Of a DNA stretch of 64,000 bases, positions 1-64,000 are shown in pieces (the stretch's first letter is position 1; every line of letters starts with the position of its first letter). The position numbers and the translations under genes are program-made. Origin of the DNA: an uncultured Clostridia bacterium (GTDB taxonomy: Bacteria; Bacillota; Clostridia; Christensenellales; Pumilibacteraceae); assembly GCA_947066105.1 (NCBI GenBank), contig CAMSYM010000002.1, forward strand, positions 1 to 64,000, read 5' to 3'. The notes beneath the pieces were generated by a model. The model saw only the letters and a list, made by a program, of their open reading frames with translations. It did no database searches and was not told where the DNA came from.

Positions 1-74
1 TATATCCATATCTCACTAGGCTACAAGTAGCCAAGTTCGCCCTTGCAGGGGGCAACTATTGCAGGAGGAACAAA
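1..74 (+). other. Region of inverted repeats upstream of the relaxase, possible oriT
   Basis: Two short inverted repeats precede the relaxase: GGCTAC/GTAGCC at 19-32 and GCCC/GGGC at about 39-52. They are followed by a strong AGGAGG Shine-Dalgarno at 63-68. MobV relaxases usually act on an oriT just upstream of their own gene, so this is the natural candidate. I cannot identify a nic site with confidence. The relaxase frame is open through this stretch to the window edge. Confidence 0.3.
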
Positions 75-77
75 ATT

Positions 78-1271
78 ATAAGTTATCAGGTAGTTAGAAT
101 AGAACAATTCAATAAAGGTAGTTTAGGCAAGATTGGCGGCGAAACTGAACGCACAAGCAAGCACCACCGCAACGAAGATATAGACGACGAGCGCACACCG
201 CTAAATCTCTATTTCAAGAAGTCGGAAGGCGGTCTTACCGCTCAATGGAAAAATACAATGAAAGAGCTAAACGCAACCTTCCGTGAAAAGAAAGACTCCA
301 CCGCTTTCGAGGGTATGATTATCACATCGGATACGGTGTTCTTTGAGCGGCTCGGTTGGAAGAAAGGCGAAGAAACACCGTATGCGGTAATGGAGTTTTT
401 CAACCGTTGTTATGAGTTCGCGTTGCAGGAAATCGGCTATAAAGGAACGGACAAAAACATATTGTCAGCCGTTATCCATTTGGACGAAACCACACCGCAC
501 TTACAGCTCTACTACATACCCGTCGTAGACACCGCCAAAAAGAAAGTCTATGAGAAAGGCGCGGACGGGAAAGTATTGCGGAACGAAAAAGGCTCGCCTA
601 TTCAAAAGAAAGACGAACACGGCAAAAGCGTTTACGAGTATGTACCGTTGGAACAACCGAAACTTTGCAGTTCGGACTTTTGGAGTGAACGCGGTGGACA
701 GTTATCCTACGGCAATATGCAGAATAGTTTTCACGAACAAATAGGCGTTCACTACGGTTTGGATCGCGGCGAAGTCGGAAGCAATAAAAAGCATACGACC
801 AAGTACCAATGGCAAAAGCAAAAACAGGAAGCCGAACTTGCAAGTCTTGAAGCGGAAAAAGTCCACGCCGAAGAAGTAATCGAGCAGGCGCAAACAGCCG
901 TTGCAACGAGAGATAAAGCGTTAGAAGAACTTAAACCGTTGCAGGGATATTTAGACGCTTTTCACGAAGCATTGAGCGGCGAGCTTCCGTTATCGCCTAC
1001 TAAGTTACGGAAGATGATTATCGGACTTACAACCGAGTATAAACGGCTGGAAGAAGAAAAGAAAATCACGGACAAAGACCGTGAAAACCTTTTCTCGGAA
1101 TTGCAGAAAGCCGAGCGTCGCATACCCGAATTAGAGAAGTACAAAGAGTTTGTCACTTTCGTAAACGAGTACGCGCCGGACAAGTTAGACGAAGCCAAGC
1201 GCACGGCAACCGAGCGCAAGAACGCACCGAAACCACCCGTTAAATCTACAAAGAATTGGTGGTCGAAGTAA
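78..1271 (+). CDS. MobV/Pre-type plasmid mobilization relaxase, start codon ATA or ATT
   Basis: This is a conjugative relaxase (Mob_Pre family) that would nick oriT and carry the strand during mobilization. The catalytic-type motif HLDETTPHLQ is at about residue 135. Motif I of the family (SKHHRNEDIDDERTPLN) lies at bases 156-206, upstream of the first ATG at 258, so the protein must start earlier. The frame is open to the window edge. AGGAGG at 63-68 is followed by ATT at 75 and ATA at 78, and translation from 78 gives I-SYQVVRIEQFNKGSL, matching the usual M-SYQVVR start of the family. No ATG, GTG or TTG is available near that site. The C-terminal third is charged and coiled-coil-like. The protein is about 397 residues. 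Either a rare start codon is used or the gene is silenced by an ATG-to-ATA change. Confidence 0.85.
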   Translation: MSYQVVRIEQFNKGSLGKIGGETERTSKHHRNEDIDDERTPLNLYFKKSEGGLTAQWKNTMKELNATFREKKDSTAFEGMIITSDTVFFERLGWKKGEETPYAVMEFFNRCYEFALQEIGYKGTDKNILSAVIHLDETTPHLQLYYIPVVDTAKKKVYEKGADGKVLRNEKGSPIQKKDEHGKSVYEYVPLEQPKLCSSDFWSERGGQLSYGNMQNSFHEQIGVHYGLDRGEVGSNKKHTTKYQWQKQKQEAELASLEAEKVHAEEVIEQAQTAVATRDKALEELKPLQGYLDAFHEALSGELPLSPTKLRKMIIGLTTEYKRLEEEKKITDKDRENLFSELQKAERRIPELEKYKEFVTFVNEYAPDKLDEAKRTATERKNAPKPPVKSTKNWWSK

Positions 1272-1386
1272 AAAATCATTAAATACCGTTCTACTACTCT
1301 ATCTGATTCCGTTGACAAGATACCTATAAAAGCGTATAATAAGAAAAAGGCGTGTCAATACGACATATATATTTACGGAGGGTATT

Positions 1387-1605
1387 ATGAAACCGAGAGC
1401 GGAAAAAGATAAGAACTACGAAGAACGGCACAGAGAAGAACGCAAAGCAAAGAGTTTGGTTTGGGGGACGAGCGTGCCGAGAAAACAGGCAGAAGAAATA
1501 AACGCATTTTTAATGAAGAACGGTTACACGAAAGTCCGTCTTATAGAAGCGGGATATAAAGTGTTATTGGAAGAAGCCGCTAAAAGAGAGAAAAACGGGC
1601 AGTAA
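1387..1605 (+). CDS. Small charged protein of the mobilizable element
   Basis: This 72-residue protein is rich in Lys, Glu and Arg. It has a good Shine-Dalgarno (ACGGAGGG) six bases before ATG. The first 25 residues are highly charged. The rest, including SVPRKQAEEINAFLMKNGYT, resembles the helix content of ribbon-helix-helix or other small accessory proteins found beside mobilization genes. I do not recognise a specific family. Its place between relaxase and recombinase suggests an accessory DNA-binding role or control of mobilization, which is inference only. Confidence 0.65.
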   Translation: MKPRAEKDKNYEERHREERKAKSLVWGTSVPRKQAEEINAFLMKNGYTKVRLIEAGYKVLLEEAAKREKNGQ

Positions 1606-1691
1606 CCGAAAAGCAAATTAACCTATGTGTTCTTCTTGCGGAACGGGAACAAATAACTTGAAACGCCCGATTTCAGACAAGGAGTACCATT

Positions 1692-1961
1692 ATTAAAACG
1701 AACAAAGCAAGACCTAAGGCAGATATACTGTCTTACTACTACGAACAAGAGAACGGCGCATTTGTAAGAAGCCGTGAAAAAGTTATCGGGAACACGGTTT
1801 ATACCGTTATATCCCGTGAAAAGTCAAACGCCGACGCTACGGCGTTCGACATTACAAAAAGACTAATCGAACGGAATATCGACGAAGCATTGAAACCGTC
1901 TGTTCGGTTATCTCATAAGCAATCGCTTGGAAGTTGCAATTCGGGAGGTAATAAACAATGA
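1692..1961 (+). CDS. TnpW-like small protein, start codon ATT
   Basis: An 89-residue frame ends in a TGA that overlaps the ATG of the recombinase (ATGA), so the two are translationally coupled. It reads KTNKARPKADILSYYYEQ, then REKVIGNTVYTVISREK, then an RLIERNI helix. The pattern 'I-G-x-T-x-Y-x-V followed by L-x-R-L-I' is typical of the TnpW family that precedes TnpX-type recombinases in Tn4451-like elements. There is no ATG, GTG or TTG start; AAGGAG at 1679-1684 is followed by ATT at 1689 and 1692. It would be missed by gene callers. Real coding is supported by the coupling and by the family resemblance, which I recall and have not searched. Confidence 0.6.
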   Translation: MKTNKARPKADILSYYYEQENGAFVRSREKVIGNTVYTVISREKSNADATAFDITKRLIERNIDEALKPSVRLSHKQSLGSCNSGGNKQ

Positions 1962-3625
1962 ATTTGCAACCGACAATTAAATATAAGAAAGTAAAAAGTG
2001 CAGAAGAACAATGGACGGCTTGCTATTGCAGACTGTCCTGCGACGACGATTTGGACGGCGATTCCAACAGTATCCGTAATCAGAAAATGCTGTTACAAAA
2101 GTATGCGGACGAAAACCGTTTGAGAAACATAAAGTTTTATGTGGACGACGGGTATTCGGGAAGCAACTTTGACCGCCCCGACTTCAAGCGTATGATGGAC
2201 GACGTGGACAACGGTAAAATATCTACCGTTATCGTCAAGGATATGTCGAGATTCGGCAGGGATCACATTCTTGTAGGCTACTACACGAAATATTATCTTG
2301 CCGAAGCCGACGTGCGGTTTATAGCAATCTACGACCAAGTGGACAGCGAAACTAATCCCGATGACGATATTACACCGTTCAAAAACATACTCAACGAAAT
2401 GTACGCCAAAGATTGCAGTAAGAAAATTAAGGCAGTTGTCCGTGCCAAAGGCAATTCGGGCAAGCACATTACGACGATACCGCCGCTCGGTTATAAGAAA
2501 AGCCCCGAAGATAAAGAGAAATGGATTATAGACGAGAAAGGCGCGGAAATCGTAAAAGAGATTTTCAAACTCTGTATTCAAGGTTACGGTCCGACGCAGA
2601 TAGCACGTATATTGACTGAACGAAAAGTTGAAACGCCCGTAATCTACTTTCACAATCACGGCTTATCCACGTCGTTGAAAATTCGGGAAGGCTCGGAAAT
2701 TTGGTCGCAACAAACGGTTTCGGGTATTCTTGAAAACTTGGAGTACACGGGTTGTACCGTAAACTTCAAGTCCTATAAGAAGTCATACAAGTCGAAACGA
2801 CGCATTGAATTGCCGAGAGAAGATTGGGTTATCTTCGAGAACACGCAGGAAGCAATCATAGACAAGCAGACTTTTGATACCGTTCAAAAGATACGCGAGA
2901 ACAAACGCCGTCCTACCGATATGGGCGAAATGAGTCCGCTGTCGGGAATGCTGTACTGCGCTGACTGCGGAAAGAAAATGTATCTTTGCAGGTGTACCAC
3001 TATGAAGCAAGCGGAATACTTTAACTGTTCGTCATATAGGAAGAACTTGAAGCGGACCTGCACTTCGCACCAAATTACGGTTAAAGCGATAACGGCAATC
3101 ATACAGGACGATTTGAAGCGTACAATTCACTTTGCCAAGAACCACAACGAAGAATTTTTACAGACCTTACGCAAGGACGCCGAAGCGAAAACCAAAAAGG
3201 AACTCAAAGAGAACCTACGCGAAATAGAAACTTCGGAAGAACGCATAGACAAGCTCGACAAGATTATAGAGAGCCTATACGAAGATAAGGTTACGGGTAA
3301 AATCTCGGAAGAACGGTATTTGAAAATGAGCGATACATACGAAGCCGAGCAAGCCACGCTGAAAGAGCGGGTTAAGACTTTGAAAGCTGAAATAGAGAAA
3401 GCCAAAGCGCAAGACGATAAAATTCTCGACTTTATGCTACTCATCTACAAGTACAGTAATTTTGAAGAACTCACGCCCGAAATTCTGCGTTCGTTCATTG
3501 ACAAGGTAATCGTCCACGAGAAAACGAAAATAAACGGACATTACAGACAGACCGTTGAAATAGTCTATAATTTCGTGGGCACAATCGAGCCGCAGTTCTT
3601 CGACGATGACGAAACCTACAACTGA
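1958..3625 (+). CDS. Large serine recombinase (TnpX-like integrase)
   Basis: This 555-residue site-specific recombinase excises and integrates the element. The N-terminal resolvase domain has the nucleophile serine in YCRLS (Ser27) and the active-site arginine motif SRFGRD at 97-102. A recombinase domain follows at about 160-300 (IPPLGYKKSPEDKEKW onward). A zinc ribbon has Cys334, Cys337, Cys356 and Cys368. A long coiled coil of about 395-490 is the segment that controls synapsis in this family. The length is normal. GGGAGG precedes the ATG, which overlaps the stop of the TnpW-like gene. The gene is intact, so the element may still move if its relaxase functions. Confidence 0.95.
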   Translation: MNLQPTIKYKKVKSAEEQWTACYCRLSCDDDLDGDSNSIRNQKMLLQKYADENRLRNIKFYVDDGYSGSNFDRPDFKRMMDDVDNGKISTVIVKDMSRFGRDHILVGYYTKYYLAEADVRFIAIYDQVDSETNPDDDITPFKNILNEMYAKDCSKKIKAVVRAKGNSGKHITTIPPLGYKKSPEDKEKWIIDEKGAEIVKEIFKLCIQGYGPTQIARILTERKVETPVIYFHNHGLSTSLKIREGSEIWSQQTVSGILENLEYTGCTVNFKSYKKSYKSKRRIELPREDWVIFENTQEAIIDKQTFDTVQKIRENKRRPTDMGEMSPLSGMLYCADCGKKMYLCRCTTMKQAEYFNCSSYRKNLKRTCTSHQITVKAITAIIQDDLKRTIHFAKNHNEEFLQTLRKDAEAKTKKELKENLREIETSEERIDKLDKIIESLYEDKVTGKISEERYLKMSDTYEAEQATLKERVKTLKAEIEKAKAQDDKILDFMLLIYKYSNFEELTPEILRSFIDKVIVHEKTKINGHYRQTVEIVYNFVGTIEPQFFDDDETYN

Positions 3626-3654
3626 CACAAGCAACTAAACCAAGACAAGAGAAA

Positions 3655-3677
3655 AGGCGTGGCTTCACGCCACGCCT
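3655..3677 (+). terminator. Hairpin after the recombinase
   Basis: A perfect 9-base stem AGGCGTGGC/GCCACGCCT with loop TTCAC lies 30 bases after the recombinase stop. It lacks a long T tract, so termination efficiency is uncertain. The sequence from here to 3800 holds no gene and includes a small dyad (CGTCCG/CGGACG, 3780-3801) at the 3' end of the next, convergent gene. Confidence 0.65.
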
Positions 3678-3801
3678 AATTCTCGTTCGCCTACGGCTTA
3701 CCTAATATTCCCTATGGGAATTACGGTAATGCGCGCTTGCCGTTTTTAACTGCCGTATTTTCGGTCGATGTTTTCGCGCCGTCCGCCGATGCGGTCGGAC
3801 G

Positions 3802-4407
3802 TTACACTGCGGGGAGCAACGCCTTGGCTTTGATCTTTTCGTCGAGCAACGACAAGCCCGACGCGCGTTTTACTATCTCGTCGGCGTTTTCTTGTGCGGA
3901 AAGCGAATACGCGCCGCGAACGAAGTTTGCGCCGAACACGTCTTCGGGTCGGCATAAAAGCGCCGTCCCCATAGAGCTTTTTTTAAAGTTAAGGCACAGA
4001 TACGTCTTGTTCTGCAACGACGTTACGGTAGTGTCGTAGCCTTTCATGCCCAGCGATTTGCCCAAGCTGTACGACGGCGCGGGCGTATTGCCGACGGCAT
4101 TCATGATCTCTATCTCGCGGCGCGGTGCTTTGCCTTCGTCGGTGAGCGAATCGAAGTCGTAGCCGTCGCGGCGCAACGCGCAAAGATACGGGAACACGTC
4201 GAGCGATACGAACGTCGCTTTTTTATTGACGAATTTACCGTACGCCAGTTTATTTGTGTTTACAGCCTGTTCGCGTATGTTCCAAAGTTTCATAAAACTC
4301 ACGCCGCTCAATTGCGACGCGGAAAAACCCGTTTCGTCCCAGAACGGGAGTATGCCGTATTTATCGACGGTTCGTATAAGATCGTCCGTTGTGTATATTT
4401 TTTCCAT
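3802..4407 (-). CDS. AlkZ-related (YcaQ-like) winged-helix family protein
   Basis: This 201-residue protein resembles the small 'AlkZ-related' proteins of Firmicutes, which share a fold with the crosslink-repair DNA glycosylase YcaQ/AlkZ. The shared pattern is YGILPFWDE, then a YGKF...ATF segment, RRDGYDFDSLTDEG, and a late KGYDTTVTSLQ. The family is known only by sequence, so a DNA glycosylase or DNA-binding role is inferred. I chose the ATG at 4407 because the promoter occupies 4414-4443 and rules out a longer start. The -10 box ends six bases before this ATG and there is no Shine-Dalgarno, so the message should be leaderless. It lies next to the end of the mobile element and converges with it. 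Confidence 0.7.
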   Translation of the reverse strand: MEKIYTTDDLIRTVDKYGILPFWDETGFSASQLSGVSFMKLWNIREQAVNTNKLAYGKFVNKKATFVSLDVFPYLCALRRDGYDFDSLTDEGKAPRREIEIMNAVGNTPAPSYSLGKSLGMKGYDTTVTSLQNKTYLCLNFKKSSMGTALLCRPEDVFGANFVRGAYSLSAQENADEIVKRASGLSLLDEKIKAKALLPAV

Positions 4408-4413
4408 GATAAC

Positions 4414-4443
4414 AGTATACAGTATTTTGTCTTGTTTTGTCAA
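4414..4443 (-). promoter_or_regulatory. Sigma-A promoter of the AlkZ-related gene (leaderless)
   Basis: On the minus strand TTGACA (4443-4438), an 18-base spacer and TATACT (4419-4414) are followed by six bases and then the ATG. The expected transcription start is at or next to the A of the start codon. Confidence 0.8.
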
Positions 4444-4490
4444 ATGCGCGCGAATGACGGCGTACGGGCAAAAGCCGCATATAATTACCG

Positions 4491-4519
4491 TTGACATGCT
4501 TTGCCGTTTATGTTAAAAT
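4491..4519 (+). promoter_or_regulatory. Sigma-A promoter of the DUF815 ATPase operon
   Basis: TTGACA at 4491-4496, a 17-base spacer and TAAAAT at 4514-4519. It is divergent from the AlkZ-related promoter. Transcription should start near 4526, giving a leader of about 22 bases with no clear Shine-Dalgarno before the ATG at 4548. Confidence 0.8.
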
Positions 4520-4547
4520 ACATTCACGGTATATAGCCGTTTATATT

Positions 4548-5708
4548 ATGGACGAAATTCAACTGCGTTACAACTCGATAAGCATATTTAACGACGCTGC
4601 GGCGGTATTGCGCCCGCTCGCGGAGCTTTGTTCGTGCGCCGAAACGTCAAGGCGCACGGAGCTTGCCGCGCGCATATTCCGCACCGTTGCGGAGTACGGT
4701 TGCGACACGACGGGCGAGCTTATAAAAACGCTCATACTGACTGACGACAACGCGTTCAGCCGCGCGGTCGCGCACGGCGAGCGCATAACCGACAGGCTCA
4801 AAGCGCAGGTGCGTAACGAGCTTGTAACGTTCAAGCAGTTGTCGCTCGTCAAGCCCGACGATCTTATTGCCGACGAAGTCAAGGATTTCTTTCCGAAGTT
4901 CGGGTACGGCGGCATGACCGTGTCGTACGAAAAGCTGGTCGCGTTTTATGCGGTAAACGGTTGCGGCCGTATAGCCGCGGGCAGTGCGTTCGCGTACCGC
5001 GACGGCGAGCTTACGCCCGTCGAGTGCGGCGACGTGCGGCTGTCCGATATAAAAAACTACTCGGAAGAAAAAGCAGAGATAGTTCGCAATACCGAAAACT
5101 TTATCGCGGGCTTGCCGGCGTTCCACACGTTGCTGTACGGCGACAGAGGTACGGGCAAGTCCACCACCGTGCGCGCGGTCGCGCACGAGTACCGCAATAA
5201 ATTAAAGGTCGTCGAACTTGCCCGCGGCGAGCTGAGCAGACTGCCCAAGCTCCGCGCGGAACTCGGCGGGTTCAAGCAGAAATTCATTCTGTTTATCGAC
5301 GATCTCGTATTCGACGGCGACGACGTGGGCGCGGATGAATTCAAGACGGCGCTCGAAGGCTCGCTGGACGCGCCCGCGGGCAATACGCTGATATACTGCA
5401 CGTCCAACCGCCGTCATTTGTATAAGGAAACGGACAAGCAAAACGTCGCGCGGCGTAGCGACGACGTACAGGCGGAGCTTGCGCTGTTCGACAGGTTCGG
5501 GCTAGTGATAACGTATATCAACCCCGACAAAGACGGTTTTGTGGATATTTTAAAGCAAATACTTCGTTCGCGCTCGATCAAGTGGCACGACGAGTATGCG
5601 GCGATCGCCGAGCTTGCCGCGCTCAAAAAGGGCGGGCGCAGTCCGCGCGCCGCCAAGCAGATCGCCGACCTTATAGAAAGCAATTATGCGGAAAGCAGGT
5701 GCGAGTGA
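4548..5708 (+). CDS. DUF815-family AAA ATPase
   Basis: This 386-residue protein of the DUF815 ATP-binding family has Walker A GDRGTGKS at about 198-205, Walker B FILFIDDLVF at about 246-255, and a sensor-like segment LIYCTSNRRHLYKE. The C-terminal motif GRSPRAAKQIADLI is typical of the family. The family's cellular role is not established; it resembles DnaC/RuvB-like AAA modules. I start at 4548 because the promoter covers 4491-4519, which excludes the upstream in-frame TTG at 4491. The stop codon overlaps the ATG of the permease by one base (TGATG), so the ATPase and permease are made together. Confidence 0.85.
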   Translation: MDEIQLRYNSISIFNDAAAVLRPLAELCSCAETSRRTELAARIFRTVAEYGCDTTGELIKTLILTDDNAFSRAVAHGERITDRLKAQVRNELVTFKQLSLVKPDDLIADEVKDFFPKFGYGGMTVSYEKLVAFYAVNGCGRIAAGSAFAYRDGELTPVECGDVRLSDIKNYSEEKAEIVRNTENFIAGLPAFHTLLYGDRGTGKSTTVRAVAHEYRNKLKVVELARGELSRLPKLRAELGGFKQKFILFIDDLVFDGDDVGADEFKTALEGSLDAPAGNTLIYCTSNRRHLYKETDKQNVARRSDDVQAELALFDRFGLVITYINPDKDGFVDILKQILRSRSIKWHDEYAAIAELAALKKGGRSPRAAKQIADLIESNYAESRCE

Positions 5709-6742
5709 TGGGCGAAGTTTTTTTAGACGCGTTTTTGGATACGCTCAAAATCCTGCCGTTTCTGCTCATAATGAATTTTCTGATAGAAATACTCGAATAC
5801 AGATCGAACGGGTTAAAGGCGAACAGGATATTAAAGGGCGGGCTTGCGCCGCTCATCGGTACGGCGGTGGGCGTAGTGCCGCAGTGCGGGTTTTCCGTGG
5901 TCGCGACCGAGCTGTACGGCAAGCGCAAGATCGCGCTCGGCACGATCCTTGCCGTGTATATAGCAACGTCCGACGAGGCTTTGCCCATCATGCTGTCCAG
6001 CTACGACGGCATCGTCAAAGTTTTGCCAGTGCTGATAATAAAGATCGTGTTTGCGCTCGTCGTCGGATATTCGGTTTTCGGCGTCGAAAAGCTTATCGAG
6101 CGGTATAAAAAAGTGCCTGTCGTGCTCGGCGCGAAAGCCGATACGCTTGAATACGGCAAAGCCGAAGTCGATGCGGGGCAAAACGGCGCGCACGAGCATG
6201 AGCATGAACATATGCACAGTCATGCAAGCGACGTTTACGCCGAAAAACACGCGGAGCATGCGCATATCCACGGCTGTCATCGCCACGCGTTGGAAGAGGA
6301 CGCGCCGCTCGACGGCAACGCAACGCGTAAGCAAAAGGCGGCGCGGGTTTGGCGGCTTTATATAAAGCACCCGCTGTTGCATACCGCGACGGTGATATTG
6401 TTTATATTCATAGTCACCGCGGCGTTCGGCTTGGCGGTGTATTACGTCGGCGCGGATAAGCTTGCGGCGTTTATCGGCTCGACGGGGTATTTTCAGCCGT
6501 TGCTCGCCGGCATAGTGGGGCTTATACCTAATTGCGCCGCGTCCGTCGTGCTTACCGAGCTGTACGTAGTAGGCGGACTGAATTTAGGCGGCGCGATAGC
6601 GGGGCTGTCCGTCGGCGCGGGCATAGGCTATGCCGTGCTCATCAAACAAAACCGCCCCGTTAAAAACACCGTGCTTATAATCGTCCTTATGTTTTCGCTG
6701 TCCGTCACGCTCGGCACGGTCATAACCGCGCTGGGCTTTTAA
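5708..6742 (+). CDS. ArsP_2-type permease, putative heavy-metal exporter with His-rich loop
   Basis: This 344-residue polytopic membrane protein has two similar halves. Each carries a membrane motif around a conserved cysteine: GVVPQCGFSVVATELY near residue 55, and IPNCAASVVLTELY in the second half. This matches the two-fold repeated '10TM heavy-metal exporter' family (ArsP_2, also annotated as arsenic efflux or manganese transporter). Between the halves, residues about 162-193 form a His-rich cytoplasmic or periplasmic loop (HEHEHEHMHSH, HAEHAHIHGCHRH). This is a likely metal-binding sensor. The substrate is unknown; the loop argues for a divalent metal rather than an oxyanion. It overlaps the upstream ATPase gene by one base, an association whose meaning is unclear. 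Confidence 0.8.
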   Translation: MGEVFLDAFLDTLKILPFLLIMNFLIEILEYRSNGLKANRILKGGLAPLIGTAVGVVPQCGFSVVATELYGKRKIALGTILAVYIATSDEALPIMLSSYDGIVKVLPVLIIKIVFALVVGYSVFGVEKLIERYKKVPVVLGAKADTLEYGKAEVDAGQNGAHEHEHEHMHSHASDVYAEKHAEHAHIHGCHRHALEEDAPLDGNATRKQKAARVWRLYIKHPLLHTATVILFIFIVTAAFGLAVYYVGADKLAAFIGSTGYFQPLLAGIVGLIPNCAASVVLTELYVVGGLNLGGAIAGLSVGAGIGYAVLIKQNRPVKNTVLIIVLMFSLSVTLGTVITALGF

Positions 6743-6780
6743 CGGCGCGTTATGCGATACGTAAAGCAATATAAACAGGT

Positions 6781-7032
6781 TTAAAAGTCGAGATCGCTCA
6801 ACAGCTCGCCGAGCCGCTCAACGTCTGCCATAACGCCGTCGATACGTTGCGGCGAAAGATCGTCCGCAATGACGCGCCTTTGCCAGTTTTCGCAACTGTC
6901 GTCGCGCGTTGTAATGCTATTGCGTACCGTGCAATAAAATCTTTTGTTCGGATATTTTCTGTACTCGAATCTGTACAGTCGTTTGCAATTATTGCATTGT
7001 TCGCAAACGTGAGATATCATGTTGTTATTCAA
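6781..7032 (-). CDS. Small Cys-rich protein, second of a paralogous pair
   Basis: About 80 residues with a metal-site-like pattern: C-x2-C-x2-C near the start (VCEQCNNCKRLY), then YCTVRN, then DDSCENW, and a charged helical C-terminus (DVERLGELLSDLDF). It overlaps or abuts the upstream gene, whose stop is at 7025. A TTG at 7032 has GGAG ten bases upstream; an ATG at 7020 lacks a ribosome site, and a longer in-frame TTG start lies at 7053. It shares the Cys spacing and the helical tail with its neighbour, so the two are probably ancient duplicates. I do not recognise a named family. A zinc-binding role is inferred. Confidence 0.6.
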   Translation of the reverse strand: MNNNMISHVCEQCNNCKRLYRFEYRKYPNKRFYCTVRNSITTRDDSCENWQRRVIADDLSPQRIDGVMADVERLGELLSDLDF

Positions 7033-7291
7033 GTTCGATATACTCCGATTCAAGCGATAAGCGCAATGCGCTCAGTTCGGTCAGCAGGTCGTTAAGCGCG
7101 TGTCGTATCAAAAGAACGTGTCGTCTGCGCGGCGTTTTGTGTTCGTAACTTTCGCAACCGTCGTAAGTGTTTATAAATATGCGTTTCTTTTTACACAGTC
7201 CGCAAGTAGATTTTTCAAAGTGCGTAACGCCCTTTGTATAATATCTGTCGAAATATTCGCAAAGACCGCATCTGTTACTTTTGTTTTCCAT
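7025..7291 (-). CDS. Small Cys-rich protein, first of a paralogous pair
   Basis: This 88-residue protein has three Cys groups: CGLCEYFDRYY, then STCGLCKKKRIF, then DGCESYEHK, followed by a predicted helix LLTELSALRLSLESEY. The start ATG at 7291 has GGAG eight bases upstream. The Cys pairs resemble a small zinc ribbon. It leads a two-gene minus-strand operon transcribed away from a XRE regulator, with an operator placed in its promoter. The function is unknown. The arrangement suggests that the XRE protein represses this pair. Confidence 0.65.
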   Translation of the reverse strand: MENKSNRCGLCEYFDRYYTKGVTHFEKSTCGLCKKKRIFINTYDGCESYEHKTPRRRHVLLIRHALNDLLTELSALRLSLESEYIELE

Positions 7292-7380
7292 TGGTTTTTC
7301 TCCGTTTAATGTTATTTTAGTGGAAAATATTGCGTTGCCCGTATGAATATTCTATCATAGGCTTTTTAGATTTTCATGAT

Positions 7381-7466
7381 TTCTACATTATTGTAGAATA
7401 CTAACGCTTGTTTTCAATAATACCACACAAATATGTGTAAGTCAAGCAAATCACACATTTTTGTGT
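7381..7466. promoter_or_regulatory. Divergent control region with three related dyads and a minus-strand promoter
   Basis: The minus-strand promoter for the Cys-rich pair is TTGACT (7445-7440), 17 bases, TATTAT (7422-7417). Its spacer contains the dyad ACACA-N4-TGTGT (7425-7438). A second ACACA-N4-TGTGT lies at 7453-7466, 23 bases before the XRE start. A third, TTCTACA-N4-TGTAGAA (7381-7398), lies in the expected leader of the Cys-rich operon. Dyad centres are 42 and 28 bases apart. Such dyads are typical operators for a dimeric XRE repressor, and placement between -35 and -10 would block polymerase directly. Confidence 0.75.
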
Positions 7467-7488
7467 TAAATTTTTATTGAGGTGATTT

Positions 7489-7707
7489 ATGTGCGATTAT
7501 GGAAATGAGTTTAAATTTCATAGGCAAAAAGCGAATTTAGGTCAATCGGAATTGGCAATACTGATCGGAACTTCTCAACAAAATATAAGCCGTTGGGAAA
7601 AAGGAGAAGTAGAACCGAGTATTTCTTTTTGCGTGCGGTTAGCCGATTATTACGGAATAACACTGGACGAATTGATTGGCAGAGATATCAATTCGAGTAA
7701 GAAGTAG
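7489..7707 (+). CDS. XRE-family transcriptional regulator
   Basis: This is a 72-residue single-domain Cro/cI-type helix-turn-helix protein. LGQSELAILIGTSQQNISRWEKGEVEPS is the classic HTH_3 core, followed by LADYYGITLDELIGR. There is no partner domain. GAGGTGA precedes the ATG by about four bases. It is divergent from the Cys-rich pair, and two ACACA-N4-TGTGT operators sit in the shared region, so it probably represses both itself and the pair. Its A/T-rich codon use differs from the neighbouring host genes, which hints at separate acquisition. Confidence 0.9.
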   Translation: MCDYGNEFKFHRQKANLGQSELAILIGTSQQNISRWEKGEVEPSISFCVRLADYYGITLDELIGRDINSSKK

Positions 7708-7737
7708 ATTTTTCATAATAAGCGTATCGCAATGACT

Positions 7738-8625
7738 TTTTTTGTCCTACGTAGCAAGGCGTAGCCTTATTCTGAACAAGAGTAGCGTACCACCGTTTCT
7801 TGTCATTCTGAACAAGCGAAGCGCAGTGAAGAATCTCTACCTTATTAAATAAGGATGAGATTCTTCGCTACGCTCAGAATAGCCTGCGGCTGCTGCGTAG
7901 GACAAAAAGAGAATAGTGTATCACATATCACTCACCCCATCATCTCGACCGAAGTGCGCTATGCGCACGTAGTGGAGAGATCCAGGCGTAGCCGCACTAA
8001 TACTCAATCGACCATAATTCCGCATTCCTAATTCCTAATTCCGAATTACTCGTTCACTATGCGGCGGCTCGCCTTGATTTCTCGACTACGCTTCGCTCCG
8101 CTCGAAATGATGGGGGGTGTTAGTTGTGGATCACATTCTAATCAAGTATAGTAAAGCCGTTCCACTCTTCCCATCATCTCGACCGAATGAATGAGAGTAG
8201 CTTAACCACTCACCCCATCATCTCGACCGAAGTGCGCTATGCGCACGTAGTGGAGAGATCCAGGCGTCAGCCGCACATTACTCACTCACCGCGTAGCGGT
8301 CATCAATTCCGAATTCCGCATTCCGAATTACTTATCCACCTTGCGGCGGCTCGCCTTGATTTCTCGACTACGCTTCGCTTCGCTCGAAATGATAGGGGTG
8401 TTAGTTGTGGATCACATTCTAATCAAACATAGCAAAGCCGTTCCACTCTTCCCATCATCTCGACCAAGTAAGCGAGAGTAGCCAAATCAACTCACCCCAT
8501 CATCTCGACCGAAGTGCGCTATGCGCACGTAGTGGAGAGATCCAGGCGTAGCCGCACATTACTCTCTTACCGCGTAGCGGTCAATAATTCCGCTTTCCGA
8601 ATTCCTAATTCCGAATTTAATATGC
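7738..8625. repeat. Intergenic repeat block 1: fold-back element plus tandem 280-base units
   Basis: This 900-base gene-free stretch is made of dispersed repeats. From 7738 to 7914 is a long fold-back whose outer arms are GTCCTACGTAGCA and its near complement TGCTGCGTAGGAC, with an inner CATTCTGA/TCAGAAT-type stem. From 7930 follow two and a half direct copies of a unit of about 280 bases, starting near 7930, 8208 and 8490. Each contains the hairpin core read here as CATCATCTCGACCGAAGTGC (7938, 8216, 8498). The first two copies also carry a TTGATTTCTCGACTACGC segment. Spacers are runs of AATTCCGAATTCC-type words. Open frames across it are spurious. Confidence 0.85.
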
Positions 8626-8632
8626 TCGGTTC

Positions 8633-8661
8633 TTGACAAAACAGCAAAGTTGTATTATACT
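8633..8661 (+). promoter_or_regulatory. dnaX promoter (leaderless)
   Basis: TTGACA at 8633-8638, 17 bases, TATACT at 8656-8661, then six bases and the ATG at 8668. The start of transcription should coincide with the start codon. There is no Shine-Dalgarno. Confidence 0.8.
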
Positions 8662-8667
8662 GTTTGC

Positions 8668-10452
8668 ATGGCAACGCTTTACAGAAAATACAGGTCGCAA
8701 AGGTTCGAGGACGTAATAGGGCAAGACCCGATAATCACCACTCTTACAAACCAGATAAAGCTCGACAGGATAGGTCACGCGTATTTATTCACGGGCAGTC
8801 GCGGTGTGGGCAAAACGTCGTGCGCGCGCATTTTCGCGCGGGCGGTCAACTGCTTGCACCCCGTAAACGGAAGTCCGTGCGGCGAGTGCGAGGTCTGTAA
8901 AAAGCTTGCCGCCGATAGCGTCGATATAATCGAAATGGACGCGGCGAGCAACAACGGCGTGGACGACGCGCGCGATATCCGCGAAAAGGTCAAGTATCTG
9001 CCCGTGGCGTGCCGTTACAAAGTGTATATAATCGACGAAGTCCATATGCTTACGGGCGGAGCGTTCAACGCGTTGTTAAAGACGATAGAAGAACCGCCCG
9101 AACACGTGATATTCATACTCGCGACCACCGAGCCGCAAAAGCTTCCGCAAACCATACTTTCGCGTTGCATACGTTTTGATTTTAAGCTTGTGCCGACGGA
9201 TATACTCGCCAAGCACGTAGCCAAGATATACGACAGCGAGGGCATAAAATACACACTCGACGCTGTTGCGGAAATAGCGCGGTTGGGCGAAGGTTCGGTG
9301 CGCGACGCGCTGTCGGTAGCGGATACGCTCGCGAGCGCGGCGGAAACCGTCACCGCCGACGTGGTATTGACGTTGACGGGCGCGGGCGATTCGGGCGCGA
9401 TAGCCGAGTTGTTCGAGCGCACGGTCGCGCGTGATCTTAAAGGCGCGCTGGCATGCGTGGATAAGTTCGCAAAAAGCGGCAAGTCGATGAATGCGGTCAG
9501 CCGTCAACTCGTAGACTATACGCGTAACGTGCTTGTTGCCAAATCGGTCGGCAAGGACAGTGCGGCGACGCTCGTCAATGCGGACAAAGCCACGCTCGAA
9601 CGCATAATCGCCGCCGCGGACGCGTGCGATATGCGCGATATTTCCAACATGCTGGTCGAGCTGGGCGCGGCGGAAGGCGGGCTTAAATATTCGGTCAATC
9701 CGCGCGTGTTCTTGGAGACCGCGCTCGTCAAGCTCATTTACGGCGCGACCGTCACCGACGATCTGTTAAAACGAATATCCGCACTCGAAAGCAACTCCGC
9801 CGTTACGGCGGAGCAAAAAAAAAATAAAGTAAATCCACAGGCGCGGCAAAGCGCGTCGTCCGAGCGTATCGGCGCGTCCGACGACGCGAGATCGGAAACT
9901 CGCGCGCCGCTCGACGAATATCCCGAACCCGCGCCGTCGCCCGACGAATGGGTAGAGCCGCCGTTCGAGCCGTATCCCGAACAGCAGTGTTCCGCGCCGC
10001 GATCCGCGCCGGCGTTTGCCGACGATCCGCGCGGTGTGTCGACGCGCGCGCCCGTATACGATACGAGCGGAATATCGCCCGACCGTGCGGACGAGGGCGA
10101 GTTTTGGCATTTGCAGGCGGTAGCGCAAGCGGGTTTGGAATTGCTCGGCAAGATCGCGCGGACATTGCGTAAAAACCCGTCGCCCGCGTCGGTGCGCGCG
10201 CGTCAGCTTTTGTCGCGCGGCATATCGGTAAAGGAACGCGACGAGTTTATAGGCTTTGTCACGCCCGACGAAAGCTATTTGTCGATGGGCGAGCCTGCGG
10301 TATTGCAAACGCTTAACGAAGTTCTCGATACGCTCGGCATAAAAAAGCGCGCGCGCATAGAGCGTACCGACGACGATCTTTACGAGGAAGATTTATTGCG
10401 CGCGGCGCAGTTGTTCGGTAAAGACAACGTCGTGCCTAAGGCATCGGCATAG
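8668..10452 (+). CDS. dnaX: DNA polymerase III subunit gamma/tau
   Basis: This 594-residue clamp-loader ATPase has Walker A FTGSRGVGKT at 41-50, zinc cysteines Cys62, Cys71, Cys74 and Cys77, Walker B VYIIDEVHML at 119-128, and the SRC sensor at 165-167. Domain III ends near residue 365. A low-complexity Pro/Glu linker and a tau-specific C-terminus follow. The start at 8668 is fixed by the promoter at 8633-8661. At residue 383 there is a run of ten A's, and both alternative frames stop within 18 bases. This is the place where other bacteria make the short gamma form by slippage or frameshifting; here gamma would be about 386 residues. nadE follows seven bases downstream, probably cotranscribed. 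Confidence 0.97.
   Translation: MATLYRKYRSQRFEDVIGQDPIITTLTNQIKLDRIGHAYLFTGSRGVGKTSCARIFARAVNCLHPVNGSPCGECEVCKKLAADSVDIIEMDAASNNGVDDARDIREKVKYLPVACRYKVYIIDEVHMLTGGAFNALLKTIEEPPEHVIFILATTEPQKLPQTILSRCIRFDFKLVPTDILAKHVAKIYDSEGIKYTLDAVAEIARLGEGSVRDALSVADTLASAAETVTADVVLTLTGAGDSGAIAELFERTVARDLKGALACVDKFAKSGKSMNAVSRQLVDYTRNVLVAKSVGKDSAATLVNADKATLERIIAAADACDMRDISNMLVELGAAEGGLKYSVNPRVFLETALVKLIYGATVTDDLLKRISALESNSAVTAEQKKNKVNPQARQSASSERIGASDDARSETRAPLDEYPEPAPSPDEWVEPPFEPYPEQQCSAPRSAPAFADDPRGVSTRAPVYDTSGISPDRADEGEFWHLQAVAQAGLELLGKIARTLRKNPSPASVRARQLLSRGISVKERDEFIGFVTPDESYLSMGEPAVLQTLNEVLDTLGIKKRARIERTDDDLYEEDLLRAAQLFGKDNVVPKASA
9815..9832 (+). promoter_or_regulatory. A10 slippage/frameshift site in dnaX
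   Basis: Ten consecutive A's (9815-9824) are read as Q-K-K-N in frame. One extra A, or a -1 ribosomal slip, gives TAA at 9825-9827. Loss of one A, or a +1 slip, gives TAA at 9830-9832. Either event ends translation just after domain III and yields a gamma-like product. Confidence 0.65.
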
Positions 10453-10459
10453 GAGCAGC

Positions 10460-12274
10460 ATGAAATACGGAATTGTCAAGTGCGCGGCGGTCACGCCGCA
10501 TATCAAGGTTTGCGACACAGCGTATAACGCGAAAGCAGTTATCGCCAAAATAGCCGAGCTTAAAGCGCACGGCGTCGAGATAGCCGTGTTTCCCGAACTG
10601 TGCGTCACCGGTTATTCCGCCATGGACATGTTTTTCACTCGCGAGCTTTTGGACGGCGCGGTCGACGCCGTAAAGCGCATAGCGCGCGCCGTACCCGAAA
10701 ATATGCTCGCGTTTGTCGGCGCGCCGATAGCGCACGACGGCAGGCTGTATAACTGCGCGGTTGGCATGTCGGCGGGCAAGGTGTTGGGAATAACGCCCAA
10801 GACCGAGCTTCCCGATTACGGCGAATTTTTTGAAACGCGGTACTTTACGCCCGCATTCGACGGGACGGAAACTTGCGCGCAATTGTGCGCGCCTATCGGC
10901 AACGTGCTGTACGAGTGCGCGGGTACGGCATTGACGGTCGGGTGCGAGATATGCGAGGATATGTGGTCTGACGCGCCGCCGAGCGTAGAGCTTGCGCGGG
11001 CGGGCGCGACGGTGATAGTCAATCTTTCGGCATCCGCCGAAGTAGTCGGCAAGCCCGAATATCGTAAGCTGTTGATCGCGGGTGCGTCGGGCAGACTTCA
11101 CTGCGGATATATCTACGCCGATGCGGGCGAGGGCGAATCGACCACCGACGTTGTGTTTTCGGGGCATAACGTCATAGCCGAAAACGGCGGGGTCGTCGCC
11201 GAGAGCGCGCCGTTCGGCGCAGGGCTTGCGGTCGCCGATATAGACGTGCAAAAGCTCGATTGCGAGCGGCGCAAGATAGGCGTCAAGCGCGCAAATAAAA
11301 ATTTTGCGGTAGTTCCGTTCGCTTTGGGCGACGGGCTTGCGCTCGAACGCGCGCCCGAACGGTATCCGTTTTTGCCGAGCGCGGACGAAAGCGCGCAACG
11401 CGCCGAAATTATACTCGAAATGCAGGCGCGCGGGCTTAAAACGCGGTTCGACTCGGTAAAAAGCAAGACCGCGGTCATAGGTATATCGGGCGGACTCGAC
11501 TCGACGCTCGCGTTGTTGGTCGCGTGCCGTGCGGTCGATAAGAAAAAGATCGTCGCGGTCACCATGCCGTGCTTCGGTACGTCGGAAAAGACAAAGAGCA
11601 ATGCGCACGCGCTGTGCGACGCGCTGGGAATATATCTGCGAACGATAGATATAAAGCGTACCGTCGAAAGTCATTTGGCGGATATAGATCACGCGGATAC
11701 CGACGTGACGTTCGAGAACGCGCAGGCGCGCACGCGCACGATGACGCTGTTCGATATAGCCAATAAAACGTGCGGGTTGGTGGTCGGCACGGGCGATCTA
11801 AGCGAGCTTGCGCTGGGCTGGGCGACGTATAACGGCGATCACATGTCGTCTTACGGCGTGAATGCCGGCGTGCCTAAAACGCTCGTCAAAATGCTGGTGC
11901 GGCACGAAGGCGAAAGACTGGGCGGCGCTGTCGCGAAAGCGGTCGACGCTGTTTTGACCACCGAAATTTCGCCCGAACTTTTGCCGCCCGAAAAGGGCAA
12001 GATCGCGCAAAAGACGGAAAGCATACTCGGCAAGTACGATCTTTTGGACTTTATAATCTATTATTATTGCAGATTCGGGTTCGAGCGCGAAAAGATAGAG
12101 TTTTTGCTCAAAGCGGCGTTTTGCGACGTGTCGCAGGCGGAACTCGATAAAGCGGTCGATACGTTTTATAAGCGGTTCGCCGCCGCGCAATTCAAGCGGT
12201 CGTGCTTGCCAGACGGCGTTAAGATAGGCTCGGTGTCGTTCTCGCCGCGTTCGGATTGGCGCATGCCGAGCTGA
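10460..12274 (+). CDS. nadE: Glutamine-dependent NAD+ synthetase
   Basis: This 604-residue two-domain enzyme makes NAD from deamido-NAD, ATP and glutamine. The N-terminal nitrilase-type glutaminase domain has the catalytic Glu in FPELCVTGYS (about residue 46) and the nucleophile Cys region VGCEICEDMW. The C-terminal synthetase domain has the PP-loop SGGLDST near residue 341 and the GTGDLSELALGWATYNGDH segment that binds the adenylate. Length is slightly below the 640-680 residues of many homologues. AGGAG precedes ATG. It follows dnaX closely. No terminator is visible; a repeat block starts a few bases after the stop. Confidence 0.95.
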   Translation: MKYGIVKCAAVTPHIKVCDTAYNAKAVIAKIAELKAHGVEIAVFPELCVTGYSAMDMFFTRELLDGAVDAVKRIARAVPENMLAFVGAPIAHDGRLYNCAVGMSAGKVLGITPKTELPDYGEFFETRYFTPAFDGTETCAQLCAPIGNVLYECAGTALTVGCEICEDMWSDAPPSVELARAGATVIVNLSASAEVVGKPEYRKLLIAGASGRLHCGYIYADAGEGESTTDVVFSGHNVIAENGGVVAESAPFGAGLAVADIDVQKLDCERRKIGVKRANKNFAVVPFALGDGLALERAPERYPFLPSADESAQRAEIILEMQARGLKTRFDSVKSKTAVIGISGGLDSTLALLVACRAVDKKKIVAVTMPCFGTSEKTKSNAHALCDALGIYLRTIDIKRTVESHLADIDHADTDVTFENAQARTRTMTLFDIANKTCGLVVGTGDLSELALGWATYNGDHMSSYGVNAGVPKTLVKMLVRHEGERLGGAVAKAVDAVLTTEISPELLPPEKGKIAQKTESILGKYDLLDFIIYYYCRFGFEREKIEFLLKAAFCDVSQAELDKAVDTFYKRFAAAQFKRSCLPDGVKIGSVSFSPRSDWRMPS

Positions 12275-12289
12275 CCGCGTAGAATGCGG

Positions 12290-12610
12290 AATTAAATGGC
12301 AATTAAGAATTCATAATGCATAATACGTAATGATTGTCAACTAAGTATTAGTGCGGCTGACGCTTGGATCTCTCCACTACACTCGCTGACGCTCGTTTCG
12401 GTCGAGATGATGGGTGGGGTGGTTGGGCTTATTCTTTTGTCATTTCGAGCGTAGCGAGAAATCTCATCATTATTAAAAATAGGTAGAGATTCTTCACCGC
12501 GCTACGCTTGTTCGGAATAAGGCTACGCCTTGCTACGTAGGACAAAAAGTAGACCACTGCGTTACGCTTGTAAAAAATAAGACGTTGCATTGCTACGTAT
12601 AAAAACAACA
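12290..12610. repeat. Intergenic repeat block 2
   Basis: The 410-base gap between nadE and cysK (convergent) holds AATTAAG/AATTCATAATGC-type words. A hairpin core copy lies at 12367-12413 (GATCTCTCCACTACACTCGC to GGTCGAGATGATGGG). A second-family fold-back lies at about 12436-12548, ending GTAGGACAAAAAG. From 12550 to 12684 I see only A/T-rich sequence and no gene. Confidence 0.8.
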
Positions 12611-12684
12611 GTGTGTTTTATTCGTTAGTAATATTATTCGCATTGCAGTGTATGACGAATAATATCCCGCTAAACGTTTATATG

Positions 12685-13608
12685 TTAGGAAAATAATTTC
12701 GTCGAATAGTATCTGTCGGCGGAGTCGGGCATGAGCGCGACTATCGTTTTGCCTTTATTCTCGACGCGTTTTGCGAGCGTTGTCGCGGCGAACAATGCCG
12801 CGCCCGACGATATGCCCGCAAGCACGCCGTCCGTCTTGCCGAGCGTTTGCGCCGCCGTTACCGCGTCGTCGTCGCCTACCGTTATTACTTCGTCGTAAAC
12901 CGTCGTGTCCAGGGTTTGCGGCACGAAGCCCGCGCCTATGCCTTGTATGCCGTGCGCGCCCGCTCTGCCTTGCGAAAGCACGGGAGAGTTTGCGGGTTCT
13001 ACCGCGATGATCTTAATATCGGGATTTTTTTCTTTGAGAAATTTGCCGACGCCGCTTACCGTGCCGCCCGTGCCGACGCCCGCTACAAATACGTCGAGTT
13101 TGCCGTCCGTGTCGCGCCATATCTCCGGTCCCGTAGCGCGGTAGTGCGCATCGGGATTTGCGGGGTTGACAAACTGCCCGGCAATTATGCCGTCAAGCTC
13201 TTTGGAAAGCTCGGACGCTTTTTTTATCGCGCCGTTCATGCCGTCCTTGCCGTCGGTCAGTACGACTTGCGCGCCGTACGCTTTGATCAAATTGATGCGC
13301 TCGGCGCTCATATTGTCAGGCATCGTGACTATCAGCTTGTAGCCGCGCGCCGCCGCGACCGCCGCAAGTCCTATGCCCGTATTGCCGCTGGTCGGCTCTA
13401 TTATCGTTCCGCCCTTTTTAAGCGCGCCGCGGTTTTCGGCGTCGGTTATTATCGACAGCGCGACGCGGTCCTTTACCGAGCCTGCGGGGTTGAGATATTC
13501 GAGCTTTAACAACAGCCGCGCGTCAAGCCCTTTGGCGGCGGTATAGCCCGTTGCGTACAGCAACGGTGTGTTTCCTATAAGCTCTGTTACTGAATTTAAA
13601 ATTTTCAT
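12685..13608 (-). CDS. cysK: Cysteine synthase A
   Basis: This 307-residue PLP enzyme converts O-acetylserine and sulfide to cysteine. The PLP lysine lies in NPAGSVKDR (Lys46), the substrate loop is EPTSGNTGIG, and the phosphate-binding glycine loop is GVGTGGTVSG. QFVNPANPDAHY is also typical of CysK. Length is standard. I start at 13608 (MKILNSVTELIGNTPLL, with GGAG upstream) because the longer frame would run through the divergent gene and adds no conserved sequence. It is divergent from a leaderless small gene only 46 bases away. Confidence 0.95.
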   Translation of the reverse strand: MKILNSVTELIGNTPLLYATGYTAAKGLDARLLLKLEYLNPAGSVKDRVALSIITDAENRGALKKGGTIIEPTSGNTGIGLAAVAAARGYKLIVTMPDNMSAERINLIKAYGAQVVLTDGKDGMNGAIKKASELSKELDGIIAGQFVNPANPDAHYRATGPEIWRDTDGKLDVFVAGVGTGGTVSGVGKFLKEKNPDIKIIAVEPANSPVLSQGRAGAHGIQGIGAGFVPQTLDTTVYDEVITVGDDDAVTAAQTLGKTDGVLAGISSGAALFAATTLAKRVENKGKTIVALMPDSADRYYSTKLFS

Positions 13609-13642
13609 ATCGGCTCCGCGATTGTGATTTGATTTCGACGCA

Positions 13643-13648
13643 TATAAT
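13643..13648 (+). promoter_or_regulatory. -10 box of the 79-residue protein gene (leaderless)
   Basis: A perfect TATAAT lies exactly six bases before the ATG at 13655. The -35 is poor (TTGTGA with a 15-base spacer). There is no ribosome site, as expected for a leaderless message. Confidence 0.6.
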
Positions 13649-13654
13649 AATCGT

Positions 13655-13894
13655 ATGCAAAGATTGGATATTTCGGTCGTCGAGCTGGTCGACGAAAACG
13701 GCGAAGTCACGCCGATGTACGTCGCCAAGGACGGCAAGTATTATTGCGTGGATAAAGTTCTCGGCGTTACACGACACGCGCCCGACGTGGCGTGCATTTC
13801 GCCCATGCGCTACGATTGCGTTATCGAAGGTAAGCGTAAAACGATCTATAAGGACTCGCACCCGTCCAATAAATGGTTTTCCGTCGTGAAGTAG
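13655..13894 (+). CDS. Conserved-looking small protein of unknown function
   Basis: This 79-residue protein is rich in beta-type residues (ISVVELVDENGEV, PMYVAKDGKYYCVDKVL), with the ending HPSNKWFSVVK. It has no membrane segment or signal peptide. Codon use matches host genes, and a TATAAT box six bases before the ATG supports expression. I do not recognise the family. The small beta-barrel look (DGKYYCVDKVL) could fit a KOW/SH3-like fold, which is speculation. The stop codon TAG is the first part of a G8 tract (13894-13901). Confidence 0.65.
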   Translation: MQRLDISVVELVDENGEVTPMYVAKDGKYYCVDKVLGVTRHAPDVACISPMRYDCVIEGKRKTIYKDSHPSNKWFSVVK

Positions 13895-14100
13895 GGGGGG
13901 GAGAATTCGGAATTAGGAATTAATGACCGCTACGCGGTGAGAGAGTAATTAATGTGCGGCTGACGCCTGGATCTCTCCGCTACGTGCGCAAGCGCACTTC
14001 GGTCTAGATGATGGGGGCGGTTTTGCTATACATGATTAAAAGAGATACACAACCAATACACACATTATTTCAAACGTAATGTAAGCGCGGGGGAAAGATC
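13895..14100. repeat. Intergenic repeat block 3
   Basis: It opens with a G8 tract and GAATTCGGAATTAGG words, then TGACCGCTACGCGGTGA. A hairpin core copy follows at 13968-14015 with the perfectly pairing inner arms GTGCGC/GCGCAC. The rest to 14166 is A/T-rich and holds the 3' side of the ABC exporter operon. I see no terminator hairpin for that operon. Confidence 0.75.
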
Positions 14101-14166
14101 AATGCGATTCGACGCATATTTATCAAACCGACGGTCGTTACGCATTCCCGATGCCGAATCCTATTG

Positions 14167-15945
14167 TCAGCTTTTGGCGAATTGCGCTTTGTACAGCTCG
14201 GCGTACGCGCCGTTTTTGGCGAGCAGTTCTTTATGCGTGCCGCGCTCGATTATCTTGCCTGCGTCCATGACGAGGATCATGTCGGCGTTGACTATCGTCG
14301 ACAGTCGGTGCGCGACGACGAACCCCGTTTTCTTTTTGCCGTTCGCGGGGCGCAACAGCTTGTCGAAAGCGTCCTGAACTTTACGTTCCGTGCGTGTGTC
14401 GATATTGCTGGTCGCTTCGTCGAGTATAAGCATCGGCGGGTCTACGAGCATTATCCGCGCGATGTTTATAAGCTGTTTTTGTCCTTGCGAAATGCCGTCG
14501 CCGTCGTCTATCACAGTGTCGTAGCCGTTGGGCAAGCGTCGGATAAACCCGTCGATGTGCGCGGCTTTTGCGGCGGCTGTCACTTGCTCGTCGGTCGCGT
14601 CGGGCTTGCCGTATGCTATATTGTCGCGCACCGTGCCTTTAAACACCCAACTGTCCTGCAATACCATGCCGAAGTTTTTGCGCACGCTGCTGCGACTGAA
14701 TCGCGCCGCGTCGTCGCCGCCCAACAGTATTTGACCGTCGTCGGGGTCGTAGAATCGCATCAACAGATTGATGAGCGTCGTTTTGCCGCAACCTGTTCGC
14801 CCGACTATCGCGACGAGCGTGCCGTTGGGTACTTTAACGTTCATGTCGCGAATGAGCGGTCTTTCGGGATCGTACGAAAAGTCGAGATCCTTTATTTCGA
14901 TCGAATTGCAATTCGTCAATTGTTCGCCCGTGTCGTCCTGCGGCGGCATATCCGCGAGATCGAGTATGCGGTGCGCGGCGGCGAGCGACGTTTGAAACTC
15001 GGTGATAACGCCCGTTATCTCGTTGAGCGGGCGGGCGAACTGATTGGCGTATAATAAGAGCTGGGTTATGCCGCCTATCGAAACGACCTTGCCCATAAAA
15101 CCGCCCGCGCCCGTTATTGCGAAAACCGTACCCATTACGGCGACTACCGCATATACGAGCGAGTTGATGAGCCGCGTCGACGGGTTGACGAGCGACGAGT
15201 AGAAAGTCGCTTTGAACCCGCACGTTTTAAGCTCGTCGTTTATAACGCCGAAGTCGCGTTCGGCGCACGGCGAATAGCCGTAGGCGGCGATGACCGCGCG
15301 GTTGCGCACCGTTTCGTCGGTCTTGGCGTACAGCTCGCCGCGCACGCGCGTTTGTTCGGTAAAGTATTTATGCGTGCCGCGCGCGACGAAATACGATACC
15401 AACAGCGACAGCGGGGTGAGCGCCGCGACGGCGAGCGCGATCCACGGACTGATAAGTATCATGAATACGAGCGTGCCGATTATAGTCACTACGCCCGTGA
15501 ATATCTGCGTCGAACCCTGCACTATGCCGTCGGCTATTTGGTCTGCGTCCACCGAAATGCGTGCGGCGAGATCGCCTTGCGAGCGCGCGTCTATGTCTTT
15601 GAGCGGCGCGTCTACGATAGCCGCAAAGCCGTCGCGCCGCGCGTCGCGCACCGTCAGATGCGCCGCGCGTTGCGCGCAAAGATTCATAAGCCATTGAAAC
15701 AGCATCACCGCCGCTATCAGCCCCGCAAGCACGCACAGATATACGGCGAGCTTGCCGAAGTCGACGTTGTTTATTTCGACTATGCAATCGACGGCGTTGC
15801 CTATCACGACAGGCGTGAACAGCATCGCGGCGGACGATATCACCGCGCATAAAAACGCGAAAGCCAATAATCCCGCATGCGGTTTCAAATATTTCATCAG
15901 GCGACCGAGCGTCGCCGCGTTCTTTTTGTTTTTTGTCTTTGCCAT
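14167..15945 (-). CDS. ABC exporter half-transporter, catalytically canonical subunit
   Basis: About 592 residues: an N-terminal six-helix exporter membrane domain, then a nucleotide-binding domain. That domain has Walker A VGRTGCGKTTL, signature SQGQKQL and Walker B MLILDEATSNID with the catalytic Glu intact. It resembles the multidrug/lipid half-transporter family. The start is ATG 15945 (MAKTKNKK), one base after the stop of the upstream subunit; an in-frame GTG at 15954 would overlap that stop. Together with the upstream gene it forms a heterodimer. The substrate cannot be told from sequence. Confidence 0.9.
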   Translation of the reverse strand: MAKTKNKKNAATLGRLMKYLKPHAGLLAFAFLCAVISSAAMLFTPVVIGNAVDCIVEINNVDFGKLAVYLCVLAGLIAAVMLFQWLMNLCAQRAAHLTVRDARRDGFAAIVDAPLKDIDARSQGDLAARISVDADQIADGIVQGSTQIFTGVVTIIGTLVFMILISPWIALAVAALTPLSLLVSYFVARGTHKYFTEQTRVRGELYAKTDETVRNRAVIAAYGYSPCAERDFGVINDELKTCGFKATFYSSLVNPSTRLINSLVYAVVAVMGTVFAITGAGGFMGKVVSIGGITQLLLYANQFARPLNEITGVITEFQTSLAAAHRILDLADMPPQDDTGEQLTNCNSIEIKDLDFSYDPERPLIRDMNVKVPNGTLVAIVGRTGCGKTTLINLLMRFYDPDDGQILLGGDDAARFSRSSVRKNFGMVLQDSWVFKGTVRDNIAYGKPDATDEQVTAAAKAAHIDGFIRRLPNGYDTVIDDGDGISQGQKQLINIARIMLVDPPMLILDEATSNIDTRTERKVQDAFDKLLRPANGKKKTGFVVAHRLSTIVNADMILVMDAGKIIERGTHKELLAKNGAYAELYKAQFAKS

Positions 15946-15946
15946 A

Positions 15947-17638
15947 TCAATCACCCGATTGCGAAGCGCAGAACTCCGCGTATAACGGACATGTTTGTTT
16001 CAATTCGTCGTGCGTGCCGCGCCCGACTACCGCGCCGCCGTCCAGCACGAGTATCTCGTCGCAACCCGATACCGCGCTTATGCGTTGAGAAACGAATATC
16101 TTTGCGCCCGAAACGTTTTTCATGGCGTTTATGAAACTGCGTTCGGTCTTGTAGTCGAGCGCCGAAGTGGCGTCGTCGAATAGGTACAAAACGTTGTCGC
16201 GGCAAAGCGCGCGGGCGATCGAAACGCGTTGACGCTGTCCGCCCGAAAGATTTTTGCCGCCGCCGACGATCTCGCCGTCAAGTCCGAGCGATGCGAGCAG
16301 TTCGGACGCTTGGGCAAGCTCCAAAGCGTGTTCGAGCCTTTCGTCGGTAGCGTTCTCGTCCGCTATCGCAAGATTGCTTTTGAGCGTGCCGCGAAGCACC
16401 GCCGCGCGTTGCGGCACATAGCCGACGTTGCGGCGCATGGCGGCTACGTCGTAATCGGCGACGCTCCTTCCGCAAAATTCGATACTGCCGAGCGCGGGCG
16501 TATAAAACTTTTCCGCAAGATTGATTATAGTTGATTTGCCGCTGCCCGTGCCGCCGATGATGCCCAATGTTTTGTTCTTTTTGAGCGTGAACGAAACGTC
16601 GCGCACGTCGTAATCGCCGTCGTATGCGAACGACACGTTGTCGAATTTCAGTACCGTGTCGTCGTCGGCGAGTTCGGTTTGCGCGCCGTTGTCGGGCAGG
16701 GGCGCGTCCAATATCTCGTTGACGCGCGCCGCGCACGCCGCCGAACGCGTGAATACCGAAAATACGTTGCCGATATTGACTATCACGAAAAACGCCTGCT
16801 GTAAGTAATTGATCAGCGCGATCGTTTCGCCCTGCGTGAGCGAGCCGATGTTTACCTTGACGCCGCCGAACCACAGAACCGCTATTATGGCGATATTGAC
16901 TACCGCGAACGTGAGCGGGGTGAGAAGCGCCGATATGCGCGCCGCGCCGATATTTGTTTTTGCGGTAACGTCCGCCGAGCCGTCGAACCGCGCTTTGGTC
17001 GAGCTTTGCGTCGAGAACGCGCGAATGACGCGCGCGCCGGCAAGGCTTTCCGCCGTGGCGCGCGAAAGCTCGTCGAGATTTTTTTGCGCGCGTTTTATGC
17101 GCGGCATGGTAAGCCGCAGTACGCAAGCTATGGTCGCCGACAGCACTACCGTCATGCCGAAAAACATGAGCGACAGCACGGGATCGATTATCATGCTCAT
17201 TACGAACGCGCCCACGACGACGAACGGCATGCGCAGGACGAGCCGCAAAAACATGTTTAGCGCGTTCTGACAGTTGAGCACGTCGCCCGTGACGCGCGTC
17301 ACCAGCGACGCGCCGCCTATCTTGTCGCACTCCGAAACGGACAGCTTGTTTATATGCTTGAACGTCGCGTTGCGTATGCGCGTGCCGTAGCCGAGCGCGA
17401 CCTTGGACGCGAGATATTGCCCCGTCACGGATATCAAAAACCCGAGCACGGCAAGCACGCCTATCACCGAACAGTACTTTATCACATACGTTTTGTCGCC
17501 GTTGGCTATGCCGACGTCGATGACGCTCGCAACTATCATCGGTACGGCGAGTTCGGCTATCGCCTCGATGAGCTTGCAGATCGGCGCGGCGATCGTAGCG
17601 GGTATGTGACCTTTTAAAAATCGCAACAGTTTTATCAT
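15947..17638 (-). CDS. ABC exporter half-transporter, subunit with degenerate Walker B
   Basis: This 563-residue subunit has six membrane helices and a nucleotide-binding domain with Walker A IGGTGSGKSTI and canonical signature LSGGQRQRVSIARAL. Its Walker B reads VLYLFDDATSALD, with Asp in place of the catalytic Glu. Heterodimeric exporters of Firmicutes typically pair one such non-canonical subunit with a canonical one, which fits the next gene. The start at 17638 (MIKLLRFLKG) is set by the promoter at 17649-17677. The -10 box is ten bases from the ATG, so the leader is only about four bases. Confidence 0.9.
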   Translation of the reverse strand: MIKLLRFLKGHIPATIAAPICKLIEAIAELAVPMIVASVIDVGIANGDKTYVIKYCSVIGVLAVLGFLISVTGQYLASKVALGYGTRIRNATFKHINKLSVSECDKIGGASLVTRVTGDVLNCQNALNMFLRLVLRMPFVVVGAFVMSMIIDPVLSLMFFGMTVVLSATIACVLRLTMPRIKRAQKNLDELSRATAESLAGARVIRAFSTQSSTKARFDGSADVTAKTNIGAARISALLTPLTFAVVNIAIIAVLWFGGVKVNIGSLTQGETIALINYLQQAFFVIVNIGNVFSVFTRSAACAARVNEILDAPLPDNGAQTELADDDTVLKFDNVSFAYDGDYDVRDVSFTLKKNKTLGIIGGTGSGKSTIINLAEKFYTPALGSIEFCGRSVADYDVAAMRRNVGYVPQRAAVLRGTLKSNLAIADENATDERLEHALELAQASELLASLGLDGEIVGGGKNLSGGQRQRVSIARALCRDNVLYLFDDATSALDYKTERSFINAMKNVSGAKIFVSQRISAVSGCDEILVLDGGAVVGRGTHDELKQTCPLYAEFCASQSGD

Positions 17639-17648
17639 GATCAACCTT

Positions 17649-17677
17649 AGTATATATATGCGACGCAAAAAAGTCAA
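17649..17677 (-). promoter_or_regulatory. Promoter of the ABC exporter operon (near-leaderless)
   Basis: Minus strand TTGACT (17677-17672), 17 bases, TATACT (17654-17649). The ATG follows ten bases later. Confidence 0.8.
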
Positions 17678-17755
17678 GCGAAGATTATTTACGTTACGAC
17701 GACATATGATAGATCCGCGCGCGGACGCGCTCGGCACGCACTTGCATTTATGCGC

Positions 17756-17785
17756 TTGACAACCCGCACCGTACTATTGTACAAT
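17756..17785 (+). promoter_or_regulatory. Promoter of the Na/Pi symporter-ribokinase operon
   Basis: TTGACA at 17756-17761, 18 bases, TACAAT at 17780-17785. A normal leader of about 26 bases follows, with AGAGGA before the TTG start. Confidence 0.8.
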
Positions 17786-17817
17786 ATAACCGATCACTAC
17801 AACAGAGGACGGTCGGT

Positions 17818-19647
17818 TTGGAAATCATCGCCAGTGTTTTATCGCTAATTGCCGGTATCGGCGTACTCATGATCGGCATGAAAATGCTGAGCGAGGGTTT
17901 GGAACGCAGCGCGGGCAAGGGCATGCGCAAGCTGTTCGGCAAGATCAGCAATAACCGTTTCGCGGGGATAGGCGTCGGCGCGGTCGCTACCGTATTGGTC
18001 AATTCGTCGGCGGCGACGACCGTTATGGTCATAGGGTTTGTCAACGCCGGGCTTATGACGCTTTTTCAAGCCACGTCCATAATCATGGGCGCAAACATAG
18101 GCACTACGCTCACGGGCGTTATCATCGCTTTGTCCGGGTTTAATATAAGCTCGTACTTCGCATTGCTCGCGTTTATCGGCGTGATAATGACGATGTTCTT
18201 TAAAAACGACACCGTAAAAAAGATAGGCTCGGCGATAGCGGGCTTGGGCTTGATGTTTGTCGGATTGTCGCTGATGAGCGGGGCGTTTAAAAACGAAGCG
18301 ATAGCGTCGGCGTTGCAAAATTTGTTTAAGGTAGTAAGCTTCCCGTTGCTGTTGATACTTATCGGCATGGTATGCACTGCGTTGTTCCAATCGTCCGCGG
18401 CGATGACCGCGCTCGTAGTCACCATGGCGGCGCCCGTCAACGGCGGCGCGCCCATAATCCCGATGGAAAGCGCGCTGTTCGTCATACTCGGCACCAATAT
18501 AGGTACGTGCGTCACGGCTATGCTCGCGTCGCTCGGCGCAAGCACCAACGCGAAGCGTACCGCCGTGATCCATCTTTTGTTCAACGTGATAGGCACGACG
18601 CTGTTCACTATAATCATTTGGGTGTTCAAGGACGGCATGGTGTGGTTGATAGGCAAAATGTCGAGCAATGCGCAAATGCAGGTCGCGCTGTTCCATGTGT
18701 TTTTCAATGTGATAACCACGCTCGTGCTCGTGCCGTTTATCAAGCCGCTGACAGTGCTTGCGTCGCGGCTCGTTCGCGAAAAACACGGCGGCAAGGACGA
18801 CGCGCCGCGCATGTATTTCATAGACGACAGGTTTTTACAGACTCCGCCCATAGCCGTTGCGCAGGTCAAGCGCGAAGTGGACAACATGGCGGAAATGGCA
18901 AAGACCAATCTCAAACGCGCAATGCGCGCGGTGCTTACTCGGGACATGTCCGAGCGCGAAGCCGTCGAAAAGGACGAGGAACGCATCAATTTCATAAATA
19001 AGGGCGTTACCAAATTTCTCATCAAGCTGTCGTCGCAGTCGCTGACGCGTACGGACGAAAAGTTTATAGGCTCGCTTCACCACGTCGTAGGGGACATAGA
19101 GCGCATAGCCGACCATGCGAAAAACTTCACCGAGGACGCGCAGGCGATGAAGGAAAACGACCGCGTGTTCACGCAGAGCGCGCTCGACGAGCTGGAAGAC
19201 ATGTACGACAAGGTAATGGCGATGTTCGACGAGGCAATGTACATATTTCAAAACAACGCGGTGGACAGGCTCAACTCGTTTGCGGCGCGCGAGGACGAAG
19301 TGGACATGACGCGACGGCTTTTGGACAACAACCACATAGCGCGGCTAAACGACGGAGGTTGCAACGTGGAAAGCGGCACGCATTTTTATTCGATAACGAG
19401 CGCGCTCGAACGCATAGCCGATCACTTGACAAACATCGCGTTTTCCATCAAGTCGCCGTCGGGTTCGCAACGCGAAGCGATGGAAAAAATAGCCGACGAG
19501 CAAAAGCGCCGCTCGCGCGAGCGCAAGCATAGCGGGCAAAGCCTGCAAAAAACCGTTCCGACCGAAGACTCGCCGAGCGATATTCCGCTTGACGGCGATA
19601 CGGTCGATCCGTCCGCGGCGACGGCGGCGGTGAAGGAGGACCGATGA
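17818..19647 (+). CDS. Na+/phosphate symporter family protein with PhoU-like C-terminus
   Basis: This 609-residue protein starts with TTG; AGAGGA lies eight bases upstream and no ATG fits. The N-terminal half has repeated membrane helices with the NptA-type inverted repeats: NSSAATTVMVIGFVNAGLM, MGANIGTTLTG, then QSSAAMTALVV and LGTNIGTCVTA. Residues about 340-540 form a PhoU-like helical bundle (SLHHVVGDIERIADHAKNF). This layout is typical of YjbB/NptA-type phosphate transporters. The ribokinase start overlaps its stop (ATGA), so the two are coupled. Confidence 0.92.
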   Translation: MEIIASVLSLIAGIGVLMIGMKMLSEGLERSAGKGMRKLFGKISNNRFAGIGVGAVATVLVNSSAATTVMVIGFVNAGLMTLFQATSIIMGANIGTTLTGVIIALSGFNISSYFALLAFIGVIMTMFFKNDTVKKIGSAIAGLGLMFVGLSLMSGAFKNEAIASALQNLFKVVSFPLLLILIGMVCTALFQSSAAMTALVVTMAAPVNGGAPIIPMESALFVILGTNIGTCVTAMLASLGASTNAKRTAVIHLLFNVIGTTLFTIIIWVFKDGMVWLIGKMSSNAQMQVALFHVFFNVITTLVLVPFIKPLTVLASRLVREKHGGKDDAPRMYFIDDRFLQTPPIAVAQVKREVDNMAEMAKTNLKRAMRAVLTRDMSEREAVEKDEERINFINKGVTKFLIKLSSQSLTRTDEKFIGSLHHVVGDIERIADHAKNFTEDAQAMKENDRVFTQSALDELEDMYDKVMAMFDEAMYIFQNNAVDRLNSFAAREDEVDMTRRLLDNNHIARLNDGGCNVESGTHFYSITSALERIADHLTNIAFSIKSPSGSQREAMEKIADEQKRRSRERKHSGQSLQKTVPTEDSPSDIPLDGDTVDPSAATAAVKEDR

Positions 19648-20585
19648 TCTACGTACTCGGAAGCATAAATTACGATATTTCGCTCGAACTGGAAAGAATG
19701 CCCAAAAAGGGCGAAACGTTGCTCGCCGACGGTTGCGGCACGGGCTTGGGCGGAAAGGGCGCCAATCAAGCGGTGGCGATCGCGCGTTTGGCGCGCAAGT
19801 ACGACGACGGGCGCAAGGCTGTCAAAATGATAGGGCGCGTCGGCAACGACGCGATGGGCGCGGAGCTTATGCAAAAACTCGACGATTACGGCGTGGATAC
19901 CGAGTTCGTGCGAAATGTGAACAGAAGCACCGGGCTTGCCATGGTGTCTGTCAGCGGCAAGGATAACCGTATCGTCGTTTACAGCGGCGCAAATCTCGGT
20001 TTTACCAAGTCGGACGTCGACGAGGCGCTCGAACACGCGACGAGCGCAGACACGTTGTTATGTCAGTTGGAGGTGCCGCTGTATATAGTCGGTTACGCAT
20101 TGAGAAAGGCGCGGGCGATAGGCATGACGACCATTCTCAATCCCGCGCCCGCAAAAGAATTGCCGGACGACTTTTATTATAACGTAGATATAATCGTACC
20201 CAACGAGCTCGAAACGCAGGAGCTTACCGGCATAAACCCGCGCGACGAGAGTTCGCGGCTCGCCGCTATGGAAAGCCTGTTGGCAAAAGGCGTGCGTTAT
20301 GTCGCGCTCACGCTCGGCGCGAACGGTGCGGCTGTATCGGACGGCGAAAAGGTGACGGGGCATATACCCGCGCGCAAGGTTTCGGTAGTTGATACGACGG
20401 GAGCGGGCGACACGTTTGTCGGCGCGCTTGCGCTCACATATCCGCATGTGGGCATGTATTCGTTTAAAGAAGCGTGTTTGTTTGCGACCAAAGCGGCGTC
20501 GCTCACCGTGTCGCGGCACGGCGCGGCGTCGAGCATCCCCACGTTCGAGGAAGTTTGCGAGCTTTACAATAACGAGATAAAGTAA
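19644..20585 (+). CDS. rbsK: Ribokinase (PfkB family)
   Basis: This 313-residue sugar kinase phosphorylates ribose with ATP. It has the N-terminal GSINYDI strand, the substrate loop GGKGANQAVAIARL near residue 36, and the C-terminal PfkB signature DTTGAGDTFVGAL with the catalytic Asp of GAGD. NPAPAKELP and PNELETQELTG are also ribokinase-like. Length is normal. It overlaps the symporter gene by four bases and ends before a strong terminator. There is no ribose transporter nearby, so another pentose or nucleoside-derived sugar is possible. Confidence 0.92.
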   Translation: MIYVLGSINYDISLELERMPKKGETLLADGCGTGLGGKGANQAVAIARLARKYDDGRKAVKMIGRVGNDAMGAELMQKLDDYGVDTEFVRNVNRSTGLAMVSVSGKDNRIVVYSGANLGFTKSDVDEALEHATSADTLLCQLEVPLYIVGYALRKARAIGMTTILNPAPAKELPDDFYYNVDIIVPNELETQELTGINPRDESSRLAAMESLLAKGVRYVALTLGANGAAVSDGEKVTGHIPARKVSVVDTTGAGDTFVGALALTYPHVGMYSFKEACLFATKAASLTVSRHGAASSIPTFEEVCELYNNEIK

Positions 20586-20609
20586 TAAAATTATGTATTC
20601 GGAAACATA

Positions 20610-20650
20610 AATGCGGTATCAAGGCGATCGATCGACCTTGATACCGCATT
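20610..20650. terminator. Bidirectional terminator between rbsK and a convergent small gene
   Basis: A perfect 15-base inverted repeat, AATGCGGTATCAAGG and CCTTGATACCGCATT, with an 11-base loop, is followed by a short T run on the plus strand. It serves rbsK and the convergent small gene. Confidence 0.85.
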
Positions 20651-20670
20651 TTCGATCCCGATCCCTATTA

Positions 20671-20952
20671 TCAGCTTTTACTGCTGTCGCAGGTATTGTC
20701 GTCGGGATCGATCATCTCGTAATTATTGTTGGTGGGGCGGGTGCGCTTGCTCGCGGGCTTTTTGGCGCAAGCTTTGTGCGCCGACGCGCCCTTTTTGCAT
20801 GCGCGCTTTTTCGGGAAAACTTCTTCGTGTATCACTTCGTCGGCGGCAAGCTCGCTGTCGGTCTTGCTTTTGCGCGATAAGCGTTTGGCGGTATCCGCGG
20901 TTTTGTCTGCGGCTTTTTTAAAAGCCGAACTTATTTTTTCTTTGATGCTCAT
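20671..20952 (-). CDS. Small lysine-rich protein of unknown function
   Basis: About 93 residues, very basic in the middle (KRACKKGASAHKACAKKPASKR) with an amphipathic N-terminal helix (MSIKEKISSAFKKAADKTADT) and an acidic tail. GAGGTG lies six bases before the ATG at 20952; an in-frame GTG at 20961 overlaps that site and is less likely. I do not recognise the family. The composition suggests binding to nucleic acid or to the membrane surface. It stands alone, convergent with rbsK. Confidence 0.65.
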   Translation of the reverse strand: MSIKEKISSAFKKAADKTADTAKRLSRKSKTDSELAADEVIHEEVFPKKRACKKGASAHKACAKKPASKRTRPTNNNYEMIDPDDNTCDSSKS

Positions 20953-21054
20953 GATTTTCACCTCGGTGTTATTTTGTGAGCATATAGCGTAATTTATACG
21001 TGCATACCGCTTGCGACGCCGCGTATTATAACATATTTAATACCCGTTTAATTC

Positions 21055-21083
21055 TTTACAAAGCCGAAAAAAAAGTGTATAAT
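21055..21083 (+). promoter_or_regulatory. Promoter of the MacB-like ABC transporter
   Basis: TTTACA at 21055-21060, 17 bases and TATAAT at 21078-21083. The leader of about 60 bases contains a small hairpin CACGG/CCGTG just before the Shine-Dalgarno AAGGAG. Confidence 0.75.
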
Positions 21084-21151
21084 ATACGATAAAATATATG
21101 TGCATATAAAACGACAGGTCGCACGGTAACGCCGTGAGTAAGGAGATATAA

Positions 21152-23968
21152 ATGCTCGAACTTAAAAGTATAGTAAAAGATTATCCCGTAGCCAACGATA
21201 AGGTGCGCGCGTTAAAGGGCGTAGATCTTGCGTTTCGCGAAAGCGAGTTCGTGTCCGTGCTCGGTCCGTCGGGTTGCGGCAAAACAACGTTGTTGAATAT
21301 TATCGGCGGACTCGATCATTACACTTCGGGCGATCTCGTTATCGACGGCGTAAGCACCGAAAACTACACCGCGCGCGATTGGGATACATACCGCAATCAC
21401 CGTATCGGTTTCGTATTTCAGTCGTATAACCTTATACCGCACCAGAGCATTTCCGAAAACGTAGAGCTTGCGCTCAATATTTCGGGCGTGGAAAAAGCGG
21501 AGCGCGTGCGCCGCTCGCGAGAAGCGCTCGATAAGGTGGGCTTAAAGGGGCTGTACAACAAAAAGCCCAATCAGCTTTCGGGCGGACAAATGCAACGCGT
21601 CGCGATAGCGCGTGCGCTCGTCAACGATCCCGAAATATTGCTTGCCGACGAGCCGACGGGCGCGCTCGACAGCGAAACGTCGGTGCAGATAATGGACTTG
21701 ATACGCGAGATATCGCGAAAATGTCTTGTTATCATGGTAACGCACAATCCGGAGCTTGCCGAAAAGTATTCTACGCGCATAATCAAGCTGCTCGACGGCG
21801 AAGTGATAGCGGACAGCGATCCGTACGTCGCGACGGCGGACGAAGGCGAAATTTCTGTAGAACGAGCCGACTCGACGGATAGCGCAGAAAAAACGAAAAA
21901 TGACGGCGGTGCGGATAAAACCGAAAAGCCCGCTGCGCCGACAAAGAAAAAACACGTATCCAAAAAAGCCAAGCTGTCGTTTTGGAGCGCGTTCAAGCTG
22001 TCGGGCAAAAATCTTTTGTCGAAGCTCAAACGTACGGTGCTTGTTTGTTTTGCGGGGTCTATCGGCATAATAGGCGTTGCGACGGTGCTGTCCGTGTCGA
22101 GCGGCGTTCAAGGATACATACACGACATGCAAGACGATATGCTTTCGGGCAATCCCGTAACGATCAGTACCGAAGCGCTCGATATGGAAGCGTTGATGTC
22201 GGGCATGATGTTCGAAGAAAAATCGGATATTATTAAGGATAATGCAGATATAAAGCAGGGTATAAACGTTCAGGGCTTGATCGCCGAGCTTGCAAAGCGC
22301 GGCAATACCGCTACGTCGTCCATAATCCAGAACAATATCACCAACGAATATCTCGATTACGTCAAGGCGATGCCCAAGGAATATTACAGGGCTATAAACG
22401 CCACGTACGGCATAAATCTTTCCAATAATCTGTATACGGATTTCGATCTCGAAGGCTACGGCAAAACGACGCTGTCGCTTACGTCCGCGCTTGCCATGTA
22501 TACCGATCTTTTGGGGCAAACGGAGTTCAAGTCGTATGCGTCGTACATACCCATGTTCACCGAGCGGTTCGATCAAATGCCCGACGATAAGGACTTTATA
22601 CTTTCGCAGTACGACATAGTGTCCGACCCGCAAAAGAGCAAGTTCCCGACCGAGGCGAACGAAATAATGATAGTCGTCAATTCCGATTACGCGCTTGCCG
22701 ATCTCACGCTCGCGCAGTTCGGGTATTTGAGCCAAAAACAGTTTTTGAACATTGCGTACGGCGCGGTGAAAGACCTGCCGGGCAACGAGGATGCGGCGGA
22801 AAAATACGATAAGGATCTCGACGTGCCGACGATAACTTACGATACGCTTATGGGAAAAACATTTACATGGTATCCCAATGACACGGTATTCGATAACGCA
22901 AGACCGATGGACGTTACCACGCCCGACGGCAAGACGACTACGCAGTGGTTCGGCAAGTATATCGGCGAAGCGCAGTCGGACTGGACGGACGGGATAGACC
23001 TTAAAGTGACGGCTGTATTGCGACGCAAAAACAGCGTTTCGTACGGTTGCTTGAACAGCGGGTTTTACTATACAGGCAAGCTGTCGAACGCCGTGGTGGA
23101 GAGCGGCTTGAAGTCGGATATCGTCGGCAAAATGAACGAGAAGGAGCTGACGAGCGTACAGGGCTACGAGGTCGGCGGGATGCGTTACGGCATTACGTTC
23201 GATTATAAATACATGCTCGACGGCGAAGTGCATAACGGTACGAGCATAGTTGGCGGACAGGACGCTATGATGCAAATGCTCGGCATGATGCAGGGCGCGG
23301 TATCGGGCGGTTCGACGTCGTCCGAAAGCGCGGTAAAAACGTACGTTATGATGAAGTACGAGCTGGGCGGAACGGACACGCCCAATAGGATCGCCGTTTA
23401 TCCGACAAACTTCGATTACAAAGACAGTGTTACGGGCTATCTCGATAAGTGGAACGGCGAAGAGCCTATAACCGTCAACGGCGCGGAGCTTACCGATCGC
23501 GACGATATAAAATACACCGACAATCTCGAACTCGTCATAAACATGGTGAACGATTTTATCGACATAATCACGTATGCGCTCGTGGCGTTTACGGCGTTGT
23601 CGCTGGTCGTTTCGACCGTTATGATAGCGATAATAACTTACGTGTCGGTAATGGAACGCATAAAAGAAATAGGCGTTATACGGTCGCTGGGCGGCAGAAA
23701 GCGCGACGTATCCGCGCTGTTCATTGCCGAAACATTTATTATAGGCGGCACGTCGGGCGTGATCGGTATCGCCGTAACGTATTTGATTTCGTTTATCATC
23801 AATATGATAGTCGGAAGTCTTGTCGGCATATACACGATAGCGTCGTTGCCTATTTTGACGGCTGTTGTGATGATCGTTATAAGCATCGCGCTTACGTTGA
23901 TATCCGGGCTTATACCCGCGCGGCTCGCCGCAAAGAAAGACCCGGTGGTCGCGCTCAGGAGCGAGTAA
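21152..23968 (+). CDS. Fused ABC transporter, MacB-like ATPase plus FtsX-type permease
   Basis: This 938-residue protein combines an N-terminal LolD/MacB-type ATPase (residues 1-220) with a permease. The ATPase has Walker A GPSGCGKTTL, signature LSGGQMQRVAIARAL and Walker B ILLADEPTGALD. A charged linker at about 225-275 is rich in Lys and Glu. One membrane helix at about 295-315 leads to a large extracytoplasmic domain, and three C-terminal helices form the FtsX domain (about 800-935). This is the class of mechanotransmission transporters acting on lipoproteins, peptides or antibiotics. No adaptor (MacA-like) gene or two-component sensor is adjacent. AAGGAG precedes the ATG. Confidence 0.92.
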   Translation: MLELKSIVKDYPVANDKVRALKGVDLAFRESEFVSVLGPSGCGKTTLLNIIGGLDHYTSGDLVIDGVSTENYTARDWDTYRNHRIGFVFQSYNLIPHQSISENVELALNISGVEKAERVRRSREALDKVGLKGLYNKKPNQLSGGQMQRVAIARALVNDPEILLADEPTGALDSETSVQIMDLIREISRKCLVIMVTHNPELAEKYSTRIIKLLDGEVIADSDPYVATADEGEISVERADSTDSAEKTKNDGGADKTEKPAAPTKKKHVSKKAKLSFWSAFKLSGKNLLSKLKRTVLVCFAGSIGIIGVATVLSVSSGVQGYIHDMQDDMLSGNPVTISTEALDMEALMSGMMFEEKSDIIKDNADIKQGINVQGLIAELAKRGNTATSSIIQNNITNEYLDYVKAMPKEYYRAINATYGINLSNNLYTDFDLEGYGKTTLSLTSALAMYTDLLGQTEFKSYASYIPMFTERFDQMPDDKDFILSQYDIVSDPQKSKFPTEANEIMIVVNSDYALADLTLAQFGYLSQKQFLNIAYGAVKDLPGNEDAAEKYDKDLDVPTITYDTLMGKTFTWYPNDTVFDNARPMDVTTPDGKTTTQWFGKYIGEAQSDWTDGIDLKVTAVLRRKNSVSYGCLNSGFYYTGKLSNAVVESGLKSDIVGKMNEKELTSVQGYEVGGMRYGITFDYKYMLDGEVHNGTSIVGGQDAMMQMLGMMQGAVSGGSTSSESAVKTYVMMKYELGGTDTPNRIAVYPTNFDYKDSVTGYLDKWNGEEPITVNGAELTDRDDIKYTDNLELVINMVNDFIDIITYALVAFTALSLVVSTVMIAIITYVSVMERIKEIGVIRSLGGRKRDVSALFIAETFIIGGTSGVIGIAVTYLISFIINMIVGSLVGIYTIASLPILTAVVMIVISIALTLISGLIPARLAAKKDPVVALRSE

Positions 23969-23969
23969 C

Positions 23970-24155
23970 GTAAATTCGGAATTAGGAATTCGGAATGCGG
24001 AATTAAGGGCAATTAAGAATGCGGAATTAAGAATTACGGTCAATTAAAAAATTCGTGATGCGCAATCGATCGACCGCTTGCGCGGTGAACAAGGATACTA
24101 CAACGTTTATTCCGTTCGTCATTTCGAGCGAAGCGAGAAATCTCGATCATATAAA
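23970..24155. repeat. Intergenic repeat block 4, reaching the metG ribosome site
   Basis: GGAATTAGGAATTCGGAATG-type words (23974-24060) are followed by a copy of the 'CATTTCGAGCGAAGCGAGAA' segment at 24119-24138. The repeat ends about ten bases before the metG Shine-Dalgarno. The promoter of metG must lie in or before the repeat; CATATAAAG inside it is a possible -10. Confidence 0.75.
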
Positions 24156-24164
24156 GAGGTCACA

Positions 24165-26114
24165 ATGAAAAAAGCCGAAAACAAAAAAACATTCTACATC
24201 ACGACGCCCATATATTACGCGAGCGGGGCGTTGCATATCGGTCACTGCTATACGACAGTCGCTTGCGACGCGATCGCGCGGTTCAAGCGCATGGACGGGT
24301 ACGACGTGTTTTATCTTACCGGCACGGACGAACACGGGCAAAAGGTCCAGCAGGCGGCGAGCGAAAAGGGCATGTCGCCGCAGGCGTTTGTGGACGGACT
24401 TGCGGAGCGCATAAAAAAGCTGTGGGAGCGCATGGACATAAGCAACGACGGGTTTATACGCACCACCGACAAGGCGCACGAAAAGGCTGTCGCCGATATA
24501 TTTACCAAGTTGTACGAAAAAGGCGATATATACAAGTCTGAGTATTCGGGCAAGTATTGCGAGCCGTGCGAATCGTTTTGGACAAGCTCTCAGCTCGTCG
24601 ACGGCAAGTGTCCCGATTGCGGGCGCGAAGTCAAGGACGCCAAGGAGGAATGTTACTTTTTCCGTTTGAGCAAGTATGCCGACCGCGTGAAAAAGCTGTT
24701 GACCGAAACGGATTTCTTACAGCCCGATTCGCGCGTCAAGGAGATGGTGAACAATTTCATCGACAAAGGACTTAACGACCTTGCGGTAACGCGCACGTCC
24801 TTCGATTGGGGGATAAAAGTGCCGTTCGATCCCAAACACGTCATTTACGTGTGGATCGACGCTTTGCCCAACTATTTGACGGCGCTCGGCTACGGCGGAG
24901 ATAACGACCGAAACTACAAAAAATACTGGGCGTGCGATATGCACGTGATGGCAAAGGAGATAGTGCGCTTCCATTCGATTGTGTGGCCCGCGATACTTAT
25001 GGCGTTGGAAGTGCCGCTGCCTAAGCGCGTATACGGTCACGGCTGGATAACCTTCGGCGGCGACAAAATGAGCAAGTCCAAGGGCAATGTCGTCGATCCG
25101 TTCGTGCTTACCGACAGATACGGCGTTGACGCACTGCGCTACTATTTGTTGTCGAGCATGCCGTTCGGCGAGGACAGCTCGTATACGAGCGAACTGTTGC
25201 TGTCGACGATAAACAACGATATAGTCAACGATCTCGGCAATCTCGTGCGCCGCACGCTCGCCATGAGCAAGCAGTATTTCGACGGCAAGGTAAAAAAGCC
25301 GACAGATAACGAGCTTACAGCCGCCGACCGCGATTACATTGCGGCGATAGACGGACTTTTATCGGGCGTGCGCGCCGATATAGATAAGCCCGAGCTCAAC
25401 AAGGCGCTCGAAAAGATATTCGGCGTTATCGATCTGTCCAATAAGTACATCGACGCCAACAAGCCGTGGGAGCTTAACAAAACGGGCGACACTGCGCGGC
25501 TCAACGTCGTTATGTACGATCTTTTGGAAAGCATACGCGTCGTCGCGAACCTGTTGTTGCCCTTCCTTACCAAGTACCCGCGACGGATATTCGACGGACT
25601 GGGTTTGTCCGTGCCGACCGATTTTTCGGCGGCGAAATACGGCGTAGTCAAGGCGTACGCCACAACGGAAATAGAGCCTATACTCAACAGGCTCGATATC
25701 AAAAAGGAGCTTACCGAATTGGAAAAAATAGCCGAAACGACAAACGTAAAACAAGCCGAAAAGCCCGCCGACAAGACGGCGGAGCAACCGTCCGAGCTTA
25801 TCTCGATAGACGACTTTTTCAAGACAGAGCTTTTGGTCGTCGATATCGAAGCTTGCGAAAAAGTGGAAAAGGCGAACAAGCTGTTAAAACTGACCGTGTT
25901 CGACGGGATGCGTCGACGCACGATAGTGTCGGGCATAGCCAAGGCGTACGCGCCGCAGGAGCTTGTCGGCAAAAAGGCGGCGCTCGTCGCCAATCTCAAA
26001 CCAGCCAAGCTGTGCGGGATAATGTCGGAAGGCATGCTGTTGTGTTCGGTGGGCGACGACGGCTTGCCGCGGCTCGTCATGCCTGTCGGTAACGCGGGGG
26101 ACAAGATATGCTGA
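24165..26114 (+). CDS. metG: Methionyl-tRNA synthetase
   Basis: This 649-residue class I synthetase has the HIGH motif in ALHIGHCYTT (about residue 22), a zinc knuckle CEPCESFW...CPDCGRE (about 133-153), KMSKS in GDKMSKSKGN (about 305), and a C-terminal tRNA-binding (EMAP/Trbp111) domain over about 550-649. The start at 24165 is chosen for the AGAGGT site and for homology (MKKAENKKTFYITTPIYY). The longer frame from 24078 translates repeat DNA (the HFERSEKSRS stretch). The stop overlaps the tatD start by seven bases. Confidence 0.97.
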   Translation: MKKAENKKTFYITTPIYYASGALHIGHCYTTVACDAIARFKRMDGYDVFYLTGTDEHGQKVQQAASEKGMSPQAFVDGLAERIKKLWERMDISNDGFIRTTDKAHEKAVADIFTKLYEKGDIYKSEYSGKYCEPCESFWTSSQLVDGKCPDCGREVKDAKEECYFFRLSKYADRVKKLLTETDFLQPDSRVKEMVNNFIDKGLNDLAVTRTSFDWGIKVPFDPKHVIYVWIDALPNYLTALGYGGDNDRNYKKYWACDMHVMAKEIVRFHSIVWPAILMALEVPLPKRVYGHGWITFGGDKMSKSKGNVVDPFVLTDRYGVDALRYYLLSSMPFGEDSSYTSELLLSTINNDIVNDLGNLVRRTLAMSKQYFDGKVKKPTDNELTAADRDYIAAIDGLLSGVRADIDKPELNKALEKIFGVIDLSNKYIDANKPWELNKTGDTARLNVVMYDLLESIRVVANLLLPFLTKYPRRIFDGLGLSVPTDFSAAKYGVVKAYATTEIEPILNRLDIKKELTELEKIAETTNVKQAEKPADKTAEQPSELISIDDFFKTELLVVDIEACEKVEKANKLLKLTVFDGMRRRTIVSGIAKAYAPQELVGKKAALVANLKPAKLCGIMSEGMLLCSVGDDGLPRLVMPVGNAGDKIC

Positions 26115-26881
26115 TAGATTCACATGCGCATATATACGACGAGGAGTTTTTTGCGGAGGGCGGCGCGCAAAGCATAATAGAAAGCATGTCCCGCGACGGT
26201 CTTGAATATATTGTTTGCGTGGGGTGCGACGTGCCTACGTCCGAAGCGTGCGTCAAGCTTGCCGTAGAAAACGCGGGCATATACGCGACGGTGGGCATAC
26301 ACCCGTACGACGCAAGCACTGCAACGCCCGAAAATTTAGCCGTACTTCGCGACCTTGCGTTAAATAACAAAAAGGTCGTGGCGATAGGCGAGTTCGGGCT
26401 TGATTTTCACCGACCCGGTTCCGACCGCGACGGACAGATGAAAGCAATGCGCGCGCAGTACGAGCTTGCGCGCGAGCTTTGTTTGCCGCAGGTATACCAC
26501 TTGCGCGACGGTTACGGCGAATTCGCGGAGTTCGCAAAAACGCGCGAGTTTCCGCAGGGCGGGGTCATACACTGTTTTTCTAGTTCGGCGGAGATCGCCG
26601 AATTCTGCGTCGGAAAAGGCTTTTACGTTTCGTTTTCGGGTACTGTCACGTACGATAACGCGGTCAATCTGAAACGCGCCGCGCTGGCTGTGCCGCTCGA
26701 CAGACTTCTCATCGAAACGGACAGCCCGTATCTTACGCCCGAACCGCGGCGCGGACACAAAAACTATCCCAAAAACGTAGCGTTCGTATGCGATACGCTT
26801 GCGCAAATCAAAGGCGTATCCCGCGAACGCATGGAGCAAATGACCAACGAAAACGCCAAACGAGTTTTCAATATCGAATAA
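26108..26881 (+). CDS. tatD: TatD-family metal-dependent hydrolase
   Basis: This 257-residue TIM-barrel nuclease/hydrolase has metal ligands in DSHAHIYDEEF at the start, GEFGLDFHR near 97, VIHCFSSS near 153 and ETDSPYLTPEP near 200. The segment normally reading H-x-R-x-A is here YHLRDGYGEF. TatD proteins are 3'-5' DNases. The order metG-tatD is common in Firmicutes. It overlaps metG by seven bases and the next gene by one base (TAATG). Confidence 0.93.
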   Translation: MLIDSHAHIYDEEFFAEGGAQSIIESMSRDGLEYIVCVGCDVPTSEACVKLAVENAGIYATVGIHPYDASTATPENLAVLRDLALNNKKVVAIGEFGLDFHRPGSDRDGQMKAMRAQYELARELCLPQVYHLRDGYGEFAEFAKTREFPQGGVIHCFSSSAEIAEFCVGKGFYVSFSGTVTYDNAVNLKRAALAVPLDRLLIETDSPYLTPEPRRGHKNYPKNVAFVCDTLAQIKGVSRERMEQMTNENAKRVFNIE

Positions 26882-27492
26882 TGACAAACAATTACGTTTA
26901 TGTTTTGGACGGTAAGGCGTATATCAATCTTACCAACAAGTGTCGGAACGCTTGCGCGTTTTGTATACGCAATACCGGCGACGGCGTGGCGGGTACGCCG
27001 CTGTGGCTCGACAAAGAGCCGACGGCGACCGACGTTATGACGGCGTTCGACGCGCTCGCGCCGTGTGCCGATAAGGAAGTCGTGTTTTGCGGGTACGGCG
27101 AACCGACCGAAAATCTCGACGCTTTGAAGGCATGCGCGGCGCAGTTGAAAGCGCGCGGCTATACGACGCGGCTCAATACCAACGGTTTGGGTTCGCTCGC
27201 GGCGGGACGGGATATTTCGGGCGAGCTTACCGACATAGATACCGTATCGGTGTCGCTCAACGCGGGGAGCGCGGAACGTTATTACGAGATCACGAACAGC
27301 GCGTACGGGCTTGACGCTTTTCCCGCGCTCGTCGAGTTCGCACAGGCATGTAAAGCGCGCGGTATAACTACGGTATTTACCGTCGTCGACGTTATAGGCG
27401 ACGACCAAATAAACAAATGCAAAACGCTTTGCGCAAAGCTCGATATTCCGTTGCGCGTAAGGAAGTACGTCGGGGATAATTACGAAGGATGA
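26881..27492 (+). CDS. TatD-associated radical SAM protein
   Basis: This 203-residue radical SAM protein has the [4Fe-4S] motif C-x3-C-x2-C in TNKCRNACAFCIRN, a GYGEPT glycine motif (FCGYGEPTEN), and LNTNGLGSL. Genes of this type sit directly after tatD in many Firmicutes and are named for that association; the reaction is unknown. The start ATG overlaps the tatD stop by one base, which shows tight coupling. The protein ends ('VRKYVGDNYEG') just before a repeat block, and no terminator is visible. Confidence 0.9.
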   Translation: MTNNYVYVLDGKAYINLTNKCRNACAFCIRNTGDGVAGTPLWLDKEPTATDVMTAFDALAPCADKEVVFCGYGEPTENLDALKACAAQLKARGYTTRLNTNGLGSLAAGRDISGELTDIDTVSVSLNAGSAERYYEITNSAYGLDAFPALVEFAQACKARGITTVFTVVDVIGDDQINKCKTLCAKLDIPLRVRKYVGDNYEG

Positions 27493-28010
27493 TGCGGGAT
27501 TCGGAGTTCGGAATTGCGGTTGAATTAATATTAGTGCGGCTAACGCCTAGATCTCTCCACTACACTCGCTAACGCTCGTTTCGGTCGAGATGACGGGGTG
27601 AGAGAAACGGCTTTGCACTCGATAAGAAAGGCAACCCACATCAAATACTTCCATCATTTCGAGCGGAGCGAAGCGCAGTCGAGCAATCAAGGCGATCCGC
27701 CGCAGGGTGAATAAGTAATTCGGAATTCGGAATTGCGGTAGATCAATTATTAATGAGATTGACGCCCGGATCTCTCCGCTACGTGCGCAAAGCGCACTTC
27801 GGTCGAGATGATGGGGTGAGAGAAACGGCTTTGCACTCGATAGGAAAGGCAACCCAACACCACCATCATTTCGAGCGGAGCAAGTTAAGAAGCCCAACGA
27901 ATACAAACGAGATTCGGAATTGCAAGATATCGTTAATCGTATTAAAAAACTCTGCGTAGCCTTCGGCTACCGAGAAATCTTTGGCGTAGCCGCAGAATGA
28001 ATAATATCGA
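27493..28010. repeat. Intergenic repeat block 5
   Basis: The 600-base gap holds two hairpin core copies (about 27549-27597 and 27769-27816) in direct order about 220 bases apart. Each is followed by GAGAGAAACGGCTTTGCACT and a CATCATTTCGAGCGGAGC segment. A GCGTAGCCTTCGGCTACCGA hairpin lies at about 27954. AATTCGGAATTCGGAATT words separate the units. Bases 28010-28080 hold the leader of the exchanger gene, with CGGAGG before its ATG. Confidence 0.85.
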
Positions 28011-28090
28011 TAAACCTGCGTGAACGTTAAACCGCAGTCATAGAAAACAACGGGATAAAAGTAAAAGTATAAAAACACTCGGAGGTCGGT

Positions 28091-29092
28091 ATGCCCGATT
28101 GGTTAGTATATATCGGATACGTCGCAATGGTGGCGATCATAGTCGCGTTGTCGATCAAGCTCGGTAAATACGTGGATATAATCGATGCCAAAAGCAACAT
28201 ATCGGGCGCGTTCATAGGCGGCGTCATGCTCGCTGCGGTCACGAGCTTGCCCGAACTGTTCACGTCGCTGTCGGCGGTCTGGATAGTCAAAGAAAACTCG
28301 ATGATCATAGGGAACATTCTCGGTTCTGACTTGATCAATTTCGCGTTTTTCGGCGTGATCCTGCTCATATTCGGGCGCGGACTCAAAAAGGCGGAGTTTT
28401 CCAAGTTTTATTATATCGCGCTCGGCGTAACGATCGGAATGTATGCGTTCGTCGCGGTGGGGTTGTATTTCGCCGAGTGGATGCAGATAACGTGGTTTTC
28501 GGCGGTGTCGCCCGTTATACTCGTGCTGTACGTGCTGTTCGTCAAAAAAATGCCCAAAACGTCCGAGAACGACGACGGCAAAGCAGACGAAAATCTTACG
28601 CTCAGTCAAGCGGTCGTGCGGTTTATAATATGCGCGATAGTGCTTATCGGCGCGTCTATCGCAATGACATATCTCACCGATATCGTCGCGGGCAATCTGG
28701 GGCTGGGCAAAACGTTTGCGGGCGCGTTGTTCTTGGGCGTGGCTACGAGCCTTCCGGAGCTTATCTCGTCTGTAACGCTTTGCTATCGCGGCAACTACAA
28801 TGCCGCCGCGGGCAATATAATAGGCTCTAACGTTTTCAATTTTACCATTCTGTTCGTCGCGGACGTGTTTTCGTTTATACCCAACTCGTCGCAGATCTAT
28901 TTCCTTAACGGCGATTCCATGTGGCTGTTGATATTCGGCGCGGTCGCCGCCGTCACTACGCTGGGCATGATATACGTCAAAAACAAATTCAAACCGTCGT
29001 GCGGCGTAACTGTCGCGCTGTATGCGGTCAACGCCGTGCCGCCGTTGCTGTACTTGGCGTACTTGCTGATAACGACGGGCGTGTTCGGATGA
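28091..29092 (+). CDS. Sodium/calcium exchanger family protein (CaCA, YrbG-like)
   Basis: This 333-residue protein with about ten membrane helices has two inverted alpha-repeats carrying the ion-binding motif: MLAAVTSLPELFTS in the first half and LGVATSLPELISS in the second. The acidic Glu of each 'SLPE' coordinates the cation. A charged cytoplasmic loop (KTSENDDGKADEN) separates the halves. It exchanges Ca2+ for Na+ or H+. It stands alone; CGGAGG lies four bases before the ATG. Confidence 0.92.
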   Translation: MPDWLVYIGYVAMVAIIVALSIKLGKYVDIIDAKSNISGAFIGGVMLAAVTSLPELFTSLSAVWIVKENSMIIGNILGSDLINFAFFGVILLIFGRGLKKAEFSKFYYIALGVTIGMYAFVAVGLYFAEWMQITWFSAVSPVILVLYVLFVKKMPKTSENDDGKADENLTLSQAVVRFIICAIVLIGASIAMTYLTDIVAGNLGLGKTFAGALFLGVATSLPELISSVTLCYRGNYNAAAGNIIGSNVFNFTILFVADVFSFIPNSSQIYFLNGDSMWLLIFGAVAAVTTLGMIYVKNKFKPSCGVTVALYAVNAVPPLLYLAYLLITTGVFG

Positions 29093-29200
29093 ATTCGGAA
29101 TTAACGCCCCATCCGCGTCGCGAGTAAGTTAATACCGGCAGTATACCGGTGCTTTATATATAAATACGAGCATATTCGATCACACACGGAGAAAAACAAA

Positions 29201-30046
29201 ATGACGATAGAAAACAAGATAATGGACGAGGAACGCGCCCTGTACGGGTGCGAGAACGTTATAATACATAACTGCAAATTCCAAGGCGATGCGGACGGCG
29301 AAAGCGCGCTAAAAGAGTGCGGCAGAGTGCAAGCCGAAAACTGTCTGTTCGATCTTCGGTATCCGTTGTGGCACGATCGCGCGGTCATTCTCGACGGGTG
29401 CGAGCTTACCGAAAGCTGTCGCGCCGCGCTGTGGTATTCGTCAAACATCGTCGTTACGGATACAAAAATGCACGGCATAAAAGCGTTGCGCGAATGCAAG
29501 CATGCGGTCGTCAAAAACAGCGAGATAATATCGCCGGAGTTCGGCTGGTCCACCGACGGCATAAGCTTCACCGACGTAAAAGCGACGGGCGAATACTTTT
29601 TGTTCCGAGCGAAAAACGTTACGGCGCGCGGACTCACGTTCAAGGGCAAGTATTCGTTTCAGTACGTCGACGGCGGGATAATAACGGACAGCACGCTCGA
29701 TACCAAGGACGCGTTTTGGCACAGTAAAAACATCACCGTGGAAAACTGCACGGTCATAGGTGAATACTTGGGTTGGTTCGCCAAAAATCTGACGTTCAAA
29801 AATTGCACGATAATAGGCACGCAACCGCTGTGCTATTGCAAAAATTTAAAGCTCATCGATTGCGTTATGCAAAACGCCGATCTCGCGTTCGAGCGCTCGC
29901 AAGTGCAAGCGACTTTGCGCGATAAGATAGACAGCATAAAAAATCCGTATAAGGGCTTTATAAAAGTCCCGTCGGTGGGCGAGATCGTACGCGACGATAC
30001 AAAAGCGAAATGCAAGATAATCGTCGGCGAAGCGTTGCGCGGCTGA
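29201..30046 (+). CDS. DUF3737 family parallel beta-helix protein
   Basis: This 281-residue protein consists of short strands typical of a right-handed beta-helix (for example NVIIHNCKFQGDADGES, NITVENCTVIGEYLGWF, NLTFKNCTIIGTQPLCY). It starts MTIENKIMDEERALY, the usual DUF3737 opening. No signal peptide is present, so it is cytoplasmic. The fold is pectate-lyase-like but no catalytic residues can be named and the function is unknown. GGAG precedes the ATG. The MGMT-like gene begins one base after its stop, so they are cotranscribed. Confidence 0.88.
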   Translation: MTIENKIMDEERALYGCENVIIHNCKFQGDADGESALKECGRVQAENCLFDLRYPLWHDRAVILDGCELTESCRAALWYSSNIVVTDTKMHGIKALRECKHAVVKNSEIISPEFGWSTDGISFTDVKATGEYFLFRAKNVTARGLTFKGKYSFQYVDGGIITDSTLDTKDAFWHSKNITVENCTVIGEYLGWFAKNLTFKNCTIIGTQPLCYCKNLKLIDCVMQNADLAFERSQVQATLRDKIDSIKNPYKGFIKVPSVGEIVRDDTKAKCKIIVGEALRG

Positions 30047-30047
30047 T

Positions 30048-30362
30048 ATGAAAGAAACCGCTTTCATGCGCGACGTGTACGCCGCAGTCAAGCTCGTTCC
30101 GCGCGGCAAGGTAGCCACATATTCGCAGATAGCGTTGATGTCCGGACACAACGGCGCGGCGCGCGCTGTGGGGAACGCCTTGCACGTCAACCCGTATTTC
30201 GGCGAAGTGCCGTGTCACCGCATTGTCAATGCGAGCGGACGGCTTGCGCCCGATTTCGCGTTCGGCGGAGCGGACGCGCAACGCCGCATGCTCGAAAGCG
30301 AAAACGTTACGGTCGTCGACGGCGCTGTTGATTTGGAAAAATTCCAGTGGCGGGGAGAGTGA
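30048..30362 (+). CDS. MGMT-family (alkyltransferase-like) DNA-binding protein
   Basis: This 104-residue protein consists only of the C-terminal DNA-binding/active-site domain of O6-methylguanine methyltransferases. It has the PCHR motif with the alkyl-acceptor Cys (GEVPCHRIVNASGRLA) and the helix-turn-helix arginine-finger region (GHNGAARAVGNALHVNP). Short single-domain members include atypical alkyltransferase-like proteins that flag lesions for excision repair. Those usually lack the Cys, and this one keeps it, so true transfer is possible. Confidence 0.88.
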   Translation: MKETAFMRDVYAAVKLVPRGKVATYSQIALMSGHNGAARAVGNALHVNPYFGEVPCHRIVNASGRLAPDFAFGGADAQRRMLESENVTVVDGAVDLEKFQWRGE

Positions 30363-30985
30363 TTTGGAATTCGGAATTAGGAATTCGGAATGCGGAATTG
30401 ATGACCGTTACGCGGTGAGTGAGCAATGTGCGGCTACGCCTAGATCTCTCCACTACACTCGCATACGCTCGTTTCGGTCGAGATGATGGGGGGGGGGTAA
30501 GTGGTTTGGCTATTCTTGCTTGCTTGGTCGAGATGATGGGGCGAGTGAAACTACTTTGCTATACTTGATTAGAAAGGTTATCCGCAACAAACACGCCCAT
30601 CATTTCGAGCGGAGCAGGTGAAGAAGCACAATTAATACTAACGATATTTAGAATTGTAAAATATCGTTTATAGTAACAAAAAACTACGCGTAGCCTCCGG
30701 CTACCGAGAAATCAAGGCGAACCGCCGCATAGTGACCGAGTAATTCGGAATTCGGAATTATGGTCAAATCAATATTTATGCGGCTACGCCCGGATCTCTC
30801 CGCTACGTGCGCAAGCGCACTTCGGTCGAGATGATGGGGTAGGTGTAAAAATTTACTTGTCATCCTGAGCAACGCGAAGGATCTCAACCATATAAAGTAA
30901 ATAAGGACGAGATTGCCTACTGTACTTCGCTTGTTCGGAATAAGGCTATGCATTGCTACGTAGGACAAAAAGTTATCCATGCGCA
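30363..30985. repeat. Intergenic repeat block 6 with a G10 tract
   Basis: AATTCGGAATTAGGAATTC words are followed by hairpin core copies at about 30449-30497 and 30793-30840. Between them lie the 'CATCATTTCGAGCGGAGC' segment and a GCGTAGCCTCCGGCTACCGA hairpin. A second-family fold-back lies at about 30862-30974 (CATCCTGAGCAACGCGAAGG to GCTACGTAGGACAAAAA). The first core ends in a G10 tract (30488-30497), while most copies have G4. Confidence 0.85.
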
Positions 30986-31059
30986 CCGTTTGTTTGCAAT
31001 CTGTGACGTATTATTTTACGGTGCGCATTATTGAGAATTTTTCCGTGAAAATGAAATTT

Positions 31060-31122
31060 TTTACAGAATTACTGATAATTAATATAATGGGGGTTGACAT
31101 TGTGAATATAATGTGATAATAT
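31060..31122 (+). promoter_or_regulatory. Tandem promoters of the large surface-protein operon
   Basis: P1 is TTTACA (31060-31065), 17 bases, TATAAT (31083-31088). P2 is TTGACA (31094-31099), 17 bases, TAATAT (31117-31122). The two are 34 bases apart, in an A/T-rich stretch. A leader of about 50 bases follows with CGGAGG before the ATG. Confidence 0.75.
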
Positions 31123-31180
31123 ATATTTATCTAATGAAATATTGTCATTCGACAAGGTTTTACGGAGGTAGATCGAAATA

Positions 31181-34100
31181 ATGAAAAAGGTTTTATCGGT
31201 ACGCGTCGTTACGGTCGCATTGTTATCGGTTCTCGTAGCCTTTTGCGTTGCGTGGGGCGGAATGAGCTTATTTTCGCCGTTCGGACGCGCAGAAGAAACG
31301 GAAAACGAAACGCCTGCGCCTGCCGTTGCGGAGATAGTGGAAGGCTACAAGGATAAGCTTATCGACGACAATATAGTCGACGGCGAGATAGCGCCTGTGA
31401 TTTTGAGCGGAACGCGCGCGGAGATCGCCGCAAAGTGGTCGGAAATGTGCGCAAAAGCTACGACGAAATATGTTTATTTGCGGCTCGATTCCGATTGGGT
31501 CGCAGAAAGACCGACGGGTACGGACGGCGTCGAGCAGGATGCCGCGCCCATATTCGGTACGGGCAACGGGTTCGTAACATCGACGAGCGTCGGACCGGGC
31601 GCTATCGACGTTACCGGCAAAAAGGTAATACTCGACCTTAACGGACACGTTATCGACCGCGATCTCGATGATCCGAAATATGTCGATAAGAATTATAACG
31701 GAAGCGTGATATATGTCAGTTCGGCGAGTTCCGATTTCGTTTTGGTGGACAGCGATCCCGCCGCAGAGCATAAGACCGAAGTCGACGGCGTGCAAGCGGA
31801 TAAATATACATACGAAGAAATGACTTTTTCGGTCGTCGATCCCAACAGCTGGTATCCGCAAATAGACATCGTTACCAAAACCAAAGCCGTTACGGGCGGC
31901 ATTATAACCGGCGGCAGCGCCGTGGGTACGTCGCAGTGGGGTATTTCGTTCGGCGGCGGTATACGTATTTACAACGGTAATTTGCACATGTTCGGCGGAA
32001 CGGTATTCGGCAATCGCGTATCGTTTAACGGCGCGGGCATTTATGCGAATAACGGCGGCAGTATAGTGATAGACGGCGGCAATGTTATTGCCAACGAAGG
32101 ACTCAGTACGGTAAGCGGGTCTTTGGGCGGCGGCGTGTTTATAAGCGCTAACGTCGAATTTACTTTAAAACGCGGTTTGATAACGGCAAACAAATCGCGT
32201 TCCGGCGCGGGCGTTTACGGCGATACCAACAGCGTATTGAATATAGACGGCGGACGGATTATAAGCAATACCGCAGGCACGAGCGGCAACGGTCAAGGCG
32301 GCGGCGTTTACGCAAACGGCGCGTTGACTGTCCGCGGCGGCGAAATATCCCGCAATCTGTCGGGACACAGCGGCGGCGGTATATACAGCTCCAATGTCGC
32401 CGTTTCGGAAATAGCGGGCGGTGAGATATCGTACAATCTGTCCAACGTCGGCGGCGGCATCACCGCAAACACAGACATCACGCTCAGCGGCGGACTTATA
32501 ACTCACAACTATGCGTATTATCGCGATTACGGTTTATACTTCCTTACTCCGGGTACGTTGAAATTGGCGGGGCCCGTAAAGATCAAGGAAAACGGAACGA
32601 AAAAAAGCACGTCCAACGATATTTCCGGCGCTAAAACGGTCACCGTTACGGGCGAACTCGAACGCGGTACGGCGCCTGACGAAGACTGCGCGGAAATTTA
32701 CATAAGCGAATATCTTTCGCCTATAACGGGCTACGGCGAAAACGGCTTGAACCGTGAAGACGGTCATGTCATAGATCCGTCGAGATATTTTCATTTTACG
32801 TACAATCCCGACGATATCGGCAAAGCCGTTTTTCAAGAAGGCGTCGGCGTTATTTACGAAACGCCGTTCAAAACGATCTATTACGGCTCGAATACCGGAA
32901 ACAGCGGTGATTACAATATCGATCTTCAAATAACCGACAGCCAATACGGCATGGTAATGAACTACGGCGAATACGGCAAATTCGGGTTGTGTGTATCGTT
33001 GGAAAGCGGTACGGGCGACGACTCTGCGGAAGAGAACGTATGGTTCCATCGTTACGCTTACGATAAGAAAAACGAAAGCGCCGACGAAGACGATCTGGGC
33101 GAATATCAATCGTATGGCAGAGCCGTTATCGAAGCGGGCATATATGTAGGGAGCGCGCAAGTCAAAACGGGCGACGGTTGGAGATATATCACCATAAGAG
33201 TTGTCGTCCGTCCCAAATCGCTCGAAAGCTCTACTGCCGAGTTCGGTGCGGCGGGTTATGTTAAAATAGCTTACGATGATGCGGATAAAGTGTTCAACGG
33301 AACCGCGCATACGCCTGACGTAACGTCGGTAGCTATCGAGGAAGGCGAAAACAGTACTTGGTTCGAGAGCTTGGTCAAAGACAGCGCATACACCGTCGAA
33401 TACGAAAACAATATCCACGTTGCGGGCGCGTCGTACGTAGTGATCAAGGGTAAAGGCAACTACGGAGGGACGGTCAAGCTCCCGTTTGAAATAGTTCAGC
33501 CGAGCGGGCATTATTATACCGAAAGCGGCGATGCCGATTGCGTCACCGTGTGGCAAATTTATAACGGTACCGCGTGGACGGATGCGAACGGTTCTAAGTT
33601 CACTTATGACGATACGAGCAAAAAATACAGTGTGCGCGCTTTGGTAAAATCCAAGTTCGACGACGGCACGGTATACAATTCGTATGTGTATGCGGCGGAC
33701 GGCAAGGAAGCCGACTTCAAGCTTGCCGTCGGCGATACGACCTTGATCGATCCCGGACTTAAACTGGTATTCAAAAACGACGGCAAGATCGTTGCCGACA
33801 TTTTCGACGCGGGCGAGTACGCTATATCCGTAGAGTGCGTAGACGAAGCAAACGGCTTAAAAGGCGATTTCGCTTTGCCGACCTCGGCTATCTCGTCCGA
33901 CGTAGTTATGGATCCCTATTCCATAACCAAGGCGGAGCTGGAAGCGGCTACCGTCGAAAGCGGTAAATCGTTACTTGCCGTCGTACTCGGCAATGACGAA
34001 TATCTGCCGTTTATCACCGAAGTCAAGTACGTTGCTGACGACGTCGCGACGGACGGCAATACGCTTTTCGCTTACGTGCTTTACAACGGCAAGCAATTTG

Positions 34101-35968
34101 ACGTGGCGTTGAACCCCGAATTCAAGATCGATATACAAATGCTCGGTCGCGGGTTTGTCAATTATGTGACCGACGTTACCTATAAGCACACCGTTAACGG
34201 CGCGACGATAACGACGCTCAAAGGCGAGATAAATAAGATGATAACGGTAACGACCGAAATATCGTTTAAGCTCAACGACAATTTCGCCGTTACCGACGGC
34301 GGCGCGACCGGCAATACGGGTACCGTTACCAAGACGTGGAATATAGTGACAAAGCATAATGCGCTCGTGTTCGGCGATACGGAAAGCACGTTCGCTTACG
34401 GCGAAAATGGCGCGCTGGCTCTGCCCGAACAGAGCGTTGTCGGTAACGCAATGACGGTTACGTTTGCCAAGGCAACTGATGCGACGAAGTATGAGAACGT
34501 TGCGAGCGTATATGCGGAAGCCGACAAGCTTTACGAATGTGTGGACGGCGTCAAGGGCGACGCGATATCGGGTACGCTTCGAGAGTACTTTGACGGCGTG
34601 CTGTTCGATAACGGCATCGGCAAGTATCGCGTTACGTCTACGGCGGCGGATTATGTTTCGGGCGTCGACGGCGAAAACGGTGCGATATATCATGCCGTAC
34701 CCGTAACGGTGGAATTTACGGTCACCGCTCGGTCTATATCCGACAGTGCGGTCAATACCACGGTCGCGACCGCGGGGCTGGTATATTCGGGCGAAGCGGT
34801 CGAGGCAAAGGTGACGCTTGTTTTCAACGGCGTTACGCTCGAAAAAGACGTCGATTACACGCTCGTTTACGATAATAACGTTCATGCGGGCGACGGCGCG
34901 ACGGTTTCCGTCAAGGGTATCGGCAATTATTCCGGCGATATCGAAAGGACGTATGCCATAGCCAAAGCGACGGATAACGAATGGACGGTATCGCTCAATA
35001 TCGCGTCGTGGGTGACGGGCAAGTTCAACAGAAACATCAGTATCGTTACCGGCAGGACCAAGTACGGCGCGAACACGCTGTCGTATGCGGTCGAGCCGTC
35101 GGAAGATGTTGCGGGCAAGCTTTCGCAAGACGTCATAGACGGGCTTAGATCGATAGACGTGCAAAACGGAAAGGTGACGGCGGCTACCGAAACGTTGTTT
35201 ATAAAACTGCCCGTCGGCGAATACACTCTGATCGCCGCCATGCAGGACAGTACGGACTATAACGCAATAGGCGGCGCGTTCGTATTCAATGTTTTGGAAG
35301 AACAATACATAGAACCGACGCTTAATAATATATCCGACGGCGCTACGCAAAACCAGGTCTATACGGGCAATCTTTTGTCTATGAGCATACGCAACTTCGA
35401 CGGCGCGGCTATGAGCGTGGAGTGCAGCAACGGCTTGTACTTCGACGCGAACGGCGGCACGGTGTATGCGACCAATGCGGGTACATACACCGTCAAGCTC
35501 CATCTTATAAGCGACGAATGCACGTGGATGGACGGCACTACCGACGATATCACGCTTACCTGGACGGTCGCGCCGCGCGTCGTTAAAGCGCCCGTACCCG
35601 ACGAAAATAAGTTCATAGTAAACGGTTCGATACAGTCGTACATGCCGCAGGGTTTCGATCCGACGCTCATGATAATAGAAAACAACGAGCGCAGCGAAGC
35701 GGGCAGTACTTACGTTACGGTCTATCTCAAAGACGCCAAAAACTACGTTTGGGACGACGGGACCAACGGTGCGCGCGTATTCGCGTGGGAGATCGAAACA
35801 GCCGATTGGATATTCGTTACGATAGCTTGCGTACTCGGCGGCGCAGTGCTTATAGCGGTGCTGTTTGCCGCAGGGCAATTCTTTAAACACCGTGCGCGCA
35901 TGGCGGATCTTGCGGAAGCCGAAAAGATGCGCGGCGCGTCCGACAACGACAAAGGAGGTAACGCATAA
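31181..35968 (+). CDS. Giant surface protein with beta-helix and repeated domains, C-terminal membrane anchor
   Basis: This 1595-residue protein has an N-terminal signal (VTVALLSVLVAFCVAWGG) and a Gly-rich right-handed beta-helix region over about 190-480, with repeats such as GGGIYSSNV and NGAGIYANNGGSIVIDGGN. A series of all-beta domains follows (ADKVFNGTAHTPDVTSV and VYSGEAVEAKVTLVFNG type, resembling MBG/Ig-like modules). A single membrane helix lies at about 1545-1568 (IFVTIACVLGGAVLIAVLF), with a short basic tail and no LPxTG sorting motif. It is therefore exported and membrane-held. Its role (adhesin or glycan binding) is inferred. Stop and next start overlap (TAATG), so it is coupled to two intracellular partners. 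Confidence 0.85.
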   Translation: MKKVLSVRVVTVALLSVLVAFCVAWGGMSLFSPFGRAEETENETPAPAVAEIVEGYKDKLIDDNIVDGEIAPVILSGTRAEIAAKWSEMCAKATTKYVYLRLDSDWVAERPTGTDGVEQDAAPIFGTGNGFVTSTSVGPGAIDVTGKKVILDLNGHVIDRDLDDPKYVDKNYNGSVIYVSSASSDFVLVDSDPAAEHKTEVDGVQADKYTYEEMTFSVVDPNSWYPQIDIVTKTKAVTGGIITGGSAVGTSQWGISFGGGIRIYNGNLHMFGGTVFGNRVSFNGAGIYANNGGSIVIDGGNVIANEGLSTVSGSLGGGVFISANVEFTLKRGLITANKSRSGAGVYGDTNSVLNIDGGRIISNTAGTSGNGQGGGVYANGALTVRGGEISRNLSGHSGGGIYSSNVAVSEIAGGEISYNLSNVGGGITANTDITLSGGLITHNYAYYRDYGLYFLTPGTLKLAGPVKIKENGTKKSTSNDISGAKTVTVTGELERGTAPDEDCAEIYISEYLSPITGYGENGLNREDGHVIDPSRYFHFTYNPDDIGKAVFQEGVGVIYETPFKTIYYGSNTGNSGDYNIDLQITDSQYGMVMNYGEYGKFGLCVSLESGTGDDSAEENVWFHRYAYDKKNESADEDDLGEYQSYGRAVIEAGIYVGSAQVKTGDGWRYITIRVVVRPKSLESSTAEFGAAGYVKIAYDDADKVFNGTAHTPDVTSVAIEEGENSTWFESLVKDSAYTVEYENNIHVAGASYVVIKGKGNYGGTVKLPFEIVQPSGHYYTESGDADCVTVWQIYNGTAWTDANGSKFTYDDTSKKYSVRALVKSKFDDGTVYNSYVYAADGKEADFKLAVGDTTLIDPGLKLVFKNDGKIVADIFDAGEYAISVECVDEANGLKGDFALPTSAISSDVVMDPYSITKAELEAATVESGKSLLAVVLGNDEYLPFITEVKYVADDVATDGNTLFAYVLYNGKQFDVALNPEFKIDIQMLGRGFVNYVTDVTYKHTVNGATITTLKGEINKMITVTTEISFKLNDNFAVTDGGATGNTGTVTKTWNIVTKHNALVFGDTESTFAYGENGALALPEQSVVGNAMTVTFAKATDATKYENVASVYAEADKLYECVDGVKGDAISGTLREYFDGVLFDNGIGKYRVTSTAADYVSGVDGENGAIYHAVPVTVEFTVTARSISDSAVNTTVATAGLVYSGEAVEAKVTLVFNGVTLEKDVDYTLVYDNNVHAGDGATVSVKGIGNYSGDIERTYAIAKATDNEWTVSLNIASWVTGKFNRNISIVTGRTKYGANTLSYAVEPSEDVAGKLSQDVIDGLRSIDVQNGKVTAATETLFIKLPVGEYTLIAAMQDSTDYNAIGGAFVFNVLEEQYIEPTLNNISDGATQNQVYTGNLLSMSIRNFDGAAMSVECSNGLYFDANGGTVYATNAGTYTVKLHLISDECTWMDGTTDDITLTWTVAPRVVKAPVPDENKFIVNGSIQSYMPQGFDPTLMIIENNERSEAGSTYVTVYLKDAKNYVWDDGTNGARVFAWEIETADWIFVTIACVLGGAVLIAVLFAAGQFFKHRARMADLAEAEKMRGASDNDKGGNA

Positions 35969-37137
35969 TGTTTACATATCTTTGCGGATCGATCTTTGCG
36001 GGGTGGCAGATCTCGCTAATGACGGTCTTGTGCGTAGCGCTCGGCGTGATGCTCGTACTCAACATTTGGTTTTCGTACATTTGGCGTATCAAAGCCGAAC
36101 GGCAAATGCACAACGATAATCTTCAAAACAGACGCGACGCATTGCTTGCCAAGCTCGAATATCTTAAAAGCGGCGGCGACGCCGAGCCGCAGACTTGGAT
36201 AGACTTTGCGGCGTTCGGCGAAGATGATGACGAGGAAGAAGAAACGACCGACGATCAGCCGACGATTCCTTTGACCATTCCGATGAACGACGGAAAACAA
36301 CCGTTGCACACGGTCATGCTCGCGGTCGACGATCTGTCGCCGCGCACGCGCAACAAGCTGGGCATGCGTCCCAAACGGTTCAACGGCAAAAAGTTTTACG
36401 TGCGCTACTCGCTCGGCTTCGACGCCAAACTGCGTTTATCGGACGACGAAACAAAAGCGCGGTACGTGCAGATAGTTAACGATATGCGCGCGTACGAGGG
36501 CGTGACGATCGAAAAGAATTTCAGCGTTCAGCATATAATGTACGGCGCCGAGCTGCTCGCGTCGGTCGTGTTTTTGGGCAAGCGTTTGTGCGTGGCGTAC
36601 GCGCTCGATCCCAAGCAGTATGCCGAAGGCAAGCATCACGGCGACGACAAGTCCGATAAAAAACGGTTCGCTCGCACCCCGCTCGTCGTGCGCGTGTTGA
36701 GCGACAACAAGGTGGAAACGGCAAAGTTCATGTTTGCCGAGCTTGCTAAAAAGCATTCGCTCGCCGTCGGCAAAAAGAAGTCGTTTAAGTACGACATGAC
36801 CGAAAGATCTAAGGACGAGTTGGTGTGCATAGGGTCTATGCGCGTGATAATCGTCGACGAGGTTTCGCCGCTGTCGTTGCAGTATTACGAAACGTCGGAC
36901 AACGTTGCGACCGCGCCCGACTTGAACGGCGCAACGGTCACCGCTGACAACACGGCAACGGTCGAGCCTGTAACGGCAAAGACGGATAAACAAAAGACGG
37001 AAGGAGTATCGGCGGAAGCGGCGGCTGTCGCGGACGAAAGCGAAAAGCAAGCCGAGCATAGTCCCGACGCATCATCAGATGAAATGGCGGACGCCGAAGT
37101 GTCGCCCGTAGTCAAATCCAAAAGGAGAAAGAAATAA
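35968..37137 (+). CDS. Membrane-anchored protein with basic C-terminus, partner of the surface protein
   Basis: This 389-residue protein has one N-terminal membrane helix (ISLMTVLCVALGVMLVLNIWF), an acidic linker (GEDDDEEEETTDD) and a globular part over about 125-310. It contains FYVRYSLGFDAKLRLSDDETK and GKRLCVAYALDP. I recall similar 'F-x-A-K-L...D-x-x-T-K' segments in uncharacterised clostridial membrane proteins. A low-complexity tail ends KSKRRKK. Topology suggests that the globular part is cytoplasmic. It overlaps both neighbours by one base. A role in assembling or anchoring the upstream surface protein is inferred from coupling only. Confidence 0.7.
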   Translation: MFTYLCGSIFAGWQISLMTVLCVALGVMLVLNIWFSYIWRIKAERQMHNDNLQNRRDALLAKLEYLKSGGDAEPQTWIDFAAFGEDDDEEEETTDDQPTIPLTIPMNDGKQPLHTVMLAVDDLSPRTRNKLGMRPKRFNGKKFYVRYSLGFDAKLRLSDDETKARYVQIVNDMRAYEGVTIEKNFSVQHIMYGAELLASVVFLGKRLCVAYALDPKQYAEGKHHGDDKSDKKRFARTPLVVRVLSDNKVETAKFMFAELAKKHSLAVGKKKSFKYDMTERSKDELVCIGSMRVIIVDEVSPLSLQYYETSDNVATAPDLNGATVTADNTATVEPVTAKTDKQKTEGVSAEAAAVADESEKQAEHSPDASSDEMADAEVSPVVKSKRRKK

Positions 37138-37373
37138 TGGCAGGCAAAAAGAAATCCCAGCTTAGAAAGGAGATCGAATCGAGCCGTTTGGAGATAGAAA
37201 ATCTCGAACGCAAGCTCGGCAGATCGCAAACGGCGATAATCGAGGCGATAATTTCGCATACCAAGCCCGCCGATGCGGACATAGAATATTTCAGAACGTA
37301 CGCCGCGCTTATCGACGTGGAACGCGAAAACTTGCAAAAGCTCACGGCGGAGCTTAAACTGCTCGAAAAGTAA
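37137..37373 (+). CDS. Small coiled-coil protein, third gene of the surface operon
   Basis: This 78-residue, highly charged protein is predicted to be almost entirely helical. It has two heptad stretches (QLRKEIESSRLEIENLERKL and VERENLQKLTAELKLLE). It has no signal or membrane segment. The ATG overlaps the stop of the membrane protein (TAATG). I do not recognise a family. The tight coupling suggests that it binds the cytoplasmic part of the preceding protein, which is inference. Confidence 0.7.
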   Translation: MAGKKKSQLRKEIESSRLEIENLERKLGRSQTAIIEAIISHTKPADADIEYFRTYAALIDVERENLQKLTAELKLLEK

Positions 37374-37384
37374 AGGCTTGTTTT

Positions 37385-37450
37385 CGATCGGCGTGTTTGC
37401 TTGCAAGCATAAAACGCGACGACAAGTGTTTTAACACCTTTTATTTCGGG
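37385..37450. repeat. Short dispersed repeat (GCTTGCAAG...CGACGAC type), copy 1
   Basis: It contains GTTTGCTTGCAAG, then GCGACGACAA, then TTTTAACACCTTTTATTT. The same order of words is found at 44836-44905. The GTGTTTTAACAC dyad followed by CTTTTATTT could act as a weak terminator of the operon ending at 37373. Confidence 0.55.
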
Positions 37451-37467
37451 CGTAACATAAACGGTTA

Positions 37468-37503
37468 AAAGACTTTTGTTTACTTTTGTGAGCAAAAGTC
37501 TTT
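37468..37503 (+). terminator. Terminator-like hairpin after the surface operon
   Basis: A perfect 11-base stem AAAGACTTTTG/CAAAAGTCTTT with a 14-base loop, just upstream of the promoter of the next gene. Confidence 0.7.
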
Positions 37504-37511
37504 CGCGCACT

Positions 37512-37540
37512 TTGACATTCGCGCCGTCATGTGTTACAAT
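37512..37540 (+). promoter_or_regulatory. Promoter of the first BspA-type lipoprotein
   Basis: TTGACA at 37512-37517, 17 bases, TACAAT at 37535-37540. The ATG at 37529 lies between these boxes and cannot be the start of translation. Confidence 0.8.
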
Positions 37541-37561
37541 CAAACAAAGGAGTCGTATCTG

Positions 37562-39769
37562 TTGAAAATCGTAAAACGTATTTTAATTTCGGCGGGAGCG
37601 GTCGGCGCGGCGTGTTGCGCGCTGGTTTTGTCCGCATGCGCACATGCGCATAAATACGGCGAATGGATCCAAACACAAGCACCCGACTGCACTCGCGGCG
37701 GATTTGCCGAGCGGGTCTGCGCTTGCGGCGTTACGGAAGAAAAGGCGCTCGACCCGCTCGGACACGATCTTATAAGCAAGAACGGCAAGCCCGCGACCTG
37801 CACCGATGGCGGTTGGGCGGATTACGTGATATGCTCGCGTTGCGATCATACTACGTATGTCGAGCTCGTCCCGACGGGGCATAGCTTTGCTCCGACGTGG
37901 TCGAGCGACGAAAACGAGCATTGGCATGCGTCCGTTTGCGGACACGACGTTCGGGCGGACGTCGCCGCGCACGAATATGGCGACGGCAGCGTTTGCACCG
38001 TTTGCGATCGTGACGCGGGCTATTCCGTCGGACTCGATCTTACTCTGTCGCAGGACAAAACGTATTACAGTGCGTCATGCGGCACGGCGAGCGGCGATAT
38101 AATAGTACCCGATACTTACAACGGCTTGCCCGTCACGCAAATAACGGCTAACGGGTTTAGGGACCGTACCGACGTGACGTCGGTCGTGTTCGGTTCAAAC
38201 GTTTCGAGCGTCGGCGAACGCGCGTTTTCGGGCTGTACCGCATTGACGCGCGTAGAGCTTAAAAACGTGCGTGAAATAGGCGAGTTCGCTTTTGAAAAAA
38301 CGGCGTTAAGCACGGTCGTCGTGCCGAATAGCGTCGAGCGAATAAGGCGCGGGGCGTTTTGGCAGTGCGATAAGCTTGCAGAGCTGACCGTGCCGTTTAT
38401 AGGCGAGCGCGCGGCGGACACTGCCAACGTGCATTTCGGCTACATATTCGGCGCAAACGGCTATGCGCAAAACACCTATGCGCCGCGCTCGCTCGTAACG
38501 TTGACAGTTACGGGCGGGACTGCCGTAGGGCTGAATGCGTTTACCGGGTGCGCGTATATCAAGAATATCGAACTGCCGCGTACGATAACGACTGTGGACG
38601 CGCATGCCTTCGATAATACATATATCGATAGCGCGACCGTGCCGTCGGGGGCGGTCACGGCGTTGCCCAAAACGACGCTTACCGACGTGACGGTGATATG
38701 CGGAAGCGTTTGGAGCAAAGCGTTCGACGGCTTTACTGCTCTTAAAACCGCGAGTTTGCGCGGTGAAGTAAAGGTGATAAGCAACAGCGCGTTCGCGGGT
38801 TGTTCCGCGCTCGAAAGCGTAGAGTTTTGCGACGGCGTGGAAGAGCTGCTCGAATACGCGTTTATGGATTGCGTGGCGTTAAAGAGCATACGGCTGCCCG
38901 ATACCGTCACTTCGGTGGCGAGTTATGCGTTTAGCGGCTGTAAAAGCGTTACGGAATTGACGCTCGGCAACGGACTCGAATTTATCGGCGGACGCGCTTT
39001 TGCGGACTGTATCGGTTTGACCGAAGTCGTGATACCCGATAGCGTCGATCCGATACTGGGTATCGGCAGCGGCGCGTTTGCGGGCTGTACCGCGCTTGAT
39101 AGCGTATCGTTGCCGTCGGGGCTGTTGCGCGTAGGCGACGCATTGTTTGAAAACTGCACTTCGCTCGTATCTATAAATATACCCGATACCGTCACGGCGT
39201 TGGGTTCGGCGTTCGCGGGCTGTACATCGCTCAAAAGCGTAAGAGTACCGGACGGAGTGACGAGCATAGGACGCGGCGCGTTTGCGGGTTGTTCCGCGCT
39301 CGCGGAGATCACTTTGCCGTTTGTGGGAAGAGATAAAAAAACAGCAACGTCTTACAGTCAATATCCGTTCGGAGAGATATTTTACGCGAGAAAACAGTAC
39401 GACGGTTGTGACGCTACCGAGCAGTTTTATCATAATTGGGATATGGATAAGCTCGACGGAAAATCGACATATTACATACCGCGCTCGCTTACGCGTGTGA
39501 CGATAACGGGCGGCGATATACTTACGGGCGCTTTTTCAAATTGCGCGAATATTAAGGAAGTTACGTTGGGCGCGGGCGTTAACGTTATAGAGAAAAACGC
39601 TTTTTTCGGATGTTCGGCGCTTAAAAGCGTGGTGTTCGGTAATGCGTCGGGCTGGAAGGTCTTTTCGGAGCTTGACGGCGCGGGCATTGCCGTCGACGTG
39701 ACCGATCGGACGCAAAACGCCGCGAAACTGACCGATACGTTTATCGACAGACGTTGGGTGAGAGTGTAG
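37562..39769 (+). CDS. BspA-type leucine-rich-repeat lipoprotein, TTG start
   Basis: This 735-residue lipoprotein starts at TTG 37562 (AAAGGAG upstream), because the promoter excludes the ATG at 37529. The signal peptide ends in the lipobox LSAC (Cys26). Residues about 28-170 form a His/Cys-rich module with three CxC/CxxC groups (VCACG, CSRC, CTVC) and the motif SSDENEHWHASVC. From about 180 follow many BspA/TpLRR repeats of the form AFSGCTALTRVEL, IPDTVTALGSAFAGCTSLKSV. Such proteins are surface adhesins in gut bacteria and Treponema. The same DENEHWHA module occurs in the lipoprotein at 55314. Confidence 0.9.
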   Translation: MKIVKRILISAGAVGAACCALVLSACAHAHKYGEWIQTQAPDCTRGGFAERVCACGVTEEKALDPLGHDLISKNGKPATCTDGGWADYVICSRCDHTTYVELVPTGHSFAPTWSSDENEHWHASVCGHDVRADVAAHEYGDGSVCTVCDRDAGYSVGLDLTLSQDKTYYSASCGTASGDIIVPDTYNGLPVTQITANGFRDRTDVTSVVFGSNVSSVGERAFSGCTALTRVELKNVREIGEFAFEKTALSTVVVPNSVERIRRGAFWQCDKLAELTVPFIGERAADTANVHFGYIFGANGYAQNTYAPRSLVTLTVTGGTAVGLNAFTGCAYIKNIELPRTITTVDAHAFDNTYIDSATVPSGAVTALPKTTLTDVTVICGSVWSKAFDGFTALKTASLRGEVKVISNSAFAGCSALESVEFCDGVEELLEYAFMDCVALKSIRLPDTVTSVASYAFSGCKSVTELTLGNGLEFIGGRAFADCIGLTEVVIPDSVDPILGIGSGAFAGCTALDSVSLPSGLLRVGDALFENCTSLVSINIPDTVTALGSAFAGCTSLKSVRVPDGVTSIGRGAFAGCSALAEITLPFVGRDKKTATSYSQYPFGEIFYARKQYDGCDATEQFYHNWDMDKLDGKSTYYIPRSLTRVTITGGDILTGAFSNCANIKEVTLGAGVNVIEKNAFFGCSALKSVVFGNASGWKVFSELDGAGIAVDVTDRTQNAAKLTDTFIDRRWVRV

Positions 39770-39774
39770 TAAAT

Positions 39775-40500
39775 TCGGAATTCGGAATTCGGAATGCGGA
39801 ATTCGGAATTGATGGTTGATTGAGTATTAGTGCGGCTGACGCTTGGATCTCTTCGCTCCACTCGCTTTGCTCGTTTCGGTCGAGATGATGGGGATAGTGA
39901 TATGTAATACACTATTCTTTTCTTGTCATTCTGAGCGAAGCGAAGAATCTCCACCATAAATAATAAAGATGAGATTGCCCACTGCGCTACGCTTGTTTAG
40001 AATGACAATGATATAGCATTACTTGTACACGCCAAACAATAACCAACATTCCCATCATTTCGAGCGGAGCAGGTGAAGAAGCACAATTAATGCTAACGAT
40101 ATTTAGAATTGTAAAACATCGTTTATAGTAACAAAAAACTACGCGTAGCCTCCGGCTACCGAGAAATCAAGGCGAGCCGCCGCAAGGTGGATAAATAATT
40201 CGGAATTCGGAATGCGGAATTATGGTCGATTAAGTATTGGTGCGGCTAACGCCTGGATCTCTCCACTACACTCGCATACGCTCGTTTCGGTCGAGATGAT
40301 GGGGTGAGTGATATGTAATACACTATTCTTTTCTTGTCATTCTGAGCGAAGCGAAGAATCTCAACCATATAAAATAAATAAAGATGAGATTGCCCACTGC
40401 GCTACGCTTGTTCAGAATGACAATGATATAGCATTACTTGTATACGCCAAACAACAGCCAACACACCCATCATTTCGAGCGTAGCGAGAAATCTTTCTTA
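39775..40500. repeat. Intergenic repeat block 7, a 411-base tandem duplication
   Basis: Two nearly identical copies of a composite unit lie 411 bases apart; for example TATGTAATACACTATTCTTT starts at 39901 and again at 40312. Each has a hairpin core (39846-39892, 40256-40303). Each also has a second-family fold-back with perfect outer arms TTGTCATTCTGA, the first near 39926 and the second near 40339. GCGTAGCCTCCGGCTACCGA lies at about 40144. The high identity points to recent duplication. Confidence 0.9.
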
Positions 40501-40561
40501 TCATTATTTTTTTGTCCTAAGCATATTTGTCCGCCATCACGACCATATTATTTCTACAAAT

Positions 40562-40590
40562 AAAAACTCCGCACACATGCGGGGTTTTTT
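40562..40590 (+). terminator. Intrinsic terminator 15 bases upstream of cwlJ
   Basis: AAAAACTCCGC, a six-base loop, then GCGGGGTTTTTT: an 11-base stem with one G-T pair and a T6 tract. It either closes transcription coming out of the repeat block or acts in the cwlJ leader. Confidence 0.8.
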
Positions 40591-40605
40591 GCATAAACAT
40601 TTAGC

Positions 40606-41016
40606 ATGAACGAATTGGAATTGCTTGCACGGCTTATCCAGTGCGAAGCCGGCGGCGAAGGCGATACGGGCATGCGCGCGGTAGCGTCGGTCGTTATGAA
40701 CAGAGTAGAGCAACAACGCGGCGAGTACGGCAGGTACAATACCGTGCGCGACGTGGTTTTTGCGCCGCGCCAATTCGAGTGTGCGACCGAACAACAGCAA
40801 AGCATATACAATATGCGTCCCGAAGCCATACATTACGAGATAGCGCAATGGGCGTTGGGCGGCGGGCGGTTGGGCGACGTTTACGACTCGTTGTGGTTTT
40901 TCAATCCTTACTCGGCTACGTGCCGCACTAATTTTCCCAATCAAAACGGTTATTTCAAGGCGCGCATAGGCAATCATTGTTTTTACTCGCCCGCGAGCGG
41001 TTATTTCAATACGTGA
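40606..41016 (+). CDS. cwlJ: Cell wall hydrolase, CwlJ/SleB-like spore cortex-lytic enzyme
   Basis: This 136-residue Hydrolase_2 family protein has the core LLARLIQCEAGGEGDTGMRAVASVVMNRV with the catalytic Glu (about residue 14), and the C-terminal NPYSATCRTNFPN and IGNHCFY segments typical of CwlJ. It has no signal peptide, which is normal for CwlJ, a coat-located enzyme. The GerQ-like gene follows 55 bases downstream, the same pairing as in Bacillus, where GerQ is needed for CwlJ localisation. This supports a spore-forming host. No Shine-Dalgarno is evident before the ATG, and a terminator lies 15 bases upstream. Confidence 0.9.
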   Translation: MNELELLARLIQCEAGGEGDTGMRAVASVVMNRVEQQRGEYGRYNTVRDVVFAPRQFECATEQQQSIYNMRPEAIHYEIAQWALGGGRLGDVYDSLWFFNPYSATCRTNFPNQNGYFKARIGNHCFYSPASGYFNT

Positions 41017-41071
41017 CGCTTTCGCGCGACGTATTTTTCGGTATTAATTTTTCCGTATGGAGGATACATAA

Positions 41072-41335
41072 ATGGACTGTGAAAGACAGGTGGAGATCAA
41101 CATTCCCGACCCGTTGCCCGATTTTAACTCGGAAAACAACGTCGGCACGTGGAAACAGCTTTTCGCAACGAATATCGGCAAGCGTGCCAAGATAGAAATT
41201 TCGCTGTTCGACGGGTCGATACGTTCGATATCGGGCGAGATATACATAGTCGGCAACGCTTATGTCGGAGTCACGTGCAACGGCAATATTTGTTTGTGTG
41301 ATATCTTTTCCGTTAAGTTCGTCACTTTTTATTGA
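41072..41335 (+). CDS. gerQ: GerQ-like spore coat protein
   Basis: This 87-residue protein contains GTWKQLFATNIGKRAKIEIS followed by a small beta domain ending CDIFSVKFVTFY, resembling the core of GerQ (short strands, then 'Y-L-D-Y-V-T-F'). GerQ is a coat protein cross-linked by transglutaminase and required for CwlJ function in germination. ATGGAGGATACATAA gives a good ribosome site. The family match is from memory and from the cwlJ context, so it is moderate. A strong terminator follows. Confidence 0.75.
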   Translation: MDCERQVEINIPDPLPDFNSENNVGTWKQLFATNIGKRAKIEISLFDGSIRSISGEIYIVGNAYVGVTCNGNICLCDIFSVKFVTFY

Positions 41336-41362
41336 TCGACGACCGCCGATAATTCGCACAAT

Positions 41363-41406
41363 AAAAGGCGTGCATGTCTGCGGAGATCGCGGCTCGCACG
41401 CCTTTT
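41363..41406. terminator. Bidirectional terminator between gerQ and ppx
   Basis: A perfect 11-base stem AAAAGGCGTGC/GCACGCCTTTT with a 22-base loop. T tracts at both ends let it serve both convergent genes. Confidence 0.85.
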
Positions 41407-41428
41407 GCGTTAAAGATATTTTTAATTG

Positions 41429-42265
41429 TCAAACGTTAGGCGGCATATATCCGTCGAGAACCGCATCGAGATTGCCCGCGTTGGACACGTAAAATTCGGT
41501 CGCGCCGACATGGTTGACGAGCGCTTGCAAAATTATCGCGCCGTACGGCACGGTGTCCGCGCGTTTGGCGCACAGCGGACGAAATACGGGCAATTTTCTA
41601 TCGAGCAACATCGGCATGTATCCGTCAAGCCCGCTCGCGGTAAACTTAGTCGAAACGGCGTTTTTGTCGTATACTTTTAGATTGAGCATTGCGGCGGCGA
41701 TCGTGCATGCGCTTCCGCCCGATAGGACGAGCGGGTAGGGCGGCACGTCGCCGAACTCGGCTACAAGCGACGGCGCGGCGTCTATCGCTTTGCGGTAGTC
41801 GCCGTTAAATTTGTTTTTCAAAACGACCACGCCCAGCGGCAAGCTTTTAACGTAGCTCGGCGTTATGCCGTCTGCGGACGAAATAAGCTCCATGCTCCCG
41901 CCGCCGAGATCGCACACCGTTACCGCGCCTTTCGGCTTGACCGCGCCGTTGAGCGCGAGATATGCCTCCTGTATCGGTGAAAGCACCGTCACGTCGAGTC
42001 CCGTTCGTTCTTTTACGCTCGCGCAAAATTCGCCGCCGTCTGCGGCGCGTCGCACCGCTTCGGTAGCGAAAGCCGACACGCTCTGCGCGTCGCGTACGAG
42101 CTTGGCGTATTCGGCGAGTACTGCTATCGTTTTGCGTATGCCGTCGGGGTCGAGTTTGCCCGTGCGTTCTATGCCGAACGCGAGCTGGGTTATTTCCGAC
42201 CGCACCGAGCCGTCGGTCATGGCGAGCCGCACCGAGTTTGAACCTATATCTATCGCCGCGCGCAT
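41429..42265 (-). CDS. Ppx/GppA phosphatase family protein
   Basis: This 278-residue member of the exopolyphosphatase/pppGpp phosphatase family has the ASKHA-fold phosphate motifs IDIGSNSVRLA at the start, VCDLGGGSMEL near 120 and VLSGGSACTIAA near 200. It lacks the C-terminal extension of long Ppx proteins, so it is the short Ppx/GppA-like form common in Firmicutes. AAAGGAG precedes the ATG. It lies downstream of divIC, with a small hairpin between them. Confidence 0.92.
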   Translation of the reverse strand: MRAAIDIGSNSVRLAMTDGSVRSEITQLAFGIERTGKLDPDGIRKTIAVLAEYAKLVRDAQSVSAFATEAVRRAADGGEFCASVKERTGLDVTVLSPIQEAYLALNGAVKPKGAVTVCDLGGGSMELISSADGITPSYVKSLPLGVVVLKNKFNGDYRKAIDAAPSLVAEFGDVPPYPLVLSGGSACTIAAAMLNLKVYDKNAVSTKFTASGLDGYMPMLLDRKLPVFRPLCAKRADTVPYGAIILQALVNHVGATEFYVSNAGNLDAVLDGYMPPNV

Positions 42266-42287
42266 GATATCTCCTTTAACAAGTAAT

Positions 42288-42313
42288 AAAGGCTGTCGAA
42301 TTGGACAGCCTTT
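42288..42313 (-). terminator. Hairpin between divIC and ppx
   Basis: A perfect 10-base stem AAAGGCTGTC/GACAGCCTTT with a six-base loop, directly after the divIC stop. The T tract on the minus strand is short, so partial termination is likely and ppx may be expressed by read-through. Confidence 0.7.
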
Positions 42314-42326
42314 TCGCTTTAAACGT

Positions 42327-42629
42327 TTATTCCGATTGTTGTTTCGAGCCGACAGGCGTTTCGCCTCGATAGATCATGTCGAGCATTTCGCGTGCGTATT
42401 CTTCGATGAACTCGGACGACTGACAGTAGGTTATCATATTGTCGTTTTGTTCGATAATGCGTTCAAGCTTGGCGTTTTGTTCGGCAAGCGAATTGCGCCG
42501 CGCGTTAGCCGCGCCGAGCCGCACGAGATTGACTATCAGCGCGACTATGAGCAGTACCAAAAGCACCGCCAATCCCGCGACCATTATTTTTGCCGCCGCC
42601 GTGTTGTTTTTAGATCTGCCGTTTGTCAT
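42327..42629 (-). CDS. divIC: Septum formation initiator (DivIC/FtsB family)
   Basis: This 100-residue bitopic protein has a basic cytoplasmic N-terminus, one membrane helix (AAAKIMVAGLAVLLVLLIVALIV), a coiled coil (NSLAEQNAKLERIIEQN) and the short C-terminal EFIEEYAREMLDMIYRGE typical of DivIC/FtsB. It joins FtsL and DivIB/FtsQ in the divisome. The -10 box ends nine bases before the ATG and no Shine-Dalgarno exists, so the message is nearly leaderless. Confidence 0.88.
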   Translation of the reverse strand: MTNGRSKNNTAAAKIMVAGLAVLLVLLIVALIVNLVRLGAANARRNSLAEQNAKLERIIEQNDNMITYCQSSEFIEEYAREMLDMIYRGETPVGSKQQSE

Positions 42630-42638
42630 AACGCTTTT

Positions 42639-42667
42639 ATTTTATCACCGCATTTCGGCATTGTCAA
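42639..42667 (-). promoter_or_regulatory. divIC promoter (near-leaderless)
   Basis: Minus strand TTGACA (42667-42662), 17 bases, TAAAAT (42644-42639), then nine bases to the ATG at 42629. Confidence 0.8.
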
Positions 42668-42733
42668 GTCTTTTACGACGTTCGTCGAGATAGCCGCTAT
42701 GTTTCGAAATTTTTCGCGCTATGCGCTTAATAG

Positions 42734-42762
42734 TTGACATTTCGAATAATATATGATATTAT
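42734..42762 (+). promoter_or_regulatory. Promoter of the second BspA-type lipoprotein
   Basis: TTGACA at 42734-42739, 17 bases, TATTAT at 42757-42762. It fixes the start of translation downstream, at 42845. Confidence 0.8.
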
Positions 42763-42844
42763 TATACCGATGACAACGGTGTCGCAAGCTATTGCGGCGC
42801 CGTTTTGCGTTATGTCACGGAAGTTGAAAGTGAGAAGGATCGGT

Positions 42845-43915
42845 ATGAAAAAAAGATATTGTTTATTGCTTTTTACGGTAGTCGCAGTGGTATGCGCGGC
42901 GTGTTTAACGGCATGCGGAACGGATAAGCGTCGGCTCGATACGCCGTCGGAGCTTGCCGTAGACGATTGCGATATCCTTACATGGAGCGAAATAGACGGT
43001 GCGAAAGGTTATACCGTAGATATAAACGGCGTAGAATACGAAGCGACGGAAAACGTCATGGATATTTTCAAAGCGACGTTGCGTCCCGATGTTTACAAAA
43101 TAAAAATATCGGCGTTCGGCAGCTTCGACGATAGCGACGTGTCCGAATGGTCGGAAGAGTACGAGTATAAGGTTTCCGATTTTTATCAAAACGGATTGCA
43201 AGTATACTTATGCGACGACGGTGCGGTAGAATTATCAGTAAAGGAAAAAGCGTATTTATCGGGTAAGATCTTTATTCCCGACGGAATCATGCGTATAGCG
43301 AAAGAAGCGTTCCGAAATTGCGATAAAATAACGGGCGTTTATATTTCGGAAAGCGTTGTCGAAATCGGCTCGTATGCTTTTGCGGAGTGTTCGTCGCTTA
43401 AAAGGATAACGTTTCCCGACGGTTGCAATACTATCCCGAGCTCTTGTTGTATGGAAGATACAGCCTTGCGGCAGGCGGATATCCCAGACGGCGTGGAAAG
43501 GATAGGTTTGTTTGCATTTTTGGGTTGTATCGATCTGTCCGAAATTAGTTTGCCCGAAAGCGTGATTTATATAGAAAATTGCGCCTTTGAGAGATGTGAA
43601 AAGCTTAAAAATATAATATTGCCGAGCAGACTGAGAGCTATCGAACGTTATACTTTCTCATACTGTGTCGGTTTGGAATCCGTGCATATCCCGCAAGACG
43701 TTAAAACGATAGATAGCAGTGCGTTTATATATTGTTCGAGCTTGTCCGAAATAAGCGTCGACGACGAAAACGATAAGTATATAGTCGACGGGAACTGCCT
43801 TATTCGCAAAGCGGATAATGCCGTTGTGTTGGGCGGAAGCGAAGTCGCTATACCCGACTATGCGACCGAAATAGCATCTAACGCTTTTTTTACAGGAAGG
43901 GTTTGCGGTCGATAA
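42845..43915 (+). CDS. BspA-type leucine-rich-repeat lipoprotein, 5' part of a frameshifted gene
   Basis: The first 356 residues of a lipoprotein. The signal peptide ends in LTAC (MKKRYCLLLFTVVAVV onward). A fibronectin-type-III-like domain follows (DILTWSEIDGAKGYTVDING, about 40-110), then BspA-type repeats (AFLGCIDLSEISLPESV). AAGGAT precedes ATG 42845. The frame ends at 43915, after a T7 tract (43885-43891). With eight T's it would continue as SNAFFYRKGLRSITVPEG into the next frame. A single-base loss at this tract therefore splits one gene, by phase variation, mutation or sequencing error. Confidence 0.85.
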   Translation: MKKRYCLLLFTVVAVVCAACLTACGTDKRRLDTPSELAVDDCDILTWSEIDGAKGYTVDINGVEYEATENVMDIFKATLRPDVYKIKISAFGSFDDSDVSEWSEEYEYKVSDFYQNGLQVYLCDDGAVELSVKEKAYLSGKIFIPDGIMRIAKEAFRNCDKITGVYISESVVEIGSYAFAECSSLKRITFPDGCNTIPSSCCMEDTALRQADIPDGVERIGLFAFLGCIDLSEISLPESVIYIENCAFERCEKLKNIILPSRLRAIERYTFSYCVGLESVHIPQDVKTIDSSAFIYCSSLSEISVDDENDKYIVDGNCLIRKADNAVVLGGSEVAIPDYATEIASNAFFTGRVCGR

Positions 43916-44760
43916 CCGTGCCGGAAGGCGTGCTCACGATACATCAAACGGCGTTCAATTATTGCGACGGGTTGACAGACGTGGCGTTACCGTCCACGTT
44001 GACGCAACTGCAATTTCAAGACAACGGGGGGGGGTATCATGCGTTTAGATTTTGCGCAAATTTGGAAAGTATAGTCATATCCGAAAAAAACGCGAAGTAT
44101 AAAGTCGACGGAAATTGTCTTATTCGCAAAGCGGATAACGCCGTGGTGTTCGGTTGCAAAAATAGCGTCATTCCCGATTATGCGGAGATCGTTTGCGTCG
44201 ACGCTTTCAGTAGAGTTGTCGGCTTGACGGATATCGTTATCCCGTACGGAGTCAAGAGTATCGAATGCGGCGCATTTGCCGAAACGGGCTTAACAAGCGT
44301 ATTTATACCGTCGAGCGTAGTCGAAATAGAAACGGAAGCGTTTTCTGGAGTTACGGTATATACGTCGTTTTCGGAATGGCAACCGAAATGGGACGTATAT
44401 GGGGTTGTCCCTTTCGGCGGCGTTCAAAAGGCGGCGTTTCACGAGTGCATTATATTTTACGGTTGCGGTGCGGACGGCGATCGCGGGAATTACGTTGTTT
44501 CCTTGGCGGACGCAACTGCCGTAGAAATTGTATACAGCGGGCAAAACAACGTCGTAGGCGAAAAATTGTTTAACGATCCGCGAGCGCCTAAGCGCGACGG
44601 CTATAAATTCGACGGGTGGGCGACGGAGAGCGGCAACGCGCCGAGCTATTTGCCGTATGAATGCGGCGACGGAGTTATTGCCTCATTATCGGCAAAACAG
44701 CGCGAAGGTATAGCTCAAGGTACGAGTTTATACGCCGTTTGGTCGCCGCTCGATAAATAA
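43903..44760 (+). CDS. BspA-type leucine-rich-repeat lipoprotein, 3' part of the frameshifted gene
   Basis: The continuation of the lipoprotein in the next frame: more repeats (GVLTIHQTAFNYCDGLTDVAL) and a C-terminal InlB/flg_new-type beta repeat (PRAPKRDGYKFDGWATESGN). It has no ribosome site or signal of its own, so it is not a separate gene. It contains a G9 tract at 44026-44034 (QDNGGGYHAF). A DNA direct repeat of about 40 bases occurs at about 43785 and 44104 (the CLIRKADNAVV segments), which could recombine. Confidence 0.8.
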   Translation: MRSITVPEGVLTIHQTAFNYCDGLTDVALPSTLTQLQFQDNGGGYHAFRFCANLESIVISEKNAKYKVDGNCLIRKADNAVVFGCKNSVIPDYAEIVCVDAFSRVVGLTDIVIPYGVKSIECGAFAETGLTSVFIPSSVVEIETEAFSGVTVYTSFSEWQPKWDVYGVVPFGGVQKAAFHECIIFYGCGADGDRGNYVVSLADATAVEIVYSGQNNVVGEKLFNDPRAPKRDGYKFDGWATESGNAPSYLPYECGDGVIASLSAKQREGIAQGTSLYAVWSPLDK

Positions 44761-44783
44761 TAGATCATTGACAACGCAAAACA

Positions 44784-44826
44784 AAACAGCCGTACATATC
44801 GATCGTACGGCTGTTTGCGTTTTTTT
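44784..44826 (+). terminator. Strong intrinsic terminator after the BspA lipoprotein
   Basis: A perfect 12-base stem AAACAGCCGTAC/GTACGGCTGTTT (44784-44816), nine-base loop, followed by GCG and T7. Confidence 0.9.
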
Positions 44827-44835
44827 GTTTTTATT

Positions 44836-44905
44836 CGAGAAGCAAATTTGTTTGCTTGCAAGGGCAAATTTGCGACGACGACAAAAGGTTTAATACCTTT
44901 TATTT
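44836..44905. repeat. Short dispersed repeat (GCTTGCAAG...CGACGAC type), copy 2
   Basis: It contains the dyad GCAAATTTG/CAAATTTGC, with TTTGCTTGCAAG in its loop. GCGACGACGACAAAAG and TTTAATACCTTTTATTT follow. It matches the word order at 37385-37450 and overlaps the end of gltX, where it could serve as a terminator on the minus strand. Confidence 0.55.
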
Positions 44906-46312
44906 TTCGAGTCGCGCTTTGACGACGGTCATGCGACGCAACGCTTCGTCTTTGCCGAACAGCTTGACCATTTCCGCGCCGCCGCCCGGCGTAGCCGCCG
45001 CGCCCGTAAGCGCTATGCGGTGTATCCACAGTACTTGACCTTTTTTAAGCCCGCGCTTTTCGGCGAGTGCTTCGAGCGCGGCGTTCATGTCGTCCGCCTT
45101 GGTGCATTCTATGCATTCGTCTATCAGCTCGCGCGCCATATCGACGGTGGTTTTCCATTTTTTATTGACGAAAAGCTCCAAGTCGAAGTTGTCGAACGCA
45201 TCGATAAACGCGGCGCGTTCCTTTATGTCGGACAGCACTTCCACGCGCGATTGCAACAGCTCGGACAGGTAAACGTAATCGACGTTTTTATCGGGGCAGT
45301 ACTTTTCGTAGTAGGGAAGCGCGGCTTTATGAAAATCGTCGACGGGCATTTCCTTGACGTACAGCGAATTGAGCCAGCGCATTTTGGTTTCGTCGAATAT
45401 GGACGACGACTTTTGCAGTCCGTCGATGGAGAAGCTTTCGACAAGCTCGTCCATGCTCATTTTTTCGCGGTTGTTCTTGGGATTCCAACCGAGAAGCGCG
45501 ATATAATTGACTATGGCGTGCGGGAGAAAGCCTTTTGCCAAAAAGTCCTCGAAGCCCGCGTCGCCGTCGCGCTTGCTCAGCTTGTGTTGCGCATCGCGCA
45601 TGATCGGTTGCAGGTGGATATAAACGGGACGCTCCCAGCCGAGCGCGTCATACAAAAGGTTGTACTTTGGCGTAGACATCAAATACTCGACGCCGCGTAT
45701 ACAGTGCGTTATGCCCATCAAGTGATCGTCTATGACGTTGGCGAAGTTGTACGTGGGCATGCCGTCCGATTTGATAAGTATATTGTCTTCGAGATCTTTG
45801 AAGTCGACCGTAACGTCGCCGAAAACTTCGTCGTGGTAGGTGGATGTGCCGTTTTCGGGAATGTTTTGGCGTATAACGTACGGTTCGCCCGCGGCTATGC
45901 GCGCTTGCGCTTCCGCCTTGGATAAACGCATGCAATGCTTGTCGTACTTGGTCGCGCCGTCGGCGTGCATTTGTTCGAGCCGTTCTTTGGTGCAAAAACA
46001 GTAGTATGCGTCGCCGCTGTCCAACAGCTTTTGCGCGTATTCGAGATATATATCCTTGCGCTCGGACTGAACGTACGGACCGCAGTCACCGCCGACGATA
46101 GGACCTTCGTCGTAGTGCATGCCCGCTTTTTCGAGCGCGGAAATTATAATATCGACCGCGCCCTTGACTTCGCGCGTGCGGTCGGTGTCTTCGATGCGCA
46201 GTATGAACTTGCCGTTGTTCTTTTTGGCGTAAAGATAAGCGTAAAGCGCGGTGCGCAGTCCGCCTATGTGCAGGTAGCCTGTGGGGCTGGGCGCAAATCT
46301 CGTTCTGACCAT
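44900..46312 (-). CDS. gltX: Glutamyl-tRNA synthetase
   Basis: This 470-residue class I synthetase has the HIGH-type motif FAPSPTGYLHIGGLRTALY at residues 5-23 and the KMSKS-type KLSKRDGD near 240. A C-terminal helical anticodon-binding domain follows. The start at 46312 (MVRTRFAPSPTG, with AAGGAGATGAT upstream) is clear. Length is normal. It stands alone on the minus strand, convergent with the BspA lipoprotein. Confidence 0.97.
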   Translation of the reverse strand: MVRTRFAPSPTGYLHIGGLRTALYAYLYAKKNNGKFILRIEDTDRTREVKGAVDIIISALEKAGMHYDEGPIVGGDCGPYVQSERKDIYLEYAQKLLDSGDAYYCFCTKERLEQMHADGATKYDKHCMRLSKAEAQARIAAGEPYVIRQNIPENGTSTYHDEVFGDVTVDFKDLEDNILIKSDGMPTYNFANVIDDHLMGITHCIRGVEYLMSTPKYNLLYDALGWERPVYIHLQPIMRDAQHKLSKRDGDAGFEDFLAKGFLPHAIVNYIALLGWNPKNNREKMSMDELVESFSIDGLQKSSSIFDETKMRWLNSLYVKEMPVDDFHKAALPYYEKYCPDKNVDYVYLSELLQSRVEVLSDIKERAAFIDAFDNFDLELFVNKKWKTTVDMARELIDECIECTKADDMNAALEALAEKRGLKKGQVLWIHRIALTGAAATPGGGAEMVKLFGKDEALRRMTVVKARLEK

Positions 46313-46406
46313 ATCATCTCCTTGGCGCATACGCAGGCATGCGACGCTTGACAGTTTTGTCGCGGCGTGGTACAATTATCTTGCTTGTGCGCGTTGATCG
46401 TTACCG

Positions 46407-46445
46407 TATAATTGTAATGCTTTTCCGCGCAAAACGCAAGCATTA
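46407..46445 (+). promoter_or_regulatory. -10 box and leader hairpin of the dipeptidase gene
   Basis: TATAAT at 46407-46412. Then a perfect 8-base inverted repeat TAATGCTT (46415-46422) and AAGCATTA (46438-46445), whose right arm abuts the Shine-Dalgarno AAGGAC. The -35 is weak. The hairpin could affect initiation. Confidence 0.45.
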
Positions 46446-46455
46446 AGGACGTGTT

Positions 46456-47874
46456 ATGAACGAAGAAAAATTATCGACGGATATTTTGAACGACCTGAGC
46501 GAGATAGTCGCCGTGCCGAGCGTGTATTCCGCGCCGCAAAACGGCATGCCGTACGGCAAGGCGTGTTACGACGCGCTTGTGTGGTTTGTGGATAAAGCGC
46601 GGTCTTACGGGCTTAAAGCCGAGCTTATCGACGGCGCGTGCGCGTATGCCGAGATCGGATCTGGCAAGGAGTGCGTCGGCATTCTCGGTCATCTCGACGT
46701 AGTGCCTGCTGGCAACGGTTGGGCGACCGATCCGTTTAAAATGGTCGAGGAAAACGGCAAGGTCTACGGGCGCGGCGTGGGCGACGATAAGGGCGCGGTC
46801 GTGGTGTGTCTGCATGCGCTCAAAACGCTCGCCGAACAAAAAACTCCGCTCAAACGTCGCGTGCGTCTTATCGTCGGCGCGGACGAGGAGCGCGGAAGTT
46901 CGTGCATTCGTCGTTATGTCGAAACGGGAAACGAGATACCCGCAATGTCGTTTGTGCCCGACTCGGAATTCCCCGTTATCAACAGCGAAAAGGGGATCGC
47001 GCATATCATACTCGAATTCGCCGACGACGCGTTGACTGCGTGCGTTACCGATATAGTCGGCGCGGAATGCGCAAACGCCGTACCCGACAGGGCGAGCTTT
47101 AAGATATCCAAACAGAGCAAGCTTTACGACGCGCTTTGCGCCGCTTGCGGCGGTGCGCCTACTGCGGAGTTATTTAAAAAAACGCCGCTCGCCGAGCAGA
47201 TAATTTCCGCGGGCAACGGGTTTTCGGACTACGAAATTTACAATACCGCGGACGGCGTGACGGTCGTCGCCAACGGCACGGCGGAACACGCGTCTACGCC
47301 CGAAAAGGGCGATAACGCGCTGTGGAAGGCGCTGGGCGTGCTTGCGGCGTACAACGGCGTTATAGGCTCGGAATATATCGAACGGATATACGAATATTTA
47401 TGCACTCCGCTCGCGAGCGGAAAGCTCGGCGTTTACGTCGACGATCCCAAGAGCGGCGACACGTCGATGTGCCTGTCGCAGGCGTGGATAGAAAACGGCA
47501 AGCTCCGACTTTTGATCGACTTCCGTTTGCCGCTCGGCGTTACCGCGGACTTCGTCGCGGGCAAGCTTCAAGAGCATACGGGGTGTAAAGCGGTCGTGCG
47601 CGATTATCACGAAAACCTGTACGTCGACGAAAACGCGCCGCTCGTGCAGACCCTGTTAAAGGTGTACCGCGGTATAACGGGCGACATGACTCCGCCGCTG
47701 AAAATGGGCGGCGGCACGTATGCGCGCGAACTGCCCAATGCGGTCGCGTTCGGTTGTACGCCCGTCGATCTCGAAATAAACATGCACCGCGCCGACGAGA
47801 ATTTTCCGATAGCTCAGTTGATGAAAAACTACGAGATATATCTCGCGGCGGCGATCGAGCTGGCGAATATATAG
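46456..47874 (+). CDS. PepV-like (Sapep) dipeptidase, M20 metallopeptidase
   Basis: This 472-residue di-zinc peptidase has the first metal motif GHLDVVPAGNGW (about residue 77), GRGVGDDKG near 111 and DEERGSSC near 139 with the catalytic Glu. A lid domain over about 190-330 and the last ligand in the C-terminal GGGTYARELP region follow the Sapep/PepV arrangement. These enzymes hydrolyse dipeptides in the cytoplasm. AAGGACG precedes the ATG. The neighbours are unrelated. Confidence 0.92.
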   Translation: MNEEKLSTDILNDLSEIVAVPSVYSAPQNGMPYGKACYDALVWFVDKARSYGLKAELIDGACAYAEIGSGKECVGILGHLDVVPAGNGWATDPFKMVEENGKVYGRGVGDDKGAVVVCLHALKTLAEQKTPLKRRVRLIVGADEERGSSCIRRYVETGNEIPAMSFVPDSEFPVINSEKGIAHIILEFADDALTACVTDIVGAECANAVPDRASFKISKQSKLYDALCAACGGAPTAELFKKTPLAEQIISAGNGFSDYEIYNTADGVTVVANGTAEHASTPEKGDNALWKALGVLAAYNGVIGSEYIERIYEYLCTPLASGKLGVYVDDPKSGDTSMCLSQAWIENGKLRLLIDFRLPLGVTADFVAGKLQEHTGCKAVVRDYHENLYVDENAPLVQTLLKVYRGITGDMTPPLKMGGGTYARELPNAVAFGCTPVDLEINMHRADENFPIAQLMKNYEIYLAAAIELANI

Positions 47875-47879
47875 AGAAT

Positions 47880-48200
47880 TCGGAAAGCGGAATTACGGTC
47901 GATTTAATATTAGTGCGGCTACGCCTAGATCTCTCCGCTACGTGCGCAAGCTCACTTCGGTCGAGATGATGGGGATAGTGGTTTAGCTACTCTCATTCGT
48001 TCGGTCGAGATGACATCCGTACTTTTTTGTCATCCTGAGCGAAGCGAAGGATCTCAACATTATAAATAAAAATAAGGATGAGATTGCCCACTGCGCTACG
48101 CTTGTTCAGAATAAGGCTACGCCTTGCTACGTAGGACAAAAAAGGTGGTACGCTACACTTGTTCGGAATAGCCTGCGACTGCTACGCAAGACAAAACAGT
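47880..48200. repeat. Intergenic repeat block 8
   Basis: ATTCGGAAAGCGGAATTACGG, a hairpin core at about 47927-47974, and a second-family fold-back at about 48027-48150 (CATCCTGAGCGAAGCGAAGG to GCTACGTAGGACAAAAAAGG). The remaining bases to 48313 hold the thioredoxin leader, with AAAGGAG before its ATG. Confidence 0.85.
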
Positions 48201-48313
48201 GTTACATTGCGCCCTTGATCTTACGGCAACAGTCTTATTTGTAAAACCGCGATAGATAAATTTCGTTCGCGAACCCATACTAAAATAAACCCCAAAAAAG
48301 GAGAAATAATATC

Positions 48314-48616
48314 ATGATAAAACTCAATCCCACGGTAGAAGAATTCAACCAAATAACGTCGAGCGGCAAGACGATTGTCGACTTCTGGGCGGGCTGGTGC
48401 GGTCCGTGCCGCGCGCAAGCGCCCATAGTGGAGGACATCGCCAAAACCACCGATATCGATCTTATAAAGATCGACGTAGACGTAGACGATACGTTGCCCG
48501 TCGATTTTCAGGTAAGCAGTATCCCTACGCTCGTGCTTTTTGAAAACGGCGTTGTCGTGGACAAGCTGATCGGACTAAGCTCCAAGGAAGAGATCCTTAA
48601 AGCGTTCGGCGGTTGA
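48314..48616 (+). CDS. trxA: Thioredoxin
   Basis: This 100-residue single-domain thioredoxin has the active site WCGPC in FWAGWCGPCRAQ and the cis-proline segment SSIPTLVLFENG. It reduces protein disulfides in the cytoplasm. Slightly short but complete. AAAGGAG lies upstream of the ATG, and a terminator follows. No thioredoxin reductase is in the window. Confidence 0.95.
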   Translation: MIKLNPTVEEFNQITSSGKTIVDFWAGWCGPCRAQAPIVEDIAKTTDIDLIKIDVDVDDTLPVDFQVSSIPTLVLFENGVVVDKLIGLSSKEEILKAFGG

Positions 48617-48649
48617 TCGGTATAAGCACATTTATATTATTTTCGCATT

Positions 48650-48685
48650 ACGACGGGAGCGACGATATATCGGCGTTCCCGTCGT
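48650..48685 (+). terminator. Hairpin after thioredoxin
   Basis: A perfect 9-base outer stem ACGACGGGA/TCCCGTCGT with an inner partly pairing region; no T tract. Confidence 0.6.
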
Positions 48686-48732
48686 TCGTTGATAAAACAT
48701 ATCGGACGTTTTTTTGATTTTAACGATACGTA

Positions 48733-48761
48733 TTGACAAACGGTAGAGTTTACTGTATAAT
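48733..48761 (+). promoter_or_regulatory. Promoter of the LytTR/GHKL two-component operon
   Basis: TTGACA at 48733-48738, 17 bases and a perfect TATAAT at 48756-48761. It excludes starts upstream of about 48768. Confidence 0.85.
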
Positions 48762-48798
48762 TAAACATACTCGAAGGATAAATGCAGGGAGCGTGATC

Positions 48799-49554
48799 TT
48801 GTTAAAGCTTGCGATAGTGGAAAACGACGGCGAGCAGGCGGCGCGGCTGGAAGGGTACGTGCGCAGGTTCGAAGATGAGTTCGGCGAAAAATGCGACGTC
48901 GTGGTTTTTCGCGACGGCGTGGATATAGTCAGCGATTACACGGGCGATTTCGATGGCGTGTTTATGGATATAGATATGCCTATGATGGACGGTATGACCG
49001 CCGCCGAAAAGATCAGAGAAACGGACGAACGGGTTTGCATAGTTTTTGTGACCGATCTCGCGCAGTACGCCTTGCGCGGATATAAGGTGAACGCGCTCGA
49101 TTATTTGGTAAAGCCTGTCGATTACTTTGAATTTTCCATAGAATTGAAAAAAATGATCCGCAGTAAAAAAGCGAACGCGAGCGAGTATATATGGCTGTCG
49201 GCGCAGGGTGCGGGCAAAAGGGTGTCGTTGCAGGATATAGCGTATGTGGATATTTTGGCGCACGATATACGGATACATGTGGACGGCGCGCGTAAGGACG
49301 AAATAGTTTTTCGCGGCACGCTGAAAGATATAGAAGAACGGCTGGACGGCAAACCGTTTTCGCGCTGTCATAATTGTTATATAGTTAATTTGCGATACGT
49401 TACGAGCGTTGACGGTGACGAGATCCTGCTCGAAAACGGCGAAAGGGTGTTTATCAGCCGCAACAGGAGAAAGAAATTCATGACCGATCTTACCAATTAT
49501 ATCGCGGTCAACGGCGGATACGCTCGAAAATCACGGGGGGGGGGTATAGAATAA
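48799..49554 (+). CDS. LytTR-family response regulator, TTG start, G10 tract near the end
   Basis: This 251-residue regulator starts at TTG 48799 (AGGGAG seven bases upstream). The receiver domain spans 1-120, with phospho-acceptor Asp57 in VFMDIDMPMMDG and the conserved Lys in YLVKPVD. The LytTR DNA-binding domain spans about 135-235 (FSRCHNCYIVNL is typical). The last codons contain a G10 tract (49535-49544) encoding RGGG. A change of one base would alter the tail and the spacing or overlap with the kinase gene, which starts two bases after the stop. Confidence 0.92.
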   Translation: MLKLAIVENDGEQAARLEGYVRRFEDEFGEKCDVVVFRDGVDIVSDYTGDFDGVFMDIDMPMMDGMTAAEKIRETDERVCIVFVTDLAQYALRGYKVNALDYLVKPVDYFEFSIELKKMIRSKKANASEYIWLSAQGAGKRVSLQDIAYVDILAHDIRIHVDGARKDEIVFRGTLKDIEERLDGKPFSRCHNCYIVNLRYVTSVDGDEILLENGERVFISRNRRKKFMTDLTNYIAVNGGYARKSRGGGIE

Positions 49555-49555
49555 C

Positions 49556-50833
49556 ATGCTTTCCAATCCCTTTGTGTTTATCAGGTATATCGGATTTTTC
49601 TCGTTCTTTTCGGAGCTTGCGATAATACAGTTTTTATTCATGCGCAAATTTGCGCGCCGATCGTTCTTTTGGATACGATTGCTTGTCGGTACGGCTGTCG
49701 GCGTGGTGTTCGTATTTATGCCGAGCCTTTCGGCGGGACCGGTCGGGTTTGCATATTTCGTAGTGCTTGCGTATGTAGTGGGATTTGCGACGTTTTGCTT
49801 TAAGGCGAACGTATTCAACTGTATATTCTACGGGCTTGCGGCATGGGCGGTCCAACACATGGCGTGGAGCTTTTATCTTATAGCGTGCATGCTGTTCAAA
49901 ATGGATACCGCCGTTACGGTAACGGTATACATTTCTATTTATGCGGCGACGTATACGGCGACTTTCTTTGCTTTTTCGTTCGGGCGAAACGATCACGTGA
50001 TACACCGCGAACGACTTATGGCGGGCGTGATCTCTGCGGTGGTGTTGTTCGTGACGACGGTGCTGTATGATTTTTCGGTCGCGCAGGACGGTAATTCGGT
50101 TTGGACGTCGTTGTATGCGGCGATACTGTCGCTCACTATACTGTTCGTTCAGTTCGGAATACTGTCCAAGGATTTTTTGCGGCGCAAAAGCGAGCAGTTG
50201 GAGCTTGATAAGGCGACGCTCGAAAAGTTGTTGTACAGTCGTAATAAACAGCAAATGCTGACTAACGAAACGGTGGAAATAATCAACCGTAAGTGTCACG
50301 ACCTTAAACACCAAATATCTTTGTTGCGGTCGGAACAGGGCGCGTGCAAGGATGCGTTTCTCGACGAGATAGAAAAGGCGGTCATGGTTTACGGCGATAT
50401 AGCCAAAACGGGCAATAACGCGCTCGATATTACTTTGACGGAAAAGTGTTTGCTGTGCGGCGAGCGCGGGATCAAGTTTACTTATATAGTGGACGGCGAA
50501 AGCCTTGATGCGCTCGATCCCGTCGACGTGTCGGCGCTGTTCGGGAATATTTTGGACAACGCGATAGAAAGCGTCGCGCGCGAACCCGACGATCGAAAAA
50601 TAATCAGACTCAACGTTTCGGTCGTTCACGGGTATTTGCGCATACATTGCGAAAACTATTGCGGACACGAAGTTGTGTTCGCGGACGGACTGCCCGCGCC
50701 CGACGCCCAAAAGGGCGAGTATCACGGATTCGGCACGCGCAGTATAAGGTACATTGCCGAAAAGTACGACGGCAACGTCGTGATGGAGCGCAAGGACGAG
50801 TTGTTTAACGTTAATATAATAATTCCGATTTGA
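49556..50833 (+). CDS. GHKL sensor histidine kinase (AgrC/NatK-like)
   Basis: This 425-residue kinase has six or so membrane helices over about 1-215, a coiled dimerisation stretch, the phospho-acceptor His in NRKCHDLKHQISLL (about 245), and a GHKL ATPase domain with N-box NILDNAIESV and G-box GFGTRSIRYIAEKYDG. This architecture suits detection of a peptide or membrane signal. Its ATG is 11 bases after the G10 tract, which is the only purine-rich ribosome site available. The partner is the upstream LytTR regulator. No AgrD-like peptide gene was seen. Confidence 0.92.
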   Translation: MLSNPFVFIRYIGFFSFFSELAIIQFLFMRKFARRSFFWIRLLVGTAVGVVFVFMPSLSAGPVGFAYFVVLAYVVGFATFCFKANVFNCIFYGLAAWAVQHMAWSFYLIACMLFKMDTAVTVTVYISIYAATYTATFFAFSFGRNDHVIHRERLMAGVISAVVLFVTTVLYDFSVAQDGNSVWTSLYAAILSLTILFVQFGILSKDFLRRKSEQLELDKATLEKLLYSRNKQQMLTNETVEIINRKCHDLKHQISLLRSEQGACKDAFLDEIEKAVMVYGDIAKTGNNALDITLTEKCLLCGERGIKFTYIVDGESLDALDPVDVSALFGNILDNAIESVAREPDDRKIIRLNVSVVHGYLRIHCENYCGHEVVFADGLPAPDAQKGEYHGFGTRSIRYIAEKYDGNVVMERKDELFNVNIIIPI

Positions 50834-50839
50834 AAGAAT

Positions 50840-51480
50840 TATGAATTAAGATAATTAAGAATGCGTAATGATTGTAAATGGGATTCGGAATTAGGAATTC
50901 GGAATGCGGAATTACGGTCGATGAAGTATTATTGCGGCTACGCCTAGATCTCTCCGCTACACTCGCTTTGCTCGTTTCGGTCGAGATGATGGGGTGAGTG
51001 GTTTGGTTATTCTCGCTTGCCTGGTCGAGATGACGGTGGGGGGAACGGTTTTGCTATGCTTGATTGGAAAGTGATCCGCAACACCCCCCCCATCATTTCG
51101 AGCGGAGCAAGTGAAGAATTACAATTAATACAAACGATATTCGGAATTGTAAGATATGGTTTATCGTAACAAAAAACTACGCGTAGCCTTCGGCTACCGA
51201 GAAATCAAGGCGATCCGCAGCAGGGAGAATAAGTAATTCGGAATTCGGAATTACGGTTGATGAAGTATTAGTGCGGCTAACGCCTAGATCTCTCCGCTAC
51301 GTGCGCAAAGCGCACTTCGGTCGAGATGATGGGGTGAGTGGAATGGCGTTGCTATGCTTTTTATATATTGATAAAATAGAGTGCAAAAATGTATTGCAAT
51401 TTTATATAGAAAAGCAAACAACACACACATCCATCATTTCGAGCGTGGCGAGAAATTCCATCGTTATAAATATTTGTATT
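50840..51480. repeat. Intergenic repeat block 9
   Basis: Two composite units about 341 bases apart have hairpin cores at about 50946-50994 and 51286-51334. Between them lie a C8 tract (51074-51081), a 'CATCATTTCGAGCGGAGC' segment and a GCGTAGCCTTCGGCTACCGA hairpin. Another CATCATTTCGAGCG copy lies at 51432. From 51480 to 51580 the DNA is A-rich, with TATAAT at 51557-51562 as a likely -10 of the first GH3 gene (no clear -35). Confidence 0.85.
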
Positions 51481-51595
51481 TATGATCCGCTTTTCCCGAA
51501 AAAGTCAAAAAAAATACCGACCGAGCGCAAAATACGCCGTAATAAAGAAAAAGCGTTATAATCGAGCCATCAAATAAACCTTCAAGGAGGATGTG

Positions 51596-54500
51596 ATGGC
51601 AAAAACCAAAAGGATCTTGCGAGGCTTGGGTATGGCTTCCGCGGTAATGCTTGCGGCGTCTATAACGTGCGGCTCTATCATGGAACAGTATCCCGCCCCG
51701 CTCGACGCGCTGTTCGGAACGTTAAGTTCCAAGGTGGTCTCGGAAAAGACCGAGGAAAAGGACTGGATCTACGAATCGAAGTTCAAGACGGCAAAGGAAG
51801 CATTCGACGGCTTTAAAGAGTTTGCGATAAGGGAATCGCACGAAACGTTCGCATTGCTCAAAAACAACAATGCGGCGTTGCCGATCTCCAAAACCGCGAA
51901 AGTGACGATGATGGGCTTGCGCAGTTATGCGCCGGTGTACGGCAACAGCGGCGGCAGTATCGCCGATAAAAAGACGGTAGAGAACGGCAATACCATTACC
52001 GACGCGTTCAAAGGTAGCGGCTTTCAACTCAACCCGTCCATGCTCAAAGCTTACGAAGAATATTGCGGTACTCTTACTTGGGGCGGCAAAGGTTTCGGCG
52101 CAACGCCGCCGGAGTATGTCGGTCTCGCGGATACAGGCGTGATCTCCGAATTGAGCAAGGCGGAGCTTGCGCAATACAACCCCGATTTCGCGAGCGAATA
52201 TGCGCAATATAACGACGCGGCGATAGTGGTAGTAGGGCGTCCCGGCGGCGAAAACAAAAACTACGTGCCGGGCGGACAGGATACCGCTACGGGTAATGTT
52301 TTCGGACTGTCGGTCAAAGAAAAAGAGATCATCAAAGAAGCAAAGGACAACTTCGATAAAGTTATCGTTCTTGTCAATTCCACGTGCCAGATGGAGCTTA
52401 AAGAGCTTAAAGACGACCCGGACATCGACGCGATATTGTGGGTAGGTTTTCCGGGCGCGTACGGTTTTTGGGGCGTAGCGGACGTGCTTAACGGCACGGC
52501 GAACCCGTCGGCATATCTCGGCGATATTTACGCCGCCAATTCCGACGTCAATCCCGCCATGATGAATTTCGGCGCGGAAACGCCGTGGGTCGATGCGGAA
52601 GACTTCGATAAGGCAAGCAACGTCAATTCGTATCTCGTTCAGGCGGAAGGTATTTACACGGGTTATCGTTATTACGAAACGCGCTACGAAGACTACGTTT
52701 ACGGACAGGGCAATGCGGCGTCCGCATCGGCGGGAACGTTTGTTAATTCCGACGCGACTGCGGCAACTACCGACGGGACGTGGAATTACGATTACGAGGT
52801 AGTATATCCGTTCGGCTACGGAATGTCGTATACTTCGTTTAAGCAAACGCTCGATTCCGTGCAGATCATGGGCAACAAGCGTACTGCCAACGTTACGGTC
52901 ACCGTGACGAACACCGGAAACGTTGCGGGTAAGAGCGTGATCCAACTATACGCGCAAACGCCGTATACCGAATACGACAAAAAGTACGGCGTGGAAAAAG
53001 CGTCGGTGCAATTGATGGATTTTGAAAAGACGAACTTGCTTGCGTCGGGATCGAGCCAAACTATAACGATGGAAGTCGATCTTGCCAATCTTGCGAGCTA
53101 CGATTATACTCATGCAAAGACTTTTATCGCGGACAACGGAGATTACTACTTTGCGATAGGCGATAACAGTCACGATGCGCTTAATAACATTATAGCCGCG
53201 AAAGGCGTCAATGCCGAGCAAAAGGCGAGAATGTCGGGCGAAGGGAACGCCGCCAAAACGTATAAATGGACGTGGAACGACGGTAATTTCGAGGGCGTAG
53301 ACAACCGCACGTTCTCGGTAGCCGCTACGGGCGATGTAAACATTACCAATCGTTTGTCGGAAGGCGAGTCGGCTATGGACTTTAATTACTTTAAACCGGG
53401 TACGGTCACATATCTTTCGCGCAGCGATTGGAAAGGCACTTATCCCAAAACTTACAGCGGGCTTTCGGCTAAAACGACGGACGAGCTTTATAAGCTTTTG
53501 AGCTGCGATTTTATCCCGCTCAAAACGAACGACGATACTTCATCGTTTAAATGGGGCGATACGACAAGCTCGCTCACGCTCAACGACATGAAAGGCGCGG
53601 ATTGGGAAGACTCGCGTTGGGCGGAGATAATAGATAAGGTAACTATCGACGAATTCTTGACTTTTGCTTCGAAAGCTTTTCATAATATAGAGCAGATACC
53701 GTCGGTAGGGTACAACGGCAACAATGCGGACGACGGTCCCGGCGGATCGGATACGCACTACTTCGAAGAGGGACAGTATAAGGGCACGCCGTACGCCGAC
53801 GCCGAAAATTACAAGGGTTACGGCACGCGCGTCGCGCCGTCGCCCACAAACCTTGCGTACAGCTGGAACAAAGAACTTGCTTACGAGAACGGCGAGATCA
53901 TTCTCGGCGAAAGCACGCTCGTACTCAATTTGCCCATCATGATCGGTCCGGGCGGCAATATCCACCGCCATGCCTATAACGGGCGCGGCGCGGAATATTA
54001 CAGCGAGGACCCTATGCTTTCGGGCTATATAGGAAGCGCGGTCGTGCAGGGCGCGCAAAGCAAGGGTACGCTCGTCAACATCAAGCATGCGGCGTTCAAC
54101 GACCAAGAGATCAACCGTAGCGGAATAGCAGTATTCATGAACGAGCAAAAGGCGCGCGAACTCGAACTTCGCAATCTTCAACAGATGTTTATCGCCGGCG
54201 GAAAGCCTGCGTCGTTCAAGGCGGACGAGAGCAAAGACGATACGTATAAGCTCGGCGCGCTCGGCGTAATGACGTCGTATAACCGTATCGGTGCGGTGCC
54301 GCCCAGCGCGAACAAAGGTTGCATGGTGGATATCATGCGCAACGAGTGGGGTTTCCGCGGCTACAACGTAACCGACTTTACGGGGCTTTCGCTCAAAGCG
54401 TCGCCCAAAGAATCCATACTTTACGGCACTACCGCATTCTGCGGATTCGGCGGAAGCATGGACTATTGGAATGCGGAAACGCTGTCCAAAGATGCGGATA

Positions 54501-54727
54501 TGTGCGCGGCTATTAAACAAGACATCAAATACGTTTTGTATTCGCTCGCTAACAGCGCGGCGGTAAACGGCACCAACAACACCACGCACCGCGTTCAACT
54601 GATGTCGACCTGGCGCAAGCTTTACAAGAGCTTGGAAGGCGTGTTCGGCGCGCTTACGGGCTTGCTCGTTTGCGGTTGGATAGCGCTCGAAGTGCTTGAT
54701 ATCGTTAAAAAGAAGGAGGAAGCATAA
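51596..54727 (+). CDS. Membrane-tethered GH3-family beta-glycosidase with permuted domains (copy A)
   Basis: This 1043-residue enzyme has a membrane segment at each end (about 10-28, and FGALTGLLVCGWIALEVL before KKKEEA). The (alpha/beta)6 domain comes first (HETFALLKNNNAALPISK, GFPGAYGFWGVADVLNG), then a Fn3-like domain, then the TIM-barrel part. The barrel part has DGPGGSD, GPGGNIHRHAYNGRGAEYYSEDP, IKHAAFNDQE and the nucleophile region RGYNVTDFTG. That order is permuted relative to most GH3 enzymes, as in some rumen beta-glucosidases. AAGGAGG precedes ATG 51596. It is coupled to the four-helix protein gene two bases downstream. The exact glycoside is unknown. Confidence 0.9.
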   Translation: MAKTKRILRGLGMASAVMLAASITCGSIMEQYPAPLDALFGTLSSKVVSEKTEEKDWIYESKFKTAKEAFDGFKEFAIRESHETFALLKNNNAALPISKTAKVTMMGLRSYAPVYGNSGGSIADKKTVENGNTITDAFKGSGFQLNPSMLKAYEEYCGTLTWGGKGFGATPPEYVGLADTGVISELSKAELAQYNPDFASEYAQYNDAAIVVVGRPGGENKNYVPGGQDTATGNVFGLSVKEKEIIKEAKDNFDKVIVLVNSTCQMELKELKDDPDIDAILWVGFPGAYGFWGVADVLNGTANPSAYLGDIYAANSDVNPAMMNFGAETPWVDAEDFDKASNVNSYLVQAEGIYTGYRYYETRYEDYVYGQGNAASASAGTFVNSDATAATTDGTWNYDYEVVYPFGYGMSYTSFKQTLDSVQIMGNKRTANVTVTVTNTGNVAGKSVIQLYAQTPYTEYDKKYGVEKASVQLMDFEKTNLLASGSSQTITMEVDLANLASYDYTHAKTFIADNGDYYFAIGDNSHDALNNIIAAKGVNAEQKARMSGEGNAAKTYKWTWNDGNFEGVDNRTFSVAATGDVNITNRLSEGESAMDFNYFKPGTVTYLSRSDWKGTYPKTYSGLSAKTTDELYKLLSCDFIPLKTNDDTSSFKWGDTTSSLTLNDMKGADWEDSRWAEIIDKVTIDEFLTFASKAFHNIEQIPSVGYNGNNADDGPGGSDTHYFEEGQYKGTPYADAENYKGYGTRVAPSPTNLAYSWNKELAYENGEIILGESTLVLNLPIMIGPGGNIHRHAYNGRGAEYYSEDPMLSGYIGSAVVQGAQSKGTLVNIKHAAFNDQEINRSGIAVFMNEQKARELELRNLQQMFIAGGKPASFKADESKDDTYKLGALGVMTSYNRIGAVPPSANKGCMVDIMRNEWGFRGYNVTDFTGLSLKASPKESILYGTTAFCGFGGSMDYWNAETLSKDADMCAAIKQDIKYVLYSLANSAAVNGTNNTTHRVQLMSTWRKLYKSLEGVFGALTGLLVCGWIALEVLDIVKKKEEA

Positions 54728-54728
54728 T

Positions 54729-55181
54729 ATGAACTTCATCAAAAAACAGACCGTTTTCGGTTGGGTGACTTTGGCGGCGACTGTTCTCGGTTTGATCGCC
54801 ATGATAATCTACATCGTGTCGGGTACGACGGGGTATATGGCGGGTCAACATTTGTCTGCGCTCCCGATAGTGTTTACAATAATTTCCGTACTCGGACTCG
54901 GAGCGTTGTTCGCCGTTGCGGATAAGCTCGATAAGCGCATCGTCGGAGCGTTGCTGTTCGTAATAGACGTGTTGCTCGCCGTGGCGTTATGCCTGTTTAT
55001 CGTAGATCGCGTACAGTTGTTTGCGGACGTGTATTTTATTCCCGTAAACTATCCGCCGTCGGAAGTCGCGTCGCTAAATACGTCTATCGTAGGCATGGTC
55101 TTTTACATCATTGCGATCGTTGCGGTCATCGTTACGGGCTTTGCCAAACAACTCCACAAGAGCGACGACAGCGCGCGATAA
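54729..55181 (+). CDS. Small four-helix membrane protein, partner of GH3 copy A
   Basis: This 150-residue protein has four membrane helices (TVFGWVTLAATVLGLIAMII, PIVFTIISVLGLGALFAVA, RIVGALLFVIDVLLAVAL, SIVGMVFYIIAIVAVIVTG). The loop between helices 3 and 4 (DRVQLFADVYFIPVNYP) is the longest. Both termini are basic and likely cytoplasmic. AAGGAGG lies within the end of the GH3 gene. A related gene follows GH3 copy B, so the pairing is conserved by duplication. I do not recognise a family; a subunit or membrane chaperone of the GH3 enzyme is inferred. Confidence 0.8.
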   Translation: MNFIKKQTVFGWVTLAATVLGLIAMIIYIVSGTTGYMAGQHLSALPIVFTIISVLGLGALFAVADKLDKRIVGALLFVIDVLLAVALCLFIVDRVQLFADVYFIPVNYPPSEVASLNTSIVGMVFYIIAIVAVIVTGFAKQLHKSDDSAR

Positions 55182-55222
55182 AACAAAACGCCTAAATAAA
55201 TTCGGTAAATATCTATAAGTAT

Positions 55223-55260
55223 AAAGAACGGGCGACGGAATATTCCGTCGCCCGTTCTTT
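55223..55260. terminator. Bidirectional terminator, 38-base perfect palindrome
   Basis: A perfect palindrome with arms AAAGAACGGGCGACGGAAT and its complement, ending in TTT on both strands. It separates the convergent GH3 copy A operon and the lipoprotein at 55314. Confidence 0.9.
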
Positions 55261-55313
55261 ATTGGGAAGGAGAGAGTGAAATCTATCTGCTGTCGTTGAT
55301 GTTTGGTGTCCGG

Positions 55314-56216
55314 TCAATGCGCCGACGGGCGAGAAGAGTTGTTAGTATTAACGAACGTGATGACTTCGTCGGTCTTGATCATTATTTTATCGGGATTGCA
55401 ACCCGCTGAGCCGCCGGTGATCGAAACGGTATTTTCGCCTGCTACGAGATCTATGGTGAATTCCACTTCGGTAAAGTGGCTGTACGCCACGCCGTTTTTG
55501 GTGTCGTCGGGAGCTAAGCCCGTAAGCCCTTCGAGTTTTTTGCCAGCTACGTCGAGCGGCGCGCCGTTAAACTTCATAGCGGGCGCGGTCTCGCCGTCGA
55601 GCGGTACTTCGGGGATGCTGGTAGCGCCCCACGGTGCGCTTGACGACGACATGCGGATGTATAAGGTAACGGTGCAAGCTTTTTCCGCTTTGAACTTCCA
55701 TGTGATCGTTTGTTTGCCTGCCGTTTCCGCGCTACCGCCGAAATATCCTATATTGGTGACAAGCGGACCGGAAGTGTAGTCGCCCGATGCGACCCATTCG
55801 CGACGGTTGTATTCTACGGTCATCGTTTTGTTGGATGCAACGTCGCCGTCGTCGAGTTCTGCGAACTCTGCTTCGAAATGATATACGCCGTCTATGGGTT
55901 TTACGGGCGCGGCGTCGAATCGTTTGCATATTTTGCAAATGCCGTTCTCGAATTCATGCGCGGCTTTGTCGCCTTTTTCGTCGCTGTGCGCGCAGGTCGC
56001 GGCATGCCAGTGTTCGTTTTCGTCGCTTTCCCATTTTATATTGTAAATGTGAGTATGCCCTGTCATATCGGTTTCGCACACGTCGCAAATACCGTCGGCG
56101 TTCAAGTCGTAGTGTTTGGTATGCGGGGCTTCGCCTTGTGCGCACGCCGTAAACAGCGCGCCTACGGCAAGAGTAAGCGCCGATGCGGCGGCTATGGCAA
56201 TCGATTTTCTTTTCAT
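55314..56216 (-). CDS. Lipoprotein with His/Cys module and carbohydrate-binding-like domain
   Basis: This 300-residue lipoprotein has a signal ending in the lipobox FTAC. A His/Cys-rich segment follows over about 30-105 (GICDVCETDMTGH, ESDENEHWHAATC, GICKICKR). It is closely similar to the module in the BspA lipoprotein at 37562. Residues about 110-280 look like a CBM6/CBM35-type beta-sandwich (YHFEAEFAELDDGDV, then CTVTLYIRMSSSS, then LVAGENTVSITGGSAGCNPDKIMI). This supports binding of a glycan near the GH3 enzyme. GGAGG precedes the ATG pair at 56219/56216. Confidence 0.85.
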   Translation of the reverse strand: MKRKSIAIAAASALTLAVGALFTACAQGEAPHTKHYDLNADGICDVCETDMTGHTHIYNIKWESDENEHWHAATCAHSDEKGDKAAHEFENGICKICKRFDAAPVKPIDGVYHFEAEFAELDDGDVASNKTMTVEYNRREWVASGDYTSGPLVTNIGYFGGSAETAGKQTITWKFKAEKACTVTLYIRMSSSSAPWGATSIPEVPLDGETAPAMKFNGAPLDVAGKKLEGLTGLAPDDTKNGVAYSHFTEVEFTIDLVAGENTVSITGGSAGCNPDKIMIKTDEVITFVNTNNSSRPSAH

Positions 56217-56388
56217 CATTGTTCCTCCGACAATAAATTTACGTTACGGCATGTTTTGCCGCCCGTTATCAATTTCAGTATAAATATCGGCATGTCGATT
56301 TGCAAGAAAATAATTTTGGTATTATGGCAAAAAGTTTGGATTTTGGCTGTTTGTCGTATTTGTCGGCGGTCGGAACCGAAAATTGCTA

Positions 56389-56604
56389 TTGACTATTCGT
56401 GTAACGTTTGTTATAATACAAGTGAAAAAGCTTGCTCGCAAGGGCTTTTTCTCGACGTATTTCAACAAACGGCTATTATACGCTTTTAGCGAATAAGGTT
56501 GCGACAGCAACACAAAAACGAAGTTTTTGTAAGCCGTTCAACGTTATAATACAAGTGAAAAAGCTTGCTCGCAAGGGCTTTTTTTCGACCCATATCAATA
56601 TAAT
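56389..56604 (+). promoter_or_regulatory. Leader of the AraC gene with repeated promoter-terminator modules
   Basis: TTGACT (56389-56394), 17 bases, TATAAT (56412-56417) form a full promoter. It is followed within eight bases by a terminator-like hairpin AAAAAGC-TTG-CTCG-CAA-GG-GCTTTTT (56425-56450). The unit TATAATACAAGTGAAAAAGC plus hairpin recurs 133 bases on (TATAAT 56545-56550, hairpin 56558-56585). TATAATACAAG occurs a third time at 56599. The gap 56220-56695 holds no gene. It looks like an attenuated or small-RNA-producing leader. Confidence 0.6.
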
Positions 56605-56695
56605 ACAAGCAAGCTTTTCTCGCATTTTGCGGGGAAACGGGATCGTAACGGCATAGCCGAAACTTTATTATCACAATACCGCGGCGGGCAGTAAT

Positions 56696-57475
56696 ATGTT
56701 ATTCGAAACAAACAGATCGATAGACAAGAACTATATATATACCCAAACCGACGATAATCTCACGTTTGTCAGCCATGTTCACAGCAGTTACGAGTTTATT
56801 ACGGTTTTCGACGGGGAACTCGAATGCGTGGTTTATCACGAGCGGGTAAAGCTTACGCCGGGCAAGGCTATGCTCATAATGCCCAATACCGTACACAGTT
56901 ACAGCACGGTAGGCTCGTCCAAGAGTTTTCTGTGCGTGTTCTCGCCCGACTACATTTCCGATTTCTTTAACGATGCGAACGTCGGAGTACGCGGGGGGGG
57001 GGTATATTCTTTGTTCGACTTTAACGACTCGCTCGGAATAGAGTTATTAAAGGATAAATCGACTAATAAGTACATGCTGAAATCCGTACTGTACGGATTT
57101 TGCGGCGCGGCGGCGCCGTATATAGTAAAGGGCTACGACAAGGGCGCGGACGGCGAGCTGTCCGTCAAGCTTTTGTATTACATTCAGGAAAATTACGATA
57201 AACCGATAAGCCTTAAAATGATAGCGGGCGAAATGGGTTATAACTATACGTATCTTTCAAACGTGTTCAACAAAATATTCGGGTGCGGCTTTTCTCGGTT
57301 CGTCAACAGGTTTCGCGTCGAGAACGCCGCCGAGCTTTTGCGTACCACCGATAAGAGCATGGTGCAAATAAGCAATGCCTGCGGCTTTGAAAGCATACGC
57401 AGCTTCAACGAACAGTTTAAGCTCGATTACGGGGTTACGCCTACCGATTTCCGCGCGCGGCAAAGAACGGTATAA
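56696..57475 (+). CDS. AraC-family regulator with cupin sensor, G10 tract in frame
   Basis: This 259-residue regulator has an N-terminal cupin (HVHSSYEFITVFDGELE, about 27-85) and a C-terminal pair of HTH motifs (ISLKMIAGEMGYNYTYLSNVF and ISNACGFESIRSFNEQFK, about 160-255), ending with the conserved GVTPTDFR. Between them lies a G10 tract (56993-57002, residues 100-102, VRGGGVY). Loss or gain of one G gives a stop 11-13 codons later and a cupin-only product of about 112 residues. The gene sits between the two GH3 modules and probably controls them. The ribosome site is weak. Confidence 0.92.
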   Translation: MLFETNRSIDKNYIYTQTDDNLTFVSHVHSSYEFITVFDGELECVVYHERVKLTPGKAMLIMPNTVHSYSTVGSSKSFLCVFSPDYISDFFNDANVGVRGGGVYSLFDFNDSLGIELLKDKSTNKYMLKSVLYGFCGAAAPYIVKGYDKGADGELSVKLLYYIQENYDKPISLKMIAGEMGYNYTYLSNVFNKIFGCGFSRFVNRFRVENAAELLRTTDKSMVQISNACGFESIRSFNEQFKLDYGVTPTDFRARQRTV

Positions 57476-57499
57476 AAGAACAGACGGATGCTTTCGACG

Positions 57500-58140
57500 C
57501 AGTTTCTTTGTCATCCCGAACAAGCGAAGCGCAGTGAAGGATCTCATCTTTATTTATTATTTATAAGGATGAGATCCTTCGCGTTGCTCAGGATAGTCTG
57601 GGGCTACTGCGTAGGACAAAAGAGAGTGATACAAAAGATTTCTCGACTACGCCTACAGCTCCGCTCGAAATGACACATAAATGGCGGAGATCCTTCGGTG
57701 GGCAAAAAACGCTCAGAATAGCCTGCGGCTGCTGCGTAGGACAAAAAAAGCATAATACATTGCTCTTACTAACTTGATTACCCGTAGGGGTCATCAATTC
57801 CGCATTACGAATTACTCGTTCCCCATGCGGCGGATCGCCTTGATTTCTCGGTAGCCGAAGGCTACGCGTAGTTTTAGTTTTCTATAATTACAGTTTATCG
57901 TTCTTACGAATAAATCAATAATACTGCTTTTACTCTAGCTCCGCTCGAAATGATGTGGTGTTTGGTTGTGGATTGCGTTTTTATATAATATATAGAAACG
58001 CTGTTCCACTCGCCCCATCATCTCGACCGAAACGAGCGTATGCGAGTGTAGTGGAGAGATCTAGGCGTAGCCGCACATTACTCAATCACCGCGTAGCGGT
58101 CATCAATTCCGCATTGTAAATTCCGCATTCATAGCTTTGC
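57500..58140. repeat. Intergenic repeat block 10
   Basis: A second-family fold-back lies at about 57508-57620 (CATCCCGAACAAGCGAAGCG to GCTACTGCGTAGGACAAAAG). Partial copies follow (57700-57750), then GTAGCCGAAGGCTACGCGTA and CTCCGCTCGAAATGATG. A reverse-oriented hairpin core lies at about 58014-58062. AATTCCGCATT words close the block. From 58140 to 58398 the DNA is mostly A/T-rich leader, with AAGGAGG before the GH3 copy B start; its promoter is unclear. Confidence 0.85.
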
Positions 58141-58398
58141 TTTGTCGTCGCTTTCGGCTGCTTCGCGGGACAAAAGAACGGAGTAACAAAAATTCTTAAT
58201 TGTCCACAGCGCCGAATCAACATTATATATATAGTTGTTGATATGCGAATATGTAATAAAGAAACAATGTCCGTTAAAAAGTCGCGCACCTAAACTTTTT
58301 GCTATAATACCGAAATTTTTTTCTTGAAATCGTCCTCCGAATTATTTATCATGAAATTGTAATGGGTCAACCCGTTAATATGTTCAAGGAGGACAATA

Positions 58399-61311
58399 AT
58401 GAGAAAAAGCAAACTATGGCTTGGATTGTCGGGCTTAATGGTATTTATACTTACCATTATGTTGTCGTTGACGATCCTTGCCAACACCTATGCCGGTTAC
58501 ATCAACGACTTTTTCGGACTGACGACGAGCGGATTGAAGCTCAAAGGCAGTTCGTACGGCGATGAAAACGGCGAACTCACCGACAAAGGTTACGAGAATC
58601 TTATAGCGGATTCGTACGACTTTTGTACTCAGCTCGAAGAAGAAGGCTCCGTACTGTTGAGAAACGACGGGGTGCTACCGCTTAAAGAAACCGAACGCAA
58701 CGTCACGTTGTTCGGCGGTAGCAGCGCCAATATACGTTACCGCAGCGGCGCGGGCGGTCCTACGCCGAACGATGCTTACGTCATCGATCTTGGCAAGGCG
58801 TTTACCGATGCGGGATTTAATATCAATCAAACGTTGTATGAAAAATACAAGGCTTATATGGATAACAATCACCGCGTCGATATCAACAGAGTCGGCGAAG
58901 TGCCTGCCAATTTCCACACGTCGGCGATCCAGGCTACATACGACGATTATAACGATGCGGCGATCGTCACGTTTGCGCGTTACGGCACAGAGAACACCGA
59001 CCCGACGCTCGGAATAATGAAGCTCGATTCCAAAGAAGAAGCGCTGTTGAAAATGATTAACGACAGCGGTAAATTCGATAAGATAATCGTGCTTTTGAGC
59101 GGTCCGCTCCCCATGGAGCTTGGCTGGCTCGACAAATACAACGTAAACGCATGCTTGTGGTTCGGTAACCCCGGATATTACGGCTTGCCCGGCGTGGTCA
59201 ACGTGTTGAGCGGCAAAGCCAATCCTTCGGGACATTCCGTATTCACGTTTGCGGCTAACTCGATGGGTTCGCCCGCAATGGCTAACTTCGGCAGCTATAC
59301 GTTCACGTTCGACGGTTCGCCCGTCGATCCGACGTTCGGCTCGCACTACGTTGTATATAAAGAAGGTATCTACGTAGGGTACAAGTACTACGAGACCCGT
59401 TATGAGGACGCCGTGCTCGATCGCGGCAACGCGAAATCTACGGCAGGCGCTATCAGCGGCGCGTCCGAATGGAATTACGCCGACGAAGTATGCTTCCCGT
59501 TCGGATACGGCTTGTCGTATTCCGAGTATACGCAAACTCTCGACAGCGTTACTTACAATGCCCGCGACGACAAGTTCACCGCTAACGTCACGGTCAAAAA
59601 CACAAACAACAAAGCGGGTAAGTCCGTAGTGCAGATCTATGCGCAACAGCCTTATACCGACTACGACAAACAGAACGGCGTCGAAAAATCGGCTATCCAG
59701 CTCATGGATTACGAAAAGGTCGACGTTCCTGCGGGCGGCACCGTCAATGTGAGCGTCGAGTTCGACAGATATTTGCTTGCGTCGTACGACGAGAACGGCG
59801 ACGGCGGCTATATACTCGAACCGGGCGACTACTACTTTGCGGTAGGCAACGGTGCGCACGAAGCGCTCAACAACATAATAGGCGTCAAAAAGAGCGACAC
59901 CAAGCTCATCGATCACACGGGCAAGGCGTACACCGCCAATACCGCGGGCGTAAAAACCTATAAGCTCGACGGCGACGGTATCGACAGAACGACCTACAAA
60001 CAATCGCCTTACGACGAGGACGTGACCGTCGACAACAAGTTCGACGACGCCGATCTCAACTATTGGGCGGACGAAAACCAAAAGATCACGTACCTTACGC
60101 GTAACGATTGGGACGCAACTTTCCCGACCACCGTCAAGACGCTTCATGCCAACGAGAGAATAGTCGACGGCTTGCGTATGGATAAGTACAAGAAAGCGGC
60201 GGACGCTCCGTCGTACAGCGACGGCGAAGGCTCCGTCTATGCCGTAGAGCTTGCCGATCCCATCGACTTCGCGGACATGAAAGGCGTGCCTTACGACGAT
60301 CCGAAGTGGGATGAATTCGTATCTCAGCTTTCGTTGCAGGAACTGTGCATTTCGATAGGCGACGCGCGCGGTATCGCGGGCGTAGGCGCTATCAACAAGC
60401 CCGGCAACTCCATTGCCGAAGGTCCGGAAGGCATTCTCGCCAAGTTCAAGTACGGCGATAAACGCGCCGCTACCGGCTTCCCGACGTTGCCCACCGTCAC
60501 CGCTACGTGGGATCACGAAATGCAGACCAAGTACGGCGATCTGTTCGCCGAAGAAGCGTTGTTCTGCGGCGTCGCCATGATCAACGCGCCCGGTTGCAAC
60601 ATCATCAGAACTCCGTACAGCAGTCGCGCTTCGGAATACATGTCCGAGGACGGAATGCTGTCCTACTACTCGGTTTCCAACATCATCTACGCAATGCGCG
60701 AAAAGGGTCTTATTTGCAACGTTAAGCATTGCTTCCTTAACGAACAGGAGACCCACCGTCAGGGCGTTGCGACGTTCAGCAACGAGCAGGCTATCCGCGA
60801 GATATACCTGCGTCCGTTCGAAGGCGCGCTCACCAGAGGTCAAAGCTTGGGCATCATGACGTCGTACAACCGTATCGGCTTGCAATACGCCGCTACGCAC
60901 TCCGTGCTCATGGAAGACGTTATGCGCGGCGAATGGGCGTACAGAGGCTCGATCATCGACGATGCGCTTGCGCAAAGCCAGTATTACAGCTCCACCCCCG
61001 ACATGCTCATGGCAGGCACTAACATCTTCTGTCTCGACGCGGCAAGATCCAATCAAATGAAAACGCTTATCGAGAACACCGACGACGGCGCGTTGCTCAA
61101 AAAACTGCAAGAGTCCAACAAGTGGATATTCTACGCGCTCATCCATTCGTCCATGGCGGGAAGTATCGACGAGAACTACGTCTATACCGACAAGCTCGAA
61201 TGGTGGCAGTCCACGCTCATCGCGGTCGACGTGGTGATCGGTGCGGTCGCGGTCGGCGCGATAGTGATGTTTGCGCTCGGCACGTATCTCAAAAAGAAGG
61301 AGGAAAACTAA
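58399..61311 (+). CDS. Membrane-tethered GH3-family protein with permuted domains (copy B)
   Basis: This 970-residue paralogue of copy A has membrane helices at both ends (LMVFILTIMLSLTILANTY, and VVIGAVAVGAIVMFALGTYL before KKKEEN). Domain order is the same: sandwich domain (EEEGSVLLRNDGVLPLKETE, FGNPGYYGLPGVVNVLSG), Fn3-like, then barrel with GCNIIRTPYSSRASEYMSEDG, VKHCFLNEQE and RGSIIDDALAQ. The usual D-G-P-x-G motif is EGPEGIL here, and the nucleophile segment is atypical, so substrate or activity may differ from copy A. AAGGAGG precedes the ATG. The next gene follows one base after the stop. Confidence 0.9.
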   Translation: MRKSKLWLGLSGLMVFILTIMLSLTILANTYAGYINDFFGLTTSGLKLKGSSYGDENGELTDKGYENLIADSYDFCTQLEEEGSVLLRNDGVLPLKETERNVTLFGGSSANIRYRSGAGGPTPNDAYVIDLGKAFTDAGFNINQTLYEKYKAYMDNNHRVDINRVGEVPANFHTSAIQATYDDYNDAAIVTFARYGTENTDPTLGIMKLDSKEEALLKMINDSGKFDKIIVLLSGPLPMELGWLDKYNVNACLWFGNPGYYGLPGVVNVLSGKANPSGHSVFTFAANSMGSPAMANFGSYTFTFDGSPVDPTFGSHYVVYKEGIYVGYKYYETRYEDAVLDRGNAKSTAGAISGASEWNYADEVCFPFGYGLSYSEYTQTLDSVTYNARDDKFTANVTVKNTNNKAGKSVVQIYAQQPYTDYDKQNGVEKSAIQLMDYEKVDVPAGGTVNVSVEFDRYLLASYDENGDGGYILEPGDYYFAVGNGAHEALNNIIGVKKSDTKLIDHTGKAYTANTAGVKTYKLDGDGIDRTTYKQSPYDEDVTVDNKFDDADLNYWADENQKITYLTRNDWDATFPTTVKTLHANERIVDGLRMDKYKKAADAPSYSDGEGSVYAVELADPIDFADMKGVPYDDPKWDEFVSQLSLQELCISIGDARGIAGVGAINKPGNSIAEGPEGILAKFKYGDKRAATGFPTLPTVTATWDHEMQTKYGDLFAEEALFCGVAMINAPGCNIIRTPYSSRASEYMSEDGMLSYYSVSNIIYAMREKGLICNVKHCFLNEQETHRQGVATFSNEQAIREIYLRPFEGALTRGQSLGIMTSYNRIGLQYAATHSVLMEDVMRGEWAYRGSIIDDALAQSQYYSSTPDMLMAGTNIFCLDAARSNQMKTLIENTDDGALLKKLQESNKWIFYALIHSSMAGSIDENYVYTDKLEWWQSTLIAVDVVIGAVAVGAIVMFALGTYLKKKEEN

Positions 61312-61312
61312 G

Positions 61313-61738
61313 ATGGATATCAAGGCGTTGATCAAAAATAAAGGTATCGGCTATTGGATATGCACCGGCGCGTCGGTACTGTCGTTGATACTGGCTATCA
61401 TAGTTTTCGCGAGCTGGGATAACGCGCTTCCCAATGCGGTCACCGACGGTTATCTTATAGGCATCGTGCTTATATTCCCGATACTCATCCAAGCCGCGGT
61501 AACGTTCTTTCCCATCAGATTCACCAATGTTTTATCGGTGATCTTGTACGGGATAGCGTTCGGTCTTACGGCTCTGCGCGTGGCGGCGGCGTTTGCCGAC
61601 TTCTTCAACAACGTCGCGTATCAGGGCGGACAGTTCGGCATGTGCGTATTCTATGCCGTAGCGGTCATCGTTCTCGGCGTTGCGGGAGTAGCTTCGTGCT
61701 TCTTTAAGCAAACTAAGGACGAGAAGTATATCATCTAA
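61313..61738 (+). CDS. Small four-helix membrane protein, partner of GH3 copy B
   Basis: This 141-residue protein has four membrane helices: GIGYWICTGASVLSLILAII, YLIGIVLIFPILIQAAVTFF, LSVILYGIAFGLTALRVAAA and GMCVFYAVAVIVLGVAGVAS. It has a basic N-terminus (MDIKALIKNKG) and a charged C-terminus. A loop NNVAYQGGQF between helices 3 and 4 matches the position of the long loop in the copy A partner. AAGGAGG lies in the end of the GH3 gene. The family is unknown to me. Conservation of the pairing across the duplicated modules argues for a shared function with GH3. Confidence 0.8.
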   Translation: MDIKALIKNKGIGYWICTGASVLSLILAIIVFASWDNALPNAVTDGYLIGIVLIFPILIQAAVTFFPIRFTNVLSVILYGIAFGLTALRVAAAFADFFNNVAYQGGQFGMCVFYAVAVIVLGVAGVASCFFKQTKDEKYII

Positions 61739-61838
61739 ATCGGATCGGTTATGCGGGCGGCGTACGATAAGATGTATGCTGTCCGTATAACGCATTCGCG
61801 ATCGGAAAAATCATGACAAGGAGGTCATTAAAATTATT

Positions 61839-63698
61839 ATGAAAAAACGCAGTTTGATATTGTGCGGAGCGCTGGCTTTCGGCGTTGCGCTCGGCGGATT
61901 TGCGCTCGCCGCTTGCGGTGAGACCGAGGAACCCGATCCGCCGCAAATTACCGAAACGGTAAGATATTCCGAAAAGACAAATCCGTATAAGGACGTTACC
62001 TGGCAGGAGATAAAGGACATAACCGATTGGACGGAGAAAGCCAAAGATACGAGCGAGATATATTATCAGTTCGAAGGCTCGTATTCTGAAGCTTATCAGG
62101 AAAACTATTCCCGAAATTTCATGCTGATGAATTGCTATAAGGACGGCGGCTTACACGCGACGTTCGGCAACGAAAATTACTACGGGTATTGGACGAACGT
62201 CGACCGTAAGGGCAAAACGCTCGTATCGTTGCACGTGCTTCGCTATCAAGACAGTCAGTACAACAACGGCGCGTACGACGTCATTTGCGAAAGCATGAGC
62301 CACGACTATTACGAGTATTCGTCCAACATGCCTATAATCATGTTCACCAACCAAATGCGCAGTTGCTTGATAAGCGGCGGACATTATTCGCAGATAGAAA
62401 GCCTGACCGTCGAAGGCGGGCAAACGGCTTGCGTTCTCGGCGATTCGTTCTCGACCGAAGGCTTGCAAGTGACGATCAACCGCGAAGACGGCAAATCCAT
62501 ATTGATCGACTCGCAATGGTACGGAAAGGGCAACTGTCCCGTAACGTTCTCCGGGTTCGACTCGTCCGTAAAAGGCGATACCGAAGTTACTTTGAGCTAT
62601 AAAAACACCGACGTAACGGCTAAGTATAATTGCAGCGTGATGGGGCTTAAAGGTATTACGTTGGACACGTCGAAGATAAAAGCCAATTATCACGTAGGCG
62701 ACGAGCTTGACACGACAGGACTCGTGGTGAACGCTACGCGCGACGACGACGGTATTTCCGCGGTCGAAGCGCGGCGCTATAAGATATACGGATTCGACAG
62801 CAAGACCGAGGGCGAAAAAACGCTCACCGTCAAGTATGACGATAAAGACGAACACACAGCCACGTTTACAGTAAACGTTTACGGAATAAAGAGCTTGGAC
62901 GTGGATTCCGAAAACGTTAAAAAAGAATATTTCGTAGGCGATAAGATCGACTTGAAAGGGCTTGTAGTCAACGCAACGTTCAACGACGATCTTACCGACG
63001 AAATAGACGTAGGTCGTGTTACGATAGAAGGCTTTGACACGAGCGCCGCTACCGAGAGCCAAGAAGTTACCGTAAAGTATCAAGGGCTTTCGCAGACCTA
63101 TAATATCAAGGTCGTTGCGCCCGAATATACGGGTACCGGCAAGTACGGCGAAACAAAGGGCGACGTTAAGCTTAAAATAGTTACGCCCACAATGTGCGAA
63201 TTCACGTTCGACGGTAAAACCACTCCGCTCGGATACACCACGCTTAAATTCGGAAATACCGTTGTTTACGGGCTTGCAAAAGCGACGGATATGACAATAA
63301 CCGATGACGAGTTTGCCGGTTTGCACAAACAGTTCGCGCTCGACAGCGAAGATATGTCTTTGTCCATGATCACAGTCTACGAAATTCCCGACGACGATTA
63401 CGGCGAGGGTTCGATCCGTTTCGAGCAAGAGCCTATGCCCGGTATCGGCGGATATACCGAGTTGCGTTTCGTGCTTATAGACGAGGATAAGGGTCAAGCC
63501 ACGATCACTTATAAGTATTGGAACGGCGGAAACAGCGATACGTTCGTTTGCAAATATACGATAGAAGGCAATATTTTCACGTTTACCGATCTTATTTCTC
63601 AGCAAGTGGGCGGTAGCGGCGCAAATTACAGCAATCTGTATAAGACATGGCAAATGAACGAAGACTTCACCATGACAAAATATAAGCCTGCGGCATAA
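61839..63698 (+). CDS. Lipoprotein with repeated bacterial Ig-like domains
   Basis: This 619-residue lipoprotein has a signal ending in LAAC. An N-terminal globular domain of unknown type follows (about 50-190). Three Big_3-like Ig repeats lie at about 195-430, marked by SFSTEGLQVTINRED, VGDELDTTGLVVNATRDDD and VGDKIDLKGLVVNATFNDD. A C-terminal domain with a lipocalin-like feel follows (IEGNIFTFTDL, then WQMNEDFTMTKY). ACAAGGAGG lies upstream of the ATG. It is 100 bases after the four-helix gene and ends at a terminator, so it is probably the third gene of the GH3 copy B operon and a surface binding protein. Confidence 0.85.
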   Translation: MKKRSLILCGALAFGVALGGFALAACGETEEPDPPQITETVRYSEKTNPYKDVTWQEIKDITDWTEKAKDTSEIYYQFEGSYSEAYQENYSRNFMLMNCYKDGGLHATFGNENYYGYWTNVDRKGKTLVSLHVLRYQDSQYNNGAYDVICESMSHDYYEYSSNMPIIMFTNQMRSCLISGGHYSQIESLTVEGGQTACVLGDSFSTEGLQVTINREDGKSILIDSQWYGKGNCPVTFSGFDSSVKGDTEVTLSYKNTDVTAKYNCSVMGLKGITLDTSKIKANYHVGDELDTTGLVVNATRDDDGISAVEARRYKIYGFDSKTEGEKTLTVKYDDKDEHTATFTVNVYGIKSLDVDSENVKKEYFVGDKIDLKGLVVNATFNDDLTDEIDVGRVTIEGFDTSAATESQEVTVKYQGLSQTYNIKVVAPEYTGTGKYGETKGDVKLKIVTPTMCEFTFDGKTTPLGYTTLKFGNTVVYGLAKATDMTITDDEFAGLHKQFALDSEDMSLSMITVYEIPDDDYGEGSIRFEQEPMPGIGGYTELRFVLIDEDKGQATITYKYWNGGNSDTFVCKYTIEGNIFTFTDLISQQVGGSGANYSNLYKTWQMNEDFTMTKYKPAA

Positions 63699-63726
63699 AA
63701 AACTTATATTTGCAACTTTATAGTAG

Positions 63727-63756
63727 AAGGAGCGTCCGATTTTTCGGATGCTCCTT
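63727..63756 (+). terminator. Terminator of the GH3 copy B operon
   Basis: AAGGAGCGTCCGA, loop TTTT, TCGGATGCTCCTT: a 13-base stem with one G-T pair, followed by TT. Confidence 0.85.
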
Positions 63757-63795
63757 TTGCGTGCGTGCGAATTTTGAGCAATGGATATAAAACGC

Positions 63796-63824
63796 TTGCC
63801 AAACCGCGGAGCAAGTGTTATAAT
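63796..63824 (+). promoter_or_regulatory. Promoter of rpsF
   Basis: TTGCCA at 63796-63801, 17 bases, TATAAT at 63819-63824. Confidence 0.8.
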
Positions 63825-63830
63825 CATACA

Positions 63831-63898
63831 GCGGTCGAATATCTACGATCGCGTCCTTACCCGTTTAAGCAGCGGGTCATAGACCGAAAGGAGGGTAT
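63831..63898 (+). promoter_or_regulatory. rpsF leader, possible S6:S18-binding autoregulatory structure
   Basis: The leader contains the stem ACCCG (63859-63863) and CGGGT (63873-63877), followed by CATAGACCG and the Shine-Dalgarno AAAGGAGG. Leaders of rpsF in many bacteria bind the S6:S18 complex for feedback control. The stem-plus-ACCG arrangement resembles that motif, but I cannot confirm it by eye. Confidence 0.35.
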
Positions 63899-64000
63899 AT
63901 GAATAATTACGAAATGCTTTATATCCTGTCCGACAAGCAGGACGCCGAAGCGAAAAACGCTTTGGTGCAAAAGTTCAAGTCGCTCGTCGAAGAATACGGC
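63899..64000 (+). CDS. rpsF: 30S ribosomal protein S6, N-terminal fragment
   Basis: The first 34 codons of S6 (MNNYEMLYILSDKQ and onward), cut by the window edge. The opening 'M-x-x-Y-E-x-x-Y-I' and the following helix LVQKFKSLVEEYG match S6. AAAGGAGG lies five bases upstream. The usual ssb-rpsR genes should follow outside the window. Confidence 0.9.
   Translation, partial: MNNYEMLYILSDKQDAEAKNALVQKFKSLVEEYG

Follow-up and report, generated by a model that had tools for sequence, protein, structure and literature searches.

An uncultured Clostridia bacterium carries a run of ten G (G10) within the gene of an AraC-family regulator that adjoins a GH3 glycoside hydrolase gene. Does this tract switch the locus on and off? 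We examined this question in the 64,000-nucleotide stretch of DNA that holds the gene (the window), across the genome and in related genomes. The two features at issue are the following.

56696..57475, plus strand: AraC-family regulator with cupin and HTH, 259 aa, intact; in frame (ON) in the assembly
56993..57002, plus strand: G10 tract, the proposed slippage switch; GGG codons 100-102 of the AraC gene

We consider it probable, from sequence comparison, that the G10 is a homopolymer contingency site that switches a regulator with a local role, activating the GH3 operon and a lipoprotein gene. In the proposed mechanism, replication slippage, presumably occurring in living populations and reversible, would alter the number of G, and unless G were gained or lost in threes, AraC would end soon after the cupin, before the HTH. 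At the promoters of the GH3 operon and the divergent lipoprotein gene, full-length AraC, the presumed binder, would occupy two repeats that overlap the -35 and would activate transcription of both, presumably rather than repress it. Truncated AraC could not bind or activate these promoters, so the locus would stay OFF until the tract slipped again, with a presumed effect on sugar use.

Position and length of the G tract

The tract lies between the domains of the regulator. Pfam matches above cut-offs were Cupin_2 (residues 24-80), AraC_binding (14-79), HTH_AraC (163-204) and HTH_18 (176-255), giving the N-terminal cupin and C-terminal double HTH of the AraC/XylS family. In silico, one G fewer gave a 114-aa product ending at TAG, the 13th codon past the tract, and one G more gave a 109-aa product ending at TAA, the 11th codon from the tract start. 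A one-base change in the tract thus switches the product, as either shift halts ahead of the HTH. The preliminary description had made the same claims, placing the tract at 56993-57002 between cupin and HTH and calling either shifted product cupin-only. Coordinates and Pfam domains bear out the placement, both stops are correct, though counted there from different starting points, and neither product retains the HTH. In an AlphaFold model, which was built on four sequences with a mean pLDDT of 68.8 and is indicative only, residues 95-103, including the window tract, form a predicted loop between helix 88-94 and strand 104-108.

The G run in the AraC gene is longer than chance gives, by both shuffling and codon redrawing. 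Runs of G of lengths 3 to 10, on both strands of the window, numbered 783, 97, 9, 2, 0, 2, 1 and 3. Because counts drop to zero at G7 and climb again at G8-G10, we treat long runs as a separate population. The window held 13 matches to G8 (overlapping matches, in six tracts); 100 dinucleotide-shuffled versions averaged 0.39. When synonymous codons were redrawn with the AraC protein fixed and window codon usage (GGG, 10.7% of Gly), runs of at least 8 arose in 1.1% and runs of at least 10 in 0.35% of 50,000 draws. With the usage of four neighbour genes, runs of at least 8 arose in 0.49% and runs of at least 9 in 0.055% of 20,000 draws. A scan of IMG/VR viral contigs for the tract flanks gave 0 matches, and megablast of the AraC gene against phages found no match.

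Variation of the tract among orthologous loci

A scan of genome contigs yielded four AraC orthologues (L061-L064); a fifth locus, L065, matched over 78 residues only. A profile search of 74 family genomes (18 genera), in which 13 of the 74 matched at E <= 1e-30, added two more, from G036 (L184) and G037 (L185/L195); L063 and the G016 copy are one locus. The orthologue set thus comprises seven loci, window included. Synteny was kept in all seven, with AraC, GH3, a small membrane protein and a Big_3 lipoprotein, and the GH3 proteins of the six relatives were 58-70% identical to that of the window. In L064, the other lipoprotein gene, read from the opposite strand, separates AraC from GH3. The window features of this unit, and the AraC tracts of the seven loci, are listed below.

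58399..61311, plus strand: GH3 glycoside hydrolase, 970 aa, predicted AraC target; Pfam order GH3_C, Fn3-like, GH3_N
61271..61738, plus strand: small membrane-protein-like ORF after GH3, with an ATG inside its frame; order kept in relatives, without a Pfam match
61839..63698, plus strand: Big_3 lipoprotein (Pfam), end of the conserved GH3 unit by relatives' synteny

Window AraC: G10, codon 100, in frame
L062 AraC: G10, codon 99, in frame
L184 AraC: G9, codon 145, in frame
L064 AraC: G8, codon 147, out of frame
L185 AraC: G12, codon 144, out of frame
L061 AraC: longest G run 5, gene open
L063 AraC: longest G run 6, gene open

Tract length and frame vary among the relatives' AraC genes in this between-species comparison. 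Tracts of G8-G12 occupy the inter-domain linker of five of the seven loci, at two different sites, and two of the five are out of frame, a pattern that supports the phase switch proposed in the preliminary description. The cupin half ends 7 codons past the tract start in L064 and 16 codons past it in L185, and the HTH half of each remains open in another frame. In the model, the second tract site corresponds to a position close to the end of helix 121-147, a region where most of residues 134-149 have pLDDT below 50. The long tract is not universal, since L063 has only G6 and L061 is a counter-case, with the same Gly residues as L062 but a GGA that breaks the run. Codon-level conservation without length change, which had been named as evidence against a switch, therefore fails for the set overall, as orthologue tracts vary, but does describe L061. 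The 13 weaker homologues (L186-L194 and L196-L199; E from 7.7e-61 to 7e-31) had no run of at least G8 on either strand of the fetched stretch.

An ordinary Gly-rich linker that happens to use GGG, with selection on the protein and no switching, is an unlikely explanation. It would account for L061 and L062 both encoding WGGGNG, the former without a long run. However, GGG makes up only 0-7% of Gly codons in the genes adjoining the five in-frame AraC genes, and when these five were redrawn with neighbour-gene usage (for L184, taken from one gene only), runs of at least 8 appeared in just 0-0.5% of redraws. A Gly linker also does not predict that tracts recur at a second, non-homologous site or that the frame is lost at the tract in two orthologues.

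The out-of-frame copies bear on another alternative, in which RNA polymerase or the ribosome slips on the G run and full-length and short AraC are made in a fixed ratio, with no heritable phases. Their open HTH halves would be expected if some full-length product were made, and poly-A transcriptional slippage giving in-frame products is reported for Buchnera in the part of PMC2831843 consulted. We nevertheless regard this alternative as very unlikely, because orthologue tracts range from G8 to G12 with frame changes, differences in length and frame that indicate DNA-level change over evolution, and because the promoter-spacer tracts described below cannot work through translation. Programmed frameshifting was also considered and ranked below DNA slippage.

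Predicted targets of the regulator

The regions upstream of GH3 in the seven loci (155-350 bp) share a block whose best 16-mer had 106 of 112 matches; the highest value in 12 shuffled upstream sets was 82. The block is operator-like, 41 bp long, and consists of two repeats, one TAAACTTTTTGCCAT-like and one CAAACTTTTTTCTTGA-like, 21 bp apart. A matrix built from the seven GH3 sites was run on the window and on all loci fetched by then (about 282 kb around tracts, plus other loci).

58291..58331, plus strand: predicted AraC operator before the GH3 gene; present in 7/7 orthologous GH3 upstream regions, which are the matrix training set
56298..56338, minus strand: same block before the divergent lipoprotein gene; score 44.1, outside the training set
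55314..56219, minus strand: lipoprotein-like protein, 301 aa, predicted AraC target; without a Pfam match
51632..54727, plus strand: neighbouring GH3 gene, a separate module; upstream operator match above 20 absent

Outside the training set, sites scoring above 40 occurred solely before the AraC-adjacent lipoprotein gene (window 44.1, L061 42.2, L062 44.8, L064 45.1, the last copy listed as L169); five shuffled versions of the window reached 9.3 at most. The untrained block was thus present in all four loci where the lipoprotein gene was found. The window lipoprotein is 52% identical to its AraC-adjacent counterpart in L061. Weaker matches (20.3-30.4) occurred in L174 and in four loci whose AraC homologues are distant (L193, L194, L189 and L199).

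At the GH3 promoter, the second repeat overlaps the -35 TTGAAA (58324-58329), followed by a 17-bp spacer and the -10 TATCAT (58347-58352). The lipoprotein promoter has -35 TTGCAA (56305-56300) and -10 TATACT (56282-56277). In the AraC araI1-I2 arrangement, repeat half-sites lie about 21 bp apart and overlap the -35 of target promoters, and repeats overlapping the -35 suit an AraC-type activator. Repeats 21 bp apart that overlap the -35 are conserved at the predicted AraC targets, as judged from sequence only. This block links the GH3 locus to a local regulator, most probably this AraC. The earlier suggestion that expression of the glycoside locus could flip gains comparative support from the conserved operator-promoter block before both the GH3 and lipoprotein genes.

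Long G tracts across the genome and lineage

The genome contains 58 runs of at least G8 (28 forward, 30 reverse; length 8-11), a setting that the preliminary description had overlooked. We note that tract places were assigned by eye, and that genes beyond those given to Pfam come from a simple gene caller. Nine tracts lie between -35 and -10 (L067, L072, L073, L074, L082:7696, L084, L089, a C run, L095:5748 and L104). Eleven are in frame in genes (window 44026 and 56993, L070, L075, L081, L083, L096, L100, L101, L102 and L103, the last counted because its receiver-LytTR frame is open through the tract), and two are in genes with a broken frame (L088 and L106:3024). Eleven lie at the 3' end of a gene or where two genes meet (window 49535, L069, L077, L085, L086:2977, L087, L097, L098, L107, L108 and L109). 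The other 25 of the 58 are in intergenic repeats or elsewhere, without an assigned role. The junction tract of the window and its flanking genes are as follows.

49535..49544, plus strand: second G10, at the 3' end of the LytTR response-regulator gene, 11 nt before the histidine-kinase start
48793..49554, plus strand: LytTR response regulator (Pfam)
49556..50833, plus strand: GHKL histidine kinase (Pfam)

Promoter-spacer tracts were also found in relatives. The pattern TTGAC-N2-12-G7+-N0-6-TATNNT matched eight times in this genome, three times (two sites) in G016 (one genome with G022), six times in G023 (the genome of L064) and once each in G020 and G021; the reversed pattern, our control, had 0 matches in all genomes searched. 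In G023, C74 and C88 carry the same promoter at G8 and G7; we considered them as one polymorphic locus and rejected this, as the flanks identify diverged copies.

The long-tract habit is wide but patchy in the lineage, as counts ranged from 0 to 58 across 20 genus genomes and from 1 to 72 in 12 picked family genomes. Loss of MutS as the cause of tract instability was ruled out by the presence of MutS_I in 20/20 genus genomes. In the congener G001, the seven tracts read (L175-L180) were longer, at G10-G15; they included tracts in promoter spacers and one in the final codons of an AraC homologue.

Orthologous tracts in a second species

Pairing tracts of this genome with those of G016 by matching flanks revealed differences in length and frame. 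A LytTR regulator is broken at G10 in L106 but open at G9 in L147, and a surface protein is likewise broken at G10 in L088 and open at G9 in L155. At the response regulator-kinase junction, the window G10 ends in RGGGIE-stop, whereas the apparent orthologue L142, with G11, continues 19 codons beyond the tract; conversely, L109 reads on at G9 and L151 stops at G11. L102 is open at G9 (3009-3017), whereas the frame of L149, also G9, stops just past the tract. L086 and L143 both have G10, with slightly different tails. Unchanged pairs were L087/L145 (G10), L075/L156 (G9) and the promoter pair L074/L140 (G11). We left out L148, the G016 copy of the L103 gene, because junk at the contig end occupies the stretch preceding its tract. 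The L102 tract lies within a 2,187-codon open frame whose first domain is GH3.

Several junction tracts lie 7-14 nt ahead of the next gene's called start and so may double as ribosome-binding sites. At the kinase/regulator junctions of L085, L086, L143 and L162, an alternative frame enters the following gene, and a slip there could fuse two proteins.

Tract lengths and out-of-frame copies could instead reflect assembly or sequencing error. The relatives bearing record titles are metagenome assemblies, MAGs can mis-call G tracts, and Illumina trouble in reading through a G tract is described for Bifidobacterium breve in the part of PMC9187656 consulted. In G016, contigs C77 and C80 (L148, L150) end in GC-rich low-complexity junk at tracts, which points to difficulty in sequencing through them. 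However, error would not put tracts in promoter spacers, LytTR genes and AraC linkers, nor long tracts in the same place in two genomes (G11 in L074/L140, G10 in L087/L145), and we find this the least probable of the alternatives.

LytTR regulators beside GH3 genes

Long tracts were concentrated at LytTR regulator genes. The genome has 19 such genes (20 rows, one gene being split at its tract), and at 12 of the 19 a tract lies on the same strand, in the promoter, gene or kinase junction, compared with 0.29 tracts expected. A GH3 match lies no further than 8 kb from each of the 19; there are about 30 GH3 genes in this 2-Mb genome (30 genes from 32 rows). Tracts accompanied 10 of 23 LytTR genes in G016 (0.2 expected; two of the ten adjoin contig-end junk) and 4 of 11 in G023 (0.09 expected). 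By inspection, tracts were near 0 of 8 LytTR genes in G020 and 0 of 10 in G021, and G001 had 32 tracts and zero LytTR matches. In three genomes (L103, L148, L164), a response-regulator tract lies just ahead of the receiver FDIxFMDI stretch.

It is an even chance, in our estimate, that this gut lineage leaves the wiring of its glycan modules to chance. Slippery tracts in the activators, response regulators and kinases of many GH3 loci, or in their promoters (12 LytTR genes and this AraC in one 2-Mb genome), would then give per-cell ON/OFF combinations of glycoside hydrolase systems and a heritable bet-hedging on diet. If such switches operate, tract lengths in gut reads should vary and foretell which GH3 loci are expressed. 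Regulators that appear "broken" in MAG gene calls of such lineages may be one phase of a switch.

Comparison with known switches

Homopolymer phase variation is already known; the lineage is unexpected, and the targets, regulators beside glycoside hydrolases, are unusual. We note that the papers cited were consulted in part, and the comparisons apply to those parts. In Neisseria, phase variation at homopolymers falls into transcriptional, translational and C-terminal classes (PMC5320596). Tracts there, as here, lie between -35 and -10, in frame, and at gene 3' ends with tail switching or fusion, and our junction tracts match the C-terminal/fusion class. Unlike Neisseria, the present case concerns uncultured Clostridia, with many tracts in transcription regulators beside glycoside hydrolase genes. 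In a survey of 99 prokaryote genomes, coding genes held an excess of poly-A/T but not of poly-G/C tracts (Orsi et al., PMC2831843).

Among the matches listed, B. breve pili are the nearest gut-commensal precedent that we saw and bvgS the nearest regulator precedent. The B. breve pilus tract, a G tract in a coding frame of a gut commensal as here, was shown by deep sequencing to turn ON and OFF through replication slippage (PMC9187656). It lies in a pilus structural gene, with one or two tract-bearing pilus clusters per genome, whereas here a regulator is affected and the genome has 58 tracts. In Bordetella pertussis bvgS (PMC1891110), as proposed here, a tract in a regulator gene truncates the product and switches a regulon, but that tract is C6/C7 in a sensor kinase, whereas AraC is apparently a local activator. 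Two-component regulator genes are also altered at homopolymers in Campylobacter jejuni flgR/flgS (PMC8355987), where the tracts are poly A/T shorter than 7 and called non-reversible, in contrast to the G8-G11 in or beside 12 of 19 LytTR genes. MpeR, an AraC-like protein of the gonococcus considered as a phase-variable precedent, was set aside, as the portion of text consulted is silent on phase variation.

Among the matches listed from open-licence full-text literature, none concerned G-tract switching in uncultured Clostridia or in regulators of GH3 loci. The slippage switches in the cited papers mostly affect surface structures, many of them in pathogens, whereas those described here apparently affect glycan-locus regulators in a gut lineage.

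Other features of the window

A further in-window tract of the census is listed below. The BspA-type LRR gene that bears it looks split, with overlapping ORFs at 42734-43915 and 43903-44760; the overlap, near 43903-43915, is at some distance from the G9 at 44026.

44026..44034, plus strand: G9 in frame in a BspA-type LRR protein

Interspersed intergenic repeats occur at 30400-30800, 50900-51350 and 57530-58100, in forms with gtttcggtcgagatgat or gctcgaaatgat. Each form often precedes a G run, and inspection by eye attributes about 16 of the 58 long tracts to these repeats. The GH3 proteins encoded at 58399-61311 and 51632-54727, and those in L082 and L083, have GH3_C first and GH3_N last.
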